From Catellatospora sp. TT07R-123 (GTDB lineage Bacteria > Actinomycetota > Actinomycetes > Mycobacteriales > Micromonosporaceae), in the NCBI RefSeq assembly GCF_018327705.1, contig NZ_BNEM01000001.1, positions 992,001 through 1,056,000 on the forward strand: a DNA stretch of 64,000 nucleotides, given 5' to 3'. Position numbers and translations under genes: made by a program. The number at the start of each line of letters is the position of its first letter. Position 1 is the first letter of the stretch. This document shows, piece by piece, positions 1 through 64,000 of the stretch. Under the pieces are notes generated by a model, which searched no databases, was not told where the DNA came from, and worked only from the letters and a program-made list of their open reading frames with translations.

Positions 1-2
1 TG

Positions 3-557
3 TCTTGGCTGAACGAACCCGGCGAGTGGTCGCTGCGGGACGGCGTGCTCCACGCGGTCACGGAGCTGCGGACGGACTTCTGGCGGGAGACGTTCTACGG
101 CTGGGTGACCGACAACGGGCACTTCTTCAGCCTGCCCGTGACCGGCGACTTCACGGCCGAGGCCGTGGTAGCGGCCGAGCACACGACGCGGTTCGACCAG
201 GCCGGCATGATGGTCCGGGCCGACGCGCGGAACTGGCTGAAGACCGGCCTGGAGGTGACCTCGGGCGCCGTACAGGTGAGCACGGTGTACACCCGCGGGT
301 GCTCCGACGTGTCCATGGCGCCCGTCGCCGCAGCTCGCGGCGAGGTCTCGATGCGGGTGACCCGCTTCGGTGACGCGCTGACCGTGCACTGCCGCAGCGG
401 CGAGGATCCGTGGCAGCTGCTGCGCCTGGGACAGCTGGAGCTTCCCGCGACTGTCGACGTCGGAGTCATGTGCTGCTCGCCGGAGCGCGCGGGCCTGCGC
501 GCCACCTTCCGGGACTTCCGGATCGGGGCACCGATGTCCCGCGACGACCTCGAATGA
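3..557 (+). CDS. DUF1349 family protein (5' end missing)
   Basis: The reading frame is open from the left edge, so the N-terminus lies outside the window; 184 residues are visible. The pattern of Trp and Phe residues near the start (WLNEP, DFW, YGW), the segment FDQAGMMVRAD around residue 67 and KTGLEV shortly after match the DUF1349 family, concanavalin-A-like beta-sandwich proteins of about 190-200 residues related to a yeast protein annotated as a regulator of enolase. Almost the whole domain is therefore present. The biochemical role of the family is not established. No signal peptide can be judged. The gene ends 150 bp before the next gene on the same strand, with no obvious coupling to it. 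Confidence 0.8.
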   Translation, partial: SWLNEPGEWSLRDGVLHAVTELRTDFWRETFYGWVTDNGHFFSLPVTGDFTAEAVVAAEHTTRFDQAGMMVRADARNWLKTGLEVTSGAVQVSTVYTRGCSDVSMAPVAAARGEVSMRVTRFGDALTVHCRSGEDPWQLLRLGQLELPATVDVGVMCCSPERAGLRATFRDFRIGAPMSRDDLE

Positions 558-707
558 GGCGAGCCAGGCCCGATGCCCGCTCGCATCCCCTGACCCCCGT
601 CCTGTCGTACATCTATCTGACCACTCAGCCGATGGGGCGGTCCTTTGGCAGCCAGGTCTTGGAAGGATCTGGTCAGCTGAGACCGATGTGAACGTAGGGG
701 CTGCCCG

Positions 708-3683
708 ATGTCTGATACCTGGCGAGCTGCGCTGCAAAAAGAAGCCGAGGATCGGATCGCGGCTGCCCGGAGCGCCGGCAAAGGCGAGTTGAACCTCAGC
801 GGGCTGGAGTTGGCACGGGTGCCCGACAGTGTCGGAGATCTCCCTGCCCTCACCACGCTGAACCTCAGCGGCAATCTACTGGAGCAGCTGCCCGACTGGA
901 TCAGCAAGCTCTCCGGCCTCACCACGTTGAACCTGAGCCGCAACCTGCTGGAGCAGCTGCCCGACAGCATCGGCGACCTCTCGGCTCTCACCTCGATCGA
1001 TCTCTCCGTCAACCGGCTGACGCGGCTGCCCGAGTGCCTGAGCGACCTGACTGCCCTCACCGCTCTGAACGCCGGCGGCAACCGGCTGGAGCTGATGCCT
1101 GACGGCATCGGCGGCCTCGGCATGCTCAGGACGCTGGACCTCGGCTGCAACGGGCTGAAGAGCCTACCCGAGTGGCTAGGCGATCTCACTGCCCTCACCA
1201 TGCTGCACCTCAGCGGCAATCAACTGGAGCAGCTGCCTGACAGCTTCGGCAATCTCACGGCCCTCAACACGTTGGACCTCAGCGTCAACATGCTGAAGCG
1301 CCTGCCGGACAGTCTCGGCCGGCTTTCTGCGCTGACCGTTCTCAACCTCGGCTACAACGAGTTGGAGCACCTGCCCGAGAGCATCGGCGACCTCTCTGCC
1401 CTGACCACGCTCAACCTCCGATACAACCAGCTGGAGGAGCTGCCCGACAGTCTCCGCGGCCTCACCGCCCTGAACCATTTCGAGTTCAGCGGCAATCCGC
1501 TCCAGGGCCCGCCCGCGGAAGTCGCGGCCCAGGGCGCGCGAGCGGTCCTCGCGTATCTGCTCGCCACCGGTGCGTCCATACCGCAGTGGACGTCGAAACT
1601 GCTGTTGGTGGGCGAGGGGAGAGTGGGCAAGACCTCGCTGGTCAAGGCCCTTTCCGAGATCACTCACGATCCGGGGGAGCCGACCACGCACGGCCTTCTG
1701 CTGAGCCGGTTGCCGCTGACACATCCCGGTAAGCCCGACACCACCATGGACCTGGCGGTCTGGGATTTCGGCGGGCAGGACATCTACCACGCCACACACC
1801 AGTTCTTCCTCACCGGCCGGTCATTGTTCCTGCTGGTATGGAATGCGGGCGAGGGCACCGATCGGGGACGGCTCCACTACTGGCTGGACATCATCACCGC
1901 CCGAGCCCCCGAAGCACCCGTCCTGATCGTGGCGACCCATACCGCCGCCCGGCCGGCCGACATCGACCTGCGCGGGCTGTGCGAGCAGTACCCGGCGGTA
2001 GTCGACCACTTCAGTGTCGACTGCGCAGCCCGCACCGGCATCGGCGCCCTGCTCGCCGCCATCGCCCACAACGCCACCACGCTGCCGCTGATGGGTGCGG
2101 CATGGCCGGACCGGTGGGTCGACGCCACAGCGGAGCTGACCTCGGCCGACCTGCCGCCGCACCTGCCGACCACCGGCATGTGGCAGGCGATGGAGCGGGC
2201 CGGTGTCACCGACACCGTCGAACGGCAGACGCTGGCTACGGCGCTGCACCATCGCGGCGAGCTGCTCTACTTCCCTGAGGACGAGGACCTGGCCGATACG
2301 GTGATCCGCGACCCGCAGTGGCTGAACCAGCGGATCGCGCGGATCCTCGACGATCCCGGCGTGGCCTCTCGCAACGGGCTGCTCACCACCCAGGACATGG
2401 CCAACGCATGGCCCGACCAACCTCGCGACGAGCGTGAACACCTGCTCAACCTGATGGACCACTTCGACGTGTCCTACCGCATCCGGGACAGCCATGACGG
2501 TGCCAAAGGCATCGTGGTCAGCTGGCTGCCGCAGGCCCCGCCGGACCTCAGTGAGGTCTGGCCGTCCGAGGGCAACGAGATCCGGCTGGTCTACCAACTG
2601 CCCGTGCTGCCGCCGGGAATCCCGGGCTGGTTCCTTGCCCGCTCCCATCGCTTCGCCACCGAGTTCCGCTGGCGGACCGGCGCGGTCCTGCGCCACCCCG
2701 ACGGCGAGCACACCGGCCTGCTGCGAACCGACACCCAGCGCCGACGCATCGAGCTGACAGTCCGCGGGCCGATGCCCGCCCCGTTCTTCAACGTACTCGA
2801 CGACGGTCTCAACCTGACCCTCGACCGATACCCCGGCCTGAAGGTCACCCGTCTGGTGTCCTGCCGCGGCCATGGGCCGTGCCGCGAGGAATTCGACTAC
2901 GCCAAGGTCGTGGACCGGGTCAGACGCGGTCACCACGACATCTACTGCCGGGAATTCGAGGACATGATCGACATCGGTACGCTGTTGACCGGGATCGCGC
3001 CACCGATGCGCGACCTGGTCACGGTGTCCGATGTCCGCGATCTCGTCACCGCGGTCGAGCGGATGCGAAGCGACATGCAGCAGAGCAGCGCCATGGAGCA
3101 GCGTAATCATCTGCGGATGGTCACCTTGATACAGCAGACGCAGCATGCCCACTGCCCCAGCGTCTTCACGGTCACCCCCAGTGGAAGACGGCAGATCGGC
3201 AGGACGAGCCACATCCTTCGGCTCTACTGCGAGGAGCCTGGCACCTGGCACCCGCTGCCCGGCGACGCCGGCTGCTACGAGGTCACCGAACTCGCCGAAC
3301 TCCTCCGCACCTATGGGCCGTACCTGGCCAAGGCGCTCCGGTTTCTTCGCGCCACCGTGCCCTACGTCGGGCCGATTCTCGGTATCGCCGCCCACGACCT
3401 GCAAGAGCAGCTCACCGATGAGCTCGACCTCTTCCGGCAGGTCCTCGACACCGCCCCCGTCGACGACCTGGACCACCCTGACGCCGCTTCGGCAGACCTT
3501 CCTGACGGCCTGAGGCGCCAGGCCGAGACCGACGCCGACTACCGCATCCTGCGCGAGATGATGCTCAGACTAGATCCGGAACAGCGCTGGGGCGGGCTTT
3601 CGCGCCTGGTCACTCCCGAAGGGCTCAGCCTCTACCTGTGCTCGGAACACCTCAGCGGCTACCGGCAGCACCCCGTCCGGTAG
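708..3683 (+). CDS. Roco-type leucine-rich-repeat GTPase
   Basis: A 991-residue protein. Residues about 25-275 are roughly ten 23-residue leucine-rich repeats of the type LPDSIGDLSALTTLNLSGN. A Ras-like (Roc) GTPase follows: P-loop GEGRVGKTS at 302-310 and switch II WDFGGQ at 352-357. The expected NKxD/THxD base-recognition motif reads THTA (about 405-408), so the acidic residue that selects guanine is missing. About 470-700 is compatible with a COR dimerisation domain. The C-terminal 290 residues contain a helical stretch and match nothing I recognise. In Roco proteins, COR-mediated dimerisation controls the GTPase, and the LRRs are a likely ligand-sensing region. The start is ATG after GGGG. 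The stop codon lies in the ribosome site of the next gene, so the two are translationally coupled and probably work together. Confidence 0.88.
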   Translation: MSDTWRAALQKEAEDRIAAARSAGKGELNLSGLELARVPDSVGDLPALTTLNLSGNLLEQLPDWISKLSGLTTLNLSRNLLEQLPDSIGDLSALTSIDLSVNRLTRLPECLSDLTALTALNAGGNRLELMPDGIGGLGMLRTLDLGCNGLKSLPEWLGDLTALTMLHLSGNQLEQLPDSFGNLTALNTLDLSVNMLKRLPDSLGRLSALTVLNLGYNELEHLPESIGDLSALTTLNLRYNQLEELPDSLRGLTALNHFEFSGNPLQGPPAEVAAQGARAVLAYLLATGASIPQWTSKLLLVGEGRVGKTSLVKALSEITHDPGEPTTHGLLLSRLPLTHPGKPDTTMDLAVWDFGGQDIYHATHQFFLTGRSLFLLVWNAGEGTDRGRLHYWLDIITARAPEAPVLIVATHTAARPADIDLRGLCEQYPAVVDHFSVDCAARTGIGALLAAIAHNATTLPLMGAAWPDRWVDATAELTSADLPPHLPTTGMWQAMERAGVTDTVERQTLATALHHRGELLYFPEDEDLADTVIRDPQWLNQRIARILDDPGVASRNGLLTTQDMANAWPDQPRDEREHLLNLMDHFDVSYRIRDSHDGAKGIVVSWLPQAPPDLSEVWPSEGNEIRLVYQLPVLPPGIPGWFLARSHRFATEFRWRTGAVLRHPDGEHTGLLRTDTQRRRIELTVRGPMPAPFFNVLDDGLNLTLDRYPGLKVTRLVSCRGHGPCREEFDYAKVVDRVRRGHHDIYCREFEDMIDIGTLLTGIAPPMRDLVTVSDVRDLVTAVERMRSDMQQSSAMEQRNHLRMVTLIQQTQHAHCPSVFTVTPSGRRQIGRTSHILRLYCEEPGTWHPLPGDAGCYEVTELAELLRTYGPYLAKALRFLRATVPYVGPILGIAAHDLQEQLTDELDLFRQVLDTAPVDDLDHPDAASADLPDGLRRQAETDADYRILREMMLRLDPEQRWGGLSRLVTPEGLSLYLCSEHLSGYRQHPVR

Positions 3684-3692
3684 GAGTTGCGC

Positions 3693-6600
3693 ATGTCGAT
3701 TCAGCAGCTGACGGCCTCGCTGCATACGCGCGTGCAGGCGGCCGAGGACGGCGATCCCGGCGGGGTGCTCGACGAGCAGGCGGCGATGGAGGCCGCCGAG
3801 CTGCGGGCACAGGCCGTCGCCGCCGGCGAGGTGACGATCCAGCTCAGCTACCTGCTGGCCTGGTTCCACTGGATGCGGTTCCAGTTCCGACGCGAACGTG
3901 CGGACACCGCCGACCTCCACCCGGCGCTGGAGTGGTTCGGCAAGGTGTATGACGCCGATCCGAAGGCGTCGATGCCCGATCTGGTACACCGCTTCCTCTC
4001 CGACGGGCACAGCCGGCGGTCGCACACAGCAAACCTGATCATCGGTCGGGTGGCGCACGTCGACGACCCGGCCGGGCTGGACGAGGCGGTCGCGCTGCTC
4101 ACCGCAGCCGTCGCCGCCGCCCCGCCCGGACATCCCCACCTCGCCGGCTACCGGTCCACCCTCGGCTTCGCACTGCGCATCCGGTTCGAGCGCACCGGCG
4201 ACGACGCCGACCTGGACCGGGCGGTGACCGTCGGATGGCAGGCCGTCAACGGTGCCCCGCCCGACCACCCCGAGCTCGGCTCGTACCTGTCGAATCTCGG
4301 CGGCGCGTTGCAGAACCGGTTCCGGCGCACGGGCGACACCGGTGATCTGGACCAGGCGGTGGCCCTCGGACGGCGGGCCGTCGACGCGACCCCGCCCGGC
4401 CACCCCGAACTGGCCGGGATGCTGTCCAACCTCGGCGGAGCCCTGCGGTCCCGGTTCGGGCACTCCGGCTGGCGGGGTGACCTGGACGAGGCGGTGACCG
4501 CCGTACGCCGGGCCGTGGGCATGACCCCGCCGGGCCACCCCGGCCTGGCCGGAATGCTGTCCAACCTCGGCGGGGCGCTGCGGACCCGGTTCGAGCACAC
4601 CGGCGCCGTCGGCGACCTCGACGAGGCGACGGCCCTCGCACGCCAGGCTGTCGACGCTGCTCCGCCCGGCGACCCCGGACTCGCCACGATGCTGTCCCAA
4701 CTCAGCGACGTGCTGCATGACCGGTTCGAGCGGACCAGCCTGCTGGGTGACCTGGACGAGGCGGTGACGGCCGCACGCCAGGCCGTCGACGCGGCCCCGC
4801 CCGGCCACCCCGACCACACCCGGTACCTGTCCGATCTCGGCAGCGTGCTGCGGACCCGGTTCGAACGCACCGGCACCGGCGACCTCGACGAGGCGGTGGC
4901 CGCCGCACGGCAGGCCGTCAACGCGACCGCGGCCGGTGACCCGGGCCTGGCCGCCTACCTGTCCCGTCTCGGCAACGCCCTGCGGGCCCGGTTCGAGCAC
5001 ACCGGCGACACCGGCGACCTCGACGGGGCGGTGCGGGCCGCACGCCGGGCCGTCGACACGGCCCGGCCCGGCCACCAGGACCTGGCTGTGCTGTGGTCGA
5101 ACCTCAACAGCACGCTGCAGACCCGGTTCAGGCGCACCGGCGACACCGCTGACCTCGACGAGGCGGTGGCCGTCGGACGGCAGGCCGTCGCCGCGGCCCC
5201 GGCTGACCATCCCGGGCTCGCCATGCACCTGTCCAACCTGGGCACCGCACTGCGGGCCCGGTTCGAGCGCGCCGGCGACACCGGCGACACCGGCGACCTG
5301 CGCGAGGCGGTGACCATCGCGCGCCAGGCCGTCGACGCGGCCCGGCCCGATGACCCGGACCTCGCCAGCTACCTGTCCAACCTGGGCAGCGCGCTGGCGA
5401 TCCGGTTCGGCCGGACATCCGACGCCGGTGACCTGGACGAGGCGGTTGCCGTCGGACGCCAGGCCGTGGCGCAGGCTCCGCCCGGCCAGCCCGACCGCGC
5501 GGTGATGATGTCGAATCTCGCCGACTCGCTGCAGAGCCGGTCCGGGCACACCGGCGACAACGGCGATCTCCACGAGGCGGTGGAGCTCTGGGCGCTGGCG
5601 GCAGCGGCGGACACCGCTCCGGCCGGTACGCGGCTGCGAGCCGCGCACGCTGGAGCATCGGCGACGGTGCGGTTGGGCGGACCGGCCGCTGCGCTGGGCG
5701 TATACCGGGAGGCGGTGGGCCTGCTGCCGCTGCTGGCATGGCGGGGCGTCTCCGACGCCGATCGCAGGTTCCGGCTGGATCGCGAAGGGGCGTCACTGGC
5801 CCGTGACGGCGCGGCGTGCGCCATCGCCGCCGGTGATCCCGGCCTGGCAGTGGAGTTGTTGGAGCAGGGACGCGGCGTGGTGTGGGCGCAGCTGCTCGAC
5901 GCCCGCACCGACCTGACCGGTCTCGCCCACGACCATCCTGAGCTCGCCCGGCAGCTGCACGAATGCCGGGCCGTCCTCGACCGGCCGCCAGCCGCCGAGA
6001 CCGCCGGGCACCGGCAGGAACCGGCCTGGGCGGGCGATCCGGCCCGGGCCGGGGCCGCTCGCCGCTTCGACGAGCTGAGCGCGCTGGTACGGGCCCTGCC
6101 GCCTACCGACGCGTTCCCGCAGCCGCACCGGTTCCTGCTACCGCCGCAGGTGAGCGACCTGCTGCCCGGCGCGGGCGACGGGCACGTGGTCATGGTCAAC
6201 ATCAGCCGGTGGCGGTGCGACGCCCTCATCCTCGACCACACGGGTGTGGCCGTCGTCGAGCTGCCCGGCCTCACCGAGGCTGAAGTGATCGACAACGCCG
6301 ACCGGTACCTGCGTGCCCTGCAGGACTTCGAGCGCACCCGCCGCGACCGGGGGCTGATGGAACTGGCGGTCACCGGCACCCTGGCGTGGCTGTGGGACCG
6401 GATCGCCGGGCCGGTCCTGGAACGGCTCGGCCACACCGCCACCCGCACGGGGGACGACCTGTGGCCGAGGATCTGGTGGTGTCCCATCGGGACGGCGACC
6501 GTGCTGCCCCTGCACGCCGCGGGCCACCACACCGCCCGGGACGGCCGCACCGTCCCCGACCGGGTGGTGTCCTCCTACGCCCCGACGCTGCGCGCCCTGC

Positions 6601-7241
6601 GCCACGCCCATACCCGGCGACCGGCACCGGCCGCCGACGGACAGCGCCTGCTCGTCGTCGCCCTGTCCGACACCCCCGCCCAGAGCCCACTGCCCGGCGC
6701 CGACGCCGAGCGCCGGGCGCTGGCCGCGCTGTTCCCGCCCGCGCGGCGCACCGAGCTGCTCGACCGCGCCGCCACCCGGGCCGCCATCACGGCCGCGCTG
6801 CCGAGGCACGAGTGGCTGCACGCCTCCTGCCACGGCACCCAGAAGCTCGCCGACCCCGCGTCCGGCGGCCTGGTCCCCTACGACTGGCAGACCGCGGGCA
6901 CGGTCGGCATCGCCGACCTCACCGGCCAGGCAGGCGGGCAGTTCGCGTTCCTGTCGGCGTGCAAGACGGCCACCGGCGGCGTCACCAACCTCGACGAGAC
7001 CGTCACCGTCGCCGCCGCCCTCCAGTACGCGGGCTGGCGCCACGTCATCGGCACCCTGTGGTCGGTATGGGACCACAGCGCCGCCGCCGTCACCGCCGAC
7101 CTCTACCCCCGGTTGACCCGGGACGGCGCGCTCGACCCCGCCCGCACCGCCCAGGCCCTGCACCGCACCACCCTCGCGCTGCGCGACAGGCAGCCTGCCA
7201 GGCCCAGCACCTGGGCACCGTTCATCCACGCCGGCCCGTGA
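3693..7241 (+). CDS. TPR-repeat CHAT-domain protein (caspase-like)
   Basis: The start is ATG 3693, with AGGAG at 3682-3686; a TTG six bases upstream would lie inside the ribosome site. The 1182-residue product has about ten to eleven tetratricopeptide units of 45-50 residues from about 125 to 640, each with the GDLDEAV and AGMLSNLGGALR signatures. After a helical linker comes a C-terminal CHAT peptidase domain. The catalytic dyad appears intact: His 1047 in HASCHG and Cys 1090 in LSACKTATGG. CHAT proteins belong to the caspase/separase clan and act as regulated proteases, often in cell-death or defence modules. The only evident partner is the Roco gene immediately upstream. A likely model is sensing by the Roco protein and cleavage by this one; the substrate is unknown. 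Confidence 0.9.
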   Translation: MSIQQLTASLHTRVQAAEDGDPGGVLDEQAAMEAAELRAQAVAAGEVTIQLSYLLAWFHWMRFQFRRERADTADLHPALEWFGKVYDADPKASMPDLVHRFLSDGHSRRSHTANLIIGRVAHVDDPAGLDEAVALLTAAVAAAPPGHPHLAGYRSTLGFALRIRFERTGDDADLDRAVTVGWQAVNGAPPDHPELGSYLSNLGGALQNRFRRTGDTGDLDQAVALGRRAVDATPPGHPELAGMLSNLGGALRSRFGHSGWRGDLDEAVTAVRRAVGMTPPGHPGLAGMLSNLGGALRTRFEHTGAVGDLDEATALARQAVDAAPPGDPGLATMLSQLSDVLHDRFERTSLLGDLDEAVTAARQAVDAAPPGHPDHTRYLSDLGSVLRTRFERTGTGDLDEAVAAARQAVNATAAGDPGLAAYLSRLGNALRARFEHTGDTGDLDGAVRAARRAVDTARPGHQDLAVLWSNLNSTLQTRFRRTGDTADLDEAVAVGRQAVAAAPADHPGLAMHLSNLGTALRARFERAGDTGDTGDLREAVTIARQAVDAARPDDPDLASYLSNLGSALAIRFGRTSDAGDLDEAVAVGRQAVAQAPPGQPDRAVMMSNLADSLQSRSGHTGDNGDLHEAVELWALAAAADTAPAGTRLRAAHAGASATVRLGGPAAALGVYREAVGLLPLLAWRGVSDADRRFRLDREGASLARDGAACAIAAGDPGLAVELLEQGRGVVWAQLLDARTDLTGLAHDHPELARQLHECRAVLDRPPAAETAGHRQEPAWAGDPARAGAARRFDELSALVRALPPTDAFPQPHRFLLPPQVSDLLPGAGDGHVVMVNISRWRCDALILDHTGVAVVELPGLTEAEVIDNADRYLRALQDFERTRRDRGLMELAVTGTLAWLWDRIAGPVLERLGHTATRTGDDLWPRIWWCPIGTATVLPLHAAGHHTARDGRTVPDRVVSSYAPTLRALRHAHTRRPAPAADGQRLLVVALSDTPAQSPLPGADAERRALAALFPPARRTELLDRAATRAAITAALPRHEWLHASCHGTQKLADPASGGLVPYDWQTAGTVGIADLTGQAGGQFAFLSACKTATGGVTNLDETVTVAAALQYAGWRHVIGTLWSVWDHSAAAVTADLYPRLTRDGALDPARTAQALHRTTLALRDRQPARPSTWAPFIHAGP
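4150..5600 (+). repeat. Tandem TPR-coding repeats
   Basis: About ten imperfect units of roughly 150 bp run through the middle of the CHAT gene. Each carries a near-identical block encoding GDLDEAV followed by RQAVDAAPPGHP. The strong nucleotide similarity between units suggests recent expansion by duplication and makes this stretch prone to changes in copy number and to assembly error. Confidence 0.8.
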
Positions 7242-7331
7242 GCGAGCGCCGCACCGTTCTCCGCCGTCGCGCCCATGCGGCGGATCTGCCGGAGCAGGCG
7301 CTGCCGGCCTGCCCCGGCCGCCGGCCGGTGC

Positions 7332-8465
7332 TCAGATGAGGCGGGACAGCGCGGCCCAGGTGTTCGGGCCGGGGATGCCGTCGACGGGTCCGGAGTATCC
7401 GCCGAGCTGCGCCATCCGCTGAAGCGCGGCGTAGGTGTTGACGCCCGCGACGCCGTCGATCGGGCCGGCGTAGCCGTAGCCGCTGAGCACCTTCTGCACG
7501 CCCTTCCACGAGTTGGCGCCGAGCGCGCCGTCGGCCGGGCCGGTGTACCCGCCGAGTTTCGCCAACCGCTGGAGCGCCGCGTAGGTGTTCGTGCCGGGCA
7601 ACCCGTCGATCGGGCCGCTGTAGCCGAAGCCGCGCAGGACCGTCTGCAGGCCCTTCCACGAGTTGACGCCGAGCGCGCCGTCGACCGGACCGGCGTAGCC
7701 GCCCTGCTGCGCCAGGCGCTGCATCGCCGCGTACGTGTTGGTGCCGGGTACGCCGTCGAGGGGGCCGGTGTAGCCGTATCCCTTCACGACCTGCTGCACG
7801 CCGCGCCACGTGTTCGGGCCGGGCACCCCGTCGACCGGGCCGGTGTAGCCGCCGGCCTGGCCGATCTCCTGCAGGATCCGGCCTTCGGAGGAGGTGCCGG
7901 GGCCGGAGACGAAGGTGAGCGGGTTGATCCGTACCCCGTTCGGGTCGATCATGTGCCAGTGCACGTGCGGGCCGGTGGAGCTGCCCGCGCCGTCGGCTCC
8001 GGCGGCGCCGCCGGAGCGGCCCACGATCGCGCCTGAACCCACGGCGGTGCCGTTGGCCAGCAGGAACTGCGACAGGTGCATGTACTGGCTGCGATACCCG
8101 TCGGCGTGGTAGATGGTGACGGTGTGCCCGCCGGTCCCGTTGTACGGGATGTTCTGGATCGTCCCGGCACCGCAGGCCGGCAGGGAGGTGCCGACGGCCA
8201 TGGCGAAGTCGATGCCGCCCAGCGAGCCGCGGTCGAGGTGCTCCTGCCAGGTGCCGGTGATGGGGTAGGCGCTGAACGGGTTGTAGATGGCCGGTGCGGC
8301 GTACGCCAGGTCCGGCAGCAGGAGCCCGCCGACCAGGATGCCGCCGCCCGCCGCGGCGCCGCGCCGCAGCAGGGCGCGGCGGTCGAAGGTCGGGGCGCGG
8401 TCGTCGTCGCGGCCGGTGCCGCAACAGGGTCCGTACTGGTCGGACGGTGTTCCGTATTCAGACAT
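7332..8465 (-). CDS. Tat-exported M23-like protein with peptidoglycan-binding repeats
   Basis: The start is ATG 8465, with AGGAGG just upstream; the longer open frame is non-coding. The 377-residue product begins with a twin-arginine signal (RRALLRR then a hydrophobic stretch and AYAAPA near residue 55). An M23/LytM-like metallopeptidase fold follows: GGIDFAMAVGT and later GPHVHWHM. The first zinc histidine, normally four residues before the Asp of the xxGxD motif, is Leu, while the HxH pair is kept, so zinc binding and catalysis are doubtful. The rest is about six peptidoglycan-binding-like units of 30-35 residues (GYTGPVDGVPGPNTW). The likely role is a secreted cell-wall-binding or lytic-factor-activating protein. 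It is convergent with the CHAT gene, 90 bp away. Confidence 0.85.
   Translation of the reverse strand: MSEYGTPSDQYGPCCGTGRDDDRAPTFDRRALLRRGAAAGGGILVGGLLLPDLAYAAPAIYNPFSAYPITGTWQEHLDRGSLGGIDFAMAVGTSLPACGAGTIQNIPYNGTGGHTVTIYHADGYRSQYMHLSQFLLANGTAVGSGAIVGRSGGAAGADGAGSSTGPHVHWHMIDPNGVRINPLTFVSGPGTSSEGRILQEIGQAGGYTGPVDGVPGPNTWRGVQQVVKGYGYTGPLDGVPGTNTYAAMQRLAQQGGYAGPVDGALGVNSWKGLQTVLRGFGYSGPIDGLPGTNTYAALQRLAKLGGYTGPADGALGANSWKGVQKVLSGYGYAGPIDGVAGVNTYAALQRMAQLGGYSGPVDGIPGPNTWAALSRLI
7335..7870 (-). repeat. Alternating peptidoglycan-binding units
   Basis: About six repeats of roughly 90-95 bp encode the C-terminal half of the M23-like protein. Two variants alternate, one with NTYAALQRLA and one with NSWKGLQTVL, so the higher-order repeat is a pair of about 190 bp. 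Confidence 0.75.
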
Positions 8466-8697
8466 GTGGCCTCCTGCGGCGGGCTCGTCGCGCGGATCGC
8501 GAGCCCATCGAGCACAGCCGATAGGTGTGGCCGGGGCAACCCAACGAACCCGCGGACTTTCCGCGACGGCCGGATGCCCACGAGGAACTGGCCAACCTCG
8601 CGGCGCTTGCGTACCTTGTCGTTTCGCGGGTTCGTGCCGACCCGACGGATCCGCCCGCTTCGCGGCGGACTGCGCCGTCGCCGACCCGGGAGGTTCC

Positions 8698-9921
8698 GTG
8701 AGCCGCTGGAGCAGGGCATGGACGGAGCTGCCGACCACCCAGGCCGGGGTGGAGCGCGCGTTCTCGTACTTCGTCGCCGGGGTCCGCCTGGGCACGATCG
8801 CGCAGATGGTCCCGGCCGCCCACCTCGGGATGGCGACGTCACCGCGCCCTGCCGCGTACACCGCGTGCTGGGCCGCAGCCGCGGTGGCGGCCGCACTGGT
8901 CAGCGCGATGACCCTGGTCCGCCGCCACCCGCCCGGCACGGCGGCCTCGGCCGCGGACTTCGCGCTGGCGTGCCTGCTGCTGGTGCTCGGGCCGCTGGTG
9001 CTGGTCGACGGGGAGCGCTTCGGCACCTGGGTCGCCTACCAGCCCGGCTACGCATTGTCGATCATCATCACGGCCGGCGGCGTCCGCAGCGTCGTCGTCT
9101 GGGCCGGCGGGCTGCTCGGCGTCATCGCCTGCTACGCCGTCTACCTGAGCGGGGACGTCGCCGCCCAGATGACCTGGACCGCAGTCGGCAACGTGCTCAC
9201 CTACATCGTGTACGCCCTGGTCACCCGCATGTTCTTCCGGTTCGCCCGCCGCATCGCCCACGCCGCCGACACCTCGCGGGCGCAGGCGGCCGAACTCGCC
9301 CGCCGCGAGGAGGAGCGGCGCGCCCAGGTGATGATGCACAACGGCGTCGCCCTGATGCGCCTGCTCACCGAGCCTGTTCCCGAGTCCTCCCGCTCCCGCC
9401 TGCTCGACCTGGCCGAGGTCGAACTGCGGCGGATGCGCTCCTACCTGCGCGGGCGGGCACCGGAGGCCGGCTCTCCGGCAGCCGGGGCGGCCGTGGCGCT
9501 CGCGGCGGAGCTCGGGCGGGCCTGCGACCGGTTCCCCGACCTGCACGTCGACGCGCTGCTCGACCTCGGCGCCGGCCTGGCCCTGCCCGCCGCGCAGGCC
9601 GACGCCGTCGTGCACGCGCTCGACAGCCTCCTGCTCAACGTGCGTTTGCACGCGCGGGCCACGGGCGTCGTGGTGCACCTCGACCACGACGACCACGGCG
9701 GCTGGGCGCTGACCGTACGCGACGACGGTGTCGGCTTCGACCCGGCCGCGGCCGAGCTCGGGGTCGGGCTGCGCGAGGTCGTCGTCGGCGAGCTGCGCCG
9801 CCACCTGCTCGACGTCGAGATCGAATCGGCGCCCGGCGCGGGGACCACGGTGACGATCTCGTCGCCGCACTCGCGCACGGCCGCCCCCGCCGAGCGCGAC
9901 GGCGCCCGGAGCGGCGGATGA
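8698..9921 (+). CDS. Membrane sensor histidine kinase, NarL-type partner
   Basis: GTG 8698 is preceded by GGGAGG at 8688-8693; ATG 8719 is an alternative, and upstream sequence is promoter of the divergent M23-like gene. The 407-residue protein has about five or six transmembrane helices in the first 190 residues, then a cytoplasmic helix with a candidate phosphoacceptor His in MMHNGV, and a C-terminal HATPase with a G1-like box DDGVGFDP and GTTV near the end. The His motif is unlike the usual LHD of HisKA_3 kinases, and the N box is weak. It overlaps the next gene by ATGA, so the response regulator is its probable partner. The signal is unknown. Confidence 0.82.
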   Translation: MSRWSRAWTELPTTQAGVERAFSYFVAGVRLGTIAQMVPAAHLGMATSPRPAAYTACWAAAAVAAALVSAMTLVRRHPPGTAASAADFALACLLLVLGPLVLVDGERFGTWVAYQPGYALSIIITAGGVRSVVVWAGGLLGVIACYAVYLSGDVAAQMTWTAVGNVLTYIVYALVTRMFFRFARRIAHAADTSRAQAAELARREEERRAQVMMHNGVALMRLLTEPVPESSRSRLLDLAEVELRRMRSYLRGRAPEAGSPAAGAAVALAAELGRACDRFPDLHVDALLDLGAGLALPAAQADAVVHALDSLLLNVRLHARATGVVVHLDHDDHGGWALTVRDDGVGFDPAAAELGVGLREVVVGELRRHLLDVEIESAPGAGTTVTISSPHSRTAAPAERDGARSGG

Positions 9922-10634
9922 GGCCCGCCGTCGCGGTGGTCGACGACGCATCGCTGATCCGCGACTCGCTGGGACTGCTCATGCCGGGACTGGACGTCGT
10001 CGCGGCGGTGCCGACGGTCGAGGAGCTGCTGCGGCGGCGACCCGAGGTCGAGGTCGTGCTGCTCGACCTGCATCTGGCCAACTCCGCGCAGCCCGAGGTC
10101 CGGCAGGGCATCGCCGCGATCCGGGCGCTGACCGCGTGCGGATACCGGATCTGCGTCTACAGCCAGGAGGAACGCCGCTTCGTCCTGGCCGCGTGCATCG
10201 CGGCCGGCGCGCGGGGCTTCGTGTCGAAGGCACTGCCCACCGGCCGGGCCGAGCAGCTGTTCCTGGAGGTCGCCGCCGGTGGCACGGTGGTGCCCCAACC
10301 GGTGGTCGGCATTCTGGAGGTGCTGGTCCGGCGCGACTGCATCACCGTGCTCAGCGCACGGCAGCGCCAGATCCTGCACGGCCGGGCCCGCGGGCTGAGC
10401 TACGCCCAGGTCGCCAAGCAGCTGTACGTCAGCGAGTCGACGCTGCGCGGGTACTGGCTGGACCTGACCCGGTCGCTGTCGGACTCGCTGCGCAGCCTCA
10501 CCCCCGCCGAGATCGAGCGTGCCCTGGGCCTCGCACCAGGCGATCTGCTCGACTTCTGGCCCGGGCAGACGGCCGAGGCGGCGGACTGGTGGCGGGTCGG
10601 CGCAGGCCGGACGGGTCCGCGCGGCCAGCCCTGA
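9918..10634 (+). CDS. LuxR/NarL-family response regulator
   Basis: ATG 9918 overlaps the kinase stop codon. The 238-residue protein has an N-terminal receiver domain (VVDDAS near residue 8, phosphoacceptor Asp in VVLLDLHLAN) and a C-terminal LuxR helix-turn-helix (LSARQRQIL, then YAQVAKQLYVSESTLRGYW). It differs from classic NarL regulators in that the receiver Lys region reads GFVSKALP and about 35 extra residues follow the HTH. Translational coupling to the kinase makes this a cognate pair. Targets cannot be read from the sequence. Confidence 0.87.
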   Translation: MRPAVAVVDDASLIRDSLGLLMPGLDVVAAVPTVEELLRRRPEVEVVLLDLHLANSAQPEVRQGIAAIRALTACGYRICVYSQEERRFVLAACIAAGARGFVSKALPTGRAEQLFLEVAAGGTVVPQPVVGILEVLVRRDCITVLSARQRQILHGRARGLSYAQVAKQLYVSESTLRGYWLDLTRSLSDSLRSLTPAEIERALGLAPGDLLDFWPGQTAEAADWWRVGAGRTGPRGQP

Positions 10635-10656
10635 CAGCCATGGATTACATCGTTGT

Positions 10657-10666
10657 ATATCGATAT
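10657..10666. promoter_or_regulatory. ATATCGATAT palindrome
   Basis: A perfect 10-bp AT-rich palindrome stands out in GC-rich surroundings, immediately before the first ATG of the small secreted protein. Its position fits an operator or promoter element. Sites of this look occur for PadR-like repressors in actinomycetes, but no PadR gene is seen nearby. Confidence 0.35.
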
Positions 10667-10667
10667 C

Positions 10668-11024
10668 ATGCTGGACATGACCTCATCTCGCACCCTGGCC
10701 CGGCTCGCCGCCGTCGCCCTGCTGGCCGCCGCCGGAATCGCACAGGCGTCACCCGCGCAGGCGGCGCCGGCCGTCGACGTGACCTGCGAATCGCTCGGCC
10801 ACTACGCGGTGCTCTGCGAGCGCACCATCACCGGCGGCACCGCCCCGTTCAAGACCCGCTGGTACTACAACGGCGCCTACTTCGCCTCCCAGGACGACAA
10901 GGCGTTCACGAGCTGGGGATGCTCTACGACCAGCGGCAACCAGTACAAGGCGGTGGTCGTCGACGCGCTCGGCGCGTCCGCCACCGACACCAGCGGCGCC
11001 GCCTGCCGCAGCGGCAATCCGTGA
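10668..11024 (+). CDS. Small secreted four-cysteine protein
   Basis: Candidate starts are ATG 10668 and ATG 10677; neither has a clear ribosome site, and an AT-rich palindrome lies just upstream. The product has 118 residues (from 10668): a Sec signal peptide (ARLAAVALLAAAGIAQ, likely cut near AQAAPA) and a mature part of about 80 residues with four cysteines, enough for two disulfides, plus the segment APFKTRWYYNG. The fold may be a small beta-sandwich. I do not recognise the family. It follows the response regulator by 33 bp and could share its transcript. Confidence 0.65.
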   Translation: MLDMTSSRTLARLAAVALLAAAGIAQASPAQAAPAVDVTCESLGHYAVLCERTITGGTAPFKTRWYYNGAYFASQDDKAFTSWGCSTTSGNQYKAVVVDALGASATDTSGAACRSGNP

Positions 11025-11215
11025 CCGCGGCCGCGGCGTAGCGCCGCCCAGGGTGCGGCCACGGCCGTCGGCACGGGTTGGAGATCGCTGCCTGCGGGCA
11101 GAAAGCGGCGCCGACGCGCGGGTTCCGACCGAGAACGCCGATCATCCGGCCCGGCCGGAACCCGCCTCACCAGGTCAACCCGCCTTCAGGCCGGGAGGGC
11201 TCGTCGCCGGCGGCG

Positions 11216-11701
11216 TCAGAAGAGCAGCTGCCACTGCGCGTTCAGCGGGACGCAGCTGCCCTGGATCAGTGCGGTGCCGGGGTCCTTGCTCGGCCGGGTC
11301 AGGCACTTGCCGCTGGCCACGTTGGTGAACCGGAAGGTGTTGCCCGATCCGCCGCCGTTCCACTGCTGGGCGGTTCCGCCGTTGCAGGTCAGCTGCTGCA
11401 CCGGCGATCCGGTCACGGTGCCGACCCCGGCCAGGCACTTGCCGGTGCCGAAGCTGCTGATCCGGTACTTGCCGGTCGCGATCTCGGTGACGTTCCACAG
11501 CTGGGTGCCCAGGTCGACGCAGATCTCTTGGGTGGCGGCGGCACCCTCGGTGGCGTCAGGCACCGCGACGCAGGTGCCGGACAGGTGGCTCTCGATGAAG
11601 ACGGCGGACCAGGAGTCGGCGTGCGCGGGAGCGGCCGGCAGCGCCGTCGCGGACAGGGCGACCAGGGCCGCCAGCAGGACTTGCGGGACGCGGCGAATCA
11701 T
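11216..11701 (-). CDS. Secreted RICIN-type beta-trefoil lectin
   Basis: ATG 11701 has GGAGG a few bases upstream; the longer frame has no support. The 161-residue protein consists of a signal peptide ending near APAHA and a single beta-trefoil RICIN domain. Three QxW-type motifs (TQLWNV, AQQWNG, NAQWQL) and paired cysteines mark the three subdomains. Such modules bind galactose-, xylose- or other glycan-containing polymers. No catalytic domain is attached, so it is probably a stand-alone secreted lectin. It is monocistronic, with its own promoter candidate about 35-60 bp upstream. Confidence 0.87.
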   Translation of the reverse strand: MIRRVPQVLLAALVALSATALPAAPAHADSWSAVFIESHLSGTCVAVPDATEGAAATQEICVDLGTQLWNVTEIATGKYRISSFGTGKCLAGVGTVTGSPVQQLTCNGGTAQQWNGGGSGNTFRFTNVASGKCLTRPSKDPGTALIQGSCVPLNAQWQLLF

Positions 11702-11734
11702 GTGGACCTCCAGCTCAGGATCGAATAGGTCAGG

Positions 11735-11763
11735 ATCATAGATCGAGAACACTCAATTCGACA
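11735..11763 (-). promoter_or_regulatory. Candidate promoter of the RICIN lectin gene
   Basis: On the minus strand, TATGAT at 11740-11735 lies 17 bp after TGTCGA at 11763-11758. The -10 box is good and the -35 box poor. The distance to the ATG at 11701 leaves a short leader. Confidence 0.35.
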
Positions 11764-11874
11764 GAGGTGGATGCCGTTCGCGTCGGCGAGCTGACAGCAC
11801 CGACCCGCGCAGCCCCCGCGAGCGGGCGCTTCATGCGGGCGATCGTCGCCGCTCGCCGCAACCCGGCGGACGGC

Positions 11875-12555
11875 TCACGCACCGGGGCTGATCAGGCCGC
11901 TCTCGTACGCGAAGATCACCGCCTGGACCCGGTCGCGCAGTTGCAGCTTGGCCAGGATCCGGGCCACGTGCGTCTTCACCGTCGCCTCACCGAGTTGCAG
12001 CTGCGCGGCCAGTTCCGCGTTGGACAGGCCCCGGGCCAGCAGCACCAGCACTTCGCGTTCGCGGGCGGTCAGGCTCGGCAGCGCGCCGTAGTCCTCCCGC
12101 GCCTCGGACCGGGTGACGGCGAACCGGTCCACCAGCCGCCGGGTGATCGACGGCGCGAGCAGCGCGTCGCCGTCGCGGACCAGCCGCACCGCGTGCACCA
12201 GATGGTCGGGTGTCACGTCCTTGAGCAGGAAGCCGCTGGCCCCGGCACGCAGGGCCGCGTAGACGTACTCGTCGAGGTCGAACGTGGTCAGGATGATCAC
12301 CCGGGTCGGTTCGCCCGCGGTGGTGCTCGCCCCGGACGCCAGCAGGCGGCGGGTCGCCTCCAGCCCGTCCATGCCCGGCATGCGGATGTCCATCAGCACC
12401 ACGTCCGGCCGCAGCCGCCGCACCGCGGCAAGGGCGGCCTCGCCGTCGCCCGCCTCCCCCACCACGTCGATGCCCGCCGCGGCGAGGATCATCGTGAAAC
12501 CGCTGCGGACCAGGGCCTGGTCGTCGGCGACCAGCACCCGCAACTGCCCGCTCAT
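11875..12555 (-). CDS. NarL/FixJ response regulator
   Basis: A 226-residue two-domain regulator. The receiver has the acidic pair VADDQ, the phosphoacceptor Asp in VVLMDIRMPGMDG and the conserved Lys in FLLKD. The C-terminal LuxR HTH reads LTAREREVLVLLARGLSNAELAAQL. The start codon overlaps the stop of the upstream kinase gene by four bases, so the two are co-translated. The ABC exporter genes lie just beyond the kinase in the opposite direction, the usual arrangement for a two-component system that controls a MacB-like exporter. Control of those genes is inference. Confidence 0.93.
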   Translation of the reverse strand: MSGQLRVLVADDQALVRSGFTMILAAAGIDVVGEAGDGEAALAAVRRLRPDVVLMDIRMPGMDGLEATRRLLASGASTTAGEPTRVIILTTFDLDEYVYAALRAGASGFLLKDVTPDHLVHAVRLVRDGDALLAPSITRRLVDRFAVTRSEAREDYGALPSLTAREREVLVLLARGLSNAELAAQLQLGEATVKTHVARILAKLQLRDRVQAVIFAYESGLISPGA

Positions 12556-13931
12556 GACGCCGCCGCCGGAATGCGCGCGGTCAGCCGGAAGCCGCCACCG
12601 GGTACGGCCGCAGCCTGCAACGTGCCGTCGTGCAGCCGCAGCCGCTCCCGCAGGCCCAGCAGCCCGCGCCCGGCACCCGGCCCGCCCGGTTCACCGGTCG
12701 GCGTCTGGTTGCTGACCTCCACCAGCAGCTCGTCGCCGTCCCGGCGGATGTCCACCGCCGTGGGCGCGCCGGGGGCGTGGCGCAGCGCGTTGGTCAGCCC
12801 CTCCTGCACGACCCGGTACGCCGTCAGGTCGACTCCCTCCGGGACGTCGGTGCCGTCACGGTGCAGGGTCACCGGCTGGCCCGCGGCACGTACCGCGTCG
12901 ACCAGGACGTGCAGCTCGCGCAGGCCGGGCTGCGGGTGCAACCGGTCGTCGACGGGCGCCATCAGCCCCAGCAGGTGACGCAGCTCGGCCATCGCGGCCC
13001 GGCCGCTGTCCTCGATCGCGCTGAGCGCACCGGCGGCCAGGTCCGGCCGCCGGTCGATGACCTTGCCCGCCGCACCCGCCTGCACCACCATGACGCTGAC
13101 ATGGTGGCTGACCACGTCGTGCAGCTCGCGGGCGATCCGGGCCCGTTCCTCGGCCACCGCCGCCCGCGCGGTGGCCGCCTGCTCCTGCTCCAGCGCGACG
13201 GCGCGGCGGGCCGCGGCGTCGGCGCGTTCCCGGGCGCTGCGCAGGGCGGCGGCGAACAGCCCGGCGGGCAGCAGCACCGCGAACGGGCTGGCCCAGCCTG
13301 GCATCTGCGGGATCGACTGGGCGAACAGCGTCGCGGAGACCACCGCCCCGACCGTCAGCAGCGCGGCTGCCCGCAGCACGCTGCGGCCGTACGCCACCGC
13401 GGAGTACGCGCAGATCAGCACCGCCAGAAACCCGGGCCACAGCAGGCCGTCCTGGATGACGAACACCGCGCCGGCCGCGACCGCGAAGCCCGCCAGCGGC
13501 CAGCGGCGGCGCACCGCCACCGCCGCCCCGGCGATGACGTTGACCAGCAGCATGCCGTCGTCGGTCCCGCCGTCCTCCTCGTGCCGGACGAACTCGGGGG
13601 GCACCACCGCCGCCCGTCCGACCTCAGCGGTCTCCGGCGCCTCAGGAGACTCAGGTGCCTCGGGCGACTCAGGTGCCTCAGGCGTCTCGGGGGTCTGAGG
13701 CAGTTGAGGCAGTTGTGGCGCCTCGGGCCGTTTCTCCTGCTCCCCTGCCGCCGCCCGGCTGATACCGGGGAAGTCCAGGTGCACCGGGGCGGGCGCGTCA
13801 CCGGGACCGGCACCGACGACGGCCGCCCAGGCGATCCCGGCCACGACGAGCACCGCCGCCAGGGCAAGGTCGGCCCGCGGCACTCCCAGGCGGTCGGACA
13901 GGCGGCGCAGCGTCGTCGGCACGCCTGACAT
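12552..13931 (-). CDS. Sensor histidine kinase (HisKA_3 type)
   Basis: A 459-residue membrane kinase. A first transmembrane helix lies at about 20-40. Next comes an unusual linker (about 63-100) of proline/glutamate repeats (PEAPESPEAPE), then four to five further helices to about 220, a coiled linker, the dimerisation-phosphoacceptor segment RIARELHDVVSHHVSVMV near 268-285, and a HATPase with GRGLLGLRERL. It phosphorylates the regulator encoded by the overlapping downstream gene. The Pro/Glu linker probably lies outside the membrane and is low-complexity at the DNA level. It is divergent from the ABC transporter genes, with about 170 bp between the starts, which probably contains promoters for both. 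Confidence 0.92.
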   Translation of the reverse strand: MSGVPTTLRRLSDRLGVPRADLALAAVLVVAGIAWAAVVGAGPGDAPAPVHLDFPGISRAAAGEQEKRPEAPQLPQLPQTPETPEAPESPEAPESPEAPETAEVGRAAVVPPEFVRHEEDGGTDDGMLLVNVIAGAAVAVRRRWPLAGFAVAAGAVFVIQDGLLWPGFLAVLICAYSAVAYGRSVLRAAALLTVGAVVSATLFAQSIPQMPGWASPFAVLLPAGLFAAALRSARERADAAARRAVALEQEQAATARAAVAEERARIARELHDVVSHHVSVMVVQAGAAGKVIDRRPDLAAGALSAIEDSGRAAMAELRHLLGLMAPVDDRLHPQPGLRELHVLVDAVRAAGQPVTLHRDGTDVPEGVDLTAYRVVQEGLTNALRHAPGAPTAVDIRRDGDELLVEVSNQTPTGEPGGPGAGRGLLGLRERLRLHDGTLQAAAVPGGGFRLTARIPAAAS

Positions 13932-14098
13932 TGTGCCCAGGTCAGCCGGTGGGGGCGTCCACCGTGATGACTACCCGCCTCATCATCGTGACGGATGCCA
14001 CCGGCCCGCGATCAGCCCCGCGCCGGACGCGCCGACCCGACGCCGCTTCCTACCGTCGCCAGGTCCGGCAAACCGACCTTGGCAAAGGGGCGACACCC

Positions 14099-14779
14099 AT
14101 GACCGAACTGATCCGCCTGCGCGACGTCGCGAAAGCGTACGAGGCAGCCGGGCCACCGGCCCTGACGGGCGTGGACCTGACGGTGCGGGCCGGGGAGGCC
14201 GTCGCCGTGATGGGCCCGTCGGGCAGCGGCAAGTCCACCCTGCTCAACGTCATCGCGGGTCTGGACCGGCCCACGGGCGGCAGCGTCGAGGTCGCGGGCG
14301 TGCGCGTCGACAAGCTGTCGGAGACCGCGCTGGCCCGCTTCCGCAGCGCCAACATCGGCATCATCTTCCAGTTCTTCCACCTGCTGGACGAGATGACCGT
14401 ACGCGACAACGTGCTGCTGCCCGCCCGCCTGGCCGGCCTGCGCACCGCCGCGGCCCGACGCCGCGCGGACGAGCTGCTGGACCGGCTCGGCATCGCGGGC
14501 AAGTGCGACGACTACCCGGCCCGCCTGTCCGGCGGCCAGCGCCAGCGCGTGGCCATCGCCCGCGCGCTCATGAACCGCCCGCAACTCCTGCTGGCCGACG
14601 AACCCACCGGCGCCGTCGACCAGGAGGCGGCCGCGGGCGTGCGCGACCTGCTGCACGAGCTGTCCGCCGACGGCCTGACCCTGCTGCTGGTCACCCACGA
14701 CCCGCAGCTGGCGGGTGCGGCAGGCCGACGCCTCATCACCATGCGTGACGGCCGCGCCACCGAGGCGGTGCCCGCGTGA
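14099..14779 (+). CDS. ABC transporter ATP-binding protein (MacB/LolD type)
   Basis: ATG 14099 follows AAAGGGG. The 226-residue ATPase has Walker A GPSGSGKST (about 42-50), Q-loop FQFFHLL, signature LSGGQRQR, Walker B LLLADEPTGA and the H-loop VTHD. Its length and the LolD-like residues place it with ATPases that drive FtsX-fold permeases by mechanotransmission instead of transporting through a channel. The permease is encoded directly downstream with a four-base GTGA overlap. Candidate substrates are antimicrobial peptides or lipoproteins; the sequence does not decide. Confidence 0.94.
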   Translation: MTELIRLRDVAKAYEAAGPPALTGVDLTVRAGEAVAVMGPSGSGKSTLLNVIAGLDRPTGGSVEVAGVRVDKLSETALARFRSANIGIIFQFFHLLDEMTVRDNVLLPARLAGLRTAAARRRADELLDRLGIAGKCDDYPARLSGGQRQRVAIARALMNRPQLLLADEPTGAVDQEAAAGVRDLLHELSADGLTLLLVTHDPQLAGAAGRRLITMRDGRATEAVPA

Positions 14780-17115
14780 GCGCCGGCGCCGTCCTGGCCG
14801 CCGCCCGCGCCGCAGTCGCGCGCCGCCGCCTCCAGACCATGATCGTCGGTATCGTCGTGCTGCTGTCGGCCGCCACCGCCGTCCTCGGCATCGGCCTGCT
14901 GGTCGCCTCGCACGGCCCGTTCGACACCGCCTTCGCCGACGCGTCCGGCTCCCACGTCACCGCCACCGTCTCCGCCGACGTGCCCGCCGACCAGCTCGCC
15001 GCGACCGCGGCGGCCCCCGGGGTCGCCGCCGCAGCGGGCCCGTTCGACCAGACCACGGCCGCCGTCTCCGGCGTGCTCGGGCCGCCCGGCCTCAAATACG
15101 CGATCGTGGGACGCGACCAGCGGGCCGGGTCCGTCGACCGGCTCACCCTCAGCAGCGGCGCCTGGCTGACCGGCCCCGGTCAGATCGTGCTCACCGACCG
15201 CGTCGCCGGACCGCGTGCCGCGATCGGCGACTCGGTGACGGTGAACCAGGTGCCGCTGCGCATCGTCGGCATCGCCGCGTCCGTCACCGGCACCGCCGAC
15301 GCCTGGGTGTGGCCCACCCAGACCGACGTCCTGACCGGCCCCGACACCACCCGGCAGATGCTCTACCGCTTCACCGGCCCCGGCGACGACGCCGCACTGC
15401 GCACCGCCCTGGCCACCGCGACCGCCGCCCTGCCCGCGGGCGCCGTCACCGGCGCCACCACGTACGTGACCGTCCGGCAGGCCCTCAACCGGTCCATCTC
15501 CGCGATCGCGCCGTTCGTGATCGCGTTCGCGATCCTCGGCATCGTGCTGTCCGCCCTGATCACCGTCAACGTGATCAACGGCGCCGTCGTGTCGGGCTTC
15601 CGCACCATCGGCATCCTCAAGACCCTCGGCTTCACCCCCGGCCAGGTCCTCGCCGTCTACCTCATCCAGGTCCTCGCCCCCGCGGTGGTCGGCGCGGTCC
15701 TCGGCGCCGCGCTCGGCGCGGGCCTGGCGATCCCGCTGCTCGCGCAGACCGACGACGCGTACCACCTGCCCGGCGGCGGTGCGGGCGTCCCGCTCTGGGT
15801 CCTCGGCGTCGTCCTGGTCGCCATGCCGGTGCTGGTCGCGCTCGCCGCCGCCGGACCGGCGCTGCGGGCCGGGCGGCTGGCCGCCAACCAGGCGATCAGC
15901 GTGGGCCGCGCACCCCGCACCGGCCGGGGCTTCCGCGCCCGGCGGGCGCTGACCGCCTCCCGGCTGCCCCGCCCGGTCGCGCTCGGCCTCGGCATGCCGC
16001 TGGCCCGGCCCTCCCGAGCGGTGGCCACCCTGGTCGCACTGCTGCTCGGCGCGGTGACGCTGGTGTTCTCCGCCGGCCTGTCCGCGTCGATGACCGAGGT
16101 GAACACCGCCTTCACCCGCATCGACGCCGTCCCCGTGACGGTGCACGCCATGGTGCCCGGCGGCTTCGGCCCCGAGATGCGCAGGCCTGGCACCGAGGCG
16201 ATCGCACCGCCCGAGCCGGCCGCCGTCGCGGCCGCGGTCGCCGCGACGTCCGGGACCGCGCACTCGTCGCTGCTGCGCGAGGGCGACATCCGGGTCGCGG
16301 GCATCGGACAGGAGGTCACCCTGCTCGGGTACACCGGCGACGCGAGCTGGACCGGATACCGCCTCGCCGCCGGGCGCTGGTACACCGGCACCGGCGAGGT
16401 CATGGTCTCGTCGTACTTCCTGCGCCAGACCGGGCACGCGGTCGGCGACCGGCTCACCCTGGCCGGCGGGCACCAGGTCACCATCACCGGCGAGTTCATC
16501 AACGGCAGCGACCGGTACACGATGATCGGCGACACGTCGCTGGTCACCGAACCGCGCGCGGCCCACGTCGAGGTCGGGCTCGCCCCCGGCACCGACTCCG
16601 CACAGTACACCCAGGCGCTCCAGGCGAAGTTCCCCGAGGACACCTCCGGGGTGTACGTCGAGGACAACCTCGCCGGCGAGGGCGGTGAGACCATCACCGT
16701 GATCAAGGCGCTGATCGCGACGCTGACCCTGCTGCTCGGCGTCGTCGCCGCCCTCGGGGTGCTCAACACCGTCGTGCTCACGACCCGCGAGCGCATCCAC
16801 GAGATCGGGGTGCTCAAGTCGCTGGGCATGACGCCCCGCCAGACCCGGACCATGGTGATCACCTCCATGGTCGGGCTGGGACTGGTCGCCGGAGTCGTCG
16901 CCGTGCCCCTGGGCATCGCCCTGCACCACGCCGTACTGCCGATCATGGGCGAGGCGGCGTCGACGGCGCTGCCGCAGTCCGCGATGGACGTCTACCAGCC
17001 CGGCCAGCTGCTGCTGCTCGGCGGCGCCGGAATCCTGCTCGCGGTGATCGGCGCGCTGCTGCCCGCCGGTTGGGCGGCGCGCACCCGCGTGGCCACGGCG
17101 CTGCGGGCCGAGTGA
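14776..17115 (+). CDS. ABC transporter permease, FtsX family (duplicated)
   Basis: GTG 14776 overlaps the ATPase stop. The 779-residue protein has two FtsX units. The first has an N-terminal helix at about 20-43, a periplasm-side domain of about 190 residues and three helices between about 245 and 365. The second begins with a helix near 415, has another extracellular domain and ends with three helices (about 640-770). Both units carry the GxLKxLGxTP coupling motif (ILKTLGFTPGQ and VLKSLGMTPRQ) that contacts the ATPase. This is the typical actinobacterial exporter permease with eight helices. A strong hairpin terminator follows 6 bp after the stop. Confidence 0.93.
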   Translation: MSAGAVLAAARAAVARRRLQTMIVGIVVLLSAATAVLGIGLLVASHGPFDTAFADASGSHVTATVSADVPADQLAATAAAPGVAAAAGPFDQTTAAVSGVLGPPGLKYAIVGRDQRAGSVDRLTLSSGAWLTGPGQIVLTDRVAGPRAAIGDSVTVNQVPLRIVGIAASVTGTADAWVWPTQTDVLTGPDTTRQMLYRFTGPGDDAALRTALATATAALPAGAVTGATTYVTVRQALNRSISAIAPFVIAFAILGIVLSALITVNVINGAVVSGFRTIGILKTLGFTPGQVLAVYLIQVLAPAVVGAVLGAALGAGLAIPLLAQTDDAYHLPGGGAGVPLWVLGVVLVAMPVLVALAAAGPALRAGRLAANQAISVGRAPRTGRGFRARRALTASRLPRPVALGLGMPLARPSRAVATLVALLLGAVTLVFSAGLSASMTEVNTAFTRIDAVPVTVHAMVPGGFGPEMRRPGTEAIAPPEPAAVAAAVAATSGTAHSSLLREGDIRVAGIGQEVTLLGYTGDASWTGYRLAAGRWYTGTGEVMVSSYFLRQTGHAVGDRLTLAGGHQVTITGEFINGSDRYTMIGDTSLVTEPRAAHVEVGLAPGTDSAQYTQALQAKFPEDTSGVYVEDNLAGEGGETITVIKALIATLTLLLGVVAALGVLNTVVLTTRERIHEIGVLKSLGMTPRQTRTMVITSMVGLGLVAGVVAVPLGIALHHAVLPIMGEAASTALPQSAMDVYQPGQLLLLGGAGILLAVIGALLPAGWAARTRVATALRAE

Positions 17116-17121
17116 TCGGGA

Positions 17122-17152
17122 GACGGGGCGGACGCCACGCGTCCGCCCCGTC
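17122..17152. terminator. Perfect 14-bp hairpin, bidirectional terminator
   Basis: Arms GACGGGGCGGACGC and GCGTCCGCCCCGTC pair perfectly around a CAC loop, between two convergent genes. There is no U-tract, as is common in actinobacteria. Confidence 0.85.
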
Positions 17153-17168
17153 CCGTCGATGGTGATGT

Positions 17169-17738
17169 CTAGGTCGCCGGCACGGCCGCGGGGCGGGGGC
17201 GGCGGGCCAGCGGCAGCAGGGCCAGGAGGAAGAGCGCCCCGGCGACCGGGATCAGGTCGAGCGTGAAGGGCACCATGACCACCCCGGCCACGATGAGCAC
17301 CGGGCTCCACCAGGGAAGTCGCCGAGTCGCCGCGAGCGTCACCGCGAGGACGATCAGGCCGAGGAAGAACAGCTGCGGCACGACGCTGTAGACCAGCGGC
17401 TCGACGCCCGGCAGGGCGCTGAACTCGTGTTGCAGGTGCTTGAGGTCGGCACGGTCGGCGGCCATGGCCGCCTCGACCATGTCCACCGCGAACTGCACCA
17501 TCGAGGCGGCCAGGCCGAGCAGCGTGATCCCGCCGACGAGCGCGCGGCCGGCCCGGTTGCGGATCATCCGGGCCATCGCCAGCACGACCGGGATGAACGC
17601 GATCATGCCGAGCAGCCCGGCCAGGTGGGCGAGCTGCCAGTCCGCGCCGGGACCGTAGACGCCGTCGCTCTGCCCGGCGAGCCGGATGAGGCCGTACAGG
17701 ATCAGCAGGGCGGGGCCGGCGATGAACGCGAATCTCAT
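17169..17738 (-). CDS. Small integral membrane protein
   Basis: ATG 17738 is chosen because AGGA lies 8 bases upstream; the longer frame starts from weak codons without ribosome sites. The 189-residue product has about six transmembrane helices, with a polar loop between helices three and four (ADRADLKHLQHEF). It has no motif I can name and no catalytic residues I can point to. It stands alone between a terminator hairpin and the DUF305-like lipoprotein gene. Confidence 0.75.
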   Translation of the reverse strand: MRFAFIAGPALLILYGLIRLAGQSDGVYGPGADWQLAHLAGLLGMIAFIPVVLAMARMIRNRAGRALVGGITLLGLAASMVQFAVDMVEAAMAADRADLKHLQHEFSALPGVEPLVYSVVPQLFFLGLIVLAVTLAATRRLPWWSPVLIVAGVVMVPFTLDLIPVAGALFLLALLPLARRPRPAAVPAT

Positions 17739-17832
17739 GTAGATCATCCTGGCGGGCGCCGGACCCCAGAATCCTCCGGCGCGCTCCCCCATTAACCCCC
17801 AGACCAGGTCCCTGAGCCGGCTCAGGGGCGGG

Positions 17833-18411
17833 TCAGCCGACCAGGCCGAGCATCATGGAGATCTGGGCGGTCCGGGACTGGTCGACGCGGGTGGCCAGCG
17901 CGAGCGCCGCGGCGTTGGTGCCCGACGAGAGCTCCATCCGGGCATACTCCACGGCCTGGTGCTGGCGGCCGATCAGGAGGTTGAGCAGCACCTTGTCGAA
18001 CTCGGCGGCGCCGGCCTCGCGCAGCGCCCGCAGCTCGGCGGCGGGATCGGCGGGCAGGCCGCCGTGTCCGGCGTGGATCCCGGCGTCGGTGCCGGGTGTC
18101 AGCGGCTTCTTCCAGGTGGCGAGCCAGTTCTCGATCGACTTGCGTTCGTCGGCCTGGGTGACGGCGATCGCGGCGGTCAGGGTCTTGACCTTCTCCCCGA
18201 CGGCGCGGGTACGGGCGACGTCGAGCAGCGCGGCGGCGGGGGCGTACTGGGCGAGCATCATCTGGGCGAACATGACGTCGGTGTCGTTGAACCCGCCGTT
18301 CTCCGAGACGGTGGGCGGCGGTGAGCCGGCGGGCGCGGCCGCCGGGCTGCCGCCGGGGGCGCACCCGGTCAGGGCCAGCAGGGCGGCGAGGATCAGGGCG
18401 TGGCGTCTCAT
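17833..18411 (-). CDS. DUF305-like lipoprotein lacking the His motif
   Basis: ATG 18411 follows AAGGAGACC. The 192-residue protein has a lipoprotein signal (ALLALTGC, Cys 17) and a helical domain resembling DUF305: FNDTDVMFAQMMLAQYAPAAAL near 41-62 and a second half-repeat LLIGRQHQAVEYARMEL near 145. In DUF305 proteins the first helix usually has an HHQQA-type pair of histidines thought to bind metal; here these positions are AQYAP, and only a single His remains in the second half. It may therefore be structural instead of metal-binding. Anchoring to the outer face of the membrane is expected. Confidence 0.75.
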   Translation of the reverse strand: MRRHALILAALLALTGCAPGGSPAAAPAGSPPPTVSENGGFNDTDVMFAQMMLAQYAPAAALLDVARTRAVGEKVKTLTAAIAVTQADERKSIENWLATWKKPLTPGTDAGIHAGHGGLPADPAAELRALREAGAAEFDKVLLNLLIGRQHQAVEYARMELSSGTNAAALALATRVDQSRTAQISMMLGLVG

Positions 18412-18431
18412 GCGGGTCTCCTTGACGAGGT

Positions 18432-18464
18432 GCCGGGTCCGCGCCGGAGCGGGGCGGACCCGGC
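18432..18464 (-). terminator. Hairpin after the LPMO gene
   Basis: Arms GCCGGGTCCGC and GCGGACCCGGC form an 11-bp perfect stem with an 11-base loop, 6 bp beyond the stop of the LPMO gene and just before the next start on the same strand. Confidence 0.7.
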
Positions 18465-18469
18465 GGGGT

Positions 18470-19249
18470 TCAGACGAGCTGCCAGAGGGCGGGGACGTTG
18501 GGCGGTTCCCAGCCGGCGATGGCGGTGTGGGCCTGGCGGCAGCGGTAGGTGAGGCCGCCGTAGGTGACGGTCGCGCCGACGGCGTACGCGGTGCCGGCCG
18601 CCCAGGTCCCGCCGGTGGAGGGGCTGGTCGACGGGGACGGCGAGGCCGACTTCGAGGGGGACGGCGACGGCGACGGGCTGGCGCTCGGCGACGGCGACGG
18701 GGACGGGGAGGGGCTCGCGCTCGGCGAGGGCGAGGGTCCGCTGCCTACCTGGACGTCCACGCAGGAGTAGAACGCGTTGACGGTGTCGTAGACGTTCCAG
18801 CGGGCCAGGACGGTGAAGCGGCCGGTGCGCCCGCCGAGGCTGACGTTGTGCACGACGGTGGCACCGGGCTGGGCGCCGCCGTCGTCGAAGACCGCGATGC
18901 GGGTGCTGCCGACGAAGTACTCCCAGGTGCTGGTCCGGTGGCGGGCCGTGAGCACCCAGGTGAAGGTGACGTTGTCGGTCACCGCCGTGGCGGGCCAGTT
19001 CTTGCTGTTGTCGTTGAGCTCGGAGAAGCGGCTGCCGCCGCCGTTGCACTGCATGGAGCCCTTGGGCGCTTCGACGCTCTGCGGTTCCCAGACGATGTCG
19101 CCGCAGCCGGTGACCTTGCCCTGGGCGCACATGGCCTGCCGGCTCGCCGGGGACGACACGTACCCGTGCGCGTGGGCGGGGGTCGCCACCAGCAGGGAAG
19201 CGACGATCGCCAATGTCGACAGGGCGGGTGTGATGATGCGTTTGCGCAT
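18470..19249 (-). CDS. AA10 lytic polysaccharide monooxygenase with chitin-binding module
   Basis: A 259-residue secreted copper enzyme. The Sec signal ends PAHA, which puts His 28 (HGYVSSPASR) at the mature N-terminus. With His 104 (TARHRTSTW) it forms the copper histidine brace. The catalytic domain spans about 28-170. A low-complexity Ser-Pro linker (about 172-217) follows, then a C-terminal CBM5/12-like module with WAAGTAYAVGATVTYGG and the aromatic triad ending in WEPPNVPALWQLV. AA10 enzymes oxidatively cleave chitin or cellulose; CBM5/12 favours chitin. It is transcribed alone, with an inverted repeat about 90 bp upstream. Confidence 0.95.
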   Translation of the reverse strand: MRKRIITPALSTLAIVASLLVATPAHAHGYVSSPASRQAMCAQGKVTGCGDIVWEPQSVEAPKGSMQCNGGGSRFSELNDNSKNWPATAVTDNVTFTWVLTARHRTSTWEYFVGSTRIAVFDDGGAQPGATVVHNVSLGGRTGRFTVLARWNVYDTVNAFYSCVDVQVGSGPSPSPSASPSPSPSPSPSASPSPSPSPSKSASPSPSTSPSTGGTWAAGTAYAVGATVTYGGLTYRCRQAHTAIAGWEPPNVPALWQLV

Positions 19250-19336
19250 CTACTTCTCCTGATCGGATGGGGGATCGGGTGGTACGGCGCATGTCGGGGG
19301 GCGACACGCGCTGACCGGACGATAAGGAGCAGAAGC

Positions 19337-19353
19337 ACAACAGTAAATGTTGT
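19337..19353. promoter_or_regulatory. ACAACA-N5-TGTTGT inverted repeat
   Basis: A perfect six-base inverted repeat with a 5-base spacer lies in an AT-rich pocket about 90 bp upstream of the LPMO start, in the expected promoter region. It may be the operator for a substrate-responsive repressor (GntR or LacI type). No such gene is adjacent. Confidence 0.45.
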
Positions 19354-19497
19354 TAACCAAATAATAAGGTTGGCTTCTGATTCAACGGCACGCCGCGGCC
19401 ACCAAAGCCTGCGTTCGGCACAGGGCGATCGGCATTGCCATCCGGCTCCTACCACGCCGCCGGGGCGCCCAGGCCGCAGCCGGGTCGCCGGCACGCG

Positions 19498-21093
19498 TCA
19501 GCGCGGCCCGGCAGCCGACCGGGCGGTGTCCTGCGCGTGGTACTCGGCCAGCAGCCGGCGCTCGTCAGCCCGGTGCGGGAAGAACGCCGCCACCAGTGCC
19601 GCACCGATCAGGACCGCGACGATCCCGGCGAGATAGGCCCACTGGTCACCCTGCAGGAACGCCGCCTTCGCCCCGGCGACGATCTGCTCGCTGTACTGCG
19701 GATACTGCTGGGCGGTGGTCGCGGCGCTGGAGAACGACTTGGTCAGCTGGGCCTGGACGCTGGCGTTGACCTGGTCACTGGGTGCGGCCGCGCCGATGGC
19801 GGCCGACGCCGCGGCGGCGTACCCGGCGGTCAGCAGCGCCCCGAAGATCGACTGCATGACGGCGCCGCCGAGGTCGCGTTGCAGGTCGGCGGTGCCCGAC
19901 GCCATGCCCGCACGGGTCACCGGCACCGCGCCGGTCAGCGAGTGGGACGCTGGCGTGCCCGCGAACCCGACCCCGGCGCCGATGAAGGCGTAGCCGAGGC
20001 CGACCTTCCAGTACGCGACGCCCTCCCGCCACAGCAGCAGCATCGTCAGGAAGCCCAGGAGCACGAAGGCGTACCCGACCAGCAGGGTGAAGCGGGCGCC
20101 GCGGGTCTCGACGAGCTTGGCCGAGCGGGGCGCGAACAGCACCATGAACACGGTCGCGGGCAGGATCGCCAGTCCCGCGTCGACCGTGGAGTAGCCCAGC
20201 ACGTTCTGCAGGAACTGCTGCCCGATGAACATCGCGCCCATCAGCGAACCGAACACGATGATGCCCGCGCACGCGGCGACCCAGAAGATGCGCCGCGACG
20301 CCACCCCGAGGTGGTACAGCGGATTGGCGGCGCGCCGCTCGCGGGCCAGGAACGCCGCCCCGGCGCCGATCGCGATGACCGCGAACACCGCGACCAGGGT
20401 GGCGGCACCGGGCACCGGCGCGAAGTTGATCGCCAGGACCAGGCCGCCGACCAGCAGGACCGAGAACACGCCACCGAGGTTGTCGACCGGTTCGGTGGTC
20501 TCGTTGACGTGGGCGGGGACCAGCCGCACGGCCATGACGAGGGCGACGGCGACCAGGGGCAGGGTGAGCAGGAAGACCGAGCCCCACCAGAAGTGCTCCA
20601 GCAGCACGCCGGAGGCGAGCGGGCCGAGCGCGGCGATCGCGCCGCCGAGCGCCGACCACAGCGCGATGGCCCTGGTGCGGGCAGCACCGGACCACAGCGC
20701 GGTGATCAGCGCCAGCGTCGTCGGGTAGGCCATGCCCGCCGAGAAGCCGCCGAGCAGGCGGGCGGCGATCAGGACACCGTCGGTCGGAGCGTACGCGGCC
20801 AGCAGGCACGCCGGGACCGACAGCAGGACCCCGGCGATCAGCATCAGCTTGCGGCCGTAGCGGTCGCCCACCGCGCCGAGATAGATCACCGAGCAGGCCA
20901 GCCCCAGCGAGTACGCGACCGCGACGAGGTTCAGCGCCGTCTGCGACGAGTCGAACGCGCGGCCGATGTCGGGCAGGGCGACGTTGGCCACCGCGAGGTT
21001 GAGGTTGGCCACGGCCGCCACCAGGATCAGCGCGGCCAGCACGCGGCCCTGGTGCGCGGGCGCGGTCGAGGCAGGTTCAGACGCACTGCTCAC
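19498..21093 (-). CDS. MFS drug:proton antiporter, DHA2 family (14 helices)
   Basis: A 531-residue transporter with 14 predicted transmembrane helices, the DHA2 layout. Motif A is GDRYGRK after helix 2, and a motif-C-like segment (GGAIAALGPLASGVLL) lies in helix 5. Between helices 13 and 14 is an unusually long extracellular loop of about 75 residues (near 420-490), rich in Ala, Ser and Gln. The family exports hydrophobic drugs and dyes using the proton gradient; the substrate is not predictable. No regulator is next to it, but an inverted repeat lies about 100 bp upstream. Confidence 0.92.
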   Translation of the reverse strand: MSSASEPASTAPAHQGRVLAALILVAAVANLNLAVANVALPDIGRAFDSSQTALNLVAVAYSLGLACSVIYLGAVGDRYGRKLMLIAGVLLSVPACLLAAYAPTDGVLIAARLLGGFSAGMAYPTTLALITALWSGAARTRAIALWSALGGAIAALGPLASGVLLEHFWWGSVFLLTLPLVAVALVMAVRLVPAHVNETTEPVDNLGGVFSVLLVGGLVLAINFAPVPGAATLVAVFAVIAIGAGAAFLARERRAANPLYHLGVASRRIFWVAACAGIIVFGSLMGAMFIGQQFLQNVLGYSTVDAGLAILPATVFMVLFAPRSAKLVETRGARFTLLVGYAFVLLGFLTMLLLWREGVAYWKVGLGYAFIGAGVGFAGTPASHSLTGAVPVTRAGMASGTADLQRDLGGAVMQSIFGALLTAGYAAAASAAIGAAAPSDQVNASVQAQLTKSFSSAATTAQQYPQYSEQIVAGAKAAFLQGDQWAYLAGIVAVLIGAALVAAFFPHRADERRLLAEYHAQDTARSAAGPR

Positions 21094-21412
21094 GCCGCCT
21101 CCCAGTGACGGTCAGCCGCAGAAGCCGGCCGGGCAGTGGGGCACGGCCGCTACCTCACGCCGGGTTCGTTGCTGTTCCACAGTATCGGGTCGAATATGGC
21201 CGATAACCCCGAATGCCAAGACGCCCCGCGGCCGCAGCCGCCCACCCCGCCGTCAAACCGGAGATGCTTGCCAGCCGGGCCGCCACGGCACGACGTCAAT
21301 CGATGGCATTACCGCCCGGGGCACACCCGGCCACCGCGCTACCGCGGAAATCGGATCGAGGATCAAACGGCGGCCGGACGCCGCCACCATCGACAACCTT
21401 GATGCTTTCGGT
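21094..21412. other. Intergenic region between divergent MFS and secreted-protein genes
   Basis: I see no gene in these 319 bp. The stretch is lower in GC around 21170-21210 and must hold promoters for both flanking genes. The only structure noted is the TATCGG/CCGATA inverted repeat at 21183-21205. Confidence 0.6.
21183..21205. promoter_or_regulatory. TATCGG-N11-CCGATA inverted repeat
   Basis: Six-base arms with an 11-base AT-rich spacer, 90-112 bp upstream of the MFS pump start. The layout fits an operator for the pump. Confidence 0.3.
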
Positions 21413-22282
21413 ATGGGAGTCGCCCGCAAGATCCTCGCGCTCGGCCTGGCCGCGGCCGCAGCCGCCCTGGTCGTCCACGCCCTGGCCGCGCCGGCGGCCC
21501 CGGCCCACGCCGCGACCGAGCCCGACCTCAGCCCGGCCGAGTGGAACCGGCTGCGGTACGCCGAGGAGCTGCTCATCCGCGACTGCATGCGGGACCACGG
21601 ATTCGACTACTTCCCGACCTCGGCCCGGCCGGACGTGCGCGACCTCACCTACGTGCTCGACGACCCGGCCTGGGCGGCCGCCCACGGCTACGGCAGCGAC
21701 CTCACCCGGCAGATCGAGCAGAGCCAGCACAGCGGCGCCAACGTCGTCTACGCGGACCGGCTGGACACCGACCGGCGCCGGCGCTACGACCTCGCGTACG
21801 GCGGCAGCGGCACCAGCCAGCTGGTGACGACCCTGCCGACCGGCCAGACCGTCACCTCCAACACCGACTCGTGCCTGGCCACGGCACGCACCGGACTCTA
21901 CGGCGACCTGGCGACCTGGATCGGCGTGTCGACCGTGGCCCGCAACCTCACCCCCCTGGTCGGCCCCATGGTCACCGCCGACCCGAGCTATCTGGCCGCC
22001 CAGCAGCGCTGGTCGCGATGCGTCACCCAGCGGGGCTACCCCGCCGCCACCCCCGACGAGCTGCGCGACGGTGCCGCACCCGACGACCGGGCCGATGAGA
22101 TCGCCCGCGCCACCGCCGAGGCCGGCTGCGCCGCGGCGACCGGGTTCGGCGCCGTCGCCAGAGACCTGCACGAGCGCTACAGCGTGCAGGCCAGCCGCGA
22201 GCGCGGCGACCCGCTGCGCTACTTCCGGCAGCTGAGCCGTGCCGCGCTGCCCGCGGCCGACCGGGTCATCGCCCGGCCCTAG
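21413..22282 (+). CDS. Secreted protein of unknown function
   Basis: ATG 21413 is chosen because it is followed directly by a Sec signal peptide (KILALGLAAAAAALVVHALAAPAAPAHA); no ribosome site is evident. The 289-residue protein continues with LSPAEWNRLRYAEELLIRDCM and DHGFDYF, a pattern seen in many secreted or lipid-anchored actinobacterial proteins of unknown function. A second region near 200-230 (RWSRCVTQRGYPAATPDEL) resembles the first, suggesting an internal duplication of a Cys-containing motif. I do not know the role. It ends 52 bp before the I36-like gene. Confidence 0.7.
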   Translation: MGVARKILALGLAAAAAALVVHALAAPAAPAHAATEPDLSPAEWNRLRYAEELLIRDCMRDHGFDYFPTSARPDVRDLTYVLDDPAWAAAHGYGSDLTRQIEQSQHSGANVVYADRLDTDRRRRYDLAYGGSGTSQLVTTLPTGQTVTSNTDSCLATARTGLYGDLATWIGVSTVARNLTPLVGPMVTADPSYLAAQQRWSRCVTQRGYPAATPDELRDGAAPDDRADEIARATAEAGCAAATGFGAVARDLHERYSVQASRERGDPLRYFRQLSRAALPAADRVIARP

Positions 22283-22334
22283 ACGCTCCCGGAGCCTCCG
22301 CGGAGCAGCAAGTCCCTTCGAGAAAGGAACCATC

Positions 22335-22814
22335 ATGCGCATCCTGCCCGCAGCGTTCGCCACGCTGGCCCTCGCCTGCGCGCTCGCGGTCCCCGCGACC
22401 GCCGCGCAGGCGGCCGACGCCGGCCCGTCCAGCCTCGCCGCCACCCTGGTCACCGGCGCCGACGCGGCCGCCCTGGCCGGACCGTCCTGCCCGTCCGGGA
22501 ACTTCTGCGTGTGGCGCTACACCAACCCGGGCTCGGACGTGAACCGCTACAACTGGTCGGGCTCCGACGGCGACTACCGCAACAACTACTGGGGTGACGG
22601 GGCCACGGTCGACAACACCCCGTCGGCGGTCAAGAACTCCAGCAACCAGGGCAACTACGTGGAGGTCTACGCCGGGTACAACTACGGCAACACCAGCGCG
22701 CACCCGTACCCGATCTGCGGTGCCCCCGGCGACGCCACCTGGGACCTGCGCGACCTCGGCTTCGACAACGCCGCGTCCTCGCACCGCTTCGTGTCCTACA
22801 ACTGCTTCGGCTGA
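22335..22814 (+). CDS. Secreted peptidase-inhibitor I36 / crystallin-like protein
   Basis: ATG 22335 follows AAAGGAACC. The 159-residue product has a signal peptide (cleaved near AAQAAD) and a mature domain starting at about residue 54 with CPSGNFCVWRYTNPGSD, the typical opening of actinobacterial peptidase-inhibitor I36 / beta-gamma-crystallin-like proteins. The end YNCFG is also typical. The founding family member inhibits metalloproteinases; whether this one does is inference. Four cysteines could form two disulfides. A perfect hairpin follows the stop by 9 bp. Confidence 0.82.
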   Translation: MRILPAAFATLALACALAVPATAAQAADAGPSSLAATLVTGADAAALAGPSCPSGNFCVWRYTNPGSDVNRYNWSGSDGDYRNNYWGDGATVDNTPSAVKNSSNQGNYVEVYAGYNYGNTSAHPYPICGAPGDATWDLRDLGFDNAASSHRFVSYNCFG

Positions 22815-22823
22815 CCTGCCATC

Positions 22824-22850
22824 GGTGGCCGCCCCACGGGGGCGGCCACC
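22824..22850. terminator. Perfect 12-bp hairpin between convergent genes
   Basis: Arms GGTGGCCGCCCC and GGGGCGGCCACC around an ACG loop lie between the I36-like gene and the convergent lipoprotein gene, and can end both transcripts. Confidence 0.85.
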
Positions 22851-22858
22851 GCCGCGTG

Positions 22859-23755
22859 TCAGCCGCCGCGCACCACCTCCGCCGCACCCGTGGACGACAG
22901 CACCAGCACCCGGGCGCCCAGCGGCCCGGCCAGCCGCACCGTGTACGGCGCGCTGCGCAGCACCAGGTCCGACCCGCACTCGCCGCCCGCCGCCGGGGTG
23001 GCGGGCGGCAGCGTCTCCACGACCCGCAGCCCCACCGTGACCGCCGTGCCCGACTCGACGGCCTCGGCCTGGTAGCGCAGCACCGGCTGCCCGGGACACG
23101 CCGCCTGCGGCTGCGGCAGCTGAACCGTCAGCGTCACGCCGTCGGCCGCGATCGACCCGTTGCCGATCCCGCTGTAGCCGGGCTCGTCGGGGCGCCAGAA
23201 CGCCGCCGGGCCCGGTGCGGGCACCGCCAGCGGACCCATCATCTCCGGGCCGGTGAACAGCCACGCCGGCAGCGTCAGCGGGCCCCTGTCCGTGTGGAAC
23301 TGCGCGGTGCCCAGCTCCACCTTCGTGATCCGCATCGGTGCCGGGCTGGCGTCGGGCGCCGAGTCGGGCCTGCCGACGGCCGCGATCCGGTCGTACGCGG
23401 CGCGGGCGCCGATCGCGGGCAGTTCGAACACACCGTCGTGCAGCCGCACCCGGACGGTCGCCGGGCCCGGCGGCAGCGCGGCCTCCAGCGACAGCGAACC
23501 CTTCAGGAACGCGAGTTTGGCATCGCCGGTCGTGAACCCGTCCACCTTGACGGCCTCGCCGATCAGCACGATCGGCCTCGGCTTGCGATCCACGGGGAAG
23601 TCGGCCCAGGCCGCCAGCAGCCCCGGGTCCGGCCCGGCCGGTGCCTGCGGCGCGCCGATCGCCCGCAACGGCGCGTCCGCGCCGTCCGGTCGCGTGCACG
23701 ACGCCAGCGCGAGCAGCACCGCCAGCAGCGCCGCAGTGCGAATGGAAAGCGACAT
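22859..23755 (-). CDS. Lipoprotein of unknown function
   Basis: A 298-residue protein with a lipoprotein signal (LLALASC, Cys 20). The rest looks beta-rich, without recognised motifs; segments such as PRPIVLIGEAVKVDGF and PAWLFTGPEMMGPLAVPA suggest an extracytoplasmic beta-sandwich. Two cysteines, in AACPGQ and GGECGSD, are probably bonded. No neighbour points to a function. It is transcribed toward the terminator shared with the I36-like gene. Confidence 0.7.
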   Translation of the reverse strand: MSLSIRTAALLAVLLALASCTRPDGADAPLRAIGAPQAPAGPDPGLLAAWADFPVDRKPRPIVLIGEAVKVDGFTTGDAKLAFLKGSLSLEAALPPGPATVRVRLHDGVFELPAIGARAAYDRIAAVGRPDSAPDASPAPMRITKVELGTAQFHTDRGPLTLPAWLFTGPEMMGPLAVPAPGPAAFWRPDEPGYSGIGNGSIAADGVTLTVQLPQPQAACPGQPVLRYQAEAVESGTAVTVGLRVVETLPPATPAAGGECGSDLVLRSAPYTVRLAGPLGARVLVLSSTGAAEVVRGG

Positions 23756-23908
23756 CAGGAACCCCCGCTCATCGAATTCTCGTCGACCACATCGACGCCG
23801 GACGGGGCGGCGCGGTTGCCGCCGGGTACGGGTCGGGGCGGGCGGCCTGATCGGCCGCCCGCCCCGGGTCTCGCGCGTCGTGAACCCCGGCAGGGGTTCG
23901 GCGGCCGC

Positions 23909-24052
23909 CTACGAGAAGATGCTCACTCCGCCCGGTCCGACCAGCAGACCGACCACGATCAGCACGATGCCCCACAGCACCTGACGGCGGACCAGGGCGA
24001 AGATCCCGGAGACGACCAGGACGACGGCGAGAAGCCACAGTAGGAATTCCAT
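23909..24052 (-). CDS. Small membrane protein ending GPGGVSIFS
   Basis: A 47-residue protein with ATG 24052 and a strong ribosome site (AAGGGAAGG, 8 bases upstream). It contains two hydrophobic helices (FLLWLLAVVLVVSGIFAL and LWGIVLIVVGLLVG) joined by a short basic turn (VRRQ), and ends in the conserved tail GPGGVSIF. Tiny proteins with this tail recur in actinobacteria and are annotated, where at all, as GPGG-motif small membrane proteins; no function is known to me. It sits 45 bp downstream of the sigma factor gene on the same strand and may be cotranscribed with it. Confidence 0.75.
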   Translation of the reverse strand: MEFLLWLLAVVLVVSGIFALVRRQVLWGIVLIVVGLLVGPGGVSIFS

Positions 24053-24097
24053 GACGTTGACCTTCCCTTCTCGATCGGAGTCAAACCTCGGTCTTTG

Positions 24098-24934
24098 TCA
24101 GGCGTCGGCGAGCATCTGCTGGCGCAGCGTGCCGATGCAGCGGGTGAGCAGCCGGGACACGTGCATCTGCGACACCCCGATCTGCTCGGCGATCTGGGCC
24201 TGGTTGTAGCCGCACCCGAACCGCAGCGACAGGATCCGCCGCTCCCGGGTCGGCAGCTCCTTCAGGTACTGCCGCAGCGCGTGCAGGTCCGCCACCGCCT
24301 CGATGTCCTGATCGGCCTCACCGATCAGCTCACCGATCTCCAGATCGCCGTCCTCGCCGCTGACCGCGACGTTGAGCGAACCGGTCCGGTACGCCTGCGC
24401 GCAGTGCACCGCCGACCGGACCTCCTCCACGGTCGTGCCCAGATGCTCGGCCAGGTCCGCCGACGTCGGCCACCGGCCCAGCTCCTGGCTCAGCTGCGGC
24501 GACACCCGGTTGACGTCCAGGTACAGCTCCTGCATCCGGCGCGACACCCGCATGCTCCAGCCGCGGTCGCGGAAGTGGCGCTTGAGCTCACCCACCACCG
24601 TCGGGACCGCGAAATGCACGAACGCCGAACCACGGGAGGGGTCGAACCGGTCGATGGCCTGGATCAGGCCGACAGTGGCCACCTGGACCAGGTCCTCGGT
24701 GTCCACACCACGGTGCCGGAAACGCCGGGCCAGGCGCTCGGCCAGCGGCAGCCAGGCGCAGATCGCCTGCTGGCGCAGATCTTCACGAGCCGGGTCGTCC
24801 GGACCCGCCTCGGCGAGACGGACCAGGACCGCCTCGGCCATGGGGCCGTCGAGGTCGTCGGAGGAGACAGACGCGCTGACGGGGGACTCGACGGCGACCT
24901 TACGGTCGACGGTGCTGATGGTGCTGATGGTCAT
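24098..24934 (-). CDS. RNA polymerase sigma factor, SigB/SigF/SigG family
   Basis: ATG 24934 follows GAGGAAA. The 278-residue group 3 sigma factor has region 2 (GVDTEDLVQVATVGLIQAIDRFDPSRG), region 3 (WPTSADLAEHLGTTVEEV) and region 4 (LPTRERRILSLRFGCGYNQAQIAEQIGVSQMHVSRLL). It directs RNA polymerase to stress or developmental promoters. No anti-sigma factor is encoded beside it, which is unusual for this family, so control must come from elsewhere. The small stress-type genes on both sides (47-aa membrane protein, YqjD-like, DUF948 and DksA-like proteins) are plausible targets; this is inferred from context only. Confidence 0.93.
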   Translation of the reverse strand: MTISTISTVDRKVAVESPVSASVSSDDLDGPMAEAVLVRLAEAGPDDPAREDLRQQAICAWLPLAERLARRFRHRGVDTEDLVQVATVGLIQAIDRFDPSRGSAFVHFAVPTVVGELKRHFRDRGWSMRVSRRMQELYLDVNRVSPQLSQELGRWPTSADLAEHLGTTVEEVRSAVHCAQAYRTGSLNVAVSGEDGDLEIGELIGEADQDIEAVADLHALRQYLKELPTRERRILSLRFGCGYNQAQIAEQIGVSQMHVSRLLTRCIGTLRQQMLADA

Positions 24935-25172
24935 TGCAGTTTCCTCACCGCAGTGAACCGCGTCGGAACCGGTGCGCCCTGCGCACTCGGCCGCGGTCCT
25001 CTGTTCGGCGTCGACACCCGCTTCTTGAGCGTCGTGAAAACGGCTGTGGGGCCGTGCCCGACACGCGTGCCGGGCAGACAAGACCATACCGCCTGTCGCC
25101 CGAACGCACTACCCGGGCATCGGGCGACCGGTAGAAGCGCTGGTCAGGACCCTGACCGGGCCGGGTCCGCCG

Positions 25173-25634
25173 TCACGCTCCCTCCCGCTCCTCCAGGCCG
25201 ACCGCGGCCTTCAGCTCCCGCACGTCGTGGTGCAGTCCGGGCTGGCCGGCGGCCTGGGCGGTGTGGCTCATCAGGTCGGCCAGGCCATCGGCGATGGCGT
25301 TGAGCTTGTGCTGGACGGCCCGGTCGGCGCGGGTCTGCGTGTTCTGCAGCAGGGCCACCATCAGGAACGTGACGATCGTGGTCGCCGTGTTGATGATCAG
25401 CTGCCAGGTGTCGACGTCGCCGACGACGAAGTACGAGGGCAGCCACAGCAGCACCAGCAGCAGGCAGAGCGCGAAGAACCACGCCTTGGAGAAGAACCCC
25501 GCGGCATGGGTGGCGAACCTGTCGAACATACCCAGCCCCGGGCTGACGTCACCGGGCATGTCATGGGGCCGGCTGTGGTCGGGCCCGTGCTCTCGCGTGT
25601 GGTCGGTCGGCCGCTGCGTCGGAGTGTCTCCCAT
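25173..25634 (-). CDS. Low-affinity iron permease-like membrane protein
   Basis: A 153-residue protein with ATG 25634; the ribosome site is weak. After a polar His-rich N-terminus (HTREHGPDHSRPHD) come two hydrophobic helices (about 44-67 and 77-97) in the context FDRFATHAAGFF and TWQLIINTATTIVTFLMVALLQNTQ, then a cytoplasmic helix (LNAIADGLADLM). This is the signature of the PF04120 family, named after a fungal low-affinity iron transporter. Bacterial members are short and their transport role is unproven. The His-rich start could bind metal. Confidence 0.82.
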   Translation of the reverse strand: MGDTPTQRPTDHTREHGPDHSRPHDMPGDVSPGLGMFDRFATHAAGFFSKAWFFALCLLLVLLWLPSYFVVGDVDTWQLIINTATTIVTFLMVALLQNTQTRADRAVQHKLNAIADGLADLMSHTAQAAGQPGLHHDVRELKAAVGLEEREGA

Positions 25635-25749
25635 GACTGCGCAATAGGCCCGCCGGGCGCCCCCCAAACGTCCGAGGGCGGCGCGCGGTTGCCGCGCCCG
25701 TCGGCGGGTATCACCGTGCCACCACTTCGTACCAACAGGGAGGCATGCC

Positions 25750-26100
25750 ATGGCAGGCAAGCAATCTGACGTCACGGCCGCCGCCGAGCAGGTCGTGGAC
25801 ACCGCCGTCCAGGCGGGCCGGGCGGTGGCCGACAGGGCGGCGGCCGTCAGGGACGACGCCGTGGCCGCGGCGGCCGCCGCGACGCACAGGGCAGGCGAGG
25901 CGGCGGCCGTCGCCAAGGACAGGGCCGGGGAGGTCGTGCACGCCGTGGCGGAGCGGATGCCGCACGGCGCCGGCGAGTGGGAGGCCGTGGGGCGCGACAT
26001 CGTCGACAGCGTCCGGCGCAATCCCCGGCCGTGGTTGGTCGGCGCGGGCATCTTCGCGTTCGCGTGGCTGCTGGGCCGCGGCTCGGCCCGTACCAAGTAG
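25750..26100 (+). CDS. YqjD/DUF883-like membrane-anchored helical protein
   Basis: ATG 25750 follows GGGAGG by seven bases. The 116-residue protein is almost wholly alanine-rich amphipathic helix (repeats of the kind AVADRAAAVRDDAV) and ends with a single transmembrane segment after RRNPRPWLVGAGIF, the C-terminal signature of YqjD/ElaB-type inner-membrane proteins that bind ribosomes in stationary phase. Ribosome binding is known for the enterobacterial relatives only. The next gene starts 5 bp after the stop, so they form an operon. Confidence 0.75.
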   Translation: MAGKQSDVTAAAEQVVDTAVQAGRAVADRAAAVRDDAVAAAAAATHRAGEAAAVAKDRAGEVVHAVAERMPHGAGEWEAVGRDIVDSVRRNPRPWLVGAGIFAFAWLLGRGSARTK

Positions 26101-26105
26101 GCGCC

Positions 26106-26498
26106 GTGTCCGGCAACGAGATCGCGGCACTGATCGCCGCGGGAGCGTTCGCGCTGCTGGTCGTCGTACTGGCCGTGCCGATCCTGCGGCTGCGCCGCAC
26201 CGCGGACGCCGCCACGGCGCTGCTGGAGCAGCTCACCGCCCAGACCGGCCCCCTGCTGAGCAGCGTGACGGCGACCGTCGACAACGTCAGCACCACCCTC
26301 GGCCAGGTGCAGGTCACCGTCGACGGCGTCAACGCGCAACTGGCGAAGGTCGACACGATGACCTCGCAGCTGGCCACGGCGACCAGCGGCATCTCCCACC
26401 TGGTCGGCAGCATCGCCGGCCACGCCCAGGGTCCGCTGGCCAAGGCGGCGGGGGTGGCCTTCGGGCTGCGCCGGGCCCTCAGGCAGCGGCGTTCCTGA
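26106..26498 (+). CDS. DUF948-like membrane-anchored coiled-coil protein
   Basis: GTG 26106 lies 5 bp after the upstream stop. The 130-residue protein has an N-terminal transmembrane helix (IAALIAAGAFALLVVVLAV), a basic stop (LRLRR) and a long helix with TVDNVSTTLGQVQVTVDGVN repeats, the pattern of DUF948 (general-stress YtxG-like) proteins. It probably faces the outside or lies along the membrane as a coiled coil. A long hairpin terminator follows. Confidence 0.75.
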   Translation: MSGNEIAALIAAGAFALLVVVLAVPILRLRRTADAATALLEQLTAQTGPLLSSVTATVDNVSTTLGQVQVTVDGVNAQLAKVDTMTSQLATATSGISHLVGSIAGHAQGPLAKAAGVAFGLRRALRQRRS

Positions 26499-26521
26499 CC
26501 CCTCGCGGCAGGTGTCCACGA

Positions 26522-26568
26522 CGGACCCCGGGCAGTCGCGGCGCCAGCCGTGAACGGCCCGGGGTCCG
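26522..26568 (+). terminator. Hairpin with 12-bp stem
   Basis: Arms CGGACCCCGGGC and GCCCGGGGTCCG pair perfectly around a 23-base loop, starting 24 bp after the DUF948-like stop codon. Confidence 0.7.
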
Positions 26569-26642
26569 CGTCATAAATGTCGACGTTTAGCCGCCGTCCA
26601 CGCGGGAAGCCACCTCGCAACGACGGCTTCAAAGGAGTGACG

Positions 26643-27011
26643 ATGAGCGTGCTGGTGGAGGAGATCTCCATGGCTGACCTGGGCCGACTGCTCCAGGAGC
26701 GCTACGAGCAGGCGGCGGAGAACGTGCGCCTGGAGGCGCAGGTGAGATCGGAGCTGACCGCCGGGCAGTTCGGCCCCGGCGACGTCGCCGACGCCGGTTC
26801 GCTGGCCTCCGAGAGCGCGCAGCAGGAACTCGTCTCGGCGGCGCTACAGGAGCAGCTCGACCGGCTGGACGCCGCGCTGCGACGCTGGGAGGACGGCACC
26901 CTGGGCACCTGCGAGTCGTGCGACAGCCAGATCCCCGCCGGACGGCTCGAGATCATGCCCTGGGCCACCCACTGCGTCCCCTGCCAGCGCACGCAGAGCG
27001 GCAGGCACTGA
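26643..27011 (+). CDS. TraR/DksA-type zinc finger protein
   Basis: ATG 26643 is preceded by AAAGGAG; an in-frame ATG 66 bases upstream lacks a ribosome site. The 122-residue protein has a long N-terminal coiled-coil helix and a C-terminal C4 zinc finger, CESCDSQIPAGRLE then CVPCQ, as in DksA/TraR. In enterobacteria such proteins enter the secondary channel of RNA polymerase. Actinobacterial relatives are less well understood. The acidic coiled-coil tip (DD/DA type) cannot be assigned with confidence. Its position next to a sigma factor cluster suits a role in stress transcription. Confidence 0.88.
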   Translation: MSVLVEEISMADLGRLLQERYEQAAENVRLEAQVRSELTAGQFGPGDVADAGSLASESAQQELVSAALQEQLDRLDAALRRWEDGTLGTCESCDSQIPAGRLEIMPWATHCVPCQRTQSGRH

Positions 27012-27020
27012 ACCACCGGA

Positions 27021-27044
27021 GTCGGCGGGTTCTGCCGCGCCGAC
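27021..27044 (+). terminator. Weak hairpin after the DksA-like gene
   Basis: Arms GTCGGCG and CGCCGAC with a 10-base loop, 10 bp beyond the stop codon. Confidence 0.35.
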
Positions 27045-27163
27045 CGCACACGGCACGACGGCCGTCGGGAGCTCGGTGCCCCGGCGGCCGTTGCGTGCGC
27101 GGGCGGGATGCCGGCCTCGAAACCGAGTCGCGTGGCGGAACCGGCTCAGGCCATACTCCGCGG

Positions 27164-27700
27164 GTGGTGGTCATTCAGCGGATCCGAGTGGTGTGGGGGC
27201 CGCAGGAGCGGGGCGCGGCCCACGCCGACCTGCGCCGCGCCGTGCCCGGGGTCCTGCGCCTGCCCGAGTCGCTGCCGGACGACGCGGTGGTCGTCCACGA
27301 CGTGGTCGCACGCTCGGGCACCGGATACCGGCTGGACGAGCACGTCCTGTCCGGTGCCCGCGCGGCCGATGCGGTGTCCCTCGAACTCGGCACCGCCGAC
27401 GGCGGCGTCGCGGTGCGCACGGGCCGCCTCACGGCGGTGTACCCGTGGCAGCAGTACCAGCGGCGCCTGTTCACGGTGGCGGCCGGTGAGACGGCGCTCT
27501 ACCGGGCCAACTTCCGCTTCCGCGGGTGCATGTGCGCGGCGAACTCGTGGTACGAGGACTGGACGGTGCGGGTCGCCAACGCACCGGCGCACTCGGACCT
27601 GTTCATCGAGCGCAGCCCGCGCCACCTCGCCGATCACCGCGTCCACCTCTACGGCGGCCGGGGCCACGCGCGCAGTGCGGCGAAACGCTCGGCGGCCTGA
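27164..27700 (+). CDS. Hypothetical protein
   Basis: The frame is open much further upstream, but meaningful sequence appears to start at GTG 27164 or GTG 27167 (VVVIQRIRVVWGPQ); neither has a ribosome site. The 178-residue product looks like a compact alpha/beta or beta-rich soluble domain with the segment NFRFRGCMCAANSWYEDWTVRVAN, where a CMC pair could bind metal. No signal peptide or membrane helix. I do not recognise the family, and the neighbours give no clue. Confidence 0.6.
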   Translation: MVVIQRIRVVWGPQERGAAHADLRRAVPGVLRLPESLPDDAVVVHDVVARSGTGYRLDEHVLSGARAADAVSLELGTADGGVAVRTGRLTAVYPWQQYQRRLFTVAAGETALYRANFRFRGCMCAANSWYEDWTVRVANAPAHSDLFIERSPRHLADHRVHLYGGRGHARSAAKRSAA

Positions 27701-27819
27701 TCCCCGAGCGGCCGGGTCCCCATCCCACCCGACGGCGGCGGCCCGCCGACCTGTGCCGAAGCGCAGGGGGCGGGCCGTGGACGCAACCCGGGTGACGATC
27801 TTGGAGATCGTCTCCGCGG

Positions 27820-27966
27820 TCAGGGGACGGGTGGCAGCGGCGGGATGGGGAGCTCGGGGATCGGGGGCAGGCTCGGGTCGATCGGAAGCCCGCCGCTGGT
27901 CAGGATGGCGATGAGGCTGGCGAGCAGATCGTGGATGCTGCTCAGCAGTTGGGTGATGGCGTCCAT
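27820..27966 (-). CDS. Possible 48-residue proline-rich peptide
   Basis: A short frame from ATG 27966 encodes a hydrophobic amphipathic helix (DAITQLLSSIHDLLASLIAILT) followed by a proline-rich tail ending IPELPIPPLPPVP. The helix-plus-PPxP design is unlikely by chance, but the ribosome site is poor (GGAAGCGGG). It could be a small membrane-active or secreted-adhesion-like peptide. Confidence 0.4.
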   Translation of the reverse strand: MDAITQLLSSIHDLLASLIAILTSGGLPIDPSLPPIPELPIPPLPPVP

Positions 27967-28142
27967 GGGAGCACCCGCTTCCGTGCGTGGCCGGAGAGGA
28001 ACGGCCGGTTGAGACCATTGGACGACCGATATCCGACAAAAGGCAATAGTTGCCCCACTTCTGGCGGACACCCACATGCCGTACTGTTCGGACATCACTG
28101 CCGAGCCCGTGCAACCCGGGCAGGGCAGCGACTCAGCCCGGC

Positions 28143-29117
28143 TCAGTCCCCGGCGCGGTCCAGCAGCGTACGCACCTCGGCGGCCAGGGCGGTCGACGCC
28201 TCGATCTCGACCTTGCGGATCGAGACGCTCTCCACGTTGAAGCCGAACGGCATCCCCAGCCGACGGCAGAACGCGGCCAGCTCCCGCGCCGCCCCCAGGC
28301 AGTACTCGTAGGACTCGGCCAGCGGATCGGGGGCGTGCAGCAGCGCGTTCTCCAGCCAGCGCGGGATCCCGACGCCCAGCCACTTCAGGAACGACAGCGT
28401 CTTCAGCGAGCCGCACACCGACAGCGTGAACACGATCGGGCGCGGCGCCACCCCCTGCTCCCGGCAGGTGTGGAAGTAGTCCGAGACCAGGCTCTTGGTG
28501 GCGTCGACGTCGTACACGACCTGCGAGATGAAGAAGGTGCACCCCTGCGCCTGCTTGGCGGCCAGGCGCAGGTGCTCGTCGCGGCTGCGCACATACCGCT
28601 CGGTGATGGCGACCCCGCCCAGCAGCAGCTCGGGCCGGGTCTCGTGCCGCAACCGCTGAGCGCGCGGCAGGCTGGTGTGCACCGTCTTCTGGCTCGACGA
28701 GGCGCCCACGAAGACCGACATGACCTGCTCGGCGTCCGTTCCGCCGAGCCACGACCGCAGATCGGCCTCGGGATACTTGCCCACGCACCGGTAGACCACC
28801 ACCGGCTTGCGCCAGTCCGTCAGGTAACCGGCCTGGAATTCGGCCGGGTCCATCGTCGGCAGGTAGGGAAACGGGCGCTCGTCAGGGTTGCGGTCCTGCT
28901 CGTCGTCGATGTCGTACAGCACGAGCCCGTCGACGTCCAGCAGCGCCAGTCTGGCCGTGGTCACGGCGGCGATCTGGCGGATCTCGTCCGGGGTCGCGCT
29001 GCGGCGCGGCGGGGTGATGCCGAACAGCAGGATGCCGCTGTGCGCCTCGGTGAGCAGGGTCCGCAGCGGCGGCCGGACGGCGTCTTCGGCTGCGGCTGTC
29101 GTGGTCTGCTCGGGCAC
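28143..29117 (-). CDS. Methylenetetrahydrofolate reductase-like protein
   Basis: A 324-residue protein of the size of MetF. It has features of the FAD-linked TIM barrel: GILLFGITPPRR near residue 28, LVLYDIDDEQDR near 66, and QGCTFFISQVVYDVDA near 190, where MetF enzymes have a QxFF segment for folate or NADH. The usual MetF N-terminal EFFPP motif is replaced by FGITPP, and the Asp/Glu at the active site cannot be assigned, so this is a divergent paralogue. It may act in one-carbon metabolism or on another folate-like substrate. It is monocistronic, facing the GIY-YIG gene in the same direction 50 bp away. Confidence 0.72.
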   Translation of the reverse strand: MPEQTTTAAAEDAVRPPLRTLLTEAHSGILLFGITPPRRSATPDEIRQIAAVTTARLALLDVDGLVLYDIDDEQDRNPDERPFPYLPTMDPAEFQAGYLTDWRKPVVVYRCVGKYPEADLRSWLGGTDAEQVMSVFVGASSSQKTVHTSLPRAQRLRHETRPELLLGGVAITERYVRSRDEHLRLAAKQAQGCTFFISQVVYDVDATKSLVSDYFHTCREQGVAPRPIVFTLSVCGSLKTLSFLKWLGVGIPRWLENALLHAPDPLAESYEYCLGAARELAAFCRRLGMPFGFNVESVSIRKVEIEASTALAAEVRTLLDRAGD

Positions 29118-29169
29118 GGTCCGACCTTAACGCGCGGCCCGTCCCGCGCCGCGGCGGTCGAGGGCCGTC

Positions 29170-29757
29170 TCACATAGTTGGCGCCGGACCTGGTCGCGGT
29201 CCCGCGCTGGCGGCGTACGCGGCCCGGGCGTTCTTCACGACGGTGCGGTGTTCACCTGGGGCGGCGCCGTCGATGTTCAGCGGCGGCGCCAGCGCGGCGA
29301 TCAGGCTGAACTCGTACTCGCGCGGGTTGTCGCAGGTCCACCAGGTCAGGCGCAGGTTGTCGCCCATCCAGGTGGTCAGCCGCTGCTCGTCGGCGGGGAC
29401 GAGCACGACGCGGTCGGTCCAGACGGTCCGGTATCCGTGCACCGGCAGCAGCAGGCCGGCCAGCGTCCGCCGCAGCGTGGAACTGCCCGACCGCGCCAGG
29501 TGGTTGCCCACGATCCGGGTGCGCAGGCTGGTGGCGATGCCGAGGTAGAGCAGGCGGTGGCCGGGGTCGGCGGTATTGGCGGATCCGGACAGCTCCGGCA
29601 GGACGCTCGGCGGTGCCCACCAGGCGTACAGGCCGCCGGAACGCGGCAGTCCGGCGGCGGCCGCCGCCAGAGCCACCGGCGCGACGTTGAGTCCGCCGAC
29701 CACCTGCCGCAGTTCGGCCGACTCCGGTCCACGCGGCGTCCGCTCGGCAGCTGTCAC
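29170..29757 (-). CDS. GIY-YIG-like nuclease family protein
   Basis: A 195-residue protein with a GIY-YIG-like core: GLYAWW (about 42-47) and LLYLGIA (about 71-77) form the two strands of the motif. An Arg in the first helix follows (SLRTRIVGNHL), and a Glu in PREYEFSLIAALAPPLN corresponds to the metal-binding Glu, followed by the conserved Pro-Leu-Asn. GIY-YIG enzymes make single cuts in DNA, and this stand-alone version could act in repair or phage defence. The substrate is unknown. Confidence 0.75.
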   Translation of the reverse strand: MTAAERTPRGPESAELRQVVGGLNVAPVALAAAAAGLPRSGGLYAWWAPPSVLPELSGSANTADPGHRLLYLGIATSLRTRIVGNHLARSGSSTLRRTLAGLLLPVHGYRTVWTDRVVLVPADEQRLTTWMGDNLRLTWWTCDNPREYEFSLIAALAPPLNIDGAAPGEHRTVVKNARAAYAASAGPRPGPAPTM

Positions 29758-29863
29758 AGCTGCATTATGGCGAACGACCCCATTGCTCGACTGCTACAGA
29801 TTGACACCGCGGACCATAGTGGAGGCTCTCCGCGCCCGGGAAGCTGCCCAGAGAGGGATATCG

Positions 29864-30607
29864 ATGGCCCAGGAGTCCACCCGCGGCGCGTCCGCCGAGG
29901 ACCCGGCCGACGGCACGGTCGCCGAGGTCGGCGATCCGGTCGGCGCCACGGCGGCACCGGCTCAGCAGCCGCCGCGAGCTCCGCGACCCGCACCGGTCCG
30001 GCGGCGGCGTTCGCGATCAGGGCCGTGGGACGCGGTCGCCGGGATCTCCGCCGCCGCCGGGGTTGTCGTCGCCCTGGTGCTCGGCCTGCCCAGCCTGCTG
30101 CGCCGCGACGATCAACCGCCGCGCCAGCCCGCGGCCGCGGCTACGACCGGGGCCGCCTCGCCGTCGGTCCGGCCGCCGACCATCGCGGTGCTCTCCCCCG
30201 CGTCCGGCGCCGGCGTCGCCGTGACGTGTGTGCGGGACGCCTGTGCCGTCGAGGTCCGGGGGCGCTACGACGGATCCGGCCGGTCGCTGCACCCGTACGT
30301 GCTCATCGCCCACGAGTGCTGCCTCGGCAGCACCCTCGTGTACTACGTCCAGTGGGACTCCACCAAGGAGGTCTCCGCCGGAGACTGGGTGTCGCGAGCG
30401 TATGTCGCCAAGCCGCGCACCGGCACCACGTTCCAGGTGAAAGCGGTCCTGACCACGGACGCCGTCCGGCCGTCCGCATCCGGCGGCGAGCTGATGACCT
30501 GGTCGGACTCCATGGCAGCCGAGTTCGGAGCGGTGGCGGAGTCCGACGTGGTGACCGTGACGGTGGCTGCCGTCGTGGAGGCGACGGCGTTCTGCGACTG
30601 CCCGTGA
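29864..30607 (+). CDS. Single-pass membrane protein with extracytoplasmic domain
   Basis: ATG 29864 follows GAGAGGG; the frame upstream is only antisense to the GIY-YIG gene. The 247-residue product has a cytoplasmic Ala/Pro-rich start ending in a basic run (PVRRRRSRSG, about 45-54), a transmembrane helix (about 60-78), a disordered linker and a domain of about 130 residues with cysteines in VTCVRDACAVEV and HECCLGST, which looks beta-rich. I cannot name the domain. It ends at a terminator shared with the RICIN gene. Confidence 0.68.
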   Translation: MAQESTRGASAEDPADGTVAEVGDPVGATAAPAQQPPRAPRPAPVRRRRSRSGPWDAVAGISAAAGVVVALVLGLPSLLRRDDQPPRQPAAAATTGAASPSVRPPTIAVLSPASGAGVAVTCVRDACAVEVRGRYDGSGRSLHPYVLIAHECCLGSTLVYYVQWDSTKEVSAGDWVSRAYVAKPRTGTTFQVKAVLTTDAVRPSASGGELMTWSDSMAAEFGAVAESDVVTVTVAAVVEATAFCDCP

Positions 30608-30646
30608 CGGTCGGCGGACGATCTGCTCCCGGGCCCGGCATGCCGA

Positions 30647-30682
30647 GCGGCCCGCCCCGGGCGAAGTCCAGGGGCGGGCCGC
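30647..30682. terminator. 12-bp hairpin between convergent genes
   Basis: Arms GCGGCCCGCCCC and GGGGCGGGCCGC pair perfectly with a 12-base loop between two converging genes. Confidence 0.8.
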
Positions 30683-30691
30683 CGAGCAGCA

Positions 30692-31681
30692 TCAGAGGGT
30701 GTCTTCGACCTTGATGTAACCGCGCTGGATCACGAACCGCTGGTTGGTGTGGTTCATGCACTGCCAGAGGCGGGCGTTGTCACCGTTGTTGCGGGTGTTG
30801 CCGATGTCCAGGCACATCTCGGCACTGCTGCCGATGGTGTCCTTCAGGACGAGGTAGCCGTTGCGCACCACCCACTGCTGGTTGGTGTTGCCGGCCGTGC
30901 AGCGCCAGATGAAGACGTTGGCGCCGTTGTTGCGGGCCGCCGCGTCCATGCACATCTCGGCGCCGGTGCCGACGGTGTCGGCGACCTTGATCCGCCCGCC
31001 CTCGATCTCGAAGCGCTGGTTGGTGTGGTTGAGGCACTGCCAGATGCGGACGTTGTCGCCGTTGTTGCGGGAGTTGCCCACGTCCAGGCACATGCCGGCA
31101 CGGGCGGCCGGGGGCGCGGGGGTGGCGACGGTCAGCGTGCCGTCGCTGATCGTGTGGGTGTTGCGGGTGTTGATGTCGTTGTAGGTCAGGGTGGCGGTCC
31201 CCCGCGGGCTCAGCGTGGTGCCGGACGGCGCGTTGGGGCTGACCGTGACCATCGGCGCGAAGCGGAAGAACGTCCCGCTCGGCCAGTTGCTGTACCCGCC
31301 GCTGATGCTGAACGCCTCGCAGGTCAGCGTGGTGGCGTTGTTGCTGAGGGCGCAGTTGCGCAGGCTCAGGTTGTTGGAGATCCAGTCGGTGCCGTTGGCG
31401 CTGTACTGCCCCGGCATCGTGGACTGCGGCGCGAAGGTGGTGTTGCCCGGCGCCGTGAACTGGACCGACGTGCCCGACGCGGGGAACAGGCCCTCGCCGC
31501 CGGTGTTCTGGTAGGTGAACCGGACCGGGCCGGTGTCGCCGGGCGCGATGACCGCGGTGGTCGGCACGTCCTGACCGACGAACGGCACCGCGGCCGCCGG
31601 GCTGGCCCAGAGGGCCGTGAGGGCGAGCGCGGTGCCGACGCCGACGGCGGTCCGGCCGAGATGCAGACGCAAAGAGCGCAT
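30692..31681 (-). CDS. Secreted RICIN-domain protein with N-terminal beta domain
   Basis: ATG 31681 is followed by a signal peptide (GVGTALALTALWASPAAA). The 329-residue protein has an N-terminal beta-sandwich of about 150 residues (PGDTGPVRFTYQNTGGEG, like bacterial surface or WxL-type domains). A beta-trefoil RICIN-like domain follows from about 195 with three clear repeats of about 42-45 residues: MCLDVGNSRNNGDNVRIWQC, MCMDAAARNNGANVFIWRC and MCLDIGNTRNNGDNARLWQC. The QxW motif is QRF/QQW. It probably binds extracellular polysaccharide; no catalytic module is present. Confidence 0.85.
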   Translation of the reverse strand: MRSLRLHLGRTAVGVGTALALTALWASPAAAVPFVGQDVPTTAVIAPGDTGPVRFTYQNTGGEGLFPASGTSVQFTAPGNTTFAPQSTMPGQYSANGTDWISNNLSLRNCALSNNATTLTCEAFSISGGYSNWPSGTFFRFAPMVTVSPNAPSGTTLSPRGTATLTYNDINTRNTHTISDGTLTVATPAPPAARAGMCLDVGNSRNNGDNVRIWQCLNHTNQRFEIEGGRIKVADTVGTGAEMCMDAAARNNGANVFIWRCTAGNTNQQWVVRNGYLVLKDTIGSSAEMCLDIGNTRNNGDNARLWQCMNHTNQRFVIQRGYIKVEDTL

Positions 31682-31863
31682 AACGAGCTTTCTTGTCGGA
31701 GGTTTCGTGATGACAGGTGCGCGCACACCGGCTCCGAGAGCCAGTCATCAAGATCCCAGGCCGCTGACCTGCGATTATGTAGATCACGACCGTGTCCAGG
31801 CGGTTCACCCGATCGAGTGAGTGCCGCGTCGGGACCGTCGGGGTCCGCGCCTATGATGCGGCG

Positions 31864-32367
31864 GTGCCGAGCAAGAGCTTCTATGAGCTGACCTTCGGGG
31901 TGAGCCCGGGCGGCGCCCGCAAGTGCACCCACTACCTGCGCGGCAGCCTCGACGAGATCAGGTCCGACCTCGGCGCCGAGCTCGCCGAGGAGCTGAACCT
32001 CTACCTGCTGTGCTGGTACGGCGCCGAGCTGTCGATACAGGTGTATCAGGACGGTGAGCTGGAGCGGTCGGTCGACTTGCACCCGTTCGTCACCATCGAG
32101 GTCGACGGCTACCCGGCCATCACCTTCACCGGCCCGCACCAGCCGGTCGGCTACGACTTCGAGGCCGACGACGACGCCGAGGACGAGGAGGAGACCCTCT
32201 CCCATCGCATGTTCTGCGGCGAGCTCGGCGACGCGGTCAGCGTCACGGTCGCCTGGGACCGCATCGACGTGCCGCCGCTGACCGGTGTGCCGCTGACCGC
32301 CGACGACGTGTTCGACGCGGCCGACCAGCGGGGTTACCCGTACGGCTACTCCGACTGCGAGATCTGA
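31864..32367 (+). CDS. Hypothetical acidic protein
   Basis: GTG 31864 is the best start in the frame, though without a clear ribosome site. The 167-residue protein is strongly acidic, with a run FEADDDAEDEEE near 97-108. It has no signal peptide, no membrane helix and no motif I recognise. It lies divergently from the RICIN gene and converges on the SDR gene, with 29 bp between. Its size and acidity recall immunity proteins, but no toxin gene is next to it. Confidence 0.65.
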   Translation: MPSKSFYELTFGVSPGGARKCTHYLRGSLDEIRSDLGAELAEELNLYLLCWYGAELSIQVYQDGELERSVDLHPFVTIEVDGYPAITFTGPHQPVGYDFEADDDAEDEEETLSHRMFCGELGDAVSVTVAWDRIDVPPLTGVPLTADDVFDAADQRGYPYGYSDCEI

Positions 32368-32396
32368 GCACGGACCGGTCTGCGGGGCCGGCGGGC

Positions 32397-33155
32397 TCAG
32401 GCGGCGATGACCGCGACGGTGGTGCGGCCGCCGTCGACGTCGAGCACGGTGCCGTGCACGAACGCGGCCTCGTCTGAGGCCAGGTAGACGGCGGCGTACG
32501 CGATGGATTCGGGGCGGCCGCTGGCGGCGGCCGGGGTGCCGCGCATCATCGCCTCGGCGAGGTCGTCGGCCGACTCGGGTCGGACCACGCCGGGTGAGAT
32601 GGCGTTGACGCGTACGCCCCTGGGACCGTATTCGGCGGCCCAGGCGCGGGTCAGCGTCTCCATGGCGCCCTTGGTGGAGCTGTAGAGGGCGCTGACGGGG
32701 ATGCCGAGCCGGGCGATCCAGGAGCCGAGGTTGACGACGGCGCCGCCGCCGCGTTCGGCCATGCGCGGGGCGATCGCGGCGGTGAGGAAGAACGGCGCTT
32801 TGACGTTGACGGCGTACATCTGGTCGAACATGTCGTCGGTGACGGTCTCGGTGGTGGACGCGGGATAGATCCCGGCGTTGTTGACGAGCACGTCGATGTG
32901 CCCGCCCAGGGCGCGGGCAGCGTCGTCTGCCAGCGCCCGCGAGGCGGCCTGGGAGCCGTCGAGGTCGGCGGTGACGAAGACGGCCGTGCCGCCCGCCGCG
33001 CGGATCTGCGCGACGACGGCGTCGCCGCGCTGCCTGTCGCGGCCCGAGACGGCGACGCGTGCGCCCTCGGCGGCGAACTCCAGCGCGATGGAGCGGCCGA
33101 TGTTGCTGGTGGATCCGGTTATCAGGGCCGTCTTTCCGGCCAGGCGAGTGCCCAT
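32397..33155 (-). CDS. Short-chain dehydrogenase/reductase
   Basis: A 252-residue classical SDR: nucleotide motif TGSTSNIG (about 13-20), NNAG (about 90-93), the Ser region NLGSW, the catalytic YSSTK (Tyr about 160) and the C-terminal GTVLDVDGG that closes the active site. Arg in SGRD after strand 2 favours NADP. The substrate is unknown. It is divergent from a TetR gene with two palindromes between them, so it is very likely that regulator's target and may detoxify the inducing compound. Confidence 0.93.
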   Translation of the reverse strand: MGTRLAGKTALITGSTSNIGRSIALEFAAEGARVAVSGRDRQRGDAVVAQIRAAGGTAVFVTADLDGSQAASRALADDAARALGGHIDVLVNNAGIYPASTTETVTDDMFDQMYAVNVKAPFFLTAAIAPRMAERGGGAVVNLGSWIARLGIPVSALYSSTKGAMETLTRAWAAEYGPRGVRVNAISPGVVRPESADDLAEAMMRGTPAAASGRPESIAYAAVYLASDEAAFVHGTVLDVDGGRTTVAVIAA

Positions 33156-33196
33156 GGTCGACCTTCCTGTGGAGCTGGTCCGCGTCGGCCCAGGAA

Positions 33197-33212
33197 TGGA
33201 CCGCTCAGTCCA
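33197..33212. promoter_or_regulatory. Operator 1, TGGAC-N6-GTCCA
   Basis: A perfect palindrome, 42 bp before the SDR start, in the divergent promoter region. Its twin lies 32 bp away. Confidence 0.8.
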
Positions 33213-33228
33213 GACGCTAGCACAAGAA

Positions 33229-33244
33229 TGGACCAGTCAGTCCA
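33229..33244. promoter_or_regulatory. Operator 2, TGGAC-N6-GTCCA
   Basis: A second copy with the same arms (spacer CAGTCA against CGCTCA) ends 19 bp before the TetR start codon. The two centres are 32 bp apart, three helical turns, as expected for two dimers on one DNA face. Confidence 0.8.
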
Positions 33245-33263
33245 GTTGCGCTAACCTGGGCAG

Positions 33264-33905
33264 GTGACCACCGCCACCACCGTCAAGCTGACCGCCAAGG
33301 GCGCCGCCACCCGCACCCGGATCGTCGCGGCGGCCGCCGACCTCGTGCTGACCCGCGGCGTCGGCGGCACCAGCCTCGACGACGTCCGCGCGGGCACGCT
33401 GACCAGCAAGAGCCAGCTGTTCCACTACTTCCCCGGCGGCAAGCGCGAGCTCGTCCTCGCCATCGCCGCGCTGCAGGCCGACCGGGTCCTGGCCGCACAG
33501 CAGCCATACCTGGAGACGCTCGACACCTGGGCGGCGTGGGACGGCTGGCGCGACGCGCTGCTCGCGCACTACGCGGCGCAGTCGCACCGGGGCTGCCCGA
33601 TCGGCACCCTGGTCAGCGAGCTGACCGGCACCGACGCGACCGCCGCCGCCGAGGTGGCCGCACACATGGACCGCTGGCGGGCACACCTGGCCGCAGGCCT
33701 GCACCGCATGCACGAGCGCGGACTGCTGCGCCCCGACGCCGACCCGGACCGGCTCGCCCTGGGCGTGTTCGCCTGCGTGCAGGGCGGGCTGCTGCTCAAC
33801 CAGGCCGCGCAGTCGATCGAGCCGCTGGCCGCCGCCCTCGACGCGGCGCTGGCCGCCCTGCACGCCGCCGCCGGCCGCGATCCAGGCGACCGCCCGCGCC
33901 GCTGA
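33264..33905 (+). CDS. TetR/AcrR family repressor
   Basis: GTG 33264 starts a 213-residue regulator. The N-terminal HTH covers about 15-62 (TRTRIVAAAADLVLTRGVGG, then SKSQLFHYFPGGK). The C-terminal ligand domain is all-helical, with LAVGVFACVQGGLLL-like packing near 175-190. The two TGGAC-N6-GTCCA palindromes between this gene and the SDR are almost certainly its operators, so it should repress both genes. The ligand is unknown. Confidence 0.93.
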   Translation: MTTATTVKLTAKGAATRTRIVAAAADLVLTRGVGGTSLDDVRAGTLTSKSQLFHYFPGGKRELVLAIAALQADRVLAAQQPYLETLDTWAAWDGWRDALLAHYAAQSHRGCPIGTLVSELTGTDATAAAEVAAHMDRWRAHLAAGLHRMHERGLLRPDADPDRLALGVFACVQGGLLLNQAAQSIEPLAAALDAALAALHAAAGRDPGDRPRR

Positions 33906-33953
33906 TCAGTATGCTCGTGGAGTTATGCGACTGAGGTCAGACAGGCGGCACCG

Positions 33954-34736
33954 GTGACGGCCGCCGGCACCCCGCGCGGCTACGGGCTCAACGTGACCCG
34001 GCCGCAGGGGGCGACCACGGGCGATCCCGACTTCGCGAAAGCTTACGAGCTGGTCTTCGCCGACTCCGTCGGCAAGAACTACCCGACCGAGGCGTACGAC
34101 ATCGCCGACCTGGTCCACCGGCGCCACCCCGGCGCCACCAGCCTGCTGGACGTCGCCTGCGGCAGCGGGCTGCACCTGTCGTACCTGCGGAGGATCTTCG
34201 ACCATGTCGAGGGGCTGGAGATCTCCGACGCGATGCGGCAGGCGGCCGTCGACCGGCTGCCGGGCGTCGCCGTGCACGCAGGCGACATGCGCGACTTCCG
34301 GCTCGGCCGGACGTTCAGCGCCGTCACCTGCCTGTTCTCCGCCATCGGCTACACGCAGTCGGTCGAGGAACTGCGCCAGGCCGTCGGCTGCCTGGCCGCG
34401 CACCTGGAACCGGGCGGGGTGCTGGTGCTCGAACCCTGGTACACCCCGCAGCAGTGGCGTCCCGGGACCGTGCACACGGCCACACACCGCGACCGGGACC
34501 GGCACGTCGCCGTCATGTGCTACTCGGACCAGACCGGCACGTCCTCGGTCATGACCATGCACTACCTGCTCGGCGAGCCCGGCAGCGGCGTGCGGTCCTG
34601 GACCGAGGAGCACGTCATGACCCTGTTCACCGACGAGCAGTATCGCGAGGCGATCGAGCTGGCCGGACTCGGCGGCATCGAGTGGCTGCCCGGCTGGCAC
34701 GACGAGCGCCCCCGCATCGTCGCGATCAAGCGGTAG
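33954..34736 (+). CDS. SAM-dependent methyltransferase, DesVI/TylM1-like
   Basis: GTG 33954 starts a 260-residue class I methyltransferase. SAM-binding motif I is LLDVACGSGLHL (about 63-74), the acidic end of strand 2 is GLEIS, and motif II is GDMRDF followed by FSAVTCLFSAIGY. The order and the segment EPGGVLVLEPWYTPQQW closely match the N,N-dimethyltransferases DesVI and TylM1, which methylate TDP-amino sugars of macrolides. No other deoxysugar gene is present, so the real substrate may differ. It follows the TetR gene by 48 bp. Confidence 0.82.
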   Translation: MTAAGTPRGYGLNVTRPQGATTGDPDFAKAYELVFADSVGKNYPTEAYDIADLVHRRHPGATSLLDVACGSGLHLSYLRRIFDHVEGLEISDAMRQAAVDRLPGVAVHAGDMRDFRLGRTFSAVTCLFSAIGYTQSVEELRQAVGCLAAHLEPGGVLVLEPWYTPQQWRPGTVHTATHRDRDRHVAVMCYSDQTGTSSVMTMHYLLGEPGSGVRSWTEEHVMTLFTDEQYREAIELAGLGGIEWLPGWHDERPRIVAIKR

Positions 34737-34762
34737 GCGCGCCGTGGCCGGGCCGATGCGTC

Positions 34763-34793
34763 GCGGGGGCAGGCCTGCCGGACCTGCCCCCGC
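34763..34793. terminator. 11-bp hairpin between convergent genes
   Basis: Arms GCGGGGGCAGG and CCTGCCCCCGC pair perfectly around a 9-base loop between the methyltransferase and the propeller gene. Confidence 0.8.
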
Positions 34794-34843
34794 TGGTCAC
34801 CGGGCCCGGGGCGGCCGGGCGCGGCGACGGAGGACCGCCCCGG

Positions 34844-36883
34844 TCAGCCGGCGACCGGGGTCTCGTTGTGCCAGGCGGAGTCGACCCACCAGGTCGACAG
34901 ACGATTGTCGCTGTTCAGGTAGTAGATCCACTGGCTGTTGACCCCCTCGGGCACGGCCGCCGGGCTCGTGCCCGCCGCCGCCGGGATACCGGTGAGGGTC
35001 TCGTTGTGCCACGAGCCGCCCGCCGGCACCCACCACGACGACAACTGGTTGCCCGCGTTGAGGTAGTAGATCCACTGGCCCCCGCTGCTGTTGGTGACCG
35101 TCGTGGGACTGCTGCCGGGCGCGGCGGCCACGCCGGTCAGCGTCTCGTTGTGCCAGGAGGTGCCGACCCACCAGGTCGACAACTGGTTGTTCGCGTTGAT
35201 GTAGTAGATCCACTGGCCGCCGCCGCTGTTGGTGACCGCGGCGGGGGTGGTGCCCGGTGAGGCTGCCACGCCGGTGAGGGTCTCGTTGTGCCACGAGCCG
35301 CCCGCCGGCACCCACCACGACGACAGCTGGTTGTTCGCGTTGAAGTAGTAGACCCACTGGCTGCCGCCGCTGTTGGTGACCGTCGCGGGGGTGGTGCCGG
35401 GTGCGGCGGCCACGCCGGTGAGGGTCTCGTTGTGCCAGGTCCCGCCGACCGCCGCCGTCCACCAGGTCGACAACTGGTTGTTCGCGTCGACGTAGTAGAT
35501 CCACTGCCCGACGCCGTCGTTCGTGATGATCGCGGGGCTGCTGCCAGGCGAGGCGGCGACGCCGGTCAGGGTCTCGTTGTGCCACGGCCCGCCGACCGGC
35601 GTCCACCAGGTCGACAGCTGGTTGTTCGCGTTGACGTAGTAGATCCACTGTCCGGCGCCGGTGATGACGATCGCGGGACGGGTGCCCGGCGACGCTTCTG
35701 CTCCGACGAGGGTCTGGCTGTGCCATACCCCGCCGACGGGCTTCCACATGCTGGAGATCTGGTTGCTCGCGTTGACGTAGTACACCCACACCGTTCCGGC
35801 GCCGTCGACGACGGCGACGGGGCGGCCCGGCGGCCGTACGGTCAGCGTGTAGGCGGTGTTGCGGGCGAACGAGGCGGTCGCCGCCCGGACCGTCACGGTG
35901 TACGTCCCGGCGGGGGTCGACGTGCTCGTCGTCAGGGTCATGGTCGACGATCCGCCGGTGGCCAGCGATGCCGGGCTGAAGGCGGCCGAGACGCCCGCAG
36001 GCAGGCCGAGCGCCGACAGGGTCACCGGCAGCGAGCCGCCGCTGGTGACGGTCGTGTTCACGGTGGCCGTGACGGCGCCGCCCGGGGTGGCCCGCCCCGA
36101 CGCCGGGCCGGTCGAGACCGAGAAGTCCGAGAACGTGGTGACCCGCAGGTGGTACGAGTTGGCGTTGGCGCCCGGGGAGCAGACGTTGAACTGCGACTGC
36201 GACGAGTCCCAGGTGAAGCCGCTCGGCACGGTGCAGGCCCACAGGTTGTCCGACGGCACCCGCATCCGGACGGAGTTCGCGTTCATGCCGGACCGGCATA
36301 CGTTGAACTGCGACTGCATCAGGTCGTACGTGTAGCCCGCAGGCAGCGAGCACGCGGTCAGACCGTCGACCGGAAGCCGGATGCGGAAGCTGTCCGCGTT
36401 GGCGCCCGGGGAGCAGACGTTGAACTGCGACTGCGCCAGCTCCCAGGTGAAGCCGCTCGGGACCGTGCAGGCCCACAGGCTGTCCGACGGCACCCGCATC
36501 CGGGTGGAGTTCGCGTTCATGCCCGGCCGGCACTTGTTGAACTGCGACTGCATCAGGTCGTACGTGTAGCCCGCGGGCAACGAGCACGCGGTCAGGCCGT
36601 CGGCGGGGGTGCGCAGGTGGTAGCTGTTGGCGTAGGCGTTGGCCACGCAGACGTTGTACTCGGAGCGCGCCTCGTCCCAGGTGTATCCGGTCGGCACGGT
36701 GCAGGCCCAGGTGTTGTCCAGCCCGGTGAGCGCCGTCCGGCCGGTCACGGCCGCGCCGGACACCGCGCCGGGCGGTGCCGGGCGTGCCACCGCCTGCGCC
36801 GCACCCGCCGGGAAAAGTGCTGTCGCCACTGCCATGGCGAACGCGGCGACGGTCCGCGCCCTCGCCTTCACACCACGTTCCAC
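34844..36883 (-). CDS. Secreted protein with cysteine repeats and seven-bladed propeller
   Basis: GTG 36883 follows GAGGAGAAG. The 679-residue protein has a signal peptide and then five repeats of about 45 residues (about 55-270) alternating two forms, ACTVPSGFTW...NVC and ACSLPAGYTYDLMQSQFN, each with two cysteines. A bacterial Ig-like domain follows (about 275-365, ending ATASFARNTAYTLTV). The C-terminus is seven blades of about 45 residues (QWIYYVNANNQLSTWW ... WHNETLTGVAASPG), exactly the number for a closed beta-propeller of the fucolectin/tectonin look. Repeated Trp residues suggest glycan binding. This looks like a multivalent secreted lectin or adhesin. Confidence 0.85.
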   Translation of the reverse strand: MERGVKARARTVAAFAMAVATALFPAGAAQAVARPAPPGAVSGAAVTGRTALTGLDNTWACTVPTGYTWDEARSEYNVCVANAYANSYHLRTPADGLTACSLPAGYTYDLMQSQFNKCRPGMNANSTRMRVPSDSLWACTVPSGFTWELAQSQFNVCSPGANADSFRIRLPVDGLTACSLPAGYTYDLMQSQFNVCRSGMNANSVRMRVPSDNLWACTVPSGFTWDSSQSQFNVCSPGANANSYHLRVTTFSDFSVSTGPASGRATPGGAVTATVNTTVTSGGSLPVTLSALGLPAGVSAAFSPASLATGGSSTMTLTTSTSTPAGTYTVTVRAATASFARNTAYTLTVRPPGRPVAVVDGAGTVWVYYVNASNQISSMWKPVGGVWHSQTLVGAEASPGTRPAIVITGAGQWIYYVNANNQLSTWWTPVGGPWHNETLTGVAASPGSSPAIITNDGVGQWIYYVDANNQLSTWWTAAVGGTWHNETLTGVAAAPGTTPATVTNSGGSQWVYYFNANNQLSSWWVPAGGSWHNETLTGVAASPGTTPAAVTNSGGGQWIYYINANNQLSTWWVGTSWHNETLTGVAAAPGSSPTTVTNSSGGQWIYYLNAGNQLSSWWVPAGGSWHNETLTGIPAAAGTSPAAVPEGVNSQWIYYLNSDNRLSTWWVDSAWHNETPVAG
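34850..35830 (-). repeat. Seven propeller-blade repeats
   Basis: Seven units of about 135-144 bp, highly similar at the DNA level (shared block around GTCTCGTTGTGCCA on the plus strand), encode the beta-propeller. Their near-identity indicates recent amplification. Confidence 0.85.
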
Positions 36884-37357
36884 GATGTCTTCTCCTCAGC
36901 CCTGATGAAAGATTCCGGTGCCGAGTCTCCGATTCGGATACGCGGGGGTCAACGCATTCAGGGTCGCCGGATGTATCCAGTTTCATGAACCGATGAAACG
37001 CCGTCTGACATACGTTTACAGCGTCGGGTTACGCCTCAGGGCATGCGGCATCCGGCAGCCGCGCCAGCTGCCTTTATGTGGCGTCGCGGCTCGGGATCGG
37101 CGATTCTGTCGACCATTACCACGGCGCTGCCACCGCGCACCGGAATGAACCTTGAAGTGACCTAGTTATTCACGGCGGAGTCGAGGACCGAGCGGCATCG
37201 GAATCGAACTGATGGGTCCGCCTATTCCGGCCTGGGTGAGATTCACAGGACACCTTTCAATTGCAACGGCGATGCCCCGCCCCCCGCACCTGGGCCCTGG
37301 CGGCGGTCAGCCGCTCGAAGAGGGGGCCGCGGCACACCGAGACAGTCCGGCGCCGGG
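36884..37357. other. 474-bp intergenic region
   Basis: I find no convincing gene. The stretch is poorer in GC than its surroundings and contains the GTTTCAT inverted repeat at 36980-36999. The part near 37150-37250 shows nothing I can interpret. Confidence 0.6.
36980..36999. promoter_or_regulatory. GTTTCAT-N6-ATGAAAC inverted repeat
   Basis: Perfect 7-base arms with a 6-base spacer, 97-116 bp upstream of the propeller gene start. A good operator candidate in an AT-rich pocket. Confidence 0.45.
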
Positions 37358-38398
37358 TCAGCGGTGCTCGGGTTCGATGACGCAGATGCAGCCGATGGTC
37401 CGCGGGGAGCCGGTGTCGCCCTCGCTGAGCCAGGCGCTGACCGGCCACAGGATCCGGTCCCGGTCCGCGCCCTGCCGCACCACGAGCACCCTGCGCCCCA
37501 GGACCGGCCCCGGCACCTCCGACAGCGGCGCGCCGGCGCGCGGGATGCCCGCCGCCAGACCTGCCGCGGCGGCGGCCGCGGCGAGACCGGTGGCGCTGCG
37601 GGCCAGCAGCTCATCCCAGGCTCCGCCCGCGACCGGCGGGGTGACCATCTTGCGCAGGTCCGCCCCGGTGCCGACGAAGGCGGCGGGGACGAGGGTGCGC
37701 AGGTGCTCGTCGACGCGGCGCAGGGCCTGCAGCCGCTGCCAGGGCTCCGGCCTGGCCGTCACCTGCGCGACCCGGTCGCGGGCGGCCTGCTCGAACGCCT
37801 CGCGGTCGCGTACTGGTTCGTACGGCACCAGGGCCTGCTCGCCGGACGGGGCGTCGAGCCATACCCGGCCGAGGCCTTCGCCGTGCCGGGCGACCAGCAG
37901 CATGCCCTGCAACGCCTGAGCCATCGGCAGCCCGAGCACCGCGACGTCGTCCTCGGCGGGCTCCAGCCCCGCGCACCAGGTGGCCACGGTCTGGCCGATA
38001 CGCAGGGCGAAGTCCTGCGGCCCGGCCTCCATCGCGGCCACGAGCAGGCGATCTCGCAGTTCGTCGTCGCCGACCTGCTCGTCGTGCCGCCAGGCCCGGC
38101 CGCGGGCGCCGAGTTCGTCACACCACCGCGCGTACGCCAGCCGCAGCGTCGACGGCGGCGCGGGCGGCTGCTCGGACGCGATGCCGGCCGCCGCCACCAG
38201 CACCTGCGGGGCCGCCGGAACGGGCGGCAGCACGGACAGCCGCACCTCCACCGCGGCGAGTTCGAGGCCGGCGCCGGGCTGCGGCCGCCGGTAGCGGCGG
38301 GTGACCACGATGTCGTCGAGCGGGCCGCGCAGGCCCTCGGCGGCCAGGATCGCGGCCAGCGGCGCGAGGTCTGGCAGGTCGGGCAGGTCGTCGGGCAT
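37358..38398 (-). CDS. Fourth gene of the dynamin/ASKHA operon, unknown function
   Basis: ATG 38398 overlaps the stop of the ATPase gene by one base (TGATG), with AGGAG upstream. The 346-residue protein has no signal peptide and no clear transmembrane segment. A central region (VGDDELRDRLLVAAMEAGPQDFALRIGQTV) is helical, the Ala-rich stretch near 275-290 (GLAAAAAAAGLAAG) may be a helix, and the C-terminal 60 residues (GRRVLVVRQGADRDRILWPVSAWL) look like a strand-rich lid. I do not recognise the family. Position and coupling imply that it works with the ASKHA ATPase and the dynamin-like GTPase. Confidence 0.75.
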   Translation of the reverse strand: MPDDLPDLPDLAPLAAILAAEGLRGPLDDIVVTRRYRRPQPGAGLELAAVEVRLSVLPPVPAAPQVLVAAAGIASEQPPAPPSTLRLAYARWCDELGARGRAWRHDEQVGDDELRDRLLVAAMEAGPQDFALRIGQTVATWCAGLEPAEDDVAVLGLPMAQALQGMLLVARHGEGLGRVWLDAPSGEQALVPYEPVRDREAFEQAARDRVAQVTARPEPWQRLQALRRVDEHLRTLVPAAFVGTGADLRKMVTPPVAGGAWDELLARSATGLAAAAAAAGLAAGIPRAGAPLSEVPGPVLGRRVLVVRQGADRDRILWPVSAWLSEGDTGSPRTIGCICVIEPEHR

Positions 38399-41370
38399 CA
38401 GTGGTCTCCTGTGGTCGGGTCCCACGTCGGGTCCCAGTCGGTGCTGCTGTCGGGCATCGCCGTGGTGTAGACCCAGCCGGGCTCGGACTCCATCCGGACG
38501 AGGCTGTCGGTCTCCAGGAACTCCGGGTAGCCGGCGTTGACCCGCAGCCGCCCGTGCTGGTCCAGGACCGCCCAGAACGGCACGTCGGGCAGCAGGTAGT
38601 CGCCGTCGCGGAACTGCGGCGGCCGGATCCGGCCGAGCGGGACCGGGTCGGCGCCGGGGATGCGGGCCCGGAACACGAACGCGGCCGGGCGCAGGGTGCC
38701 GGTGCGGGTCACGGGCAGCGCGCTCGTGCTGACGGCGGCGGGCAGCCGGGAGGCCGCCAGCGGCCTGGTCGCCGCGTATGCCGTGCCCGAGGACGTCTCG
38801 GTGGCGAGGTCCACCGACAGCCGCTGCTCGGCGGTCCCGGTCCGGAACACGGTGACGTACTCGGGCTCGTCTTCGCCCTCCTCGACGGCGGCCACCTCGA
38901 TGTCGGGCAGCGTGAGCAGGTCGCCGTCCCGGTCGAAGTGCTCACCGAGGCGGCTGATCTGGAGCAGGTCGAGGTGTTCGCCGGCGTCCAGATCGGTGCC
39001 GTTCAGCGGGTGCAGGGCCGGGCGGACCGCGTCGCGGGTGCCGCGGCAGAACGAGATCCAGGCGTTGAGCTCCTGGTCGACGGCGATGCGATACCAGAGC
39101 CCGGCGGGCAGCGGCCCCGGGCGGTGGCGGCTGTACTGGTAGGCGCCCCACTGGACGGTCAGCTCCGGGCCGAGGATGCGGTGCAGGTGCAGGTCGTCGG
39201 AGTTGAGCCGCTTCCAGTCGGTGCAGGCGAACAGGTTGCCGGGTGGGGACGCCAGCACCCCGCGCCGGGTCGCCTTGTCGAGCACGGTGCCCTGGTGCAG
39301 CAGCGGCGGCACCCGGTCGTGGTCACCGGCGAGCCCGAAATCGCTGGGCAGGCAGGCAAGCAGGTTGTGGACACTGATCTCCAGCTGGTCCAGCCCCGCT
39401 TCGAGCCGCTGGTCGTCCACCCCGGACAGGCCCTTGACCGACCGGGCCCAGCAGGCGCCCAGGGACGCGGTCTGCTTGGCGTACGCGTGCTCGACCAGCA
39501 TGCCCTGCGGGTCCCAGGGGATGGGGCCGGCGCCGTCGCGGTCATGCCGCAGGAACTGCTCGGTCATCCGGGTGCGGATCAGGCCGTGCACGGCGGGCAT
39601 GGTGGTGGTGCGCCCCGACAGCGCGACCAGGTCCAGCTGCTCGCCGGGCTGGCGGCCCAGGGTGCGGCGGACGAGGCTGGCGGCCAGCCCCGCCGCGACG
39701 CCGACGACGGGCCGGATCATCCGGTCGAAGTCCTCCGGCGCGAGCACCACGGCGCCGTCGGGCAGGGCGCGTACGGCATCGCGCCAGGTGCAGTCCGACG
39801 GCAGGCTGTCGGCGAAGGTCTGCTCGATCCGGTAGCCCTTGCCCTGGGACAGATAGTTGATCTTCGCGTCCTCGGCCGCCTCCCACAGCCGGTCGAACGC
39901 CGCGGTGCGCACGCCCGGCGTCGCGGAGTGGCTGGGCAGCCGCTCGCGCAGGATGCGCCGGACGTCGTCGGTGACCGGCTTGGGGTGCCCGGACGCGAGC
40001 AGGCGCTCGGTCAGGGTGCGGTCGTCCGCGTCGCGGGCCGCGGGGGCGTGTCCGGCGTCGATCGCGTCGACGACGGCCGCCTTGAGCCAGTAGAAGACGC
40101 GCAGGGTGAGCAGGTCGCCGCCGAGCTGGGGGTGCCCGGTGGTGCCGAGCACGCGCGGGGTCAGCGTGTAGTGGCGCCCGCGCGGGCCGTCGGCTGCCGT
40201 ACCGCCGGGCCGGGTGGCGACGAGGTCGAGTGCCAGCAGCGCGATGTCGGTGGTGCCGCCGCCGATGTCGAGCACGAGGGCGTTGCGTCGCCAGGTCGGC
40301 AGCAGCGCCTGCTCGACCGGTCGGGCACCGGCCCGGAACGAGCGCAGCCCCGCCTCGACGTCGCCGCCGAAGCCGCGTACGACGAAGTAGAGGGCCGAGG
40401 CGACCGCCTCGTCGTAGTCCATGTGCACGCGCTCGACGGCGATGCCGGTGCCGTCGCTGACGGTGCGGCGCAGCCGGGCCCGTGCCGACGGCGGCAGGGT
40501 CGTCGGGTAGGTCACGGTGACCTCGTCGATCTCGCTGTCGGCGGGCACCTGGAGCCCGGCCAGCAGCGTCCGGGGCTGGCCGGCGTGCGCGACGGCCGCG
40601 CGGACCCGTTTGATCAGGTCGGCGTAGGACTGGGCGATCAGCAGGTCGGTGTCGGCCGGCCAGCCGTCGGGCACGGCGGCCGGGCCGAGGCCGCGCACCG
40701 GATCGGGGCGCAGCAGCCGCCGCTTGATGCCGGGGTGGTACACGATCCCGGCGGGCCGGTCGGCATCGGACACCGCGACGTCGACCAGGTGGGAGGCCTT
40801 GATGTCGGCGACGGCGACGGCGAGGATGCTGCGGATCTCGGGCTGGCGGTAGCCGTCGCGCAACCCGACCTGCCACAGCCGGTGCGCGTGCAGCGCGGGC
40901 ACCGCGAACACCCTGTCGTAGGCCCGGTGGACGGTGACGGCGAGCGCCGCCTGACCGGCCGCGCAGCGGTCGACGGCGATCGCGACGGCACGGCGCAGGT
41001 CGAGGTAGTCGCGGTCGGGGACGCCGTTCCACTGGTCGCCGATGCGCCGCAGCGCCTGCCTGATCTCGGTCAGGGCCGTGAACCGGTGGCTGCGGGTCGG
41101 GCCGTACACCGCGGCGACCTCTTTGAGCAGGTCCTGCTGGTGCGGGGCGAGCGCGGGGTCTTCGAGCAGCTCCAGCAGCACCTCGCGCAGCGCGGCCTCG
41201 TGTGCGGGGTCGAGGGCGACGACGTCGAGGTGGCTGCTCTCGTACAGGCTGGCCGTCGACGACCAGGTGCCCAGGTCGAGGGCGAGGTACTTGAGGCGCT
41301 GGCGGCGGTCGTCGGCCGCCACCGGCGGCAGCAGCGTCTGGCGGGCACGGTCGGTCGTGGGAGCGGTCAT
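38398..41370 (-). CDS. Hsp70/actin-fold (ASKHA) ATPase, SrfB-like
   Basis: A 990-residue protein with an actin/Hsp70 nucleotide-binding core spread over about 600 residues. Phosphate-1 is LALDLGTWSS (Asp 32), a connecting strand is VTVTYPTTLPP (about 284-294, comparable to the VITVPAYF of DnaK), then YDEAVASAL (319-327, like the NEPTAAAL segment), phosphate-2 VLDIGGGTTD (367-375) and an adenosine motif LVALSGRTTTMP (about 585-595). The C-terminal 370 residues are unlike a DnaK substrate domain. Size and pairing with a dynamin-like GTPase recall the enterobacterial SrfB-SrfC pair; homology is not proven. It starts 6 bp after the GTPase stop. Confidence 0.82.
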   Translation of the reverse strand: MTAPTTDRARQTLLPPVAADDRRQRLKYLALDLGTWSSTASLYESSHLDVVALDPAHEAALREVLLELLEDPALAPHQQDLLKEVAAVYGPTRSHRFTALTEIRQALRRIGDQWNGVPDRDYLDLRRAVAIAVDRCAAGQAALAVTVHRAYDRVFAVPALHAHRLWQVGLRDGYRQPEIRSILAVAVADIKASHLVDVAVSDADRPAGIVYHPGIKRRLLRPDPVRGLGPAAVPDGWPADTDLLIAQSYADLIKRVRAAVAHAGQPRTLLAGLQVPADSEIDEVTVTYPTTLPPSARARLRRTVSDGTGIAVERVHMDYDEAVASALYFVVRGFGGDVEAGLRSFRAGARPVEQALLPTWRRNALVLDIGGGTTDIALLALDLVATRPGGTAADGPRGRHYTLTPRVLGTTGHPQLGGDLLTLRVFYWLKAAVVDAIDAGHAPAARDADDRTLTERLLASGHPKPVTDDVRRILRERLPSHSATPGVRTAAFDRLWEAAEDAKINYLSQGKGYRIEQTFADSLPSDCTWRDAVRALPDGAVVLAPEDFDRMIRPVVGVAAGLAASLVRRTLGRQPGEQLDLVALSGRTTTMPAVHGLIRTRMTEQFLRHDRDGAGPIPWDPQGMLVEHAYAKQTASLGACWARSVKGLSGVDDQRLEAGLDQLEISVHNLLACLPSDFGLAGDHDRVPPLLHQGTVLDKATRRGVLASPPGNLFACTDWKRLNSDDLHLHRILGPELTVQWGAYQYSRHRPGPLPAGLWYRIAVDQELNAWISFCRGTRDAVRPALHPLNGTDLDAGEHLDLLQISRLGEHFDRDGDLLTLPDIEVAAVEEGEDEPEYVTVFRTGTAEQRLSVDLATETSSGTAYAATRPLAASRLPAAVSTSALPVTRTGTLRPAAFVFRARIPGADPVPLGRIRPPQFRDGDYLLPDVPFWAVLDQHGRLRVNAGYPEFLETDSLVRMESEPGWVYTTAMPDSSTDWDPTWDPTTGDH

Positions 41371-41376
41371 GGCGCA

Positions 41377-43788
41377 CTACCTCGCGGAGTCGGTCGGCGG
41401 GCCGGACAGGCCGCGCAGCACGGACGTGGGGGGGATCTGCTCGCCGATCAGGTCGAGCTTGCGGATGAGCCGGGTATGGGCGGCCAGCAGCGCGCTCTGG
41501 ATCCGGCGCCGGACCTGGTGGCTCAGGGCCTCGACGACGTCGCGGCGCAGCCGGAACAGCACCGCGGGGTCGCGGCGGGCGTCCTCGTCGTCGTGGTGGT
41601 CGATCTGCCACGGCACCGGCGTCGACGCCGACCGCGGGTAGGCGTAGTCGGCCTCGGTGCTGGGCAGGGCGCCGAGCTGGCGGCCTACCTCCTCGGTGAC
41701 CAGGCGCGGGTCCAGCAGCAGCGCGAAGTTGCGCAGGAACCCGTCGGCTACTGCGCCGCCGCGCACCAGCATGACCCGGCGCAGCTCATCGCGGTGGCGT
41801 TGCAGCGTCTGGGCGTCGGCGTCCAGGCCCAGCGACCGGTGCAGTTCCACGGCCCAGCGCCGCACCCGGTCGGTGAGCACGCTGTCGAGCACGGCCATCG
41901 CCTTGTCGCGGGTCTCGTCGTAGCTGCCCGCGAGGTCGGCGGTGGTCACCAGCAGCTGCGCCTCGCCCGGCTGGGCCACCGTCGGCCCCGTATGCCAGCC
42001 GCCCGCGCCACCGGAGTAGAGGTCGTCGAAGTCCCCGTCGAACAGGTCGCCGTCCGGACCGGCCGGACCGCCCGGACGCAGCAGGCCCGAGTCGATCCGG
42101 CTCAGATGCCCGGTCCAGCACGGCCAGTCGTGCACCCGGCCGACGATCGCCGCCTCGACCAGCTCCTCGAACTCCTTCTCGGTCGGGACCAGCACCAGTT
42201 CGGCCATGCGGGGCTTGAGGTGGTCCACCGCCGTCCGCAGCCGCCGCAGCAGCTCCTCCAGCCGGCGCCGCTCCTGCTCACCGACCCCGACCGGCACCCG
42301 GACCGGCAGCTCGTCGTCGAAGGCCTGCCGGGCGGCCAGGTAGGCCTGCTCCAGGCCGTGCGCCTCGGCCAGCCAGATCCGGCTGCCGTGCTCGCCGAGG
42401 TGCCCGGTCAGCAGCTGCCGCAGATGCCCCAGCCCGCCGTCGTCGTCGGTGAAGTGCGCCAGCGCCGTGACCATCGGGTCGTCGCGGTGGGTCGCGCGCA
42501 GAGATCGTACTGTCGGCGCCCACCGGTCACCGGATCCCCGCGCCACGTACAGGTCATGCGAGGTCGCGCCGCGCGGGGCCGGGGCGCCGAGGAACATCCC
42601 CGCCCGCAGCGCCGACACCAGCGCGAATCGTTCGAAATGCTGGCGGGTCAGCTCCCCCACCATCGCGGTCAGGGCCGCCACATTGTCGCTGTGCTCGGTC
42701 AGCTCCCGCAGCGACCGCGCGACCGGCGACGGCGGCTCCACCGGGTCGAACTTGTTCCCGATGACCAGCATCGACTTGTCCAGCTCGCCGTAGTCGTGGC
42801 GGCCCTGCTCCAGCATGGAGAAGAACTCCTTGACCGAGTCGCTGGTCGGCTCCCGGCCGTCGACGACCACCGCGACGACGGTGGTGCGCGGCAGCTCCCG
42901 GCTGATCAGGTAGCGGTCGCGCAGGCTGCCCGAGTCCAGCCCCGGAAAGTCGATCAGCTCGATCGCGGTGTCGAGGTCGAGCACGCTGCGGGGCACCCCG
43001 ACGGTGATCACCACCTGGTCGATCAGGCTGCGGGTGGCCAGCAGCGTGTCGGCGCTCATCCGGTCCGGGGAGATCGGCGCGCCGTAGCGCGGCTCCGGGA
43101 ACTGCTCGGTCGGGGTGTGCGACGTCCCGATCAGCACGGCCGAGTCGAGCAGCTCCCGCCGGATCGGCGTCAGCTGGCCCCGGGTACGGGCCAGCAGCCC
43201 CGCCCCGACGCGCAGCGCGTCGCGTACCGCGAACAGCTCGGTGGCCCACTCGCGCAGTTTCAGGTTCATCGTCGGGTCGGCCCACCAGGACCGGAACAGG
43301 TCCTCGACCAGCCGCCAGTCGGCCTGCTCGATCCGGGCGGCGTCGACCGGGTGGTAGCCGTCGAGCACGTGCGCGCCGTAGCGGCCGCTGCGCCCGGCGT
43401 GCGTACGGATGCCTTCCAGCAGGTACTCCACCAGCTCGACGACGCCCTCGGGCGTCATGTAGCCGACCACCGCGTCCTCGCCGTACGCCGCGTCCGGCCG
43501 CACCACGACCCGGGTGAGGTTGCCGGTGGCGGGCACGTCGGCGACGGTCAGCAGCCCCGGCCGGTCCACCAGCAGCGTGATCAGCAGGGACTTGCCCTTG
43601 TTGACGTCACCGGCGAACCCGATGCTGATGTTGCGCGCGACCGCCGCCCGCAGCTCCTCGGCCGCCCGCAGCGCCTGCTGCCACAGCAGCAGCAGCCGGG
43701 GCGACGTCGGCCGCTGCGGTTCCAGTTCCGTGACAGCCTGCTCGGCCAGGGTGGCCAGGCGGTGCCGCTCGGCCTTGTCGATGATCAT
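41377..43788 (-). CDS. Dynamin-like large GTPase (SrfC-like)
   Basis: ATG 43788 overlaps the upstream stop by ATGA. The 803-residue protein has G1 GDVNKGKS (60-67), G3 DFPG (280-283) and G4 NKFD (345-348); the 200-residue gap between G1 and G3 includes a helical insertion. The remaining 450 residues are mainly helical (EEFEELVEA..., RRRLEELLRRLRTAVDHLK), consistent with a bundle and stalk of the dynamin type. Such proteins remodel membranes or act as switches, and in bacteria several protect against phage. The gene lies between a DUF4407 membrane protein and the ASKHA ATPase, all translationally linked. Confidence 0.85.
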   Translation of the reverse strand: MIIDKAERHRLATLAEQAVTELEPQRPTSPRLLLLWQQALRAAEELRAAVARNISIGFAGDVNKGKSLLITLLVDRPGLLTVADVPATGNLTRVVVRPDAAYGEDAVVGYMTPEGVVELVEYLLEGIRTHAGRSGRYGAHVLDGYHPVDAARIEQADWRLVEDLFRSWWADPTMNLKLREWATELFAVRDALRVGAGLLARTRGQLTPIRRELLDSAVLIGTSHTPTEQFPEPRYGAPISPDRMSADTLLATRSLIDQVVITVGVPRSVLDLDTAIELIDFPGLDSGSLRDRYLISRELPRTTVVAVVVDGREPTSDSVKEFFSMLEQGRHDYGELDKSMLVIGNKFDPVEPPSPVARSLRELTEHSDNVAALTAMVGELTRQHFERFALVSALRAGMFLGAPAPRGATSHDLYVARGSGDRWAPTVRSLRATHRDDPMVTALAHFTDDDGGLGHLRQLLTGHLGEHGSRIWLAEAHGLEQAYLAARQAFDDELPVRVPVGVGEQERRRLEELLRRLRTAVDHLKPRMAELVLVPTEKEFEELVEAAIVGRVHDWPCWTGHLSRIDSGLLRPGGPAGPDGDLFDGDFDDLYSGGAGGWHTGPTVAQPGEAQLLVTTADLAGSYDETRDKAMAVLDSVLTDRVRRWAVELHRSLGLDADAQTLQRHRDELRRVMLVRGGAVADGFLRNFALLLDPRLVTEEVGRQLGALPSTEADYAYPRSASTPVPWQIDHHDDEDARRDPAVLFRLRRDVVEALSHQVRRRIQSALLAAHTRLIRKLDLIGEQIPPTSVLRGLSGPPTDSAR

Positions 43789-45146
43789 CGCGTGCCGTCC
43801 TTGTCGTCGGGATGGCGCTGCTCGTAGCGCAGGTGGTCGGCGCGCCGGTCGCGGTAGTGGCGGTCGCGCTCGTTGTCGAGTTCGGTCAGCATCTGGGCCT
43901 GGAACGCCCGCCGGTGCGCGTTCAGGTCGGCGGCGGCCCGGTCGACCTGCAACTGCACCCGGTCGTGGTAGCGCACCCGCTGGGCCTGCTCGGACAGGCG
44001 CCGCCCGTAGATCGACGCCCCGGCCAGCAGCTTCATGCCCAGCGGGATGAGGTCGATGGCCAGCAGCAGGATCCGCAGCAGCCACGGGATCACCACCAGT
44101 TCGGTGCTGCCGGGATGGGCGGCCCGGAAGTCGCGGAACGCCTGCTCCTGACGCAGCCACCCGGCCGGCTGGCCGCGCTGGGCGTCGGCCTCGGCGATCG
44201 CCGGGTCGGCCAGCAGCGCCCGGTGCTCCACCGAGGTCTCGTCGGCCAGCGCACTCTGCTTGGCCTGGAGGTCCCGGTCGCCCTTCTCCTGGTCGGCCAG
44301 GGCCCGGTTCAGCGCCTTCTGCGCGTTGTTCTTCGCATCCAGAGCCGTGCGCCAGATCGCGTACAACCGGGCCGCGTACGGGCCGTGTCCGGCGGCGCCG
44401 GAGATGAGCCCCTTGACCTCGCGCTCGTACCGGCCGTACGCCGTGTCCGCCTCGGCGGTCTTGAGCTTGAGTTCATCGCGCCGCGCGCTGACGGCCACGG
44501 CCAGTTTGACCTGCTCGGCGTTCAGGTCGTCCTGCCGAGCCGCGACCACGTGGTCCACGGCGGCGGTGTACGCCGTGAGCCGGTCGGCGCGGATCTGCTC
44601 CTCGATCTCGGGGTGGAACACGATCAGCAGCAGCGCCTCGCTGATCAGGACCGCGATGGTGACCGCCACGACGACGCGCAGCAGGTACACCGGCAGCCGG
44701 ACGACCGGCCACAGCGACCGCGGCCGGCGGCGGGCCTGCCCGGCGACGTCCAGCGGCACCGTCGCGTCGGGGTCGGGCAGGACCCGTGCCGAGATCGGCT
44801 GCCGGTCGGCGTGCTGCTCCACCGCCGACAGGTCCCCGTAGGACGGGTCGACCAGGATGGACCGGTCCACCGCGAAGATGATCGCGCCCCAGAACAGCGC
44901 CGCCGCGACGTACCAGAGCCGGAACTGGCCGGTGATGATGGTGACGTACATGGTGAAGGTCACCGACGCCAGCGCCCCGACCACGAGCACGAGGATGCCG
45001 ACGCTGGCACCGCGATAGGTCTCCACCCGCGAGGCCAGCAGCCCGGGGTCCACGCCGCCGCACCACAGCAGCGCCCGGGTGACCCGGCCGGGCCGGTAGT
45101 CGTCGCCGCGCCGGCGACGGCGGCGCCACGGCCAGTACAGCCTCAC
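43785..45146 (-). CDS. DUF4407 membrane protein with coiled coil
   Basis: GTG 45146 with AAGGG eight bases upstream is chosen; the longer frame runs through promoter sequence. The 453-residue protein has two transmembrane helices at about 47-95 with the DUF4407 signature FAVDRSI after the second, a third near 152-175, a long extramembrane coiled coil (about 190-320, many Glu, Lys and Ala) and a fourth helix near 345-368, then a charged C-terminal helix. The function of the family is unknown. As first gene of a coupled operon with a dynamin-like GTPase it may provide the membrane anchor or sensor. Confidence 0.85.
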   Translation of the reverse strand: MRLYWPWRRRRRRGDDYRPGRVTRALLWCGGVDPGLLASRVETYRGASVGILVLVVGALASVTFTMYVTIITGQFRLWYVAAALFWGAIIFAVDRSILVDPSYGDLSAVEQHADRQPISARVLPDPDATVPLDVAGQARRRPRSLWPVVRLPVYLLRVVVAVTIAVLISEALLLIVFHPEIEEQIRADRLTAYTAAVDHVVAARQDDLNAEQVKLAVAVSARRDELKLKTAEADTAYGRYEREVKGLISGAAGHGPYAARLYAIWRTALDAKNNAQKALNRALADQEKGDRDLQAKQSALADETSVEHRALLADPAIAEADAQRGQPAGWLRQEQAFRDFRAAHPGSTELVVIPWLLRILLLAIDLIPLGMKLLAGASIYGRRLSEQAQRVRYHDRVQLQVDRAAADLNAHRRAFQAQMLTELDNERDRHYRDRRADHLRYEQRHPDDKDGTR

Positions 45147-45233
45147 GATCTGCCCTTCCCCGTGCCCTGGGGCGGGCCGGCCGCCACCCCGAACGGGCTC
45201 CAGAATGGCCGCCGCCGCCACCCGACGTCACCG

Positions 45234-45248
45234 GTTGCCTGTTGCCTG
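45234..45248. promoter_or_regulatory. GTTGCCTGTTGCCTG motif (regulon site A)
   Basis: A direct repeat of GTTGCCTG lies between the divergent DUF4407 operon and the XRE gene. The core GTTGCCTGT recurs in the next divergent region at 47683, so it is probably the XRE regulator's site. Confidence 0.6.
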
Positions 45249-45316
45249 ACCGACACGGCCCACCCGGCGGGCACCCGGCTGCCCGTTCGGTCCTCGGCCC
45301 CCTCGCCTACCGGCTC

Positions 45317-45322
45317 TAAAGT
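45317..45322 (+). promoter_or_regulatory. Candidate -10 box of the XRE gene
   Basis: TAAAGT, a TAnnnT hexamer in GC-rich surroundings, 21 bp before the XRE start codon. Confidence 0.35.
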
Positions 45323-45343
45323 GGAGCGGGGGGTGGGTCGCCG

Positions 45344-46501
45344 ATGTCGGCATTCGGGTACGAGCTGCGTCGCCTGCGTACGGCGGCGGGGCTGTCGCTG
45401 CAAGGGCTGAGCCAGGTCGTGCACTACAACAAGGGCTACCTCAGCCGGGTCGAGACCGGCGAGCGCACCCCGACGACGCAACTCGCCCGCGCCTGCGACG
45501 ACGCGCTGGGCACCGACGGGCGCCTGACCGAACTGCTGCGGGGCACGGCCGCGCCGAGCGCCGCGGCCGCCGACCCCTCGGTCGCGGCCGCCGAGGGCGC
45601 CTGCCTGCCGGTCCTGCCCCCGGCCGCCGACCCGTCGTGGGCGCAGCCGCTGTCCGACGTCCTCGGCGCGACCCGCGCCCTGGGCCAGCGCGCGCCGGTG
45701 CGCACCGTGCTGCCCCCGATGCTGGCCCAGCTGCGCACCCTCAGCGACCTGACCGCACCGCCCGGCGACGGCCGGCACCTGCTCGGCGTCTACGCCCGCT
45801 TCGCCGAGTACACCGGCTGGCTGTACCAGGAGACCGACGACCGCGTCGGGTCCGCCCGCTGGAACGCCCAGGCCCGGCAGCTGGCCCGGCGGGTCGGCGA
45901 CGACAGCCTCGCCGCGTACACCGTGGTCCGCGACGCCGAACTGGCCATGTACAGCGGCGACGCCGCCATGACGATCCGGTACGCGCAGCTGGCCCAGCAC
46001 GATCCGGCCGCCACCGCGCAGACCCGGGTGCTGGCCGCGCACCGCGAAGCGCAGGGCCACGCGCTGGCCTACGACGCCGACCGGATGCGCGCGGCCCTGG
46101 ACCAGGCACTGGCCTGGCAGGAGTCGGGCACCGAGGCGGCCGGGCACGGTTCACGCAGCGTCGGCGACCCGCACGCCGTGACCGCGGGCTGGTGCCACTA
46201 CGAGCTCGGCCGCTACCGGCACGCCGCCGACCAGCTCGAACGCGGCTGGAACAGCATCAGCCCGGACTCGCGCCGCATGCGGGCCATCATCGGCAGCCGC
46301 CTGGCCCTGGCGCACCTGGGCAGCCCCGATCTCGACCGCGCCTGCGAGGTCGGGCGCGAGGCGCTGCGGCTGACCCTGCTGACCGAGTCGGCGACCGCCC
46401 GCGGGCAGCTGCGGCTGCTGGCCCGCGAGCTGCACCGCCGCCGCGGCCACCCGCCCGCCGCGGCGCTGTACACCGAGCTCACGACGCTGCTGCCGCGCTG
46501 A
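45344..46501 (+). CDS. XRE-family regulator with TPR-like C-terminal domain
   Basis: ATG 45344 has a G-rich ribosome site (GGAGCGGGGGG). The 385-residue protein has an N-terminal HTH (LRRLRTAAGLSLQGLSQVV, then YLSRVETGERTPT) and a helical repeat region from about 145 to 385 resembling TPRs (AAGHGSRSVGDPHAVTAGWCHYELGRY). Such regulators read a peptide or small ligand with the TPR part. It is divergent from the DUF4407 operon and convergent with the deoxyribosyltransferase-Nudix gene, whose 3' end it overlaps by 23 bp. It probably controls both sides. Confidence 0.88.
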   Translation: MSAFGYELRRLRTAAGLSLQGLSQVVHYNKGYLSRVETGERTPTTQLARACDDALGTDGRLTELLRGTAAPSAAAADPSVAAAEGACLPVLPPAADPSWAQPLSDVLGATRALGQRAPVRTVLPPMLAQLRTLSDLTAPPGDGRHLLGVYARFAEYTGWLYQETDDRVGSARWNAQARQLARRVGDDSLAAYTVVRDAELAMYSGDAAMTIRYAQLAQHDPAATAQTRVLAAHREAQGHALAYDADRMRAALDQALAWQESGTEAAGHGSRSVGDPHAVTAGWCHYELGRYRHAADQLERGWNSISPDSRRMRAIIGSRLALAHLGSPDLDRACEVGREALRLTLLTESATARGQLRLLARELHRRRGHPPAAALYTELTTLLPR

Positions 46502-47612
46502 CCGGCGGCACCGCCGACAGCACCGCCACGATCATCCCGAGGGTGGTCCAGTCGGTCAGGCCACCGTCGATGATCTGGCCGAACGTCGCCACCTCGACCG
46601 TGGTCCGCTCCCCTTCCGCGGCGTCGCCGTGCACCTGCGTGCAGTCCGCCAGCCCGTCCATCTCCGCCCCGCTCAGCTCCACGCTGAACACGTGCTGACG
46701 GTGCGCCAGCAGGGTCGCCACCGGCTGGCGGGCGCCGTGGGCGCGCAGCCGCCCGCCGTCGACGGCCAGCCCGGTCTCGGTCCCGAACTCGGCCGCCGCC
46801 GCCGCGCACAGGTCGCGCGCGGACGGGTCGGAGCCGCCGGGCAGCTCGTGCACGTACCCGTCGGCGGTCACCGCGGCCGACCGGAACTCGCGCACCAGCA
46901 CCACCCGGGTCTGCAGGAGCACCCCGGCCGGCTGGTACGCCACGACGGCGACCACGTCGGTGCGGCCGATCACGACCTCGTTCGACTTGACCCTGCCCTC
47001 CCCCGCGACGTGCACGTGCGGGTGCACCGCCCACAGGAACGCGCCCGCCCCCGGCGACGCCGACATCGCCCATACCGCCCGCGCGTGGTCGACCCGGTTG
47101 CCCGCCCGCTCCTGCGCCCGCGCCCAGTGCCGGAAACTCGGCGTACGCCACAGCGTCAGCGGCACCTCGGCGTCGACGCCGTCGCGCGGATCGCCGCCCG
47201 CCAGCGCCGCCAGCACCACCTCGGCGGCACGGTCGGCCCCGGCGACACACTCGACACCGTGCCCGCGGGCGAACTCGCGCAGGTCTGCCGACGCGTCCGG
47301 CGCCAGCAGCACGACGCCCCGGCCGCACCCCTGCTGCCGGACCGCCTCCAGCACCTCGGCGCCGCCGTCCCCGTACACCCGGAAGACCACCGCGTCCGCC
47401 TGGTCCCGGCGGGCCGCTACCCAGCTCGGCGGCGTCGCCTCGGCCGAGGGCGCGAACACCGCCAGCCGTCCGGCGCCGCGCCAGCCGCGCCGCAGCGACG
47501 CCACCACCTCGGCGTGCCACCGCGCCGTGCCGGACCCGGCCAGCAGCACGCTGGCCGCCCAGCCGCCCGGCAGCACGTCCTCCGGTCCGACCACCACCGT
47601 CTCACCTGCCAT
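46479..47612 (-). CDS. Fusion of deoxyribosyltransferase-like and degenerate Nudix domains
   Basis: ATG 47612 (MAGETVVV) with GGAGG upstream; the longer frame begins 39 bases earlier without support. In the 377-residue product, residues about 18-135 resemble nucleoside 2-deoxyribosyltransferase-like domains (SVLLAGSG, WHAEVVASLRRGW, ADAVVFRVYGD). About 195-370 has the Nudix layout, with HELPGG near 265. The Nudix box is damaged: the first Glu is absent, REUxEE reads AEFGTE, and few catalytic acids remain. Both domains bind nucleotides, so the protein may sense a nucleotide signal such as an NAD-derived product instead of hydrolysing it. It is convergent with the XRE gene. Confidence 0.72.
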   Translation of the reverse strand: MAGETVVVGPEDVLPGGWAASVLLAGSGTARWHAEVVASLRRGWRGAGRLAVFAPSAEATPPSWVAARRDQADAVVFRVYGDGGAEVLEAVRQQGCGRGVVLLAPDASADLREFARGHGVECVAGADRAAEVVLAALAGGDPRDGVDAEVPLTLWRTPSFRHWARAQERAGNRVDHARAVWAMSASPGAGAFLWAVHPHVHVAGEGRVKSNEVVIGRTDVVAVVAYQPAGVLLQTRVVLVREFRSAAVTADGYVHELPGGSDPSARDLCAAAAAEFGTETGLAVDGGRLRAHGARQPVATLLAHRQHVFSVELSGAEMDGLADCTQVHGDAAEGERTTVEVATFGQIIDGGLTDWTTLGMIVAVLSAVPPVSAAAAS

Positions 47613-47682
47613 GACGCCCCGCCTCCGCTCGCCCTGAACCGATGGCGGCAAGCATCACCCACCGGCGGCCGCACCCGGCGGT

Positions 47683-47717
47683 GTTGCCTGTACCCACCCG
47701 CGACCGGCAACAGGCAC
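47683..47717. promoter_or_regulatory. GTTGCCTGT motif with inverted GGCAACAGGC (regulon site B)
   Basis: GTTGCCTGT at 47683-47691 and GGCAACAGGCAC at 47706-47717 form an inverted pair between the divergent Nudix-fusion and TIR genes. The same core is at 45234. Confidence 0.6.
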
Positions 47718-47743
47718 CGCACCCCGGTCCGGCGGGCGTCGAG

Positions 47744-47749
47744 CACAAT
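47744..47749 (+). promoter_or_regulatory. Candidate -10 box of a leaderless TIR transcript
   Basis: CACAAT lies 8 bp before the GTG start of the TIR gene, which has no ribosome site. The spacing fits a leaderless mRNA. Confidence 0.35.
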
Positions 47750-47757
47750 GGACAGTC

Positions 47758-49056
47758 GTGAAGTCCCTCGCCGTGTTCCACCCCGCCAACGACGCCGGAC
47801 AGCAGCTGCTCGACGACTTCATCCGGCCCCTGTGCACCCGATACGGCCTGCCGGTGCAGGTGATCCCGGCCGGCGCCACCCGCGCCGCGGGCCTGGCCGT
47901 GCAGCTCACCCGTACCTTCGTGGTGTGGGACCTGTCGGTGGAGGGCCCGGAGAACGTCTACGCCGCCATGCCGATGCAGGCGAAGCTGCATCCGCGCAAC
48001 CTGCTGGTCAGCCGCACCCCGCTGCCGCGAAACGTCCTCGGGCAGCACCAGTGCGCGCCGATCCACGGCCACACGTTCCCCAACGAGCTGCTCGGCGAAT
48101 GGCTCGACCGGCACCTGCACGAACACCTGGTCGGCCCGGCCGGGGCCGGAACCTACCCGCGCATGGCCGCCCACTACTGGATGAACGAGCACCCGGCCGA
48201 CTACTTCCTCAGCTTCCGCGGCTCGCACCAGGCGCAGGCCGAGGCCTGGCGGGACCGGTTCGAGGCCGCACACGGTGTGTCGGTGCGCATGGTGCCGCCC
48301 AACGAGTACTCCTACCCCACCGAGGTCGTCACCCGGCAGCAGCTGTGGGAGGGCGTGGCCCGGCTGATGCGCGAGATCCAGGCGACCCGCCGCGCGGTCG
48401 TCCTCCTCAGCGACGACTACTACGACTCGTTCTGGACCGCGTCGGAGCTGCTGGTGCTGCTGTGGCTGGCCTACCGCCCACCGGCACGCGGCAGGCAGGA
48501 CCTGGAACGGCCGGAGGTCCACTTCGCCGCCTCGGCCGCGCGTACCGACCTGGCGCCCCTGGCCGCCGCCCTCGACCACGGCATCCCGATCCCGACGTCG
48601 GACCACGCCCTGCGGCTGGTGTACCTGATCAACAACACCGACCCGGTGACCTCGGCGCCGGAGACCCAGGTGCCGGCTCGCGGCCTGGGCCGCCTCATCG
48701 CCCGCGCCGTCCGCACCCGCTACGGCTACTACCAGCCCGAATTCCAGACCCACGACTTCTGGCACCAGGTCCGGGTGCCCTGCCCGCAGTGCCACCCGCA
48801 CCACCGCCAAGCGGCCGACGTCGACTGGGCGGCGCACATGGCCACGGCCGATGAAGGCCCGGTCGACTACTTCGGCTACTTCGCCGCCGACCCGGCCGAC
48901 CTGGCATCGGGCCGACTGACCTGCCCGGGTTGCGGCAACGGACTGGACATCGCCAATCGGCGCGGCGTACGCACCCTGTGGTCGCCCGTGATGAGCACCG
49001 AGAAGGACCAGGACCGGCCCGCCCTGAACCACCTCCCGCTATGGGAGGTGGTGTGA
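47758..49056 (+). CDS. TIR-domain protein with C-terminal zinc ribbon
   Basis: GTG 47758, apparently leaderless. A 432-residue cytoplasmic protein. Residues 1-125 form an alpha/beta domain of unknown type (AVFHPANDAGQQLLDDF). The TIR domain spans about 147-260: box 1 DYFLSFRGSH (148-157) matches the classic plant-type box, and the catalytic helix SDDYYDSFWTASELL carries Glu 230 in the FWxxxE motif, as in NAD-cleaving TIRs. A four-cysteine zinc ribbon (Cys 342, 345, 389, 392) follows. TIR NADases mediate abortive infection in bacteria. The neighbouring degenerate Nudix fusion could sense or bind the product; that is inference. Confidence 0.85.
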   Translation: MKSLAVFHPANDAGQQLLDDFIRPLCTRYGLPVQVIPAGATRAAGLAVQLTRTFVVWDLSVEGPENVYAAMPMQAKLHPRNLLVSRTPLPRNVLGQHQCAPIHGHTFPNELLGEWLDRHLHEHLVGPAGAGTYPRMAAHYWMNEHPADYFLSFRGSHQAQAEAWRDRFEAAHGVSVRMVPPNEYSYPTEVVTRQQLWEGVARLMREIQATRRAVVLLSDDYYDSFWTASELLVLLWLAYRPPARGRQDLERPEVHFAASAARTDLAPLAAALDHGIPIPTSDHALRLVYLINNTDPVTSAPETQVPARGLGRLIARAVRTRYGYYQPEFQTHDFWHQVRVPCPQCHPHHRQAADVDWAAHMATADEGPVDYFGYFAADPADLASGRLTCPGCGNGLDIANRRGVRTLWSPVMSTEKDQDRPALNHLPLWEVV

Positions 49057-49177
49057 GCAGCACCCCTTGCCCAGATCCTCTGGTCACACTGCGATGGGCC
49101 CTGCGAGACCCTGGGCAGCGGCAGAACCGTGGCAGAAGCGACGCCGGCAACCGCGCGCCCGCATGAGGTGACACACG

Positions 49178-49516
49178 TCACTCATTGTTGCTGCTCCGCT
49201 TGCCCTCCCAGCGCAGCCTGACGGTCAGGCTGCCTTCAGCGGCGGTCTTGGCGATCACCGCCCCAGCCTCTGCGGTCAGGCGTACGCCGAACTCCAACTC
49301 GATCTCGTCGGGGTCGAGGTCGCCCTGCCGGAACGTGCGGAGGGCCTCGACCGCGGCGTCACGCGCCTGGCCGAGCGCCTCGCCGAAAGCGCGCCCGACC
49401 ACGACGATGGCCTTACCCCGAGGCGAGGCCCGCTGGGGTCCGGTCGGCATGTCCAACACCTCGCCCTCGACGTACACATGACCTCCGTCGGCGGTGCTGA
49501 ACTCGAGTATCGGCAT
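49178..49516 (-). CDS. Trypco1 / CU044_2847-family small protein
   Basis: ATG 49516 follows AAAGGA. The 112-residue protein opens with strands ILEFSTADGGHVYVEGEV, has a central helix (GRAFGEALGQARDAAVEALRTF) and ends with ELEFGVRLTAEAGAVIAKTAAEGSLTVRLRW. This EFGV(K/R)L-AEAG-AKT pattern marks the CU044_2847 family, also called Trypco1 because it co-occurs with trypsin-like proteases in actinobacterial conflict operons. Here too a trypsin-like gene is found, six genes upstream. It may be a protease substrate or adaptor. It is the last gene of the operon. Confidence 0.88.
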   Translation of the reverse strand: MPILEFSTADGGHVYVEGEVLDMPTGPQRASPRGKAIVVVGRAFGEALGQARDAAVEALRTFRQGDLDPDEIELEFGVRLTAEAGAVIAKTAAEGSLTVRLRWEGKRSSNNE

Positions 49517-49532
49517 CGAGGATCCTTTCTAA

Positions 49533-50870
49533 TCAGGGGGCATGGGCGACGCACTGCGAACTCCAGCTTTCGCTTTGCTGGGGAGGATGGAAGGGCCGGC
49601 TCAGTTCTTCAAGCTGACGGAGCAGGCCTTTCAGTTCAGCCTTGCCTGCAACGAATTCGAGGACGGCCCGCTCGAACGCGGCGGCCAGTTCCGGAGGCAT
49701 CGTGTCGGACGCGTCGAGGCAGAGCGTGCTCGCGTTGGCGAGAGCGGCGAGCTTGTCGTTGATCAGGCCATGGTCGCCATCGGCCGGAACCGCCGATGCT
49801 CCGCCCTGTTCGAACCAGAGCCGCTGCGCACCTGCCGCAGGTGTCAGATATCGCAGAAGTTCGACGGCATTCTGGTCGTCGGTCATCAGCGCGGCGAAGT
49901 CGGATGAGACCTCGAAGACCTTGGAGCCTTGCCGGCTCTCGGACTCCGGGAATGGGAAGAAATCGAAGCTGGCACGAGCTCCAGGGCTGCCTGCGGGCGA
50001 TTCGGGCGCGCCCACGGCCGGCGACCCGGAGGCTGCCAGCAGGCCGGCCATAAAGGAGCCTTGATGATGGAACCGGCAACGCCGCTGCAGGAGAGGCGTG
50101 CCGGCCACGTCGTAAGTGGTGAGGAGCGCACCTGTGCGCCCACCGAGAACCATATTCTCGGGCGCGAAGAGCCCGCCGAACGTCTCCCATGCCTTTTCGA
50201 CACTCGGCGATGTCCAGGAGAGGCGGCCCGAGGCCCAGTCGGCGTACTCGCCGGGTCCGGCCTGGTGCAACAGGATGTCCTCGATCCAGTCTGTTCCCGC
50301 CCAGCCGGCCTGCGAGGTGGCACCCAGACCTATGCACCAGCCCGCGCGGTCGCGCAGGGCCGACGCGGCGGCGGCGGCCGAACGGAGCTCGCTCCAGTTG
50401 GCCGGTGGGTGCTGAACGAACTCCTGATCTACGCGAGGATCGAACCAGACGATGCTCTTCAACGTGGTCTTGACGGCGATCGCGTAGGGCCGGTTCGCGT
50501 CGCGCAGCATGCGGTTCGGCGAGTCCTCAGGCGCTGTCTCCAGGAACTCGAGTGAGCGGAACTCCGCTTGGTGGGCTGCCAGGTCCCCCGCGGACGGCAT
50601 GATCACCACGTCCGGCGACTGCCCTTCCTCGATCAGCGAGCGCAGGGCCTGCGAGACGTCTCGGGTGCCCTGGTAGTCGACTTCGACACCGTGCTGTGCC
50701 CCGAACTCGTCCAGGACCGCTTGGAAGACCTGCTGCTCGCCGCCGGTCCAGGAGCCCAGAACCACCAGCTTTCCAGGAGCGCCGCCGGTGTTGCAGCCCG
50801 TCAGGCCGGCCATTGCCATGATCACTGCTGTCAGCATCCCCACCGGATGCGGCCGCACTCGCACGGTCAC
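49533..50870 (-). CDS. Solute-binding lipoprotein (family 1-like)
   Basis: GTG 50870 overlaps the upstream stop by GTGA. The 445-residue protein has a lipoprotein signal (MAMAGLTGC) and a type II periplasmic-binding fold: KLVVLGSWTGGEQQVFQAVL, later PDVVIMPSAGDLAAH and AYAIAVKTTLKSIVWFDP. It resembles sugar/peptide family-1 binding proteins. No permease or ABC ATPase is nearby, so it is probably a ligand receptor, not an import component. The next gene upstream encodes a membrane protein with extracellular domains that could receive the signal, as GlnX does from GlnH in mycobacteria. Confidence 0.88.
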   Translation of the reverse strand: MTVRVRPHPVGMLTAVIMAMAGLTGCNTGGAPGKLVVLGSWTGGEQQVFQAVLDEFGAQHGVEVDYQGTRDVSQALRSLIEEGQSPDVVIMPSAGDLAAHQAEFRSLEFLETAPEDSPNRMLRDANRPYAIAVKTTLKSIVWFDPRVDQEFVQHPPANWSELRSAAAAASALRDRAGWCIGLGATSQAGWAGTDWIEDILLHQAGPGEYADWASGRLSWTSPSVEKAWETFGGLFAPENMVLGGRTGALLTTYDVAGTPLLQRRCRFHHQGSFMAGLLAASGSPAVGAPESPAGSPGARASFDFFPFPESESRQGSKVFEVSSDFAALMTDDQNAVELLRYLTPAAGAQRLWFEQGGASAVPADGDHGLINDKLAALANASTLCLDASDTMPPELAAAFERAVLEFVAGKAELKGLLRQLEELSRPFHPPQQSESWSSQCVAHAP

Positions 50871-51919
50871 CGCTGGTACTCCCGAAGGCGTGGCACGAGG
50901 CCGAGAACTGATGAGATCGTGGCGAGCACGGCGAGAAGGCTGGTCCAGCCGATGCTCCCGCTCGCCACACCTTCCATGATCACCTGCGCCCGCGTGAAGT
51001 CCGGCACCGAGACCTTCGCCTTCACGCCCCCTGCCGTCGAAACAGGCTGATCCAGCAGACACTTCGGGCACTGGCCCTCGACAACAGGTAGCAGCTGTGC
51101 TTGCGCCGACGCGGCCTGCTGATCGAAGTAGGCGAAATCATGCGTGTACTTTCGTTCCTCCCGCAATTGGTCGCCCGCCAGCCATGGTGTGGCTGCGACG
51201 ACGCCGACCGCCAGCACTAGCGCGGTGGCTGCCACGAAGAGCAGGCTCAGGAGCCGACGGAAGCGCCGGGCCAGCAGGATCTGAACTCCCACCAACCCGC
51301 ACAGGAACATGACTACCGGAAGCAACCACAGCACCCACGTGAGCTGGCTCTCCGGTCCGGCGGCCAAGATCTCGTCGTAGGCATTCGCATTGCTGTGGAG
51401 CAGCTCTTTGAGCTTCGGAAGTATCTCCAGATAGAGCAGGTGCGAGGCGTAACTCAGATAGGCGGCCGCAAGCGCCTGGGCATCGATTCGCAGGTAGGAT
51501 TCGACTTTTCCTGCCAGCGCCAGATAACTGATGAGCAGTCCTTGCGTGAGCTGGATATTCCGGCTCTCGGCCGTGTCGGCGACGCTGTGCTCGGCCAGTT
51601 GTGCCAGGCGCCGGCCTGCGGTCGCCACCGCGTTCTCGTATCCGACTCCACGTCCGAGCACCTCGACCGATTGATCGTCGAAGCTGGCGACCAACGCACG
51701 GTCGGCCCTGATCAGCGACTCCTGAGTCAGCGCGATGAGGCGCTGCGACTTGACGATGTGATCGATGGCGTCGGTCGCGTCCTGGACCCGCTGGACAGCA
51801 AGGGCCGGACCGATCAGGGTCAGCACGCCGGTCGCCACCAACCCGGCCAGCAGCAGCCGCAGCATGCGAGCTGTGGTCCAGTACCCAGGTGCTGTGCCGG
51901 TCAGACCGAGTCGCCTCAT
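50867..51919 (-). CDS. Four-helix membrane sensor (GlnX-like layout)
   Basis: A 350-residue protein with start overlapping the VWA stop by ATGA. Helix 1 (about 19-41) is followed by about 155 extracellular, mostly helical residues (QRVQDATDAIDHIVKSQRL ... ILPKLKELLHSN). Helices 2 and 3 (about 198-219 and 228-247) are a hairpin, followed by a second outer segment with a CPKC pair (about 288-291) and helix 4 (about 320-342). The outer four-helix-bundle look is that of chemoreceptor-type ligand domains. Its position between a binding lipoprotein and a PknG-like kinase mirrors mycobacterial GlnX (Rv0412c). No sequence identity is claimed. Confidence 0.75.
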   Translation of the reverse strand: MRRLGLTGTAPGYWTTARMLRLLLAGLVATGVLTLIGPALAVQRVQDATDAIDHIVKSQRLIALTQESLIRADRALVASFDDQSVEVLGRGVGYENAVATAGRRLAQLAEHSVADTAESRNIQLTQGLLISYLALAGKVESYLRIDAQALAAAYLSYASHLLYLEILPKLKELLHSNANAYDEILAAGPESQLTWVLWLLPVVMFLCGLVGVQILLARRFRRLLSLLFVAATALVLAVGVVAATPWLAGDQLREERKYTHDFAYFDQQAASAQAQLLPVVEGQCPKCLLDQPVSTAGGVKAKVSVPDFTRAQVIMEGVASGSIGWTSLLAVLATISSVLGLVPRLREYQR

Positions 51920-53289
51920 CCAGCCGCCTCCTGGCCCGGCACGCCGGGAACGCCTGCCGTGCCGACGCCCTGGATCTGCGACATCGCCGTGACGGTGCGG
52001 CCGGTCATGATTCTCTTGACTTTGCTGGCCTGGAGGTCCGTGCGCACCCGAACCGCACCGGTGGCAGCGTCGTCGATGTGGACCAACTCTTTGAGCCTGT
52101 CAAGCTGCTCCTGGTTTCCGGACTCCCGTGCGAGCCGCACCGCCTCGCCGAAACGTGCCTGCGCCGTGTCGAGGTCGTTTGAGTCGTACGCCTCACAACC
52201 TTGTTCGATGGCTTCTGCAAGCTGGGTTTGCCCCTTGTAGAAGGCTATCGATGGATCCATTTTGCTGATCTGTATCGGATCTTCTGACCAGGCGACGACC
52301 ACATTGGTCCGCGGGGTCACCCGCTGCTCACCGACGACCGCGTCGATCCATGCCACGCGGCTGCCGTCCGTGGGGTGAGCCCGGCCCATGCCGCGCAGGT
52401 CGATGCTCACCTGGTAATGGCGGGTCTCGGCCTGCCACGATCCGGTGCTGACCGTACAAGTGTGTTCGCTCGCCCAGTGCACGTCCTCTGTCATGTCCTG
52501 GTTCAGTGGAAAGACCAGTTTCAACAACCGCAGCCGAGCCGGTGCCGAGGCTGTGATACGCAGGGTCAGATCGGGCAGCAGCCGGGCAGCCGCCTTGCGA
52601 GTCATCGCCTCGAAGTCAGCGATCAGATCCTCGGGTGCGCTGACGCCGTCGGCCCTGCCCCGCATGCGGCTGGCGATGCGCATGAGCTGCTGTGGGACCC
52701 AGCCGTCACCGATGCCCCGGGCGTCGGCCACGAACTCGCCAGCGCACAGATCGAGTGCTCGCTCCAGCTCGGCCACTGTCTCCGACTCGTTGTTGCCATC
52801 GGTCAGCAGGATGGCATGGCGGACAGCGGACGGATCCCTGGACAGGATGGTGCGCGCCAGGCGCAGCCACTGCCCCATCGCGGTGCCCCCATGTGGCTCC
52901 AACGTGTCGACCAGGCCCTTCGCAGCGGTGCGGTTCGCTGAGGTGGCCGACTCGAGCATCGGAATGTGCTGCGGATAGACCATGACCGCGTCATGGCGAC
53001 CCGCCACCACCGCGAATCGGCTGCCGTCTGGGAGCGCGTCGATGGCCGCCTTGGTCGCCTTCTTCGCCGACTCGATCTTCTCTATCGGGACTGCCATCGA
53101 GTGCGAGCAGTCCACCAGGATGACGACGGCGAGGCTGGCACCATCCTTGCCTGCTGATCCGCGGCGCGGCTGGGCAGGTCCGCCAGGTTCACGCGCGGTC
53201 ACAGCCACGATGGCGTCCACCGCCTTCGCCTCCCGTGAGACATACGGGTTGTGGCTCACCGTGACTTCGAACTCTAGAGGTACCTGCAT
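51916..53289 (-). CDS. VWA-domain protein with intact MIDAS
   Basis: A 457-residue cytoplasmic protein. The N-terminal strand region (about 1-50) is followed by a von Willebrand A domain with the complete metal-ion-dependent adhesion site: DCSHS (60-64), Thr in GGTAMG (about 135) and Asp in LLTDGNN (about 162). A beta-rich region (about 240-340) and a C-terminal helical part with TPR-like residues (AYDSNDLDTAQARFGEAVRLARESG) come next. In bacteria such proteins often pair with protease, ATPase or kinase partners as scaffolds. The gene starts 43 bp after the kinase and overlaps the next start. Confidence 0.86.
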   Translation of the reverse strand: MQVPLEFEVTVSHNPYVSREAKAVDAIVAVTAREPGGPAQPRRGSAGKDGASLAVVILVDCSHSMAVPIEKIESAKKATKAAIDALPDGSRFAVVAGRHDAVMVYPQHIPMLESATSANRTAAKGLVDTLEPHGGTAMGQWLRLARTILSRDPSAVRHAILLTDGNNESETVAELERALDLCAGEFVADARGIGDGWVPQQLMRIASRMRGRADGVSAPEDLIADFEAMTRKAAARLLPDLTLRITASAPARLRLLKLVFPLNQDMTEDVHWASEHTCTVSTGSWQAETRHYQVSIDLRGMGRAHPTDGSRVAWIDAVVGEQRVTPRTNVVVAWSEDPIQISKMDPSIAFYKGQTQLAEAIEQGCEAYDSNDLDTAQARFGEAVRLARESGNQEQLDRLKELVHIDDAATGAVRVRTDLQASKVKRIMTGRTVTAMSQIQGVGTAGVPGVPGQEAAG

Positions 53290-53332
53290 TCAAGCCCTTT
53301 CTGATTTCGGCGGCCCGGATTCGCAGCGGGTG

Positions 53333-55651
53333 TCACCACAGCGTCAGCAAGGTCACCGGCCGGACTGAGTTGGCCAGGTCGACGAGTTCGGCCAGGCCGG
53401 CCTCGGAGGCCGCTTGCCGGCTGAGGCGGCGCAGCGACTGGTCGAGACGTCGGCGGACCTCAGCCTCGGTCGCGTGGAGCCCCAGCACCGGGTCGTGCCG
53501 ATCCGGGATGGTGATGCCGTCCACGATGAGACGCAGCGCTGCCTGCTGGATGACCACCGTCAGCCGGTCGCGGGAATCGCCACGTTCGGGTTGCCGGTCG
53601 CGGGAGGTGCCACGTTCGGGTCGCCGGTCGCGGGATGAGTCGCGTTCGCTACGCCCGTCCAGATGCCGCAGGCCGGCCAGCCGCGCGGCCGCGGCTCGGA
53701 CCTGGTCGGGGCTCGGCCGCCCAGCGGGCAGCGGTTCGCACAGTGCGCGCACGGCAGCGACACCGGCCGCCACGTAGTGGCGTGAGATCGGGGGGACCTC
53801 GTCGAGCAGGGCTACCGCCGTCTGACGATCTCCCTGGATGAGCCGGCCACGCGCCAGCGCGAACGCGGCGCTGGCTTGGCTACGGTCGCGGCGCCACACC
53901 GCCGTAAGGTGCCGCTCGCACTCAGCGGAAGGACCTGTTGCCTCCTGGCAGAGTCCGAGCGCCAGCTTGGGCGCCACCTCGCCCGGGAGCTCCGACATGA
54001 CTGCCCCGAAGGCCGCGGCCGCGCTCTCGAGGTCACCTCGCAGGGTGTGGATGAGCCCCTCGTGCCAGTCGAATCGCCAGTCGGACCGACGGCCGGCCGC
54101 CCCACTCAGGTGCTGGTTCCTGGCCTCGTCGAGGGACTGCTGCGCCTGATCAGCGTCGTCCAGTTCGATGTGGGCCCGGCAGCGCCGCAGCGACACCTCA
54201 ACCGACCTATGTCCCTGGATCTCCAGTTGCTCCAGCTGCGCGAGCAGACTCCGAGCGTCTGGGGCGCCCAATTGGGCGAGCATGTCGGCCGCGGCGTCAC
54301 CCGCAGCAGGAACCGGGACAGGAAGGCTCGTGGCGACTACCCACGGCGGCGGCGGCTGGTCGATCGTGTTCACCACGTCCAGCCCGTGCTCGATCCAGCG
54401 CCCGGGTTCTGGCGCCGCGGACATGTCCGCATCGGCCAGCAACGGCGTCTGGTCGAAGAGCTTCGACTGCTCGGTTCGCTCCCGGGGGGTGCGGAGCGCG
54501 ATCGCCTCGCGCAGCACACCCACGAGCTGCACCGCCATCTCGGCTGCGCTGGCAAAACGCCGTTCACGCCGCTGGTGGGTCGCGCGCTCCACCAGCAGCC
54601 GGAACGAGTCGACGGCGACGCTCATCGCCGCCGACCCCCGGCTGTCGTCGCAGACATCGAAGAGCTTCTGCAGTGTATTGCCGACGGTTACGATCTCCGT
54701 CTGCACCGACAGGCCGTGGGACTTCGCCTCCTGGTCCTCTACTGCGAAACCCGGCCTGCCGACCAGCGGCGACGTCTTGTCATCGTGTCGGCGCACGCCG
54801 TTCAGGTCGATGAGCTTGACTCCCTCCCGGCCGCGCATGACGTTGCCGGGATGCAGATCGCAGTAGAGCCAGCCCTGCTGGTGCAGGTAGGACAGTGCGG
54901 TCAATATCTCGTGACCGTAGGCGAGCACGTGTTCGATCGGCAGCCGAAGCGCACCGTGCGCCGCCTGCTCGACGATGTTCTCCAGCGAAAGGCCTTCGAC
55001 GTACTCCATGACCGTGTAGCGGCTCGCCTCGCCAGAAGGCGCTGGATGCGACACCGCGTCGAAGATGCGGACGATGTTCGGATGGTCGAGTAGGCGCAGC
55101 GTCTCCCGCTCACGGGCAGCCAGCTCCGCCGCGACCGTATGCCGGTCGTTGAGCAGGCCTTTGAGCGCGACGTAGGCGTTCTGGAATCGATTGTCTCGCG
55201 CCAGGTACACCGTGCCCAGGCCGCCCTCGCCGATGACTCCGAGGACCTCGTACCGACCGGCGACCAGTTCGCCCGGCGTCAGAACGATCTGAGAGAACGG
55301 TTCATTGCAGCGCGGGCACTTTCCGGCCGATACCGGCGTACGGCCGTCGCTCGAGAGTCCGACCTTCTGCGTGCAGCCACGGACCCCGCATTCGCGACCC
55401 GCGGAGGGGCTGCCTGGACCTTTGATCGCCTCGGCGGGCGCAGGAAGATCGAGAATGGGTAGCTGTGCGATGCCGGCGACCAGCCAGGTGCGGTCCGTCT
55501 CGCGCCACAGCACCGACCGCTGCGCCCTGCCGGCGGCGCCCGGCGTGGGTAGTGTGGCCGTCGCCGAGGGATGCCCGAAGTCCTCGCAAAAGCCCGTCTC
55601 GTCGACTGTGCTGTCGCATCCCTCGAACTCGCACCTGGGAATCGCTGTCAC
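53333..55651 (-). CDS. PknG-like Ser/Thr kinase with rubredoxin-like motif and TPRs
   Basis: GTG 55651 overlaps the protease stop. The 772-residue protein has Cys 7, 12 and 22 at its start and a rubredoxin-like Cys set (88, 93, 112, 115). The kinase domain (about 132-390) has glycine loop GEGGLGTV (141-148) and Lys 164. The catalytic loop reads YCDLHPGN (Asp 265, Asn 270) instead of HRD, and DFG is DLN (Asp 282), both typical of PknG kinases. A helical TPR-like region covers about 450-640, followed by a linker of three charged 10-residue repeats (RPERGTSRDR). PknG in mycobacteria regulates glutamate metabolism; here it is joined to a protease, a VWA protein and a sensor. Confidence 0.87.
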   Translation of the reverse strand: MTAIPRCEFEGCDSTVDETGFCEDFGHPSATATLPTPGAAGRAQRSVLWRETDRTWLVAGIAQLPILDLPAPAEAIKGPGSPSAGRECGVRGCTQKVGLSSDGRTPVSAGKCPRCNEPFSQIVLTPGELVAGRYEVLGVIGEGGLGTVYLARDNRFQNAYVALKGLLNDRHTVAAELAARERETLRLLDHPNIVRIFDAVSHPAPSGEASRYTVMEYVEGLSLENIVEQAAHGALRLPIEHVLAYGHEILTALSYLHQQGWLYCDLHPGNVMRGREGVKLIDLNGVRRHDDKTSPLVGRPGFAVEDQEAKSHGLSVQTEIVTVGNTLQKLFDVCDDSRGSAAMSVAVDSFRLLVERATHQRRERRFASAAEMAVQLVGVLREAIALRTPRERTEQSKLFDQTPLLADADMSAAPEPGRWIEHGLDVVNTIDQPPPPWVVATSLPVPVPAAGDAAADMLAQLGAPDARSLLAQLEQLEIQGHRSVEVSLRRCRAHIELDDADQAQQSLDEARNQHLSGAAGRRSDWRFDWHEGLIHTLRGDLESAAAAFGAVMSELPGEVAPKLALGLCQEATGPSAECERHLTAVWRRDRSQASAAFALARGRLIQGDRQTAVALLDEVPPISRHYVAAGVAAVRALCEPLPAGRPSPDQVRAAAARLAGLRHLDGRSERDSSRDRRPERGTSRDRQPERGDSRDRLTVVIQQAALRLIVDGITIPDRHDPVLGLHATEAEVRRRLDQSLRRLSRQAASEAGLAELVDLANSVRPVTLLTLW
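53564..53653 (-). repeat. Three 30-bp tandem repeats in the kinase gene
   Basis: Three in-frame units starting CCGGTCGCGGG encode the 10-residue charged repeat near the C-terminus of the PknG-like kinase. The copy number can vary without frameshift. Confidence 0.85.
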
Positions 55652-57273
55652 CTCGGTCTTCTGTCCCGGACTGCGGCCGCATACGCCTCGACCAGTGCCT
55701 CAGCCTCGGCAAGGTCGACCGGCCGGGCCATCAGCGCGGCCTCGGCCAGCCGGTAGCGGGTGCCGAGGGCGTTGGGCAGGGCTCCGGACAGGCTGTCCGC
55801 CATCGCCCGGTACGAATCGAGCCTCCCCAGTAATTCGGTCAGGCGGTCGTCTTGTTTACGCAGAAAGCCGGTCAGCCGGACAGCCGCTTCGAGTGCGGCC
55901 TGGGCCCGGTCGGCCAACGCCGCTCGCGCCTGCTCGAGCTGAGCGGCGCTGGCCTTGCTCCTGGCGGCACGCAGCCCGCTGAGGTCCATTCGCAAGGACG
56001 AACTGCTGTCCGATGGCCGCACATCGACCTTGACGAGGCGCGCCGTGACCCGGTATTGCCCGCGCGCCATCCGTTCGGCGGCCCGCACCTGATCGATCTT
56101 CGCTGCCAGCTCTGGAAACGGTGCGCCGTCATGCAGTGTCGACTGAAAGGCGTCGGCAAGCGCCCGTACCCGCGATCCCGCGTGGCGGAACACCAGCAGG
56201 ATCCTGGCGCCCTGTTGCACGAAGGGCTCGACGATGCGCGGAACCAGGGACTCAGGGGTGCGCGCCTCGTCCACCCCGATCAGCACGATGAGCAGGCCCG
56301 CAGGGTCAAGGTCATTGTCCGAGCCGGCCGGCGCAGGTCCCAACCGATCGGCGAGCCGTCTGTGGACCTCATCGGTGTCCATGCCCGAAACGTCGAGTGC
56401 AGCGGCCACCGAGTCCAGGGGAACTGGTGGGGCCCCGTCGGCTTCGCGTGGGCTGCGCTCACGATCACTCAGTACAAGCATCCGCGCCAGCTCCGCATAG
56501 CGCTCGGTGGGCGCATCGTCCATCGAGACAGAGAGTAGGGATTTGTCGCTCACACCGGACAGGAAGGCCGCGACCGCCCGGCCGAAGGCGGCATCGCCGA
56601 ACTCCGGCCGAACTCTGTCTACAATAGACTGGTCGAGCCTCGGTTCGCCAGTGATCTGCAGGTCCAACTGCGGGACGTATTTCAGAATCGTCTCCACCGG
56701 AATCATCGAAGACGCGTTGTCCGCCTCATAGACCGCCACGACGATGCCGATGAGGTCGCCATGGGCGTCGATCACGCCGGCACCGCTGTAGCCCTGCCTG
56801 ATGGTCGGCCCCGGTTCATACGGCGTGAGCAACACCCATTCGTTGCGTGGACCATGCGAAGTACGCACGCTCGCCGTGGCTTCGAGTCCGGTCGGAGCTC
56901 CGACGGGAAACCCGACGGCTCGGACCTTCGTCGCGCGCTTCACCGGCCGCCGTCGGAGTTCTCCCACGATGTCGGCGGGCACGGCCTTCGCAAGGCGCAG
57001 CACGGCTATGTCACCGGTATGGTCTGCCTGCGGCGGAAACCAACGTAAGACACGGGCTTCGCGGGCGGGCAGATCGGGCCGTCCGACGAACTCGACCCGC
57101 ACCACAGCATCCGCCGCAACTTCGCCGGTGTTGGCGCGAATCACATGTGCGCAGGTCAAAATGGAATCCCTCGTCACGACGACCCCCGCACCGAGCACAT
57201 CGCCCTGCCAGTCGACGATCCGCACACTCCACGGCAATGGTTCAACACTTGTCGATGTGAAATCCACCGGCAT
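55648..57273 (-). CDS. Trypsin-like serine protease with helical C-terminal domain
   Basis: ATG 57273 starts a 541-residue protein; no ribosome site is visible. The N-terminal 210 residues form a chymotrypsin-fold protease with the full triad: His 43 (LTCAHVI), Asp 88 (TGDIAVLRL) and Ser 163 (GYSGAG). There is no signal peptide, so it acts in the cytoplasm. A middle domain (about 300-420) has a Rossmann-like strand (LLIVLIGVDEARTP) and resembles effector-associated regions. The C-terminal 150 residues are helical, with AEAALMARPVDLAEAEALVEAY. It is the first gene of the six-gene coupled unit and may be the effector. Confidence 0.87.
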   Translation of the reverse strand: MPVDFTSTSVEPLPWSVRIVDWQGDVLGAGVVVTRDSILTCAHVIRANTGEVAADAVVRVEFVGRPDLPAREARVLRWFPPQADHTGDIAVLRLAKAVPADIVGELRRRPVKRATKVRAVGFPVGAPTGLEATASVRTSHGPRNEWVLLTPYEPGPTIRQGYSGAGVIDAHGDLIGIVVAVYEADNASSMIPVETILKYVPQLDLQITGEPRLDQSIVDRVRPEFGDAAFGRAVAAFLSGVSDKSLLSVSMDDAPTERYAELARMLVLSDRERSPREADGAPPVPLDSVAAALDVSGMDTDEVHRRLADRLGPAPAGSDNDLDPAGLLIVLIGVDEARTPESLVPRIVEPFVQQGARILLVFRHAGSRVRALADAFQSTLHDGAPFPELAAKIDQVRAAERMARGQYRVTARLVKVDVRPSDSSSSLRMDLSGLRAARSKASAAQLEQARAALADRAQAALEAAVRLTGFLRKQDDRLTELLGRLDSYRAMADSLSGALPNALGTRYRLAEAALMARPVDLAEAEALVEAYAAAVRDRRPR

Positions 57274-57405
57274 AGTTTATGTGCCGACGAAGGGGCGCCT
57301 TTCCTTCCGCAGCCACCCTCCCGCAGGGCCTCCGGGGTCATATCACCTTGCGGGGCCGTCCGCCGGACAGAACGCGACCCAGGCGTCCTGAACGCGCTGC
57401 CGCCG

Positions 57406-59586
57406 TCACCGGCGGCTGTCGGAGTGCCACTCGTCGCCGGACTCGCGCAGGCGGGCGCGCTCCTGCTCGATGATCTGCCGTTCGGACGTACGCGGGCCGT
57501 CGTTGTCGCTCACGTCGACAGCCTGGGCGTTGGCGTCCTTGGCGGCGCTGGGCCGGGCGTACTCGTCGAAGAGCGCGGCCTTGCCCGCGACCAGCTCGCG
57601 CATGCTCGTGTCCACGGTGTCCTCGGCGATCAGCCGGAACACCTGCACCGGCCGGACCTGGCCCATCCGGTGGCAGCGCGCGATGGCCTGCTCCTCAATA
57701 CTGGGCTTCCACTGTGGCTCGACCAGCACCACCACCGAGGCGGTCTGCAGGTTCAGCCCGACGCCGCCGACCTCGATCTGGCTGACCAGCACCGCGGGTC
57801 TGCGGCTGGCGGTGAACGCGTCGACGATCTGCTGGCGTTGCAGCGGCGGTGTCGTGCCGGTGAGCGGCCCGTGCGCCCGGTTGCCCAGCGCCGCGGCGAC
57901 CGCGGTGAGCACGTCGCGGAAGTACGAGAACACCAGCACCTTGTGCCCCTCCGCGAGCGCCTCGTCGGCGATCTGGCGGATGTGGTCGAGTTTGGTCGAG
58001 ATCCGCGCCGGGTCGCCGAAGGTGGCCCGGCGCATCGTCATGAAGTGACCCTCCCAGACGGCCTTGCGGTAGGTGACGAGTTCGCCGGGCGACAGCGACA
58101 CCGGTTGCACGGTCTCGATCCGGTCGGGCAGTTCGGACAGCACGTCGGACTGGTTGCGGCGCAGGTACGCCGGGGCGATGGCCTCCCGGAACGCGTCGGG
58201 GGACGGCGCGGCGGCGGCCTGCTGGGCGACCGCGGGGTTGATGTGCTCGGTGAGCACGGCGAACTCCGCCACCCGGTTCTCCAGCGGGGTGCCGGTGAGC
58301 AGGGTGACCCGCTCGGCACGGTCGATGACAGCACGGCTGTGCCTGGTGCGCTTGGTCGCCGGGTTCTTGATGTAGTGGGCCTCGTCGAACGCGGCCATGG
58401 CGATCGTGGCATCGCCGAGGTCCAGCCGTTCCAGCGCGGTGTACGACGTCACGCCGATGCCGCCCTGGGCACGCCAGGCGCCGAGGTTCTTGGCGGCGTC
58501 GCCGCCGTACAGCAGGCGTGGGGTCAGTTTGCAGTGCCGCCGGATCTCGTGCATCCAGTTGCCAGCCAGGCTCGGCGGGCAGACCACCAGGAAGTGCCGC
58601 TCGCCCTGCGCGGCCAGGTGGCACATGGCGGCGAGGGTCTCCACGGTCTTGCCCAGGCCCATCTCGTCGCCGAGGATCACCCGCCGCTGAACGATCATGA
58701 ACCGGGCCCCGAACGACTGGTAGCCGCGCAATGTGGACTTGAGCAGGCTGGTATCCAGCCGCAGCTGGTCGATCCGGTCGGCGGCGTCGGACGACAGGTG
58801 CCCGGCCGGACCGTGCTCACCACCCTGCGGCCCGGTCACCTCCGCCAGCAGGGTCAGATAGGTGGCGGCGTCGGCCTGGTACTTGCGCCACAGCTGGGCG
58901 TCGGTCGGCTCGTTCGCCAGCGCGGCCTCGGCCGCCAGCACCCTGGTGCGGGCCGTCTCCAGGCGCGGTGACCGCAGCGCTTCCTCCAGCGCCGCCAGCG
59001 CCGCCCGGTCGGCCCGGCGGCCCTGCCTGCCCCGGAACAGGCTGCGCCAGAAGTCATTGGCCGTCCGCGCGCCACCGAGGTGGGCGGCGACCGCGTCGTG
59101 CAGCTCGCGGGCCCGGCCGAGGACGGGGCGGACTCGGCGGCGGGTCACGACCAGCCGGTGCAGCGAGCGCAGCAGGTAGGTGTCGGCGGGCGAGCGCCGG
59201 TCCGGGTCGGGCCGCAGCACGGTGTCGGCCTCGACCGACGCGGCCAGGGACTCGATCGCGGCTTCGATCTGGGCGATGCTGGCGGCCCCGAGCCCGGGAT
59301 ACCGGTGCAGGTGCTGGCGCTGGGCGATGACCTGCCCGACGGTGGTCAGCCCGGCCGCCTGCAACGACCCCAGGCGCAGGCGGCCGTCTGACGCCTCCCG
59401 CAGCCGGGCCAGGTCGGCCTGGTGGAGGCGTTCGTCGAGCAGCCGCCTGCGGTGGGTGTCGGCGAGTTCGCGGATCCCGGTGACGAGCTGGTCTTCGGCG
59501 TCGAGCAGGGTGCGGGCGGCCTGCTGCGCCTGGGCGGCGTCGGTGACCAGGGCACGCGCCTGAGCGCTGCGAGCAGCGGCGACCAT
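57406..59586 (-). CDS. SNF2-family ATPase/helicase
   Basis: ATG 59586 with GAGG five bases upstream is favoured over the ATG at 59631 and over the far upstream frame. The 726-residue protein has an N-terminal helical part with a helix-hairpin-helix-like segment (GLTTVGQVIAQRQHLHRYPGLG), and then the SNF2 core: Walker A DEMGLGKT, DEAH box FDEAHYIKN, motif III TGTPLENR and motif VI QAIARCHRMGQVRPVQVFRL. SNF2 ATPases translocate on DNA and remodel protein-DNA complexes; several bacterial ones act in phage defence. It precedes the protease operon by 132 bp on the same strand, so a link is possible but not proven. Confidence 0.88.
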   Translation of the reverse strand: MVAAARSAQARALVTDAAQAQQAARTLLDAEDQLVTGIRELADTHRRRLLDERLHQADLARLREASDGRLRLGSLQAAGLTTVGQVIAQRQHLHRYPGLGAASIAQIEAAIESLAASVEADTVLRPDPDRRSPADTYLLRSLHRLVVTRRRVRPVLGRARELHDAVAAHLGGARTANDFWRSLFRGRQGRRADRAALAALEEALRSPRLETARTRVLAAEAALANEPTDAQLWRKYQADAATYLTLLAEVTGPQGGEHGPAGHLSSDAADRIDQLRLDTSLLKSTLRGYQSFGARFMIVQRRVILGDEMGLGKTVETLAAMCHLAAQGERHFLVVCPPSLAGNWMHEIRRHCKLTPRLLYGGDAAKNLGAWRAQGGIGVTSYTALERLDLGDATIAMAAFDEAHYIKNPATKRTRHSRAVIDRAERVTLLTGTPLENRVAEFAVLTEHINPAVAQQAAAAPSPDAFREAIAPAYLRRNQSDVLSELPDRIETVQPVSLSPGELVTYRKAVWEGHFMTMRRATFGDPARISTKLDHIRQIADEALAEGHKVLVFSYFRDVLTAVAAALGNRAHGPLTGTTPPLQRQQIVDAFTASRRPAVLVSQIEVGGVGLNLQTASVVVLVEPQWKPSIEEQAIARCHRMGQVRPVQVFRLIAEDTVDTSMRELVAGKAALFDEYARPSAAKDANAQAVDVSDNDGPRTSERQIIEQERARLRESGDEWHSDSRR

Positions 59587-59793
59587 CACGACCTCGTTCC
59601 AGACTCGCCGTACCGGGGATGGGGGAACCATAGTCGGTGCCGGTGGCACGAGCCGACGGGTGCCGCGCCACCGCTGCCCTGCCTCTACCCAGCCGACGGC
59701 CCTGCCACGCCCCGGCCGGACGGTCGTAGAGGTACAGGGCCGCGAGGGCAAGCCCGGTCTGGCCCGGCAACCGGCCGCCGACGGTGATCTTCG

Positions 59794-61008
59794 TCAGAAC
59801 CAGTGCAGGCAGTGCGGGGGGCGCTCGGTGCGGAACAGGGCGTCGGCACGGGCGGCCGCGTCCGGGCGGTGGGCGCGGATGTGCCCGGCGCGGACGAGGG
59901 TGCTCGGAGCGGTGCCGCCGAGGTAGACCGAGCCCAGGTCCCGCACGTCCAGCGACAGGTCGGGCTCCCGGTCCGCCGGGACGCAGGAGGCCTTGCCGTC
60001 GCGGACGGTCAGCAGATAGCGGCTGTGCTCGCCGAGGAACGGGTCGTCGACGCCGAGGACGAGGTCGCCGTCGGTGGACCAGCCGCGCGCGGTCAGCGCG
60101 CGCGGAACGTCCAGCAGCCGTACCCAGAGCCAGTCGGTGTCGTCGCTCACTTCGGCGCCGCGGTAGTCCGCGAGCTGCCAGCGCAGCGGGTGCCCGGGCG
60201 GGACGTGCTTGAACACCGCCTTCTTCACCAGGTCGTGTCCGAGCACGAACCGGGCCAGGGCCGTGAAGACGGCGTCGTCGACGGCGACGGTCTCGTCGAC
60301 CGTCAGGGTGCTCTGCTCGCCCAGGGAGTAGCTGGCGTACCCGTCCGGGACGCCGTCGGCGTCGCGGTGGACCGCGACGTAGCGCGGTGCCGAGGCGACC
60401 GGGGGCTGGCCCGCGCCCAGCTCCCACCAGCGGCGCGGCCGCGACAGCGCGCCAGGCTGTGCCCGGCGGTACCGGTCGTAGACCTGTTCCAGGATCTCGC
60501 CGCACCCGGCCCGGCGCAGCACCTCGACCGAGCCGTTCGCCGGGTCCGCCGGCCGCGCCCGGGGCGGGGTGAGGGCGGCCCGGTGGCGCTGCACCGTCAG
60601 CCGCTGCGTGTAGGTCGCCGGGCCGTAGCCGAACCTGCCGTAGATCGGGGCCTCCGAGGCCAGCAGCACGGACAGGAACTCCCCTCGGGCCCGCAGTTCG
60701 GCCAGCTGATGCCGCATCATCGCGCTGAGCACGCCCTGGCGCCGGTGCGAGGGCAGCACGCCGACGAAGCTCACTCCGGCGGCCGGGACGACGACCTGAC
60801 CGGGGAGGGTGAGCTCGAAGGAGTACGCACCGGCCGTGCCGACGGGCCGCCCGTCCGCCGTCACGGCGAGCAGGTTGCGGTCCATTTCGAGGGCCGACCA
60901 CCAGACCCCGCGGCCGCCGGCCGGGTTTTCGGGGAAGAGCCCGAACGCGGCGTGGAGCGTGTCGACGAAGACGTCGAGGTCCTGATCGGTCGTAGGACGG
61001 ATCTCCAT
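59794..61008 (-). CDS. Eis-family GNAT acetyltransferase
   Basis: ATG 61008 is preferred to a TTG start 84 bases upstream. The 404-residue protein has the size and three-part layout of Eis: an N-terminal GNAT domain with the acetyl-CoA loop (VSFVGVLPSHRRQGVL, motif RxxGxL), a second GNAT-like domain and a C-terminal SCP2-like domain. The chain ends in LHWF: in Eis the C-terminal Phe carboxylate is the general base, and this end is conserved. Eis acetylates aminoglycosides at several positions and some proteins. A role in aminoglycoside self-resistance cannot be decided from sequence. Confidence 0.9.
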   Translation of the reverse strand: MEIRPTTDQDLDVFVDTLHAAFGLFPENPAGGRGVWWSALEMDRNLLAVTADGRPVGTAGAYSFELTLPGQVVVPAAGVSFVGVLPSHRRQGVLSAMMRHQLAELRARGEFLSVLLASEAPIYGRFGYGPATYTQRLTVQRHRAALTPPRARPADPANGSVEVLRRAGCGEILEQVYDRYRRAQPGALSRPRRWWELGAGQPPVASAPRYVAVHRDADGVPDGYASYSLGEQSTLTVDETVAVDDAVFTALARFVLGHDLVKKAVFKHVPPGHPLRWQLADYRGAEVSDDTDWLWVRLLDVPRALTARGWSTDGDLVLGVDDPFLGEHSRYLLTVRDGKASCVPADREPDLSLDVRDLGSVYLGGTAPSTLVRAGHIRAHRPDAAARADALFRTERPPHCLHWF

Positions 61009-61117
61009 TGGTGCCGCCGCCTCTCCGCGATACGCGGCACCACGACCCGTGGTGCCGCGCCACAGTGCAGCGTCGGCCCGTGGCCGGGTCAAGTGAATTT
61101 CGGCCCGGCCCCCGCCG

Positions 61118-61807
61118 TCAGGTGCGCGCCTTCTCGACCAGGGCGATCAGCTCGTTGGCGGCCGGGCCCGACGACGCCGGGTTCTGACCGGTGATGAGCA
61201 GCCCGTCGGTCACGACGTACACCTGCCAGTCGTCGGCCTTGCTGAACTTGCCGCCCTTGGCGACGAGTTCGTCCTCGACCAGGAACGGCACGACCTTCGT
61301 CAGGCCGACGGCCTCCTCCTCGGTGTTGGTGAAGCCGGTGACGTCGCGCCCCGCCACCAGGGGCGTGCCGTCGGGTGTCCGGGTGTGCCTCAGCACGCCC
61401 GGGGCGTGGCACACCAGCGCGATGGCCTTGCCCGACCGTACGACGTGCTCGATCAGCGCGATCGAGACGGGGTCCTCGGCCAGGTCCCACATCGGACCGT
61501 GCCCGCCCGGGTAGAAGACGGTGTCGTAGTCGTCGGCGGAGACCGAGTCCAGCCTCAGCGTGCTGTCGAGCTGCGCTTCGGCGGCCGCGTCGGCCTCGAA
61601 CCGGTGGGTCAGCTCGGTCCGGAACTCCGGCTCGTTGCTCTTGGGGTCCAGCGGGGGCCGGCCGCCCTTCGGTGATGCGAGCGTGACCTCCCATCCGGCG
61701 TCGCGGAAGTTGTAGTACGGCGCGGCGAGTTCCTCCAGCCAGAAGCCGGTCTTGCGGCCGGTGTCGCCGAGCTGGTCATGTGAGGTCAGCACCATCAGGA
61801 CCTTCAT
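61118..61807 (-). CDS. DJ-1/PfpI family (type 1 glutamine amidotransferase-like), Hsp31-type
   Basis: ATG 61807 has the ribosome site AAGGAGG. The 229-residue protein begins KVLMVLTSHDQLGDTGRKTGFWLEE, a signature of Hsp31/HchA-like glyoxalase III. The nucleophile elbow is LVCHAPG with Cys near 132, and the acidic residue in FWLEE and His in GGHGPMWD complete the site. Members detoxify methylglyoxal or act as chaperones. It is transcribed alone, next to two more genes of the same fold. Confidence 0.9.
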   Translation of the reverse strand: MKVLMVLTSHDQLGDTGRKTGFWLEELAAPYYNFRDAGWEVTLASPKGGRPPLDPKSNEPEFRTELTHRFEADAAAEAQLDSTLRLDSVSADDYDTVFYPGGHGPMWDLAEDPVSIALIEHVVRSGKAIALVCHAPGVLRHTRTPDGTPLVAGRDVTGFTNTEEEAVGLTKVVPFLVEDELVAKGGKFSKADDWQVYVVTDGLLITGQNPASSGPAANELIALVEKART

Positions 61808-61956
61808 CAACCCCACCTCCTTACGATCAGTAATCGTATTACGCCGGAACGTAGTGGCGGTGTCACCTCGGCCACCCGCAGCCGGGGGAAGGCGGGGGCG
61901 ATCCCGTTCGTCACCGAACGTCCCGGACCGGGCTGTTTGCTGCCCGGCGGGCGGGC

Positions 61957-62922
61957 TCAGGCAGCCGGTCCGCGCTGCGGGTCGCGGTTGCGGAAGGTGG
62001 CCCGGTACGACTGCGGGCCGGTGCCCACGATCCGCTTGAACCTGTCCCGGAACGCGGTGGGCGACCCGAACCCGACCTGGGCGGCGATCCGGTCCACCGG
62101 GTGGGCGGTCGCTTCGAGCAGGTGCTGGGCGCGGCGGATGCGGGCCCGCAGCAGCCACTGGAGCGGCGTGGTCCCCGTCTGCTCGCGAAAGCGCCGGTTC
62201 AGCGAGCGGGTGCTCATCCCCGCGCGGGCGGCGATGTCGTCGAGGCTGAGGTCGTCGGCGCAGTTGTCGTCCATCCAGGCCAGGACGGCCTCCAGCTGGG
62301 AGCCGCGTGGGGTGGGCGGCAGGTCGTGGACGATGAACTGCGCCTGCCCGCCTTCGCGCTCCAGCGGCATCACCGACAGGCGGGCGGCGTCGGCGGCCAC
62401 CGCCGAGCCGTGGTCGCGGCGGATCAGGTGCAGGCACAGGTCCAGCCCCGCCGCCGCGCCCGCCGAGGTGAGCAGCTGGCCGTTGTCGACGTAGAGCACG
62501 TCGGGATCGACGTCGATGTCGGGGTGGCGCTCGGCCAGCAGCCCGGCGGCGATCCAGTGGGTGGTGGCGCGCTGCCCGTCGAGCAGTCCGGTGGCGGCGA
62601 GGATGAACGCGCCGGAGCAGATGGACGCGATGCGGGTGCCGCGCGCGGCGGCGGCCCGCAGCGCGTCGAGCACCTGTTCGGGTACGTGATCGAGCTCCGT
62701 CCGCCCCGGCAGGATGATCGTGTCGGCGGCCGCGAGGGCGTCGAGCCCCCACGGCGCCTGGAGCGTGAACGCACCCGCGTCGACGGTCGGCGTCAACCCG
62801 CAGACGCGGACCCGGTACGGGGTGCGGCCGTCGGGCAGCCGGGTGCGGCTGAACACCTCGATCGGCGTGGCCAGGTCGAACGGGATCACGTGCTCCAGCG
62901 CGAGCACAGCCACGGTGTGCAT
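61957..62922 (-). CDS. GlxA-type regulator: DJ-1/PfpI fold fused to AraC HTH
   Basis: ATG 62922 starts a 321-residue protein. The N-terminal 200 residues form a DJ-1/PfpI domain with a Cys in SICSGAFILA. The C-terminal 100 residues contain two AraC helix-turn-helix motifs (LSLDDIAARAGMSTRSLNRRF and PVDRIAAQVGFGSPTAFRDRFK). This is the GlxA family, transcription activators whose amidotransferase-like part senses a small ligand. It is divergent from the third DJ-1 gene, with 178 bp between, and is a likely regulator of that neighbour. Confidence 0.93.
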   Translation of the reverse strand: MHTVAVLALEHVIPFDLATPIEVFSRTRLPDGRTPYRVRVCGLTPTVDAGAFTLQAPWGLDALAAADTIILPGRTELDHVPEQVLDALRAAAARGTRIASICSGAFILAATGLLDGQRATTHWIAAGLLAERHPDIDVDPDVLYVDNGQLLTSAGAAAGLDLCLHLIRRDHGSAVAADAARLSVMPLEREGGQAQFIVHDLPPTPRGSQLEAVLAWMDDNCADDLSLDDIAARAGMSTRSLNRRFREQTGTTPLQWLLRARIRRAQHLLEATAHPVDRIAAQVGFGSPTAFRDRFKRIVGTGPQSYRATFRNRDPQRGPAA

Positions 62923-63100
62923 GGCCGTAACTATAGGCACCGAGCCTGTTCCAGCCAACGCCGATGAACAGCACTCTCCTTGCTTCAGCACGCTTGAAAG
63001 CCGTTGGCGAGATTCTGTTGCAAGCTGGCAATCCAGCCACTTCCCGCGATCGGCGCTGCTGGTTAGCGTCAATCCGCACCCCGAGGAGGTCTGATTCACG

Positions 63101-63769
63101 ATGCTTGCACAGTTCGTACTGTTCGACGGATTTGATCCGCTGGACGTCATCGCCCCGTACGAGGTCCTGCGCGCCACCGACGCCGTCGCCGACCACATCA
63201 TCGACGTCGAACTGGTCACCGCCGAAGGCCCCCGCGAAGTGCCCAGCGGCCTCGCGCCGCTGACGCTGCGGGCCACCGCCCGGCTCGACCCGCACCGCGC
63301 CGACCTGGTCGTCGTCCCCGGCGCCGCCGGACGGCTGCCCGACGACACGGAACCCGCCGACACGGAGCCCGCCGACGACGCCATTCCCATGATCCTCAGC
63401 CGGGCCCTCGCCACCGACCTGCCCGCGCTGCTCGCCCAAGCACTCGGCCGCGACGGCACCACCGTCGCCACCGTGTGCGGCGGATCGGCGCTGCTCGCCA
63501 TGGCGGGCCTGCTCGAAGGCCGCCCCGCCACCACCCACCACCTCGGCATGGACCTGCTCGGCGCCACCGGCGCCGTGCCTGTCGACGCCCGCGTCGTCGA
63601 CGACGGCGACCTCGTCACCGCTGCCGGCGTCACCTCCGGCCTCGACCTCGGCCTGTACCTGCTCGAACGCCGGTTCGGCGCGCAGACGGCCCTGGCCGTG
63701 GAACGGCTGCTCGCCTACGAGCGGCGCGGCACCACCTGGCGCCGTCCGACCACCCCGACGGCGGTGTGA
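63101..63769 (+). CDS. DJ-1/PfpI family protein
   Basis: ATG 63101 follows GAGGAGG. The 222-residue protein has the DJ-1 core (AQFVLFDGFDPLDVIAPYEVL) and a Cys in ATVCGGSALL at the nucleophile elbow. It has no HTH and ends after LAYERRGTTWRRP. It is closest in layout to GlxA sensor domains and to isonitrile hydratase-like enzymes. Divergence from the GlxA gene and the unusually long loop (PADTEPADDAIP near 85-95) are notable. The substrate is unknown. The last gene starts right after the stop, so they form an operon. Confidence 0.88.
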   Translation: MLAQFVLFDGFDPLDVIAPYEVLRATDAVADHIIDVELVTAEGPREVPSGLAPLTLRATARLDPHRADLVVVPGAAGRLPDDTEPADTEPADDAIPMILSRALATDLPALLAQALGRDGTTVATVCGGSALLAMAGLLEGRPATTHHLGMDLLGATGAVPVDARVVDDGDLVTAAGVTSGLDLGLYLLERRFGAQTALAVERLLAYERRGTTWRRPTTPTAV

Positions 63770-63770
63770 C

Positions 63771-64000
63771 ATGGCAGAGCCACTGGTCGAAGGCAGCTGG
63801 GAACTGTCGATCCAGACCCCGCTGGGCCGCCAGCACGCGGTCCTCACCCTGACCCGCCAGGGTCCGCACCTGTCCGGGGTGATCCGCGACGTCCGGCACG
63901 GCGAGCAGGTCGACCTCACCGGCCTGCGGCAGGACGGCGCCCGCCTGACCTGGGCCCAGTCGATCACCAAGCCGATGCGGCTGAACCTCGCCTTCGACGT
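63771..64000 (+). CDS. Conserved hypothetical protein, cut by the window end
   Basis: ATG 63771 is one base after the stop of the DJ-1 gene. The 76 visible residues (EPLVEGSWELSIQTPLGRQHAVLTL ... LRLNLAFDV-like) look like the first half of a lipocalin- or START-like beta barrel. The right edge cuts the gene. Coupling suggests a partner of the DJ-1 protein. Confidence 0.65.
   Translation, partial: MAEPLVEGSWELSIQTPLGRQHAVLTLTRQGPHLSGVIRDVRHGEQVDLTGLRQDGARLTWAQSITKPMRLNLAFD

What the first reader, a model, noticed from the sequence alone, without database searches (positions are those of the whole stretch)
37358..45146. DUF4407, dynamin-like GTPase, ASKHA ATPase operon
Four genes overlap or nearly touch (ATGA, 6 bp, TGATG). 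A membrane anchor, a GTPase and an Hsp70-fold ATPase are co-produced. The GTPase/ATPase pair recalls enterobacterial srfB-srfC, but the addition of DUF4407 and a 346-residue partner differs. This may be an undescribed membrane-remodelling or immunity machine.
Basis: partly seen in the sequence, partly recalled or inferred. Interest (0 to 1): 0.8.

Follow-up and report, generated by a model that had tools for sequence, protein, structure and literature searches.

The report
Membrane-anchored GTPase and Hsp70-like machine
Four tightly packed bacterial genes encode a membrane protein, a dynamin-like GTPase, an Hsp70-like ATPase and a small partner; the last three form a core that recurs in other bacteria with different membrane proteins attached, which suggests a little-known membrane-surveillance or defence machine.

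Summary
On the minus strand, DUF4407 (45146-43785), a dynamin-like GTPase, a SrfB/Hsp70-type ASKHA ATPase and a 346-aa partner form one overlapping operon. The ASKHA is a remote SrfB homologue (hhalign 97%, below Pfam's cut-off) and is at least as close to DnaK. The GTPase resembles SynDLP and other bacterial dynamins more than SrfC. The partner is not SrfA, and gene order differs from srfABC. The same four-gene operon occurs in three other genomes of the family, and the four ASKHAs form a supported clade. Beyond that, GTPase-ASKHA-partner is a conserved three-gene core in actinomycetes and cyanobacteria. Most actinomycete versions carry a different membrane protein nearby: DUF4407, signal/TM-vWA plus tubulin-like, 3-TM protein with vWA and PP2C, or others. 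The core is rare (18 of 355 family genomes, 0 of 10 genus-mates) and here lies in a variable region. Relatives carry Pycsar-like and Leo-like genes alongside. Best reading: an ATPase-gated dynamin-like membrane machine with an exchangeable membrane sensor, probably for envelope or phage defence. The defence role is inferred, not shown. It is a new variant of a known kind (SrfBC-like and GTPase/HSP70 conflict systems).

The parts
43785..45146 (-). DUF4407 membrane protein, 453 aa: about 4 TM segments (roughly residues 45-73, 75-100, 150-178, 347-375), a long coiled-coil-like stretch (about 180-345) between TM3 and TM4, charged C-terminal helix
   Evidence: PF14362 E 2.3e-35; hydropathy; 39% identical to DUF4407 of the G695 locus
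41377..43788 (-). dynamin-like GTPase, 803 aa; starts in ATGA overlap with DUF4407
   Evidence: G1/G3/G4 motifs; family profile vs SynDLP E 1.5e-7, BDLP 0.009; 38% identity to G695 GTPase
43588..43611 (-). GTPase G1/P-loop GDVNKGKS (residues 60-67)
   Evidence: sequence
42940..42951 (-). GTPase G3 DFPG (residues 280-283)
   Evidence: sequence
42745..42756 (-). GTPase G4 NKFD (residues 345-348)
   Evidence: sequence
38398..41370 (-). ASKHA (Hsp70/SrfB-type) ATPase, 990 aa
   Evidence: PF07520 E 1.5e-4, sub-threshold; family profile vs DnaK E 2.6e-9, vs SrfB hhalign 96.9%
40246..40269 (-). ASKHA phosphate-2 motif DIGGGTTD (residues 368-375); D, G, G, T, T, D invariant in 10 homologues
   Evidence: alignment A8
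41254..41283 (-). ASKHA phosphate-1 motif ALDLGTWSST (residues 30-39)
   Evidence: alignments A1/A8
37358..38398 (-). partner protein, 346 aa; starts in TGATG overlap with the ASKHA; divergent member of a partner family
   Evidence: 32% identity, E 2e-12 to G695 partner, which matches the wider family profile at 3.2e-10
45147..45343 (.). 197-bp divergent intergenic region upstream of the operon, shared with an XRE-type (NsdA-family) regulator at 45344-46501; presumed promoter region, no sigma-70 consensus found

Best explanation
The four genes encode one membrane-associated complex. DUF4407 is the membrane subunit: a multi-TM protein whose long coiled-coil segment probably lies outside the membrane, with a charged tail in the cytoplasm. 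It tethers and signals to a cytosolic core of a dynamin-like GTPase, an Hsp70-type ASKHA ATPase and the partner. Proposed cycle: an envelope disturbance (phage DNA entry, pore formation or loss of membrane integrity) is sensed through DUF4407; the ATP-driven ASKHA conformational switch, aided by the partner, releases or assembles the GTPase; the GTPase then polymerises on the inner leaflet and remodels, seals or destroys the membrane locally. Shown here: gene identities, intact nucleotide-binding motifs, operon structure, four-gene conservation, and a three-gene core that occurs with several different membrane proteins. Inferred: physical complex, order of events, membrane target, and the surveillance/defence role.
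For: Overlapping stop/start codons imply co-translation. Identical four-gene operons in G003, G700 and G695; the DUF4407-type ASKHAs form one clade, 99/96 support. The GTPase-ASKHA-partner order recurs in other actinomycete loci and, without a neighbouring membrane protein seen, in Fischerella; Rhizonema has the ASKHA and partner plus a cut GTPase. Membrane proteins beside the core differ by version. GTPase profile matches SynDLP/BDLP; the ASKHA profile matches DnaK in two regions. Patchy distribution, 18/355 in the family and 0/10 genus-mates, inside a segment that varies between genus members. Relatives G003, G700 and G091 carry Crp-cNMP, cyclase-like and PycTM-like genes beside the core; G003 and G700 also carry Leo-type dynamins. 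A bacterial dynamin, B. subtilis DynA, gives phage resistance (PMC8844932, abstract). SrfA, B and C, the nearest known trio, form a heteromeric complex (PMC6950479).
Against: No defence-library model fits any of the four proteins. The cyclic-nucleotide module and Leo dynamins are absent beside the window's own operon. The nearby TIR-like gene is not linked to the operon elsewhere. AlphaFold models of the GTPase and partner failed (pLDDT about 34), so a dynamin stalk is not demonstrated. The window's partner is recognised as family only through the G695 homologue. SrfABC itself has been tied to swarming (PMC4219756) and cytotoxicity (PMC6950479), not to immunity.
Confidence: 0.45

Rival explanations
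1. Housekeeping-like envelope machine of filamentous actinomycetes and cyanobacteria: the GTPase-ASKHA core remodels membranes in septation, branching or sporulation, with no immune role.
For: The core also occurs in filamentous cyanobacteria (Fischerella, Rhizonema). Versions are coupled to tubulin-like and vWA proteins that look cytoskeletal.
Against: Absent from 337 of 355 family genomes and from all 10 other members of the genus, and here in a segment variable within the genus: not the pattern of a developmental gene.
Confidence: 0.22
2. A true SrfABC-family system (surface motility / secreted cytotoxin type) that has diverged in actinomycetes.
For: Remote SrfB homology; same kinds of components (ASKHA + GTPase + third protein).
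Against: Below both Pfam cut-offs; GTPase closer to SynDLP/Leo dynamins than to SrfC; partner unrelated to SrfA; gene order differs; an integral membrane subunit is added.
Confidence: 0.12
3. A sensor arm of a larger cyclic-nucleotide (Pycsar-like) defence module; the window copy is a stand-alone remnant.
For: Crp-cNMP + cyclase-like + PycTM-like genes abut the core in G003, G700 and G091, and Crp and cyclase-like genes lie within about 7 kb in G695.
Against: The window has no such genes nearby although its four ORFs are intact; the cyclase family is common in the family as a whole (76 of 201 genomes).
Confidence: 0.13
4. Four genes co-located by chance or an annotation artefact.
For: None found.
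Against: The same order in four genomes with 32-44% identity between window and nearest relative; overlapping codons.
Confidence: 0.01

Closest known systems
SrfABC (Salmonella, Xenorhabdus; compared here with Erwinia sp. OLFS4 and Yersinia alsatica)
   Same: An ASKHA of about 990 aa adjacent to a GTPase of about 800 aa plus a third protein; SrfB remote homology through TYPT/YDEA/DIGGGTTD segments
   Different: Order SrfA-SrfB-SrfC versus GTPase-ASKHA-partner; partner not SrfA; GTPase much closer to SynDLP/Leo; extra DUF4407 membrane protein
GTPase-centric conflict systems with tubulin and HSP70 (Kaur et al. 2020, PMC7159879)
   Same: TRAFAC GTPases combined with HSP70 and tubulin in actinomycetes; sister versions of the core found here carry Tubulin_2/vWA, or vWA + PP2C; one carries DO-GTPase2
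   Different: The window's operon has no DO-GTPase and no tubulin; DUF4407, Srf and dynamin are not mentioned in the main text of that paper
Bacterial dynamin-like proteins (SynDLP, BDLP, DynA, LeoABC)
   Same: GTPase domain similarity; membrane role; DynA gives phage resistance
   Different: Coupled to an Hsp70-type ATPase and a DUF4407 membrane protein; long divergent C-terminal region
DUF4407 family (PF14362)
   Same: The membrane protein is a clear member
   Different: Other DUF4407 genes in the 18 core-positive genomes mostly lie elsewhere, away from an ASKHA/GTPase core (second copy in this genome at L051, 26% identity over 293 aa)

Membership tests
SrfB (PF07520) | Score above the curated Pfam cut-off over most of the model | tested here: not met
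   20.4 bits vs 27.1; 134 of 990 residues aligned. 7 of 8 homologues also hit, best 1.4e-7
SrfB (PF07520) | Detectable homology at profile level | tested here: met
   hhalign prob 96.9, E 1.3e-10 over 158 columns; but DnaK scores higher (39 bits) than Erwinia SrfB (27 bits) with the family profile
SrfC (PF10139) | Profile homology to SrfC | tested here: inconclusive
   10.7 bits vs 28.1; hhalign prob 41%, E 2.9e-4, G1 region only
SrfABC operon | SrfA homologue present; order A-B-C | tested here: not met
   Partner vs SrfA hhalign prob 0.1; order GTPase-ASKHA-partner
Dynamin-like GTPase | Dynamin-type GTPase domain with G1/G3/G4 | tested here: met
   Motifs; SynDLP 1.5e-7; Dynamin_N itself 23.1 bits vs 27, so below the Pfam cut-off for this one sequence
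Dynamin-like GTPase | Helical stalk/bundle and membrane-binding paddle | tested here: inconclusive
   AlphaFold with 3 sequences: pLDDT 34.9
ASKHA / Hsp70 ATPase | Phosphate-1, phosphate-2 and adenosine motifs | tested here: met
   ALDLGTWSST, DIGGGTTD and LSGRTTTMP in the window; key residues invariant in 10 homologues; DnaK E 2.6e-9
DUF4407 (PF14362) | Pfam cut-off exceeded | tested here: met
   122.8 bits vs 31.3
DO-GTPase conflict systems | DO-GTPase (PF19975/PF19993) in the operon | tested here: not met
   No hit in the four proteins; present only in the L018 relative
Known anti-phage systems (PADLOC) | Match to defence models | tested here: not met
   Only LeoA 15 bits, E 0.0024 for the GTPase
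Anti-phage defence function | Reduced phage plating with the operon | not testable with these tools
   needs an experiment

The most novel reading that the evidence does not exclude
The GTPase-ASKHA-partner trio is an undescribed modular core of membrane machines. It plugs into alternative membrane subunits: DUF4407; a signal/TM-vWA protein with a tubulin-like GTPase; a 3-TM protein with vWA and PP2C; others. In the tubulin version the dynamin-like subunit has lost all its GTP motifs while a tubulin-like GTPase has been added, as if the GTP-driven polymer had been swapped while the Hsp70-type regulator stayed. The DUF4407 version here would be the dynamin-powered envelope-immunity form.
Probability: 0.3. 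Interest if true: 0.8.

Novelty: new variant of a known kind. Interest (0 to 1): 0.58.

Why it matters
SrfB and SrfC have carried the label 'virulence factor' for years without a molecular mechanism. A four-gene, membrane-anchored relative in soil actinomycetes, plus cyanobacterial relatives, points to an ancestral role in membrane surveillance rather than virulence. It also gives a compact system (one ATPase, one dynamin, one membrane anchor) in which an Hsp70-type regulator of a bacterial dynamin could be tested directly.

Tried and rejected
(1) Partner = SrfA: rejected. (2) TIR-like gene 47758-49056 as part of the system: rejected; 3 of 355 family genomes have it and the other two (G061, G031) lack the core. 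(3) Carriage by plasmids or viral contigs: no GTPase match in plasmids and no ASKHA relative in viral contigs. (4) AlphaFold of the GTPase and partner, restricted to window and the search for related loci sequences: useless models, so no fold search was run. (5) First genome-contig scan with the single ASKHA sequence found nothing; the alignment scan found cyanobacterial and true SrfB loci. (6) Rickettsia 'SrfA-G' effectors share only the name, so were not used (PMC11258249). (7) sigma-70 promoter scan: nothing above chance.

Full report
1. What is there. The four minus-strand genes are real and at the stated coordinates. Junctions: DUF4407/GTPase share ATGA at 43788-43785; GTPase stop TAG, six bases, ASKHA ATG at 41370; ASKHA TGA overlaps the partner's ATG (TGATG at 38400). 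DUF4407 is a clear Pfam member (E 2.3e-35) with about four hydrophobic segments and a long coiled-coil-like stretch between the third and fourth. The GTPase has GDVNKGKS, DFPG and NKFD. The ASKHA has ALDLGTWSST and DIGGGTTD, whose key residues are invariant in ten homologues. Promoter scanning gave nothing above chance. The operon is divergent from an XRE/NsdA-type regulator at 45344-46501.

2. Relatives. Searching 151 and then 355 genomes of the same family, the ASKHA was found in 8 and then 18 genomes, in 7 of 44 genera, and in none of the 10 other members of the genus. In samples of 396 genomes of the phylum and 399 of the order only G000 and G003 were hit, so it is rare outside this family; the first-look filter may miss divergent copies. 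A named-genome scan found the core in the cyanobacteria Fischerella muscicola and Rhizonema (the latter with a GTPase cut by the contig end), and genuine SrfB in Erwinia sp. OLFS4 and Yersinia alsatica. No relative was found in viral contigs (ASKHA) or plasmids (GTPase).

3. Conserved neighbourhood. I fetched 20-kb neighbourhoods and called genes. The order GTPase - ASKHA - partner is shared by nearly all of them; in L017 and the TerY-type loci the third gene is missing or not clearly the same family. Four versions are distinguishable. (a) DUF4407 version: window, G003 (L015), G700 (L056), G695 (L057), with DUF4407 first in each. (b) Tubulin version (L019-L021, L052, L053, L055, L059): a signal/TM vWA protein and a Tubulin_2 protein follow, and in the six copies checked the GTPase homologue lacks G1, G3 and G4. 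(c) vWA/PP2C version with a 3-TM protein (L060-L062). (d) Others, with 2-TM or single-TM proteins (L016, L058), DO-GTPase2 (L018), or no clear membrane partner (L017, L054). In a maximum-likelihood tree the four DUF4407-type ASKHAs form a clade (99/96), sister to L016/L017 (100/99); in the GTPase tree window + L057 and L015 + L056 are each firm pairs but do not group. Window proteins are 32-44% identical to their G695 counterparts.

4. The partner. Profiles from the tubulin set recover the other actinomycete and cyanobacterial partners (E 1e-12 to 8e-7), and profiles from the first eight recover the cyanobacterial ones at about 1e-28 or better, so it is one family. The G695 partner belongs to it (3.2e-10). 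The window's partner is too divergent for the profile on its own (E 0.7) but matches the G695 partner at E 2e-12 and sits at the same place with an overlapping start, as in G695.

5. Srf comparison. ASKHA against SrfB: Pfam 20.4 bits (cut-off 27.1), hhalign 96.9% over 158 columns, pairwise E 2e-7. With the family profile, DnaK structures score 39 bits (E 2.6e-9) against 27 and 15 bits for the two SrfBs, so the protein is Hsp70-like at least as much as SrfB-like. GTPase against SrfC: 41%, G1 region only; SynDLP E 1.5e-7 and Leo-type dynamins score higher. Partner against SrfA: none. Conclusion: the same kinds of parts, remotely related, not an srfABC operon.

6. Genomic context. The SNF2 gene at 57406-59586 is conserved in all 11 genomes of the genus at 83-86% DNA identity. 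In G133 and G016 it lies about 10-14 kb from the FtsX/ABC/two-component block that corresponds to window 11.9-17.1 kb; in the window this distance is about 40 kb with unrelated content. The operon is therefore in a region that varies within the genus. Next to the core in G003, G700 and G091 lie a Crp-type cNMP-binding protein, a class-III-cyclase-like protein (VDIEKYS...GDGRL) and a PycTM-like membrane protein (PycTM E 1.8e-5 in G700); in G695 Crp and cyclase-like genes lie within about 7 kb. G003 and G700 also carry Leo-type dynamins and an Hsp70-like gene there. The cyclase family is found in 38% of family genomes, mostly one or two copies each, so adjacency in four of the six loci of this clade is unlikely to be chance, though G003 and G700 are not independent. 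The window has none of these genes.

7. Function. From the anatomy I propose a membrane-tethered, ATPase-gated dynamin (see best explanation). Precedents: DynA protects B. subtilis populations against phage (PMC8844932, abstract); SrfA, B and C form a complex (PMC6950479); GTPase + HSP70 + tubulin gene sets in actinomycetes were predicted to be conflict systems (PMC7159879). That paper's main text contains no Srf, dynamin or DUF4407, and the three papers in the library that mention DUF4407 are, by title and abstract, not about such an operon. Defence is an inference; an envelope or developmental role remains open.

8. Limits. Structure prediction was limited to three-sequence alignments and failed. 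The host family is unnamed; high GC, 9.2 Mb and the family's make-up suggest Micromonosporaceae (inference). The G695 GTPase is cut by an assembly gap (an X in its translation). Gene calls in relatives came from a simple codon-based caller, not a published gene finder.

Noticed in passing
L019:6794-8911, L020:10991-13009, L021:11507-13600, L052:7052-9067, L053:6848-8863, L055:11794-13854: In the version of the core that carries a Tubulin_2 protein, the dynamin-like subunit has lost its P-loop, DxPG and N/TKxD motifs in all six copies checked, but keeps the conserved C-terminal W/P/R residues: a pseudo-GTPase beside a tubulin-like GTPase.
   Followed up: partly
L056:863-6940; L015:13434-20000; L016:16224-18490: Crp/cNMP-binding + cyclase-like + PycTM-like gene set next to the core in two genera; in G700 and G003 followed by two Leo-type dynamins and an Hsp70-like gene.
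   Followed up: partly
window 49533-57273: Minus-strand operon: solute-binding protein, 350-aa protein, vWA protein, PknG-like kinase with TPR, trypsin-like protease: looks like an extended GlnH-GlnX-PknG arrangement; locally lower GC (66-68%).
   Followed up: no
window 47758-49056: TIR-like protein (TIR_2 E 0.0056; FLSFRGS...FWTASEL motif) with a Cys-rich C-terminal part; found in only 3 of 355 family genomes, the other two 54-58% identical.
   Followed up: partly
window 17.1-57.4 kb: Variable segment between FtsX/ABC and SNF2 anchors: about 40 kb here, about 10-14 kb of unrelated genes in two genus-mates.
   Followed up: partly
L060-L062: Divergent ASKHA + GTPase pair with TerY-like vWA, PP2C and a 3-TM protein: a further version of the core, its ASKHA with no Pfam hit.
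   Followed up: partly
window 34844-36883: Secreted-looking 679-aa protein with internal repeats (QWIYYVNANNQLSTWW..., and GYTYDLMQSQFN... repeats), no clear family.
   Followed up: no

Follow-up and report, generated by a model that had tools for sequence, protein, structure and literature searches.

A candidate three-gene regulon around a zinc-ribbon TIR protein, an NsdA-family regulator and a degenerate NDRT-Nudix fusion in Catellatospora

Bacterial and plant TIR NADases, such as AbTir, RUN1/Roq1 and SpbK, are characterized by the TIR fold, a WxxxE-type motif and an invariant glutamate. In Thoeris (ThsB/ThsA) the TIR gene lies beside a gene whose domain could bind an ADP-ribose-type molecule, and inactive Nudix domains that bind ADP-ribose have been described in NrtR (PMC6800001) and in human TRPM2 (PMC6461439). 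TIR effectors are also found in GTPase/HSP70 and other NTP-dependent conflict systems (PMC7159879). The locus presented here belongs to Catellatospora sp. TT07R-123 and lies in a window of 64,000 nucleotides (contig NZ_BNEM01000001.1, positions 992,001 to 1,056,000; all coordinates below refer to this window). Its TIR protein is like the known NADases in fold, motif and glutamate, but adds an N-terminal Rossmann-like domain and a C-terminal zinc ribbon, and stays below the Pfam cut-offs (TIR_2 17.6 bits against 28; TIR 15.4 against 21.3). As in Thoeris, the adjacent gene encodes a potential binding domain for a molecule of the ADP-ribose type, but here the partner is a degenerate fusion of a nucleoside-deoxyribosyltransferase-like (NDRT) and a Nudix domain that has no Sir2 or membrane output. 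This fusion shares with NrtR and TRPM2 NUDT9-H a damaged Nudix box in an NAD/ADP-ribose setting, but carries neither HTH nor channel, its other domain is NDRT-like, and its ligand binding is putative. As in the GTPase/HSP70 conflict systems, the TIR gene is close to a dynamin-like GTPase/Hsp70-like operon, which flanks it together with a Trypco1/vWA/kinase/trypsin operon, but there is no evidence that either operon belongs to the TIR unit.

PADLOC returned no ThsA/ThsB or other anti-phage match for the TIR protein or the Nudix fusion, and only weak HTH-only matches for the regulator described below. According to PADLOC and to Pfam typing of the neighbours, no ThsA-type SLOG/Sir2 or membrane partner adjoins the TIR gene. 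A literature search of partial coverage found no described XRE/TPR-TIR or NDRT-Nudix-TIR system. The locus consists of three genes, with an intact TIR motif, degenerate Nudix/NDRT motifs and a rare repeat shared across two genomes. Our preferred reading, held tentatively and with slightly less than even confidence, is a three-gene regulon in which an NsdA-type regulator of the XRE/TPR kind would be joined by a TIR effector with a zinc ribbon and by a recruited, divergently transcribed pseudo-Nudix protein.

The TIR gene (47758-49056, forward strand) encodes 432 amino acids, arranged as a Rossmann-like domain (residues 1-129), the TIR domain (146-279) and the zinc ribbon, and its GTG start is backed by the alignment of homologues. 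TIR box 1 reads DYFLSFRGSH and the glutamate motif SFWTASEL (W226xxxE230), both intact, and residues S152, R154, E189, W197, S224, W226, T227 and E230 are invariant among full-length homologues down to 24% identity. The ribbon is of the CPxC/CPxC type (C342-C345/C389-C392), and is kept in actinobacterial, Chloroflexi and cyanobacterial homologues and missing from Bacteroidales and Chlorobiaceae relatives. These data agree with the initial annotation, which had reported this reading frame and a divergent partner, an intact box 1 and catalytic glutamate, and an unusual C-terminal ribbon. The predicted structure has intermediate confidence (mean pLDDT 63), and the ribbon in it is poorly modelled. 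Over residues about 146-279 it matches Roq1 (7jlx_A, Z 10.1, rmsd 2.5, 98 residues) and other solved TIR domains, namely RUN1, AbTir and MyD88. The modelled fold and the catalytic motif match those of NAD-cleaving TIRs, and the protein is predicted to be an NADase; as judged from its sequence, this rare zinc-ribbon type is likely to be an NAD-destroying defence enzyme.

Some TIR domains are not enzymes. The protein could be a scaffold or an autonomous effector unrelated to NAD, which attaches to nucleic acid or another protein through its ribbon and N-terminal domain and in which the glutamate is incidental, a reading with which the sub-threshold Pfam scores and the unusual ribbon are also consistent. 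It is nevertheless quite improbable, as W226xxxE230 and its surrounding motif are invariant in family members from Actinomycetota, Chloroflexota, Cyanobacteriota and Bacteroidota.

Concerning the divergent partner (46479-47612, reverse strand), alignment of orthologues identifies it as a degenerate fusion of a Nuc_deoxyri_tr2-like and an ADP-sugar pyrophosphatase-type Nudix domain. Its start is most likely the ATG at 47612, which replaces a TTG at 47651, because the orthologues begin there. Neither domain reaches its Pfam cut-off (PF15891, PF00293), but the fusion can be aligned over its full length (47-49% identity, ~375 residues) with a paralogue of the same genome (L011 8958-10148) that passes both, with 33.6 bits for PF15891 and 22.6 bits against 21.1 for PF00293, which places it by descent in the Nudix lineage. 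The Nudix box reads AEFGTE in the window protein, against AELAEE or AEVREE in orthologues, so that the REUxEE motif is not intact; the copy of Hamadaea tsunoensis retains AELAEE. In the NDRT domain the TTNxE[WF]G context is lost, yet a glutamate still aligns at the usual catalytic position, and in both the window and the Hamadaea copy the motif is gone and Pfam Nuc_deoxyri_tr2 finds no match. The damage to both active sites noticed in the initial annotation is therefore real, while loss of all activity is unproven: only one glutamate is gone from the Nudix box, so weak catalysis is possible. The segment that binds ADP-sugars (VREFRS...GYVHELPGG) is retained, and the family profile finds the ADP-sugar pyrophosphatase NUDT5 as its nearest solved Nudix. 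Neither Pfam nor PADLOC found an output domain (Sir2, nuclease, pore or HTH) in the fusion. Its structure prediction from one sequence is unusable (mean pLDDT 40), and claims about its ligand are therefore drawn from the sequence.

The gene order in other genomes does not follow the arrangement of the window. No Nudix gene was seen beside the TIR gene at any other homologue locus (Hamadaea, G031, a Chloroflexi MAG and Leptolyngbya), so that a conserved TIR-Nudix gene pair was rejected, and with it the conserved adjacency expected of a toxin-antitoxin or effector-immunity pair. In Hamadaea the Nudix gene sits on a different contig, and the conserved neighbour of TIR is an XRE regulator gene, with which it forms an overlapping operon. 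The full-length homologue of G031 has neither XRE nor Nudix alongside, but a KptA/Tpt1 gene instead, and the Chloroflexi homologue stands alone.

The window counterpart of this neighbour (45344-46501, forward strand) was overlooked in the initial annotation and is a third member of the locus. It combines an N-terminal helix-turn-helix (Pfam HTH_31, 54.5 bits) with a TPR-like C-terminus and belongs to the NsdA-family regulators (NCBIfam NsdA_fam_reg, NF053720; 113.3 bits, cut-off 75). In Hamadaea its best match, at 50% identity, is the very gene overlapping the start of TIR, and other XRE homologues in these genomes mostly do not adjoin TIR genes.

These observations are those expected if the unit were the XRE/TPR regulator and TIR alone, with the Nudix gene as an unrelated neighbour, a diverged paralogue inserted between the two that has a metabolic role of its own. 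Besides the Hamadaea operon devoid of Nudix, a same-genus genome, G016, carries an XRE homologue overlapping a different TIR gene (TIR_2, 53.7 bits), and the Nudix family often occurs in the absence of TIR: it is present in all 11 sampled genomes of the genus and in many of another genus, and 27 other genomes of the family have relatives of the fusion, some of them partial, mostly where no TIR homologue was found. We consider this explanation somewhat unlikely, given the distribution of the degenerate copies and the operator described below. TIR and degenerate Nudix occur together in two genomes only, nonadjacent in the second, and Hamadaea, which alone among the other genomes has the degenerate clade, is among the few with an XRE-TIR operon; both degenerate copies thus fall exactly in the two genomes with the XRE-TIR pair, and three other Hamadaea-genus genomes yielded neither gene. 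In the Nudix tree the window and Hamadaea copies group together (support 100/98, with a long-branch warning), and omitting one of them leaves the other outside the canonical clades. Since the pairing joins two long branches, shared descent is likely, not certain.

The second line of evidence is an operator-like direct repeat. An exact copy, GTTGCCTGTTGCC, lies at 45234-45246 on the forward strand, 110 bp upstream of the XRE start, and GTTGCCNGTTGCC has no other exact copy in the whole 9.17 Mb genome. The divergent gap between Nudix and TIR holds a copy with one mismatch, GGTGCCTGTTGCC (47706-47718, reverse strand), together with weaker copies at 47683 (forward) and 47699 (reverse); shuffled gaps yield an equally good site in 0.2% of cases. 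In the 9.5 Mb Hamadaea genome the exact motif GTTGCCnGTTGCC occurs at three places: one precedes the XRE-TIR operon by 109 bp, another the unlinked Nudix gene by 38 bp, and the third is a tandem repeat; the chance of an exact motif within a 100-bp stretch is about 3e-5. The spacing to the XRE start is thus 110 bp in the window and 109 bp in Hamadaea, though the flanks are only 36% identical. In G016 the sole exact copy precedes the XRE homologue mentioned above; as the motif was first spotted by comparing four upstream regions, only this site is an independent find. The three motif-bearing regulators all score above the NsdA_fam_reg cut-off and differ from other members of the family in that they adjoin TIR genes and share GTTGCCnGTTGCC. 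A common operator-like repeat before TIR and Nudix genes suggests, from sequence, that one regulator controls both. The genetic link between TIR and Nudix thus fails in other genomes as adjacency and is supported as co-regulation and co-occurrence, through the rare operator and Hamadaea, and so the earlier idea that the fusion may be a sensor of NAD breakdown products or an immunity partner stays alive.

In the three-gene regulon that we favour, the regulator would bind GTTGCCnGTTGCC before its own gene and at the TIR and Nudix promoters, and would control these genes until a trigger is perceived through its TPR part. TIR would then cleave NAD+, yielding ADP-ribose or one of its cyclic isomers, and, by analogy with other bacterial TIR effectors, would stop growth or kill the cell. 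The co-expressed Nudix fusion may bind the ADP-ribose-like product without turnover, as the binding segment is kept but the catalytic box is damaged, and could serve as a buffer or immunity protein or as a feedback sensor. The lack of a recognisable output domain makes such a buffering or modulating role more plausible than that of a killing receptor.

The same co-regulation, retained binding segment and damaged box, and the precedent of the inactive Nudix sensors NrtR and TRPM2, would also suit a signalling pair, Thoeris-like but with a new receptor, in which TIR would produce a messenger of the ADP-ribose type and the NDRT-Nudix fusion would be the receptor dedicated to it and relay the signal. 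Such a pair is quite unlikely, since neither Pfam nor PADLOC recognised an output domain in the fusion and TIR homologues exist without it. Unlikely, to a lesser degree, is a dispersed TIR regulon that a single operator, instead of gene order, ties together; in it the regulator would be combined with varied TIR effectors, and a fusion that has lost catalysis would have been recruited as a receptor or sponge dedicated to the TIR product. If the regulon is real, partners of TIR could be found through shared operators even where the genes are unlinked, and so invisible to gene-neighbourhood surveys, the operator offering a cheap and direct test of which genes are members of the system; the fusion would be a bacterial example, comparable to TRPM2 and NrtR, of an enzyme converted to sense ADP-ribose or to soak up a TIR product.

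Some minor points should be mentioned. A viral origin was rejected, with no homologue among viral contigs or phages. A first scan of the genome contigs with a single-protein query gave no match. In a profile comparison the TIR alignment weakly matched cyclic AMP-GMP synthases (E 0.01); this hit was dismissed, as it lies in a helical stretch contributed by distant members. Finally, third-position GC is 0.94-0.95 in the TIR and Nudix-fusion reading frames, which is coding-like.

The XRE gene, which encodes an NsdA-family XRE/TPR regulator (45344-46501, +), lies in high-GC actinobacterial DNA, in a genome of 9.17 Mb. It converges, with a 23 bp overlap, on a gene for a Nuc_deoxyri_tr2-like and Nudix fusion (46479-47612, -), from which a zinc-ribbon TIR gene (47758-49056, +) diverges across a 145 bp gap. 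The start of the fusion was placed at ATG 47612, to which orthologue starts correspond, and not at TTG 47651 as given by the ORF caller. The initial annotation, a TIR protein beside a degenerate nucleotide-binding fusion, is borne out on both sides of this gap.

For the TIR protein, Pfam yields a TIR_2 match alone, below threshold. In an AlphaFold2 model computed from six aligned sequences (mean pLDDT 63), residues 146-279 match solved TIR domains, namely Roq1 (Z 10.1, 24% identity over 98 residues), RUN1 (9.1), AbTir and MyD88 (both 8.7). Residues 1-129 are modelled as a Rossmann-like domain, with no narrower kind assignable, since their matches spread over numerous unrelated Rossmannoid chains, TIR domains included. 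E230 falls on the plant Glu position of the RPV1 TIR (SRWCLDEL vs SFWTASEL) in a phmmer alignment that is weak alone (E about 1), and W226 and E230 are invariant in the full-length homologues of Hamadaea tsunoensis (58%), comparison genome G031 (54%), a Chloroflexi MAG (about 50%) and a Leptolyngbya plasmid (24%), as well as in remoter Bacteroidales and Chlorobiaceae proteins, the CPxC/CPxC ribbon being confined to the close homologues. This is a rare family, with full-length copies besides that of the window genome in 2 of 299 family genomes, and none except its own in a phylum sample of 296. Remote members in Bacteroidales/Chlorobiaceae MAGs (L014 77-6006, L017 4317-9560) have as neighbours, by eye, paired Hsp70 genes, or a caspase-like peptidase along with one MTH538-type gene and another TIR gene.

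An ordinary second copy of the Nudix fusion in the same genome (L011 8958-10148) passes Pfam Nuc_deoxyri_tr2 and NUDIX, and relatives of that copy are present in all genomes sampled from the genus; the window protein passes neither model. The TTNxE[WF]G context is gone from its N-terminal domain, along with the five preceding residues, and its Nudix box reads AEFGTE vs AELAEE or AEVREE in family members. More weight falls on the E-to-T substitution, because the Arg-to-Ala one also occurs in the box of an active sea-anemone TRPM2 (AEFGEE; PMC6461439). VREFRS and GYVHELPGG, a segment common to ADP-sugar pyrophosphatases, are retained, and the family profile matches NUDT5 (E about 0.001) and, with its first domain, 4mcj (E 1e-8). 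Judging from these motifs, the window fusion is likely inactive as a catalyst. In Hamadaea, the first domain of the fusion is degenerate as well but the AELAEE box is intact; this copy clusters with that of the window (support 100/98), a join of two long branches to be read with care.

Concerning the genetic link, TIR-Nudix adjacency is not conserved in the other loci compared. In Hamadaea an XRE gene overlaps the TIR start and no Nudix gene is found there; in G031 (L010 8698-10526) the start of the TIR homologue shares 4 bp with a gene for KptA/Tpt1 RNA 2'-phosphotransferase, which uses NAD+ (Pfam PTS_2-RNA, 164.5 bits), so that two NAD+-linked enzymes form an operon; and in the Chloroflexi MAG the neighbours are unrelated. 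A PrsW-like membrane protease (by eye) adjoins the TIR-family gene in Hamadaea (L009 6448-7797, -) and in a Muribaculaceae MAG (L015 9641-10363, +). What does tie the two genes is a common direct repeat together with their co-occurrence: H. tsunoensis is the sole carrier of the TIR, and the sole carrier of the Nudix family, among four genomes of its genus.

The repeat, GTTGCCnGTTGCC, precedes the window XRE gene, the Hamadaea XRE-TIR pair and the unlinked Hamadaea Nudix gene. Exact copies number one in the window genome and occur at three places in Hamadaea, one being a tandem repeat; the distance to the XRE start is 110 and 109 bp, respectively, with flanks matching at background levels (23-36%). 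In the same-genus genome G016, taken in only as control, the sole exact copy precedes a gene pair (L087 6087-7821) in which an XRE gene of the NsdA family, sharing 37% identity with the window one, overlaps a small plain TIR_2 gene; regulators of this type thus seem to exchange TIR effectors. Within the window, the gap between the Nudix and TIR genes contains a copy with one mismatch (such a copy arises in 0.2% of shuffled-gap trials) and two weaker ones; the exact motif is absent from canonical Nudix loci. From these positions we conclude that regulators of this type probably use the repeat as their operator, the Nudix gene having been recruited into the regulon.

Domains, motifs and operator positions can be read directly from the sequence. 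In the proposed mechanism the regulator would bind the operator, its TPR part may sense the trigger, the TIR would cleave NAD+ and the fusion would bind the product. Inactive Nudix domains binding ADP-ribose are known in NrtR (PMC6800001) and human TRPM2 (PMC6461439), and the literature also assigns Nudix and DRHyd domains to NAD-based conflict systems (PMC7159879; PMC9503650). The early reading of the fusion as sensor or immunity partner finds partial support, which the regulon evidence strengthens; we favour a putative buffer, immunity or feedback protein rather than a killing receptor, because no output domain is recognisable in it.

An operon (38398-45221, -) of DUF4407 membrane protein, dynamin-like GTPase and SrfB/Hsp70-like protein resembles GTPase/HSP70 conflict systems; because the exact operator at 45234 is situated between this operon and the XRE gene, the operon could also belong to the regulon. 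A 1808-aa open frame antisense to its Hsp70/GTPase genes (38401-43827, +) was rejected as a high-GC artefact because of its third-position GC (0.76 vs 0.95 in real genes). Beyond the TIR gene, an operon (49178-57273, -) encodes Trypco1, a solute-binding protein, a GlnX-like membrane protein (by eye), a vWA protein, a PknG-type kinase and a trypsin-like protease. The whole is reminiscent of a PknG-GlnX-GlnH operon joined to a trypsin/vWA conflict system.
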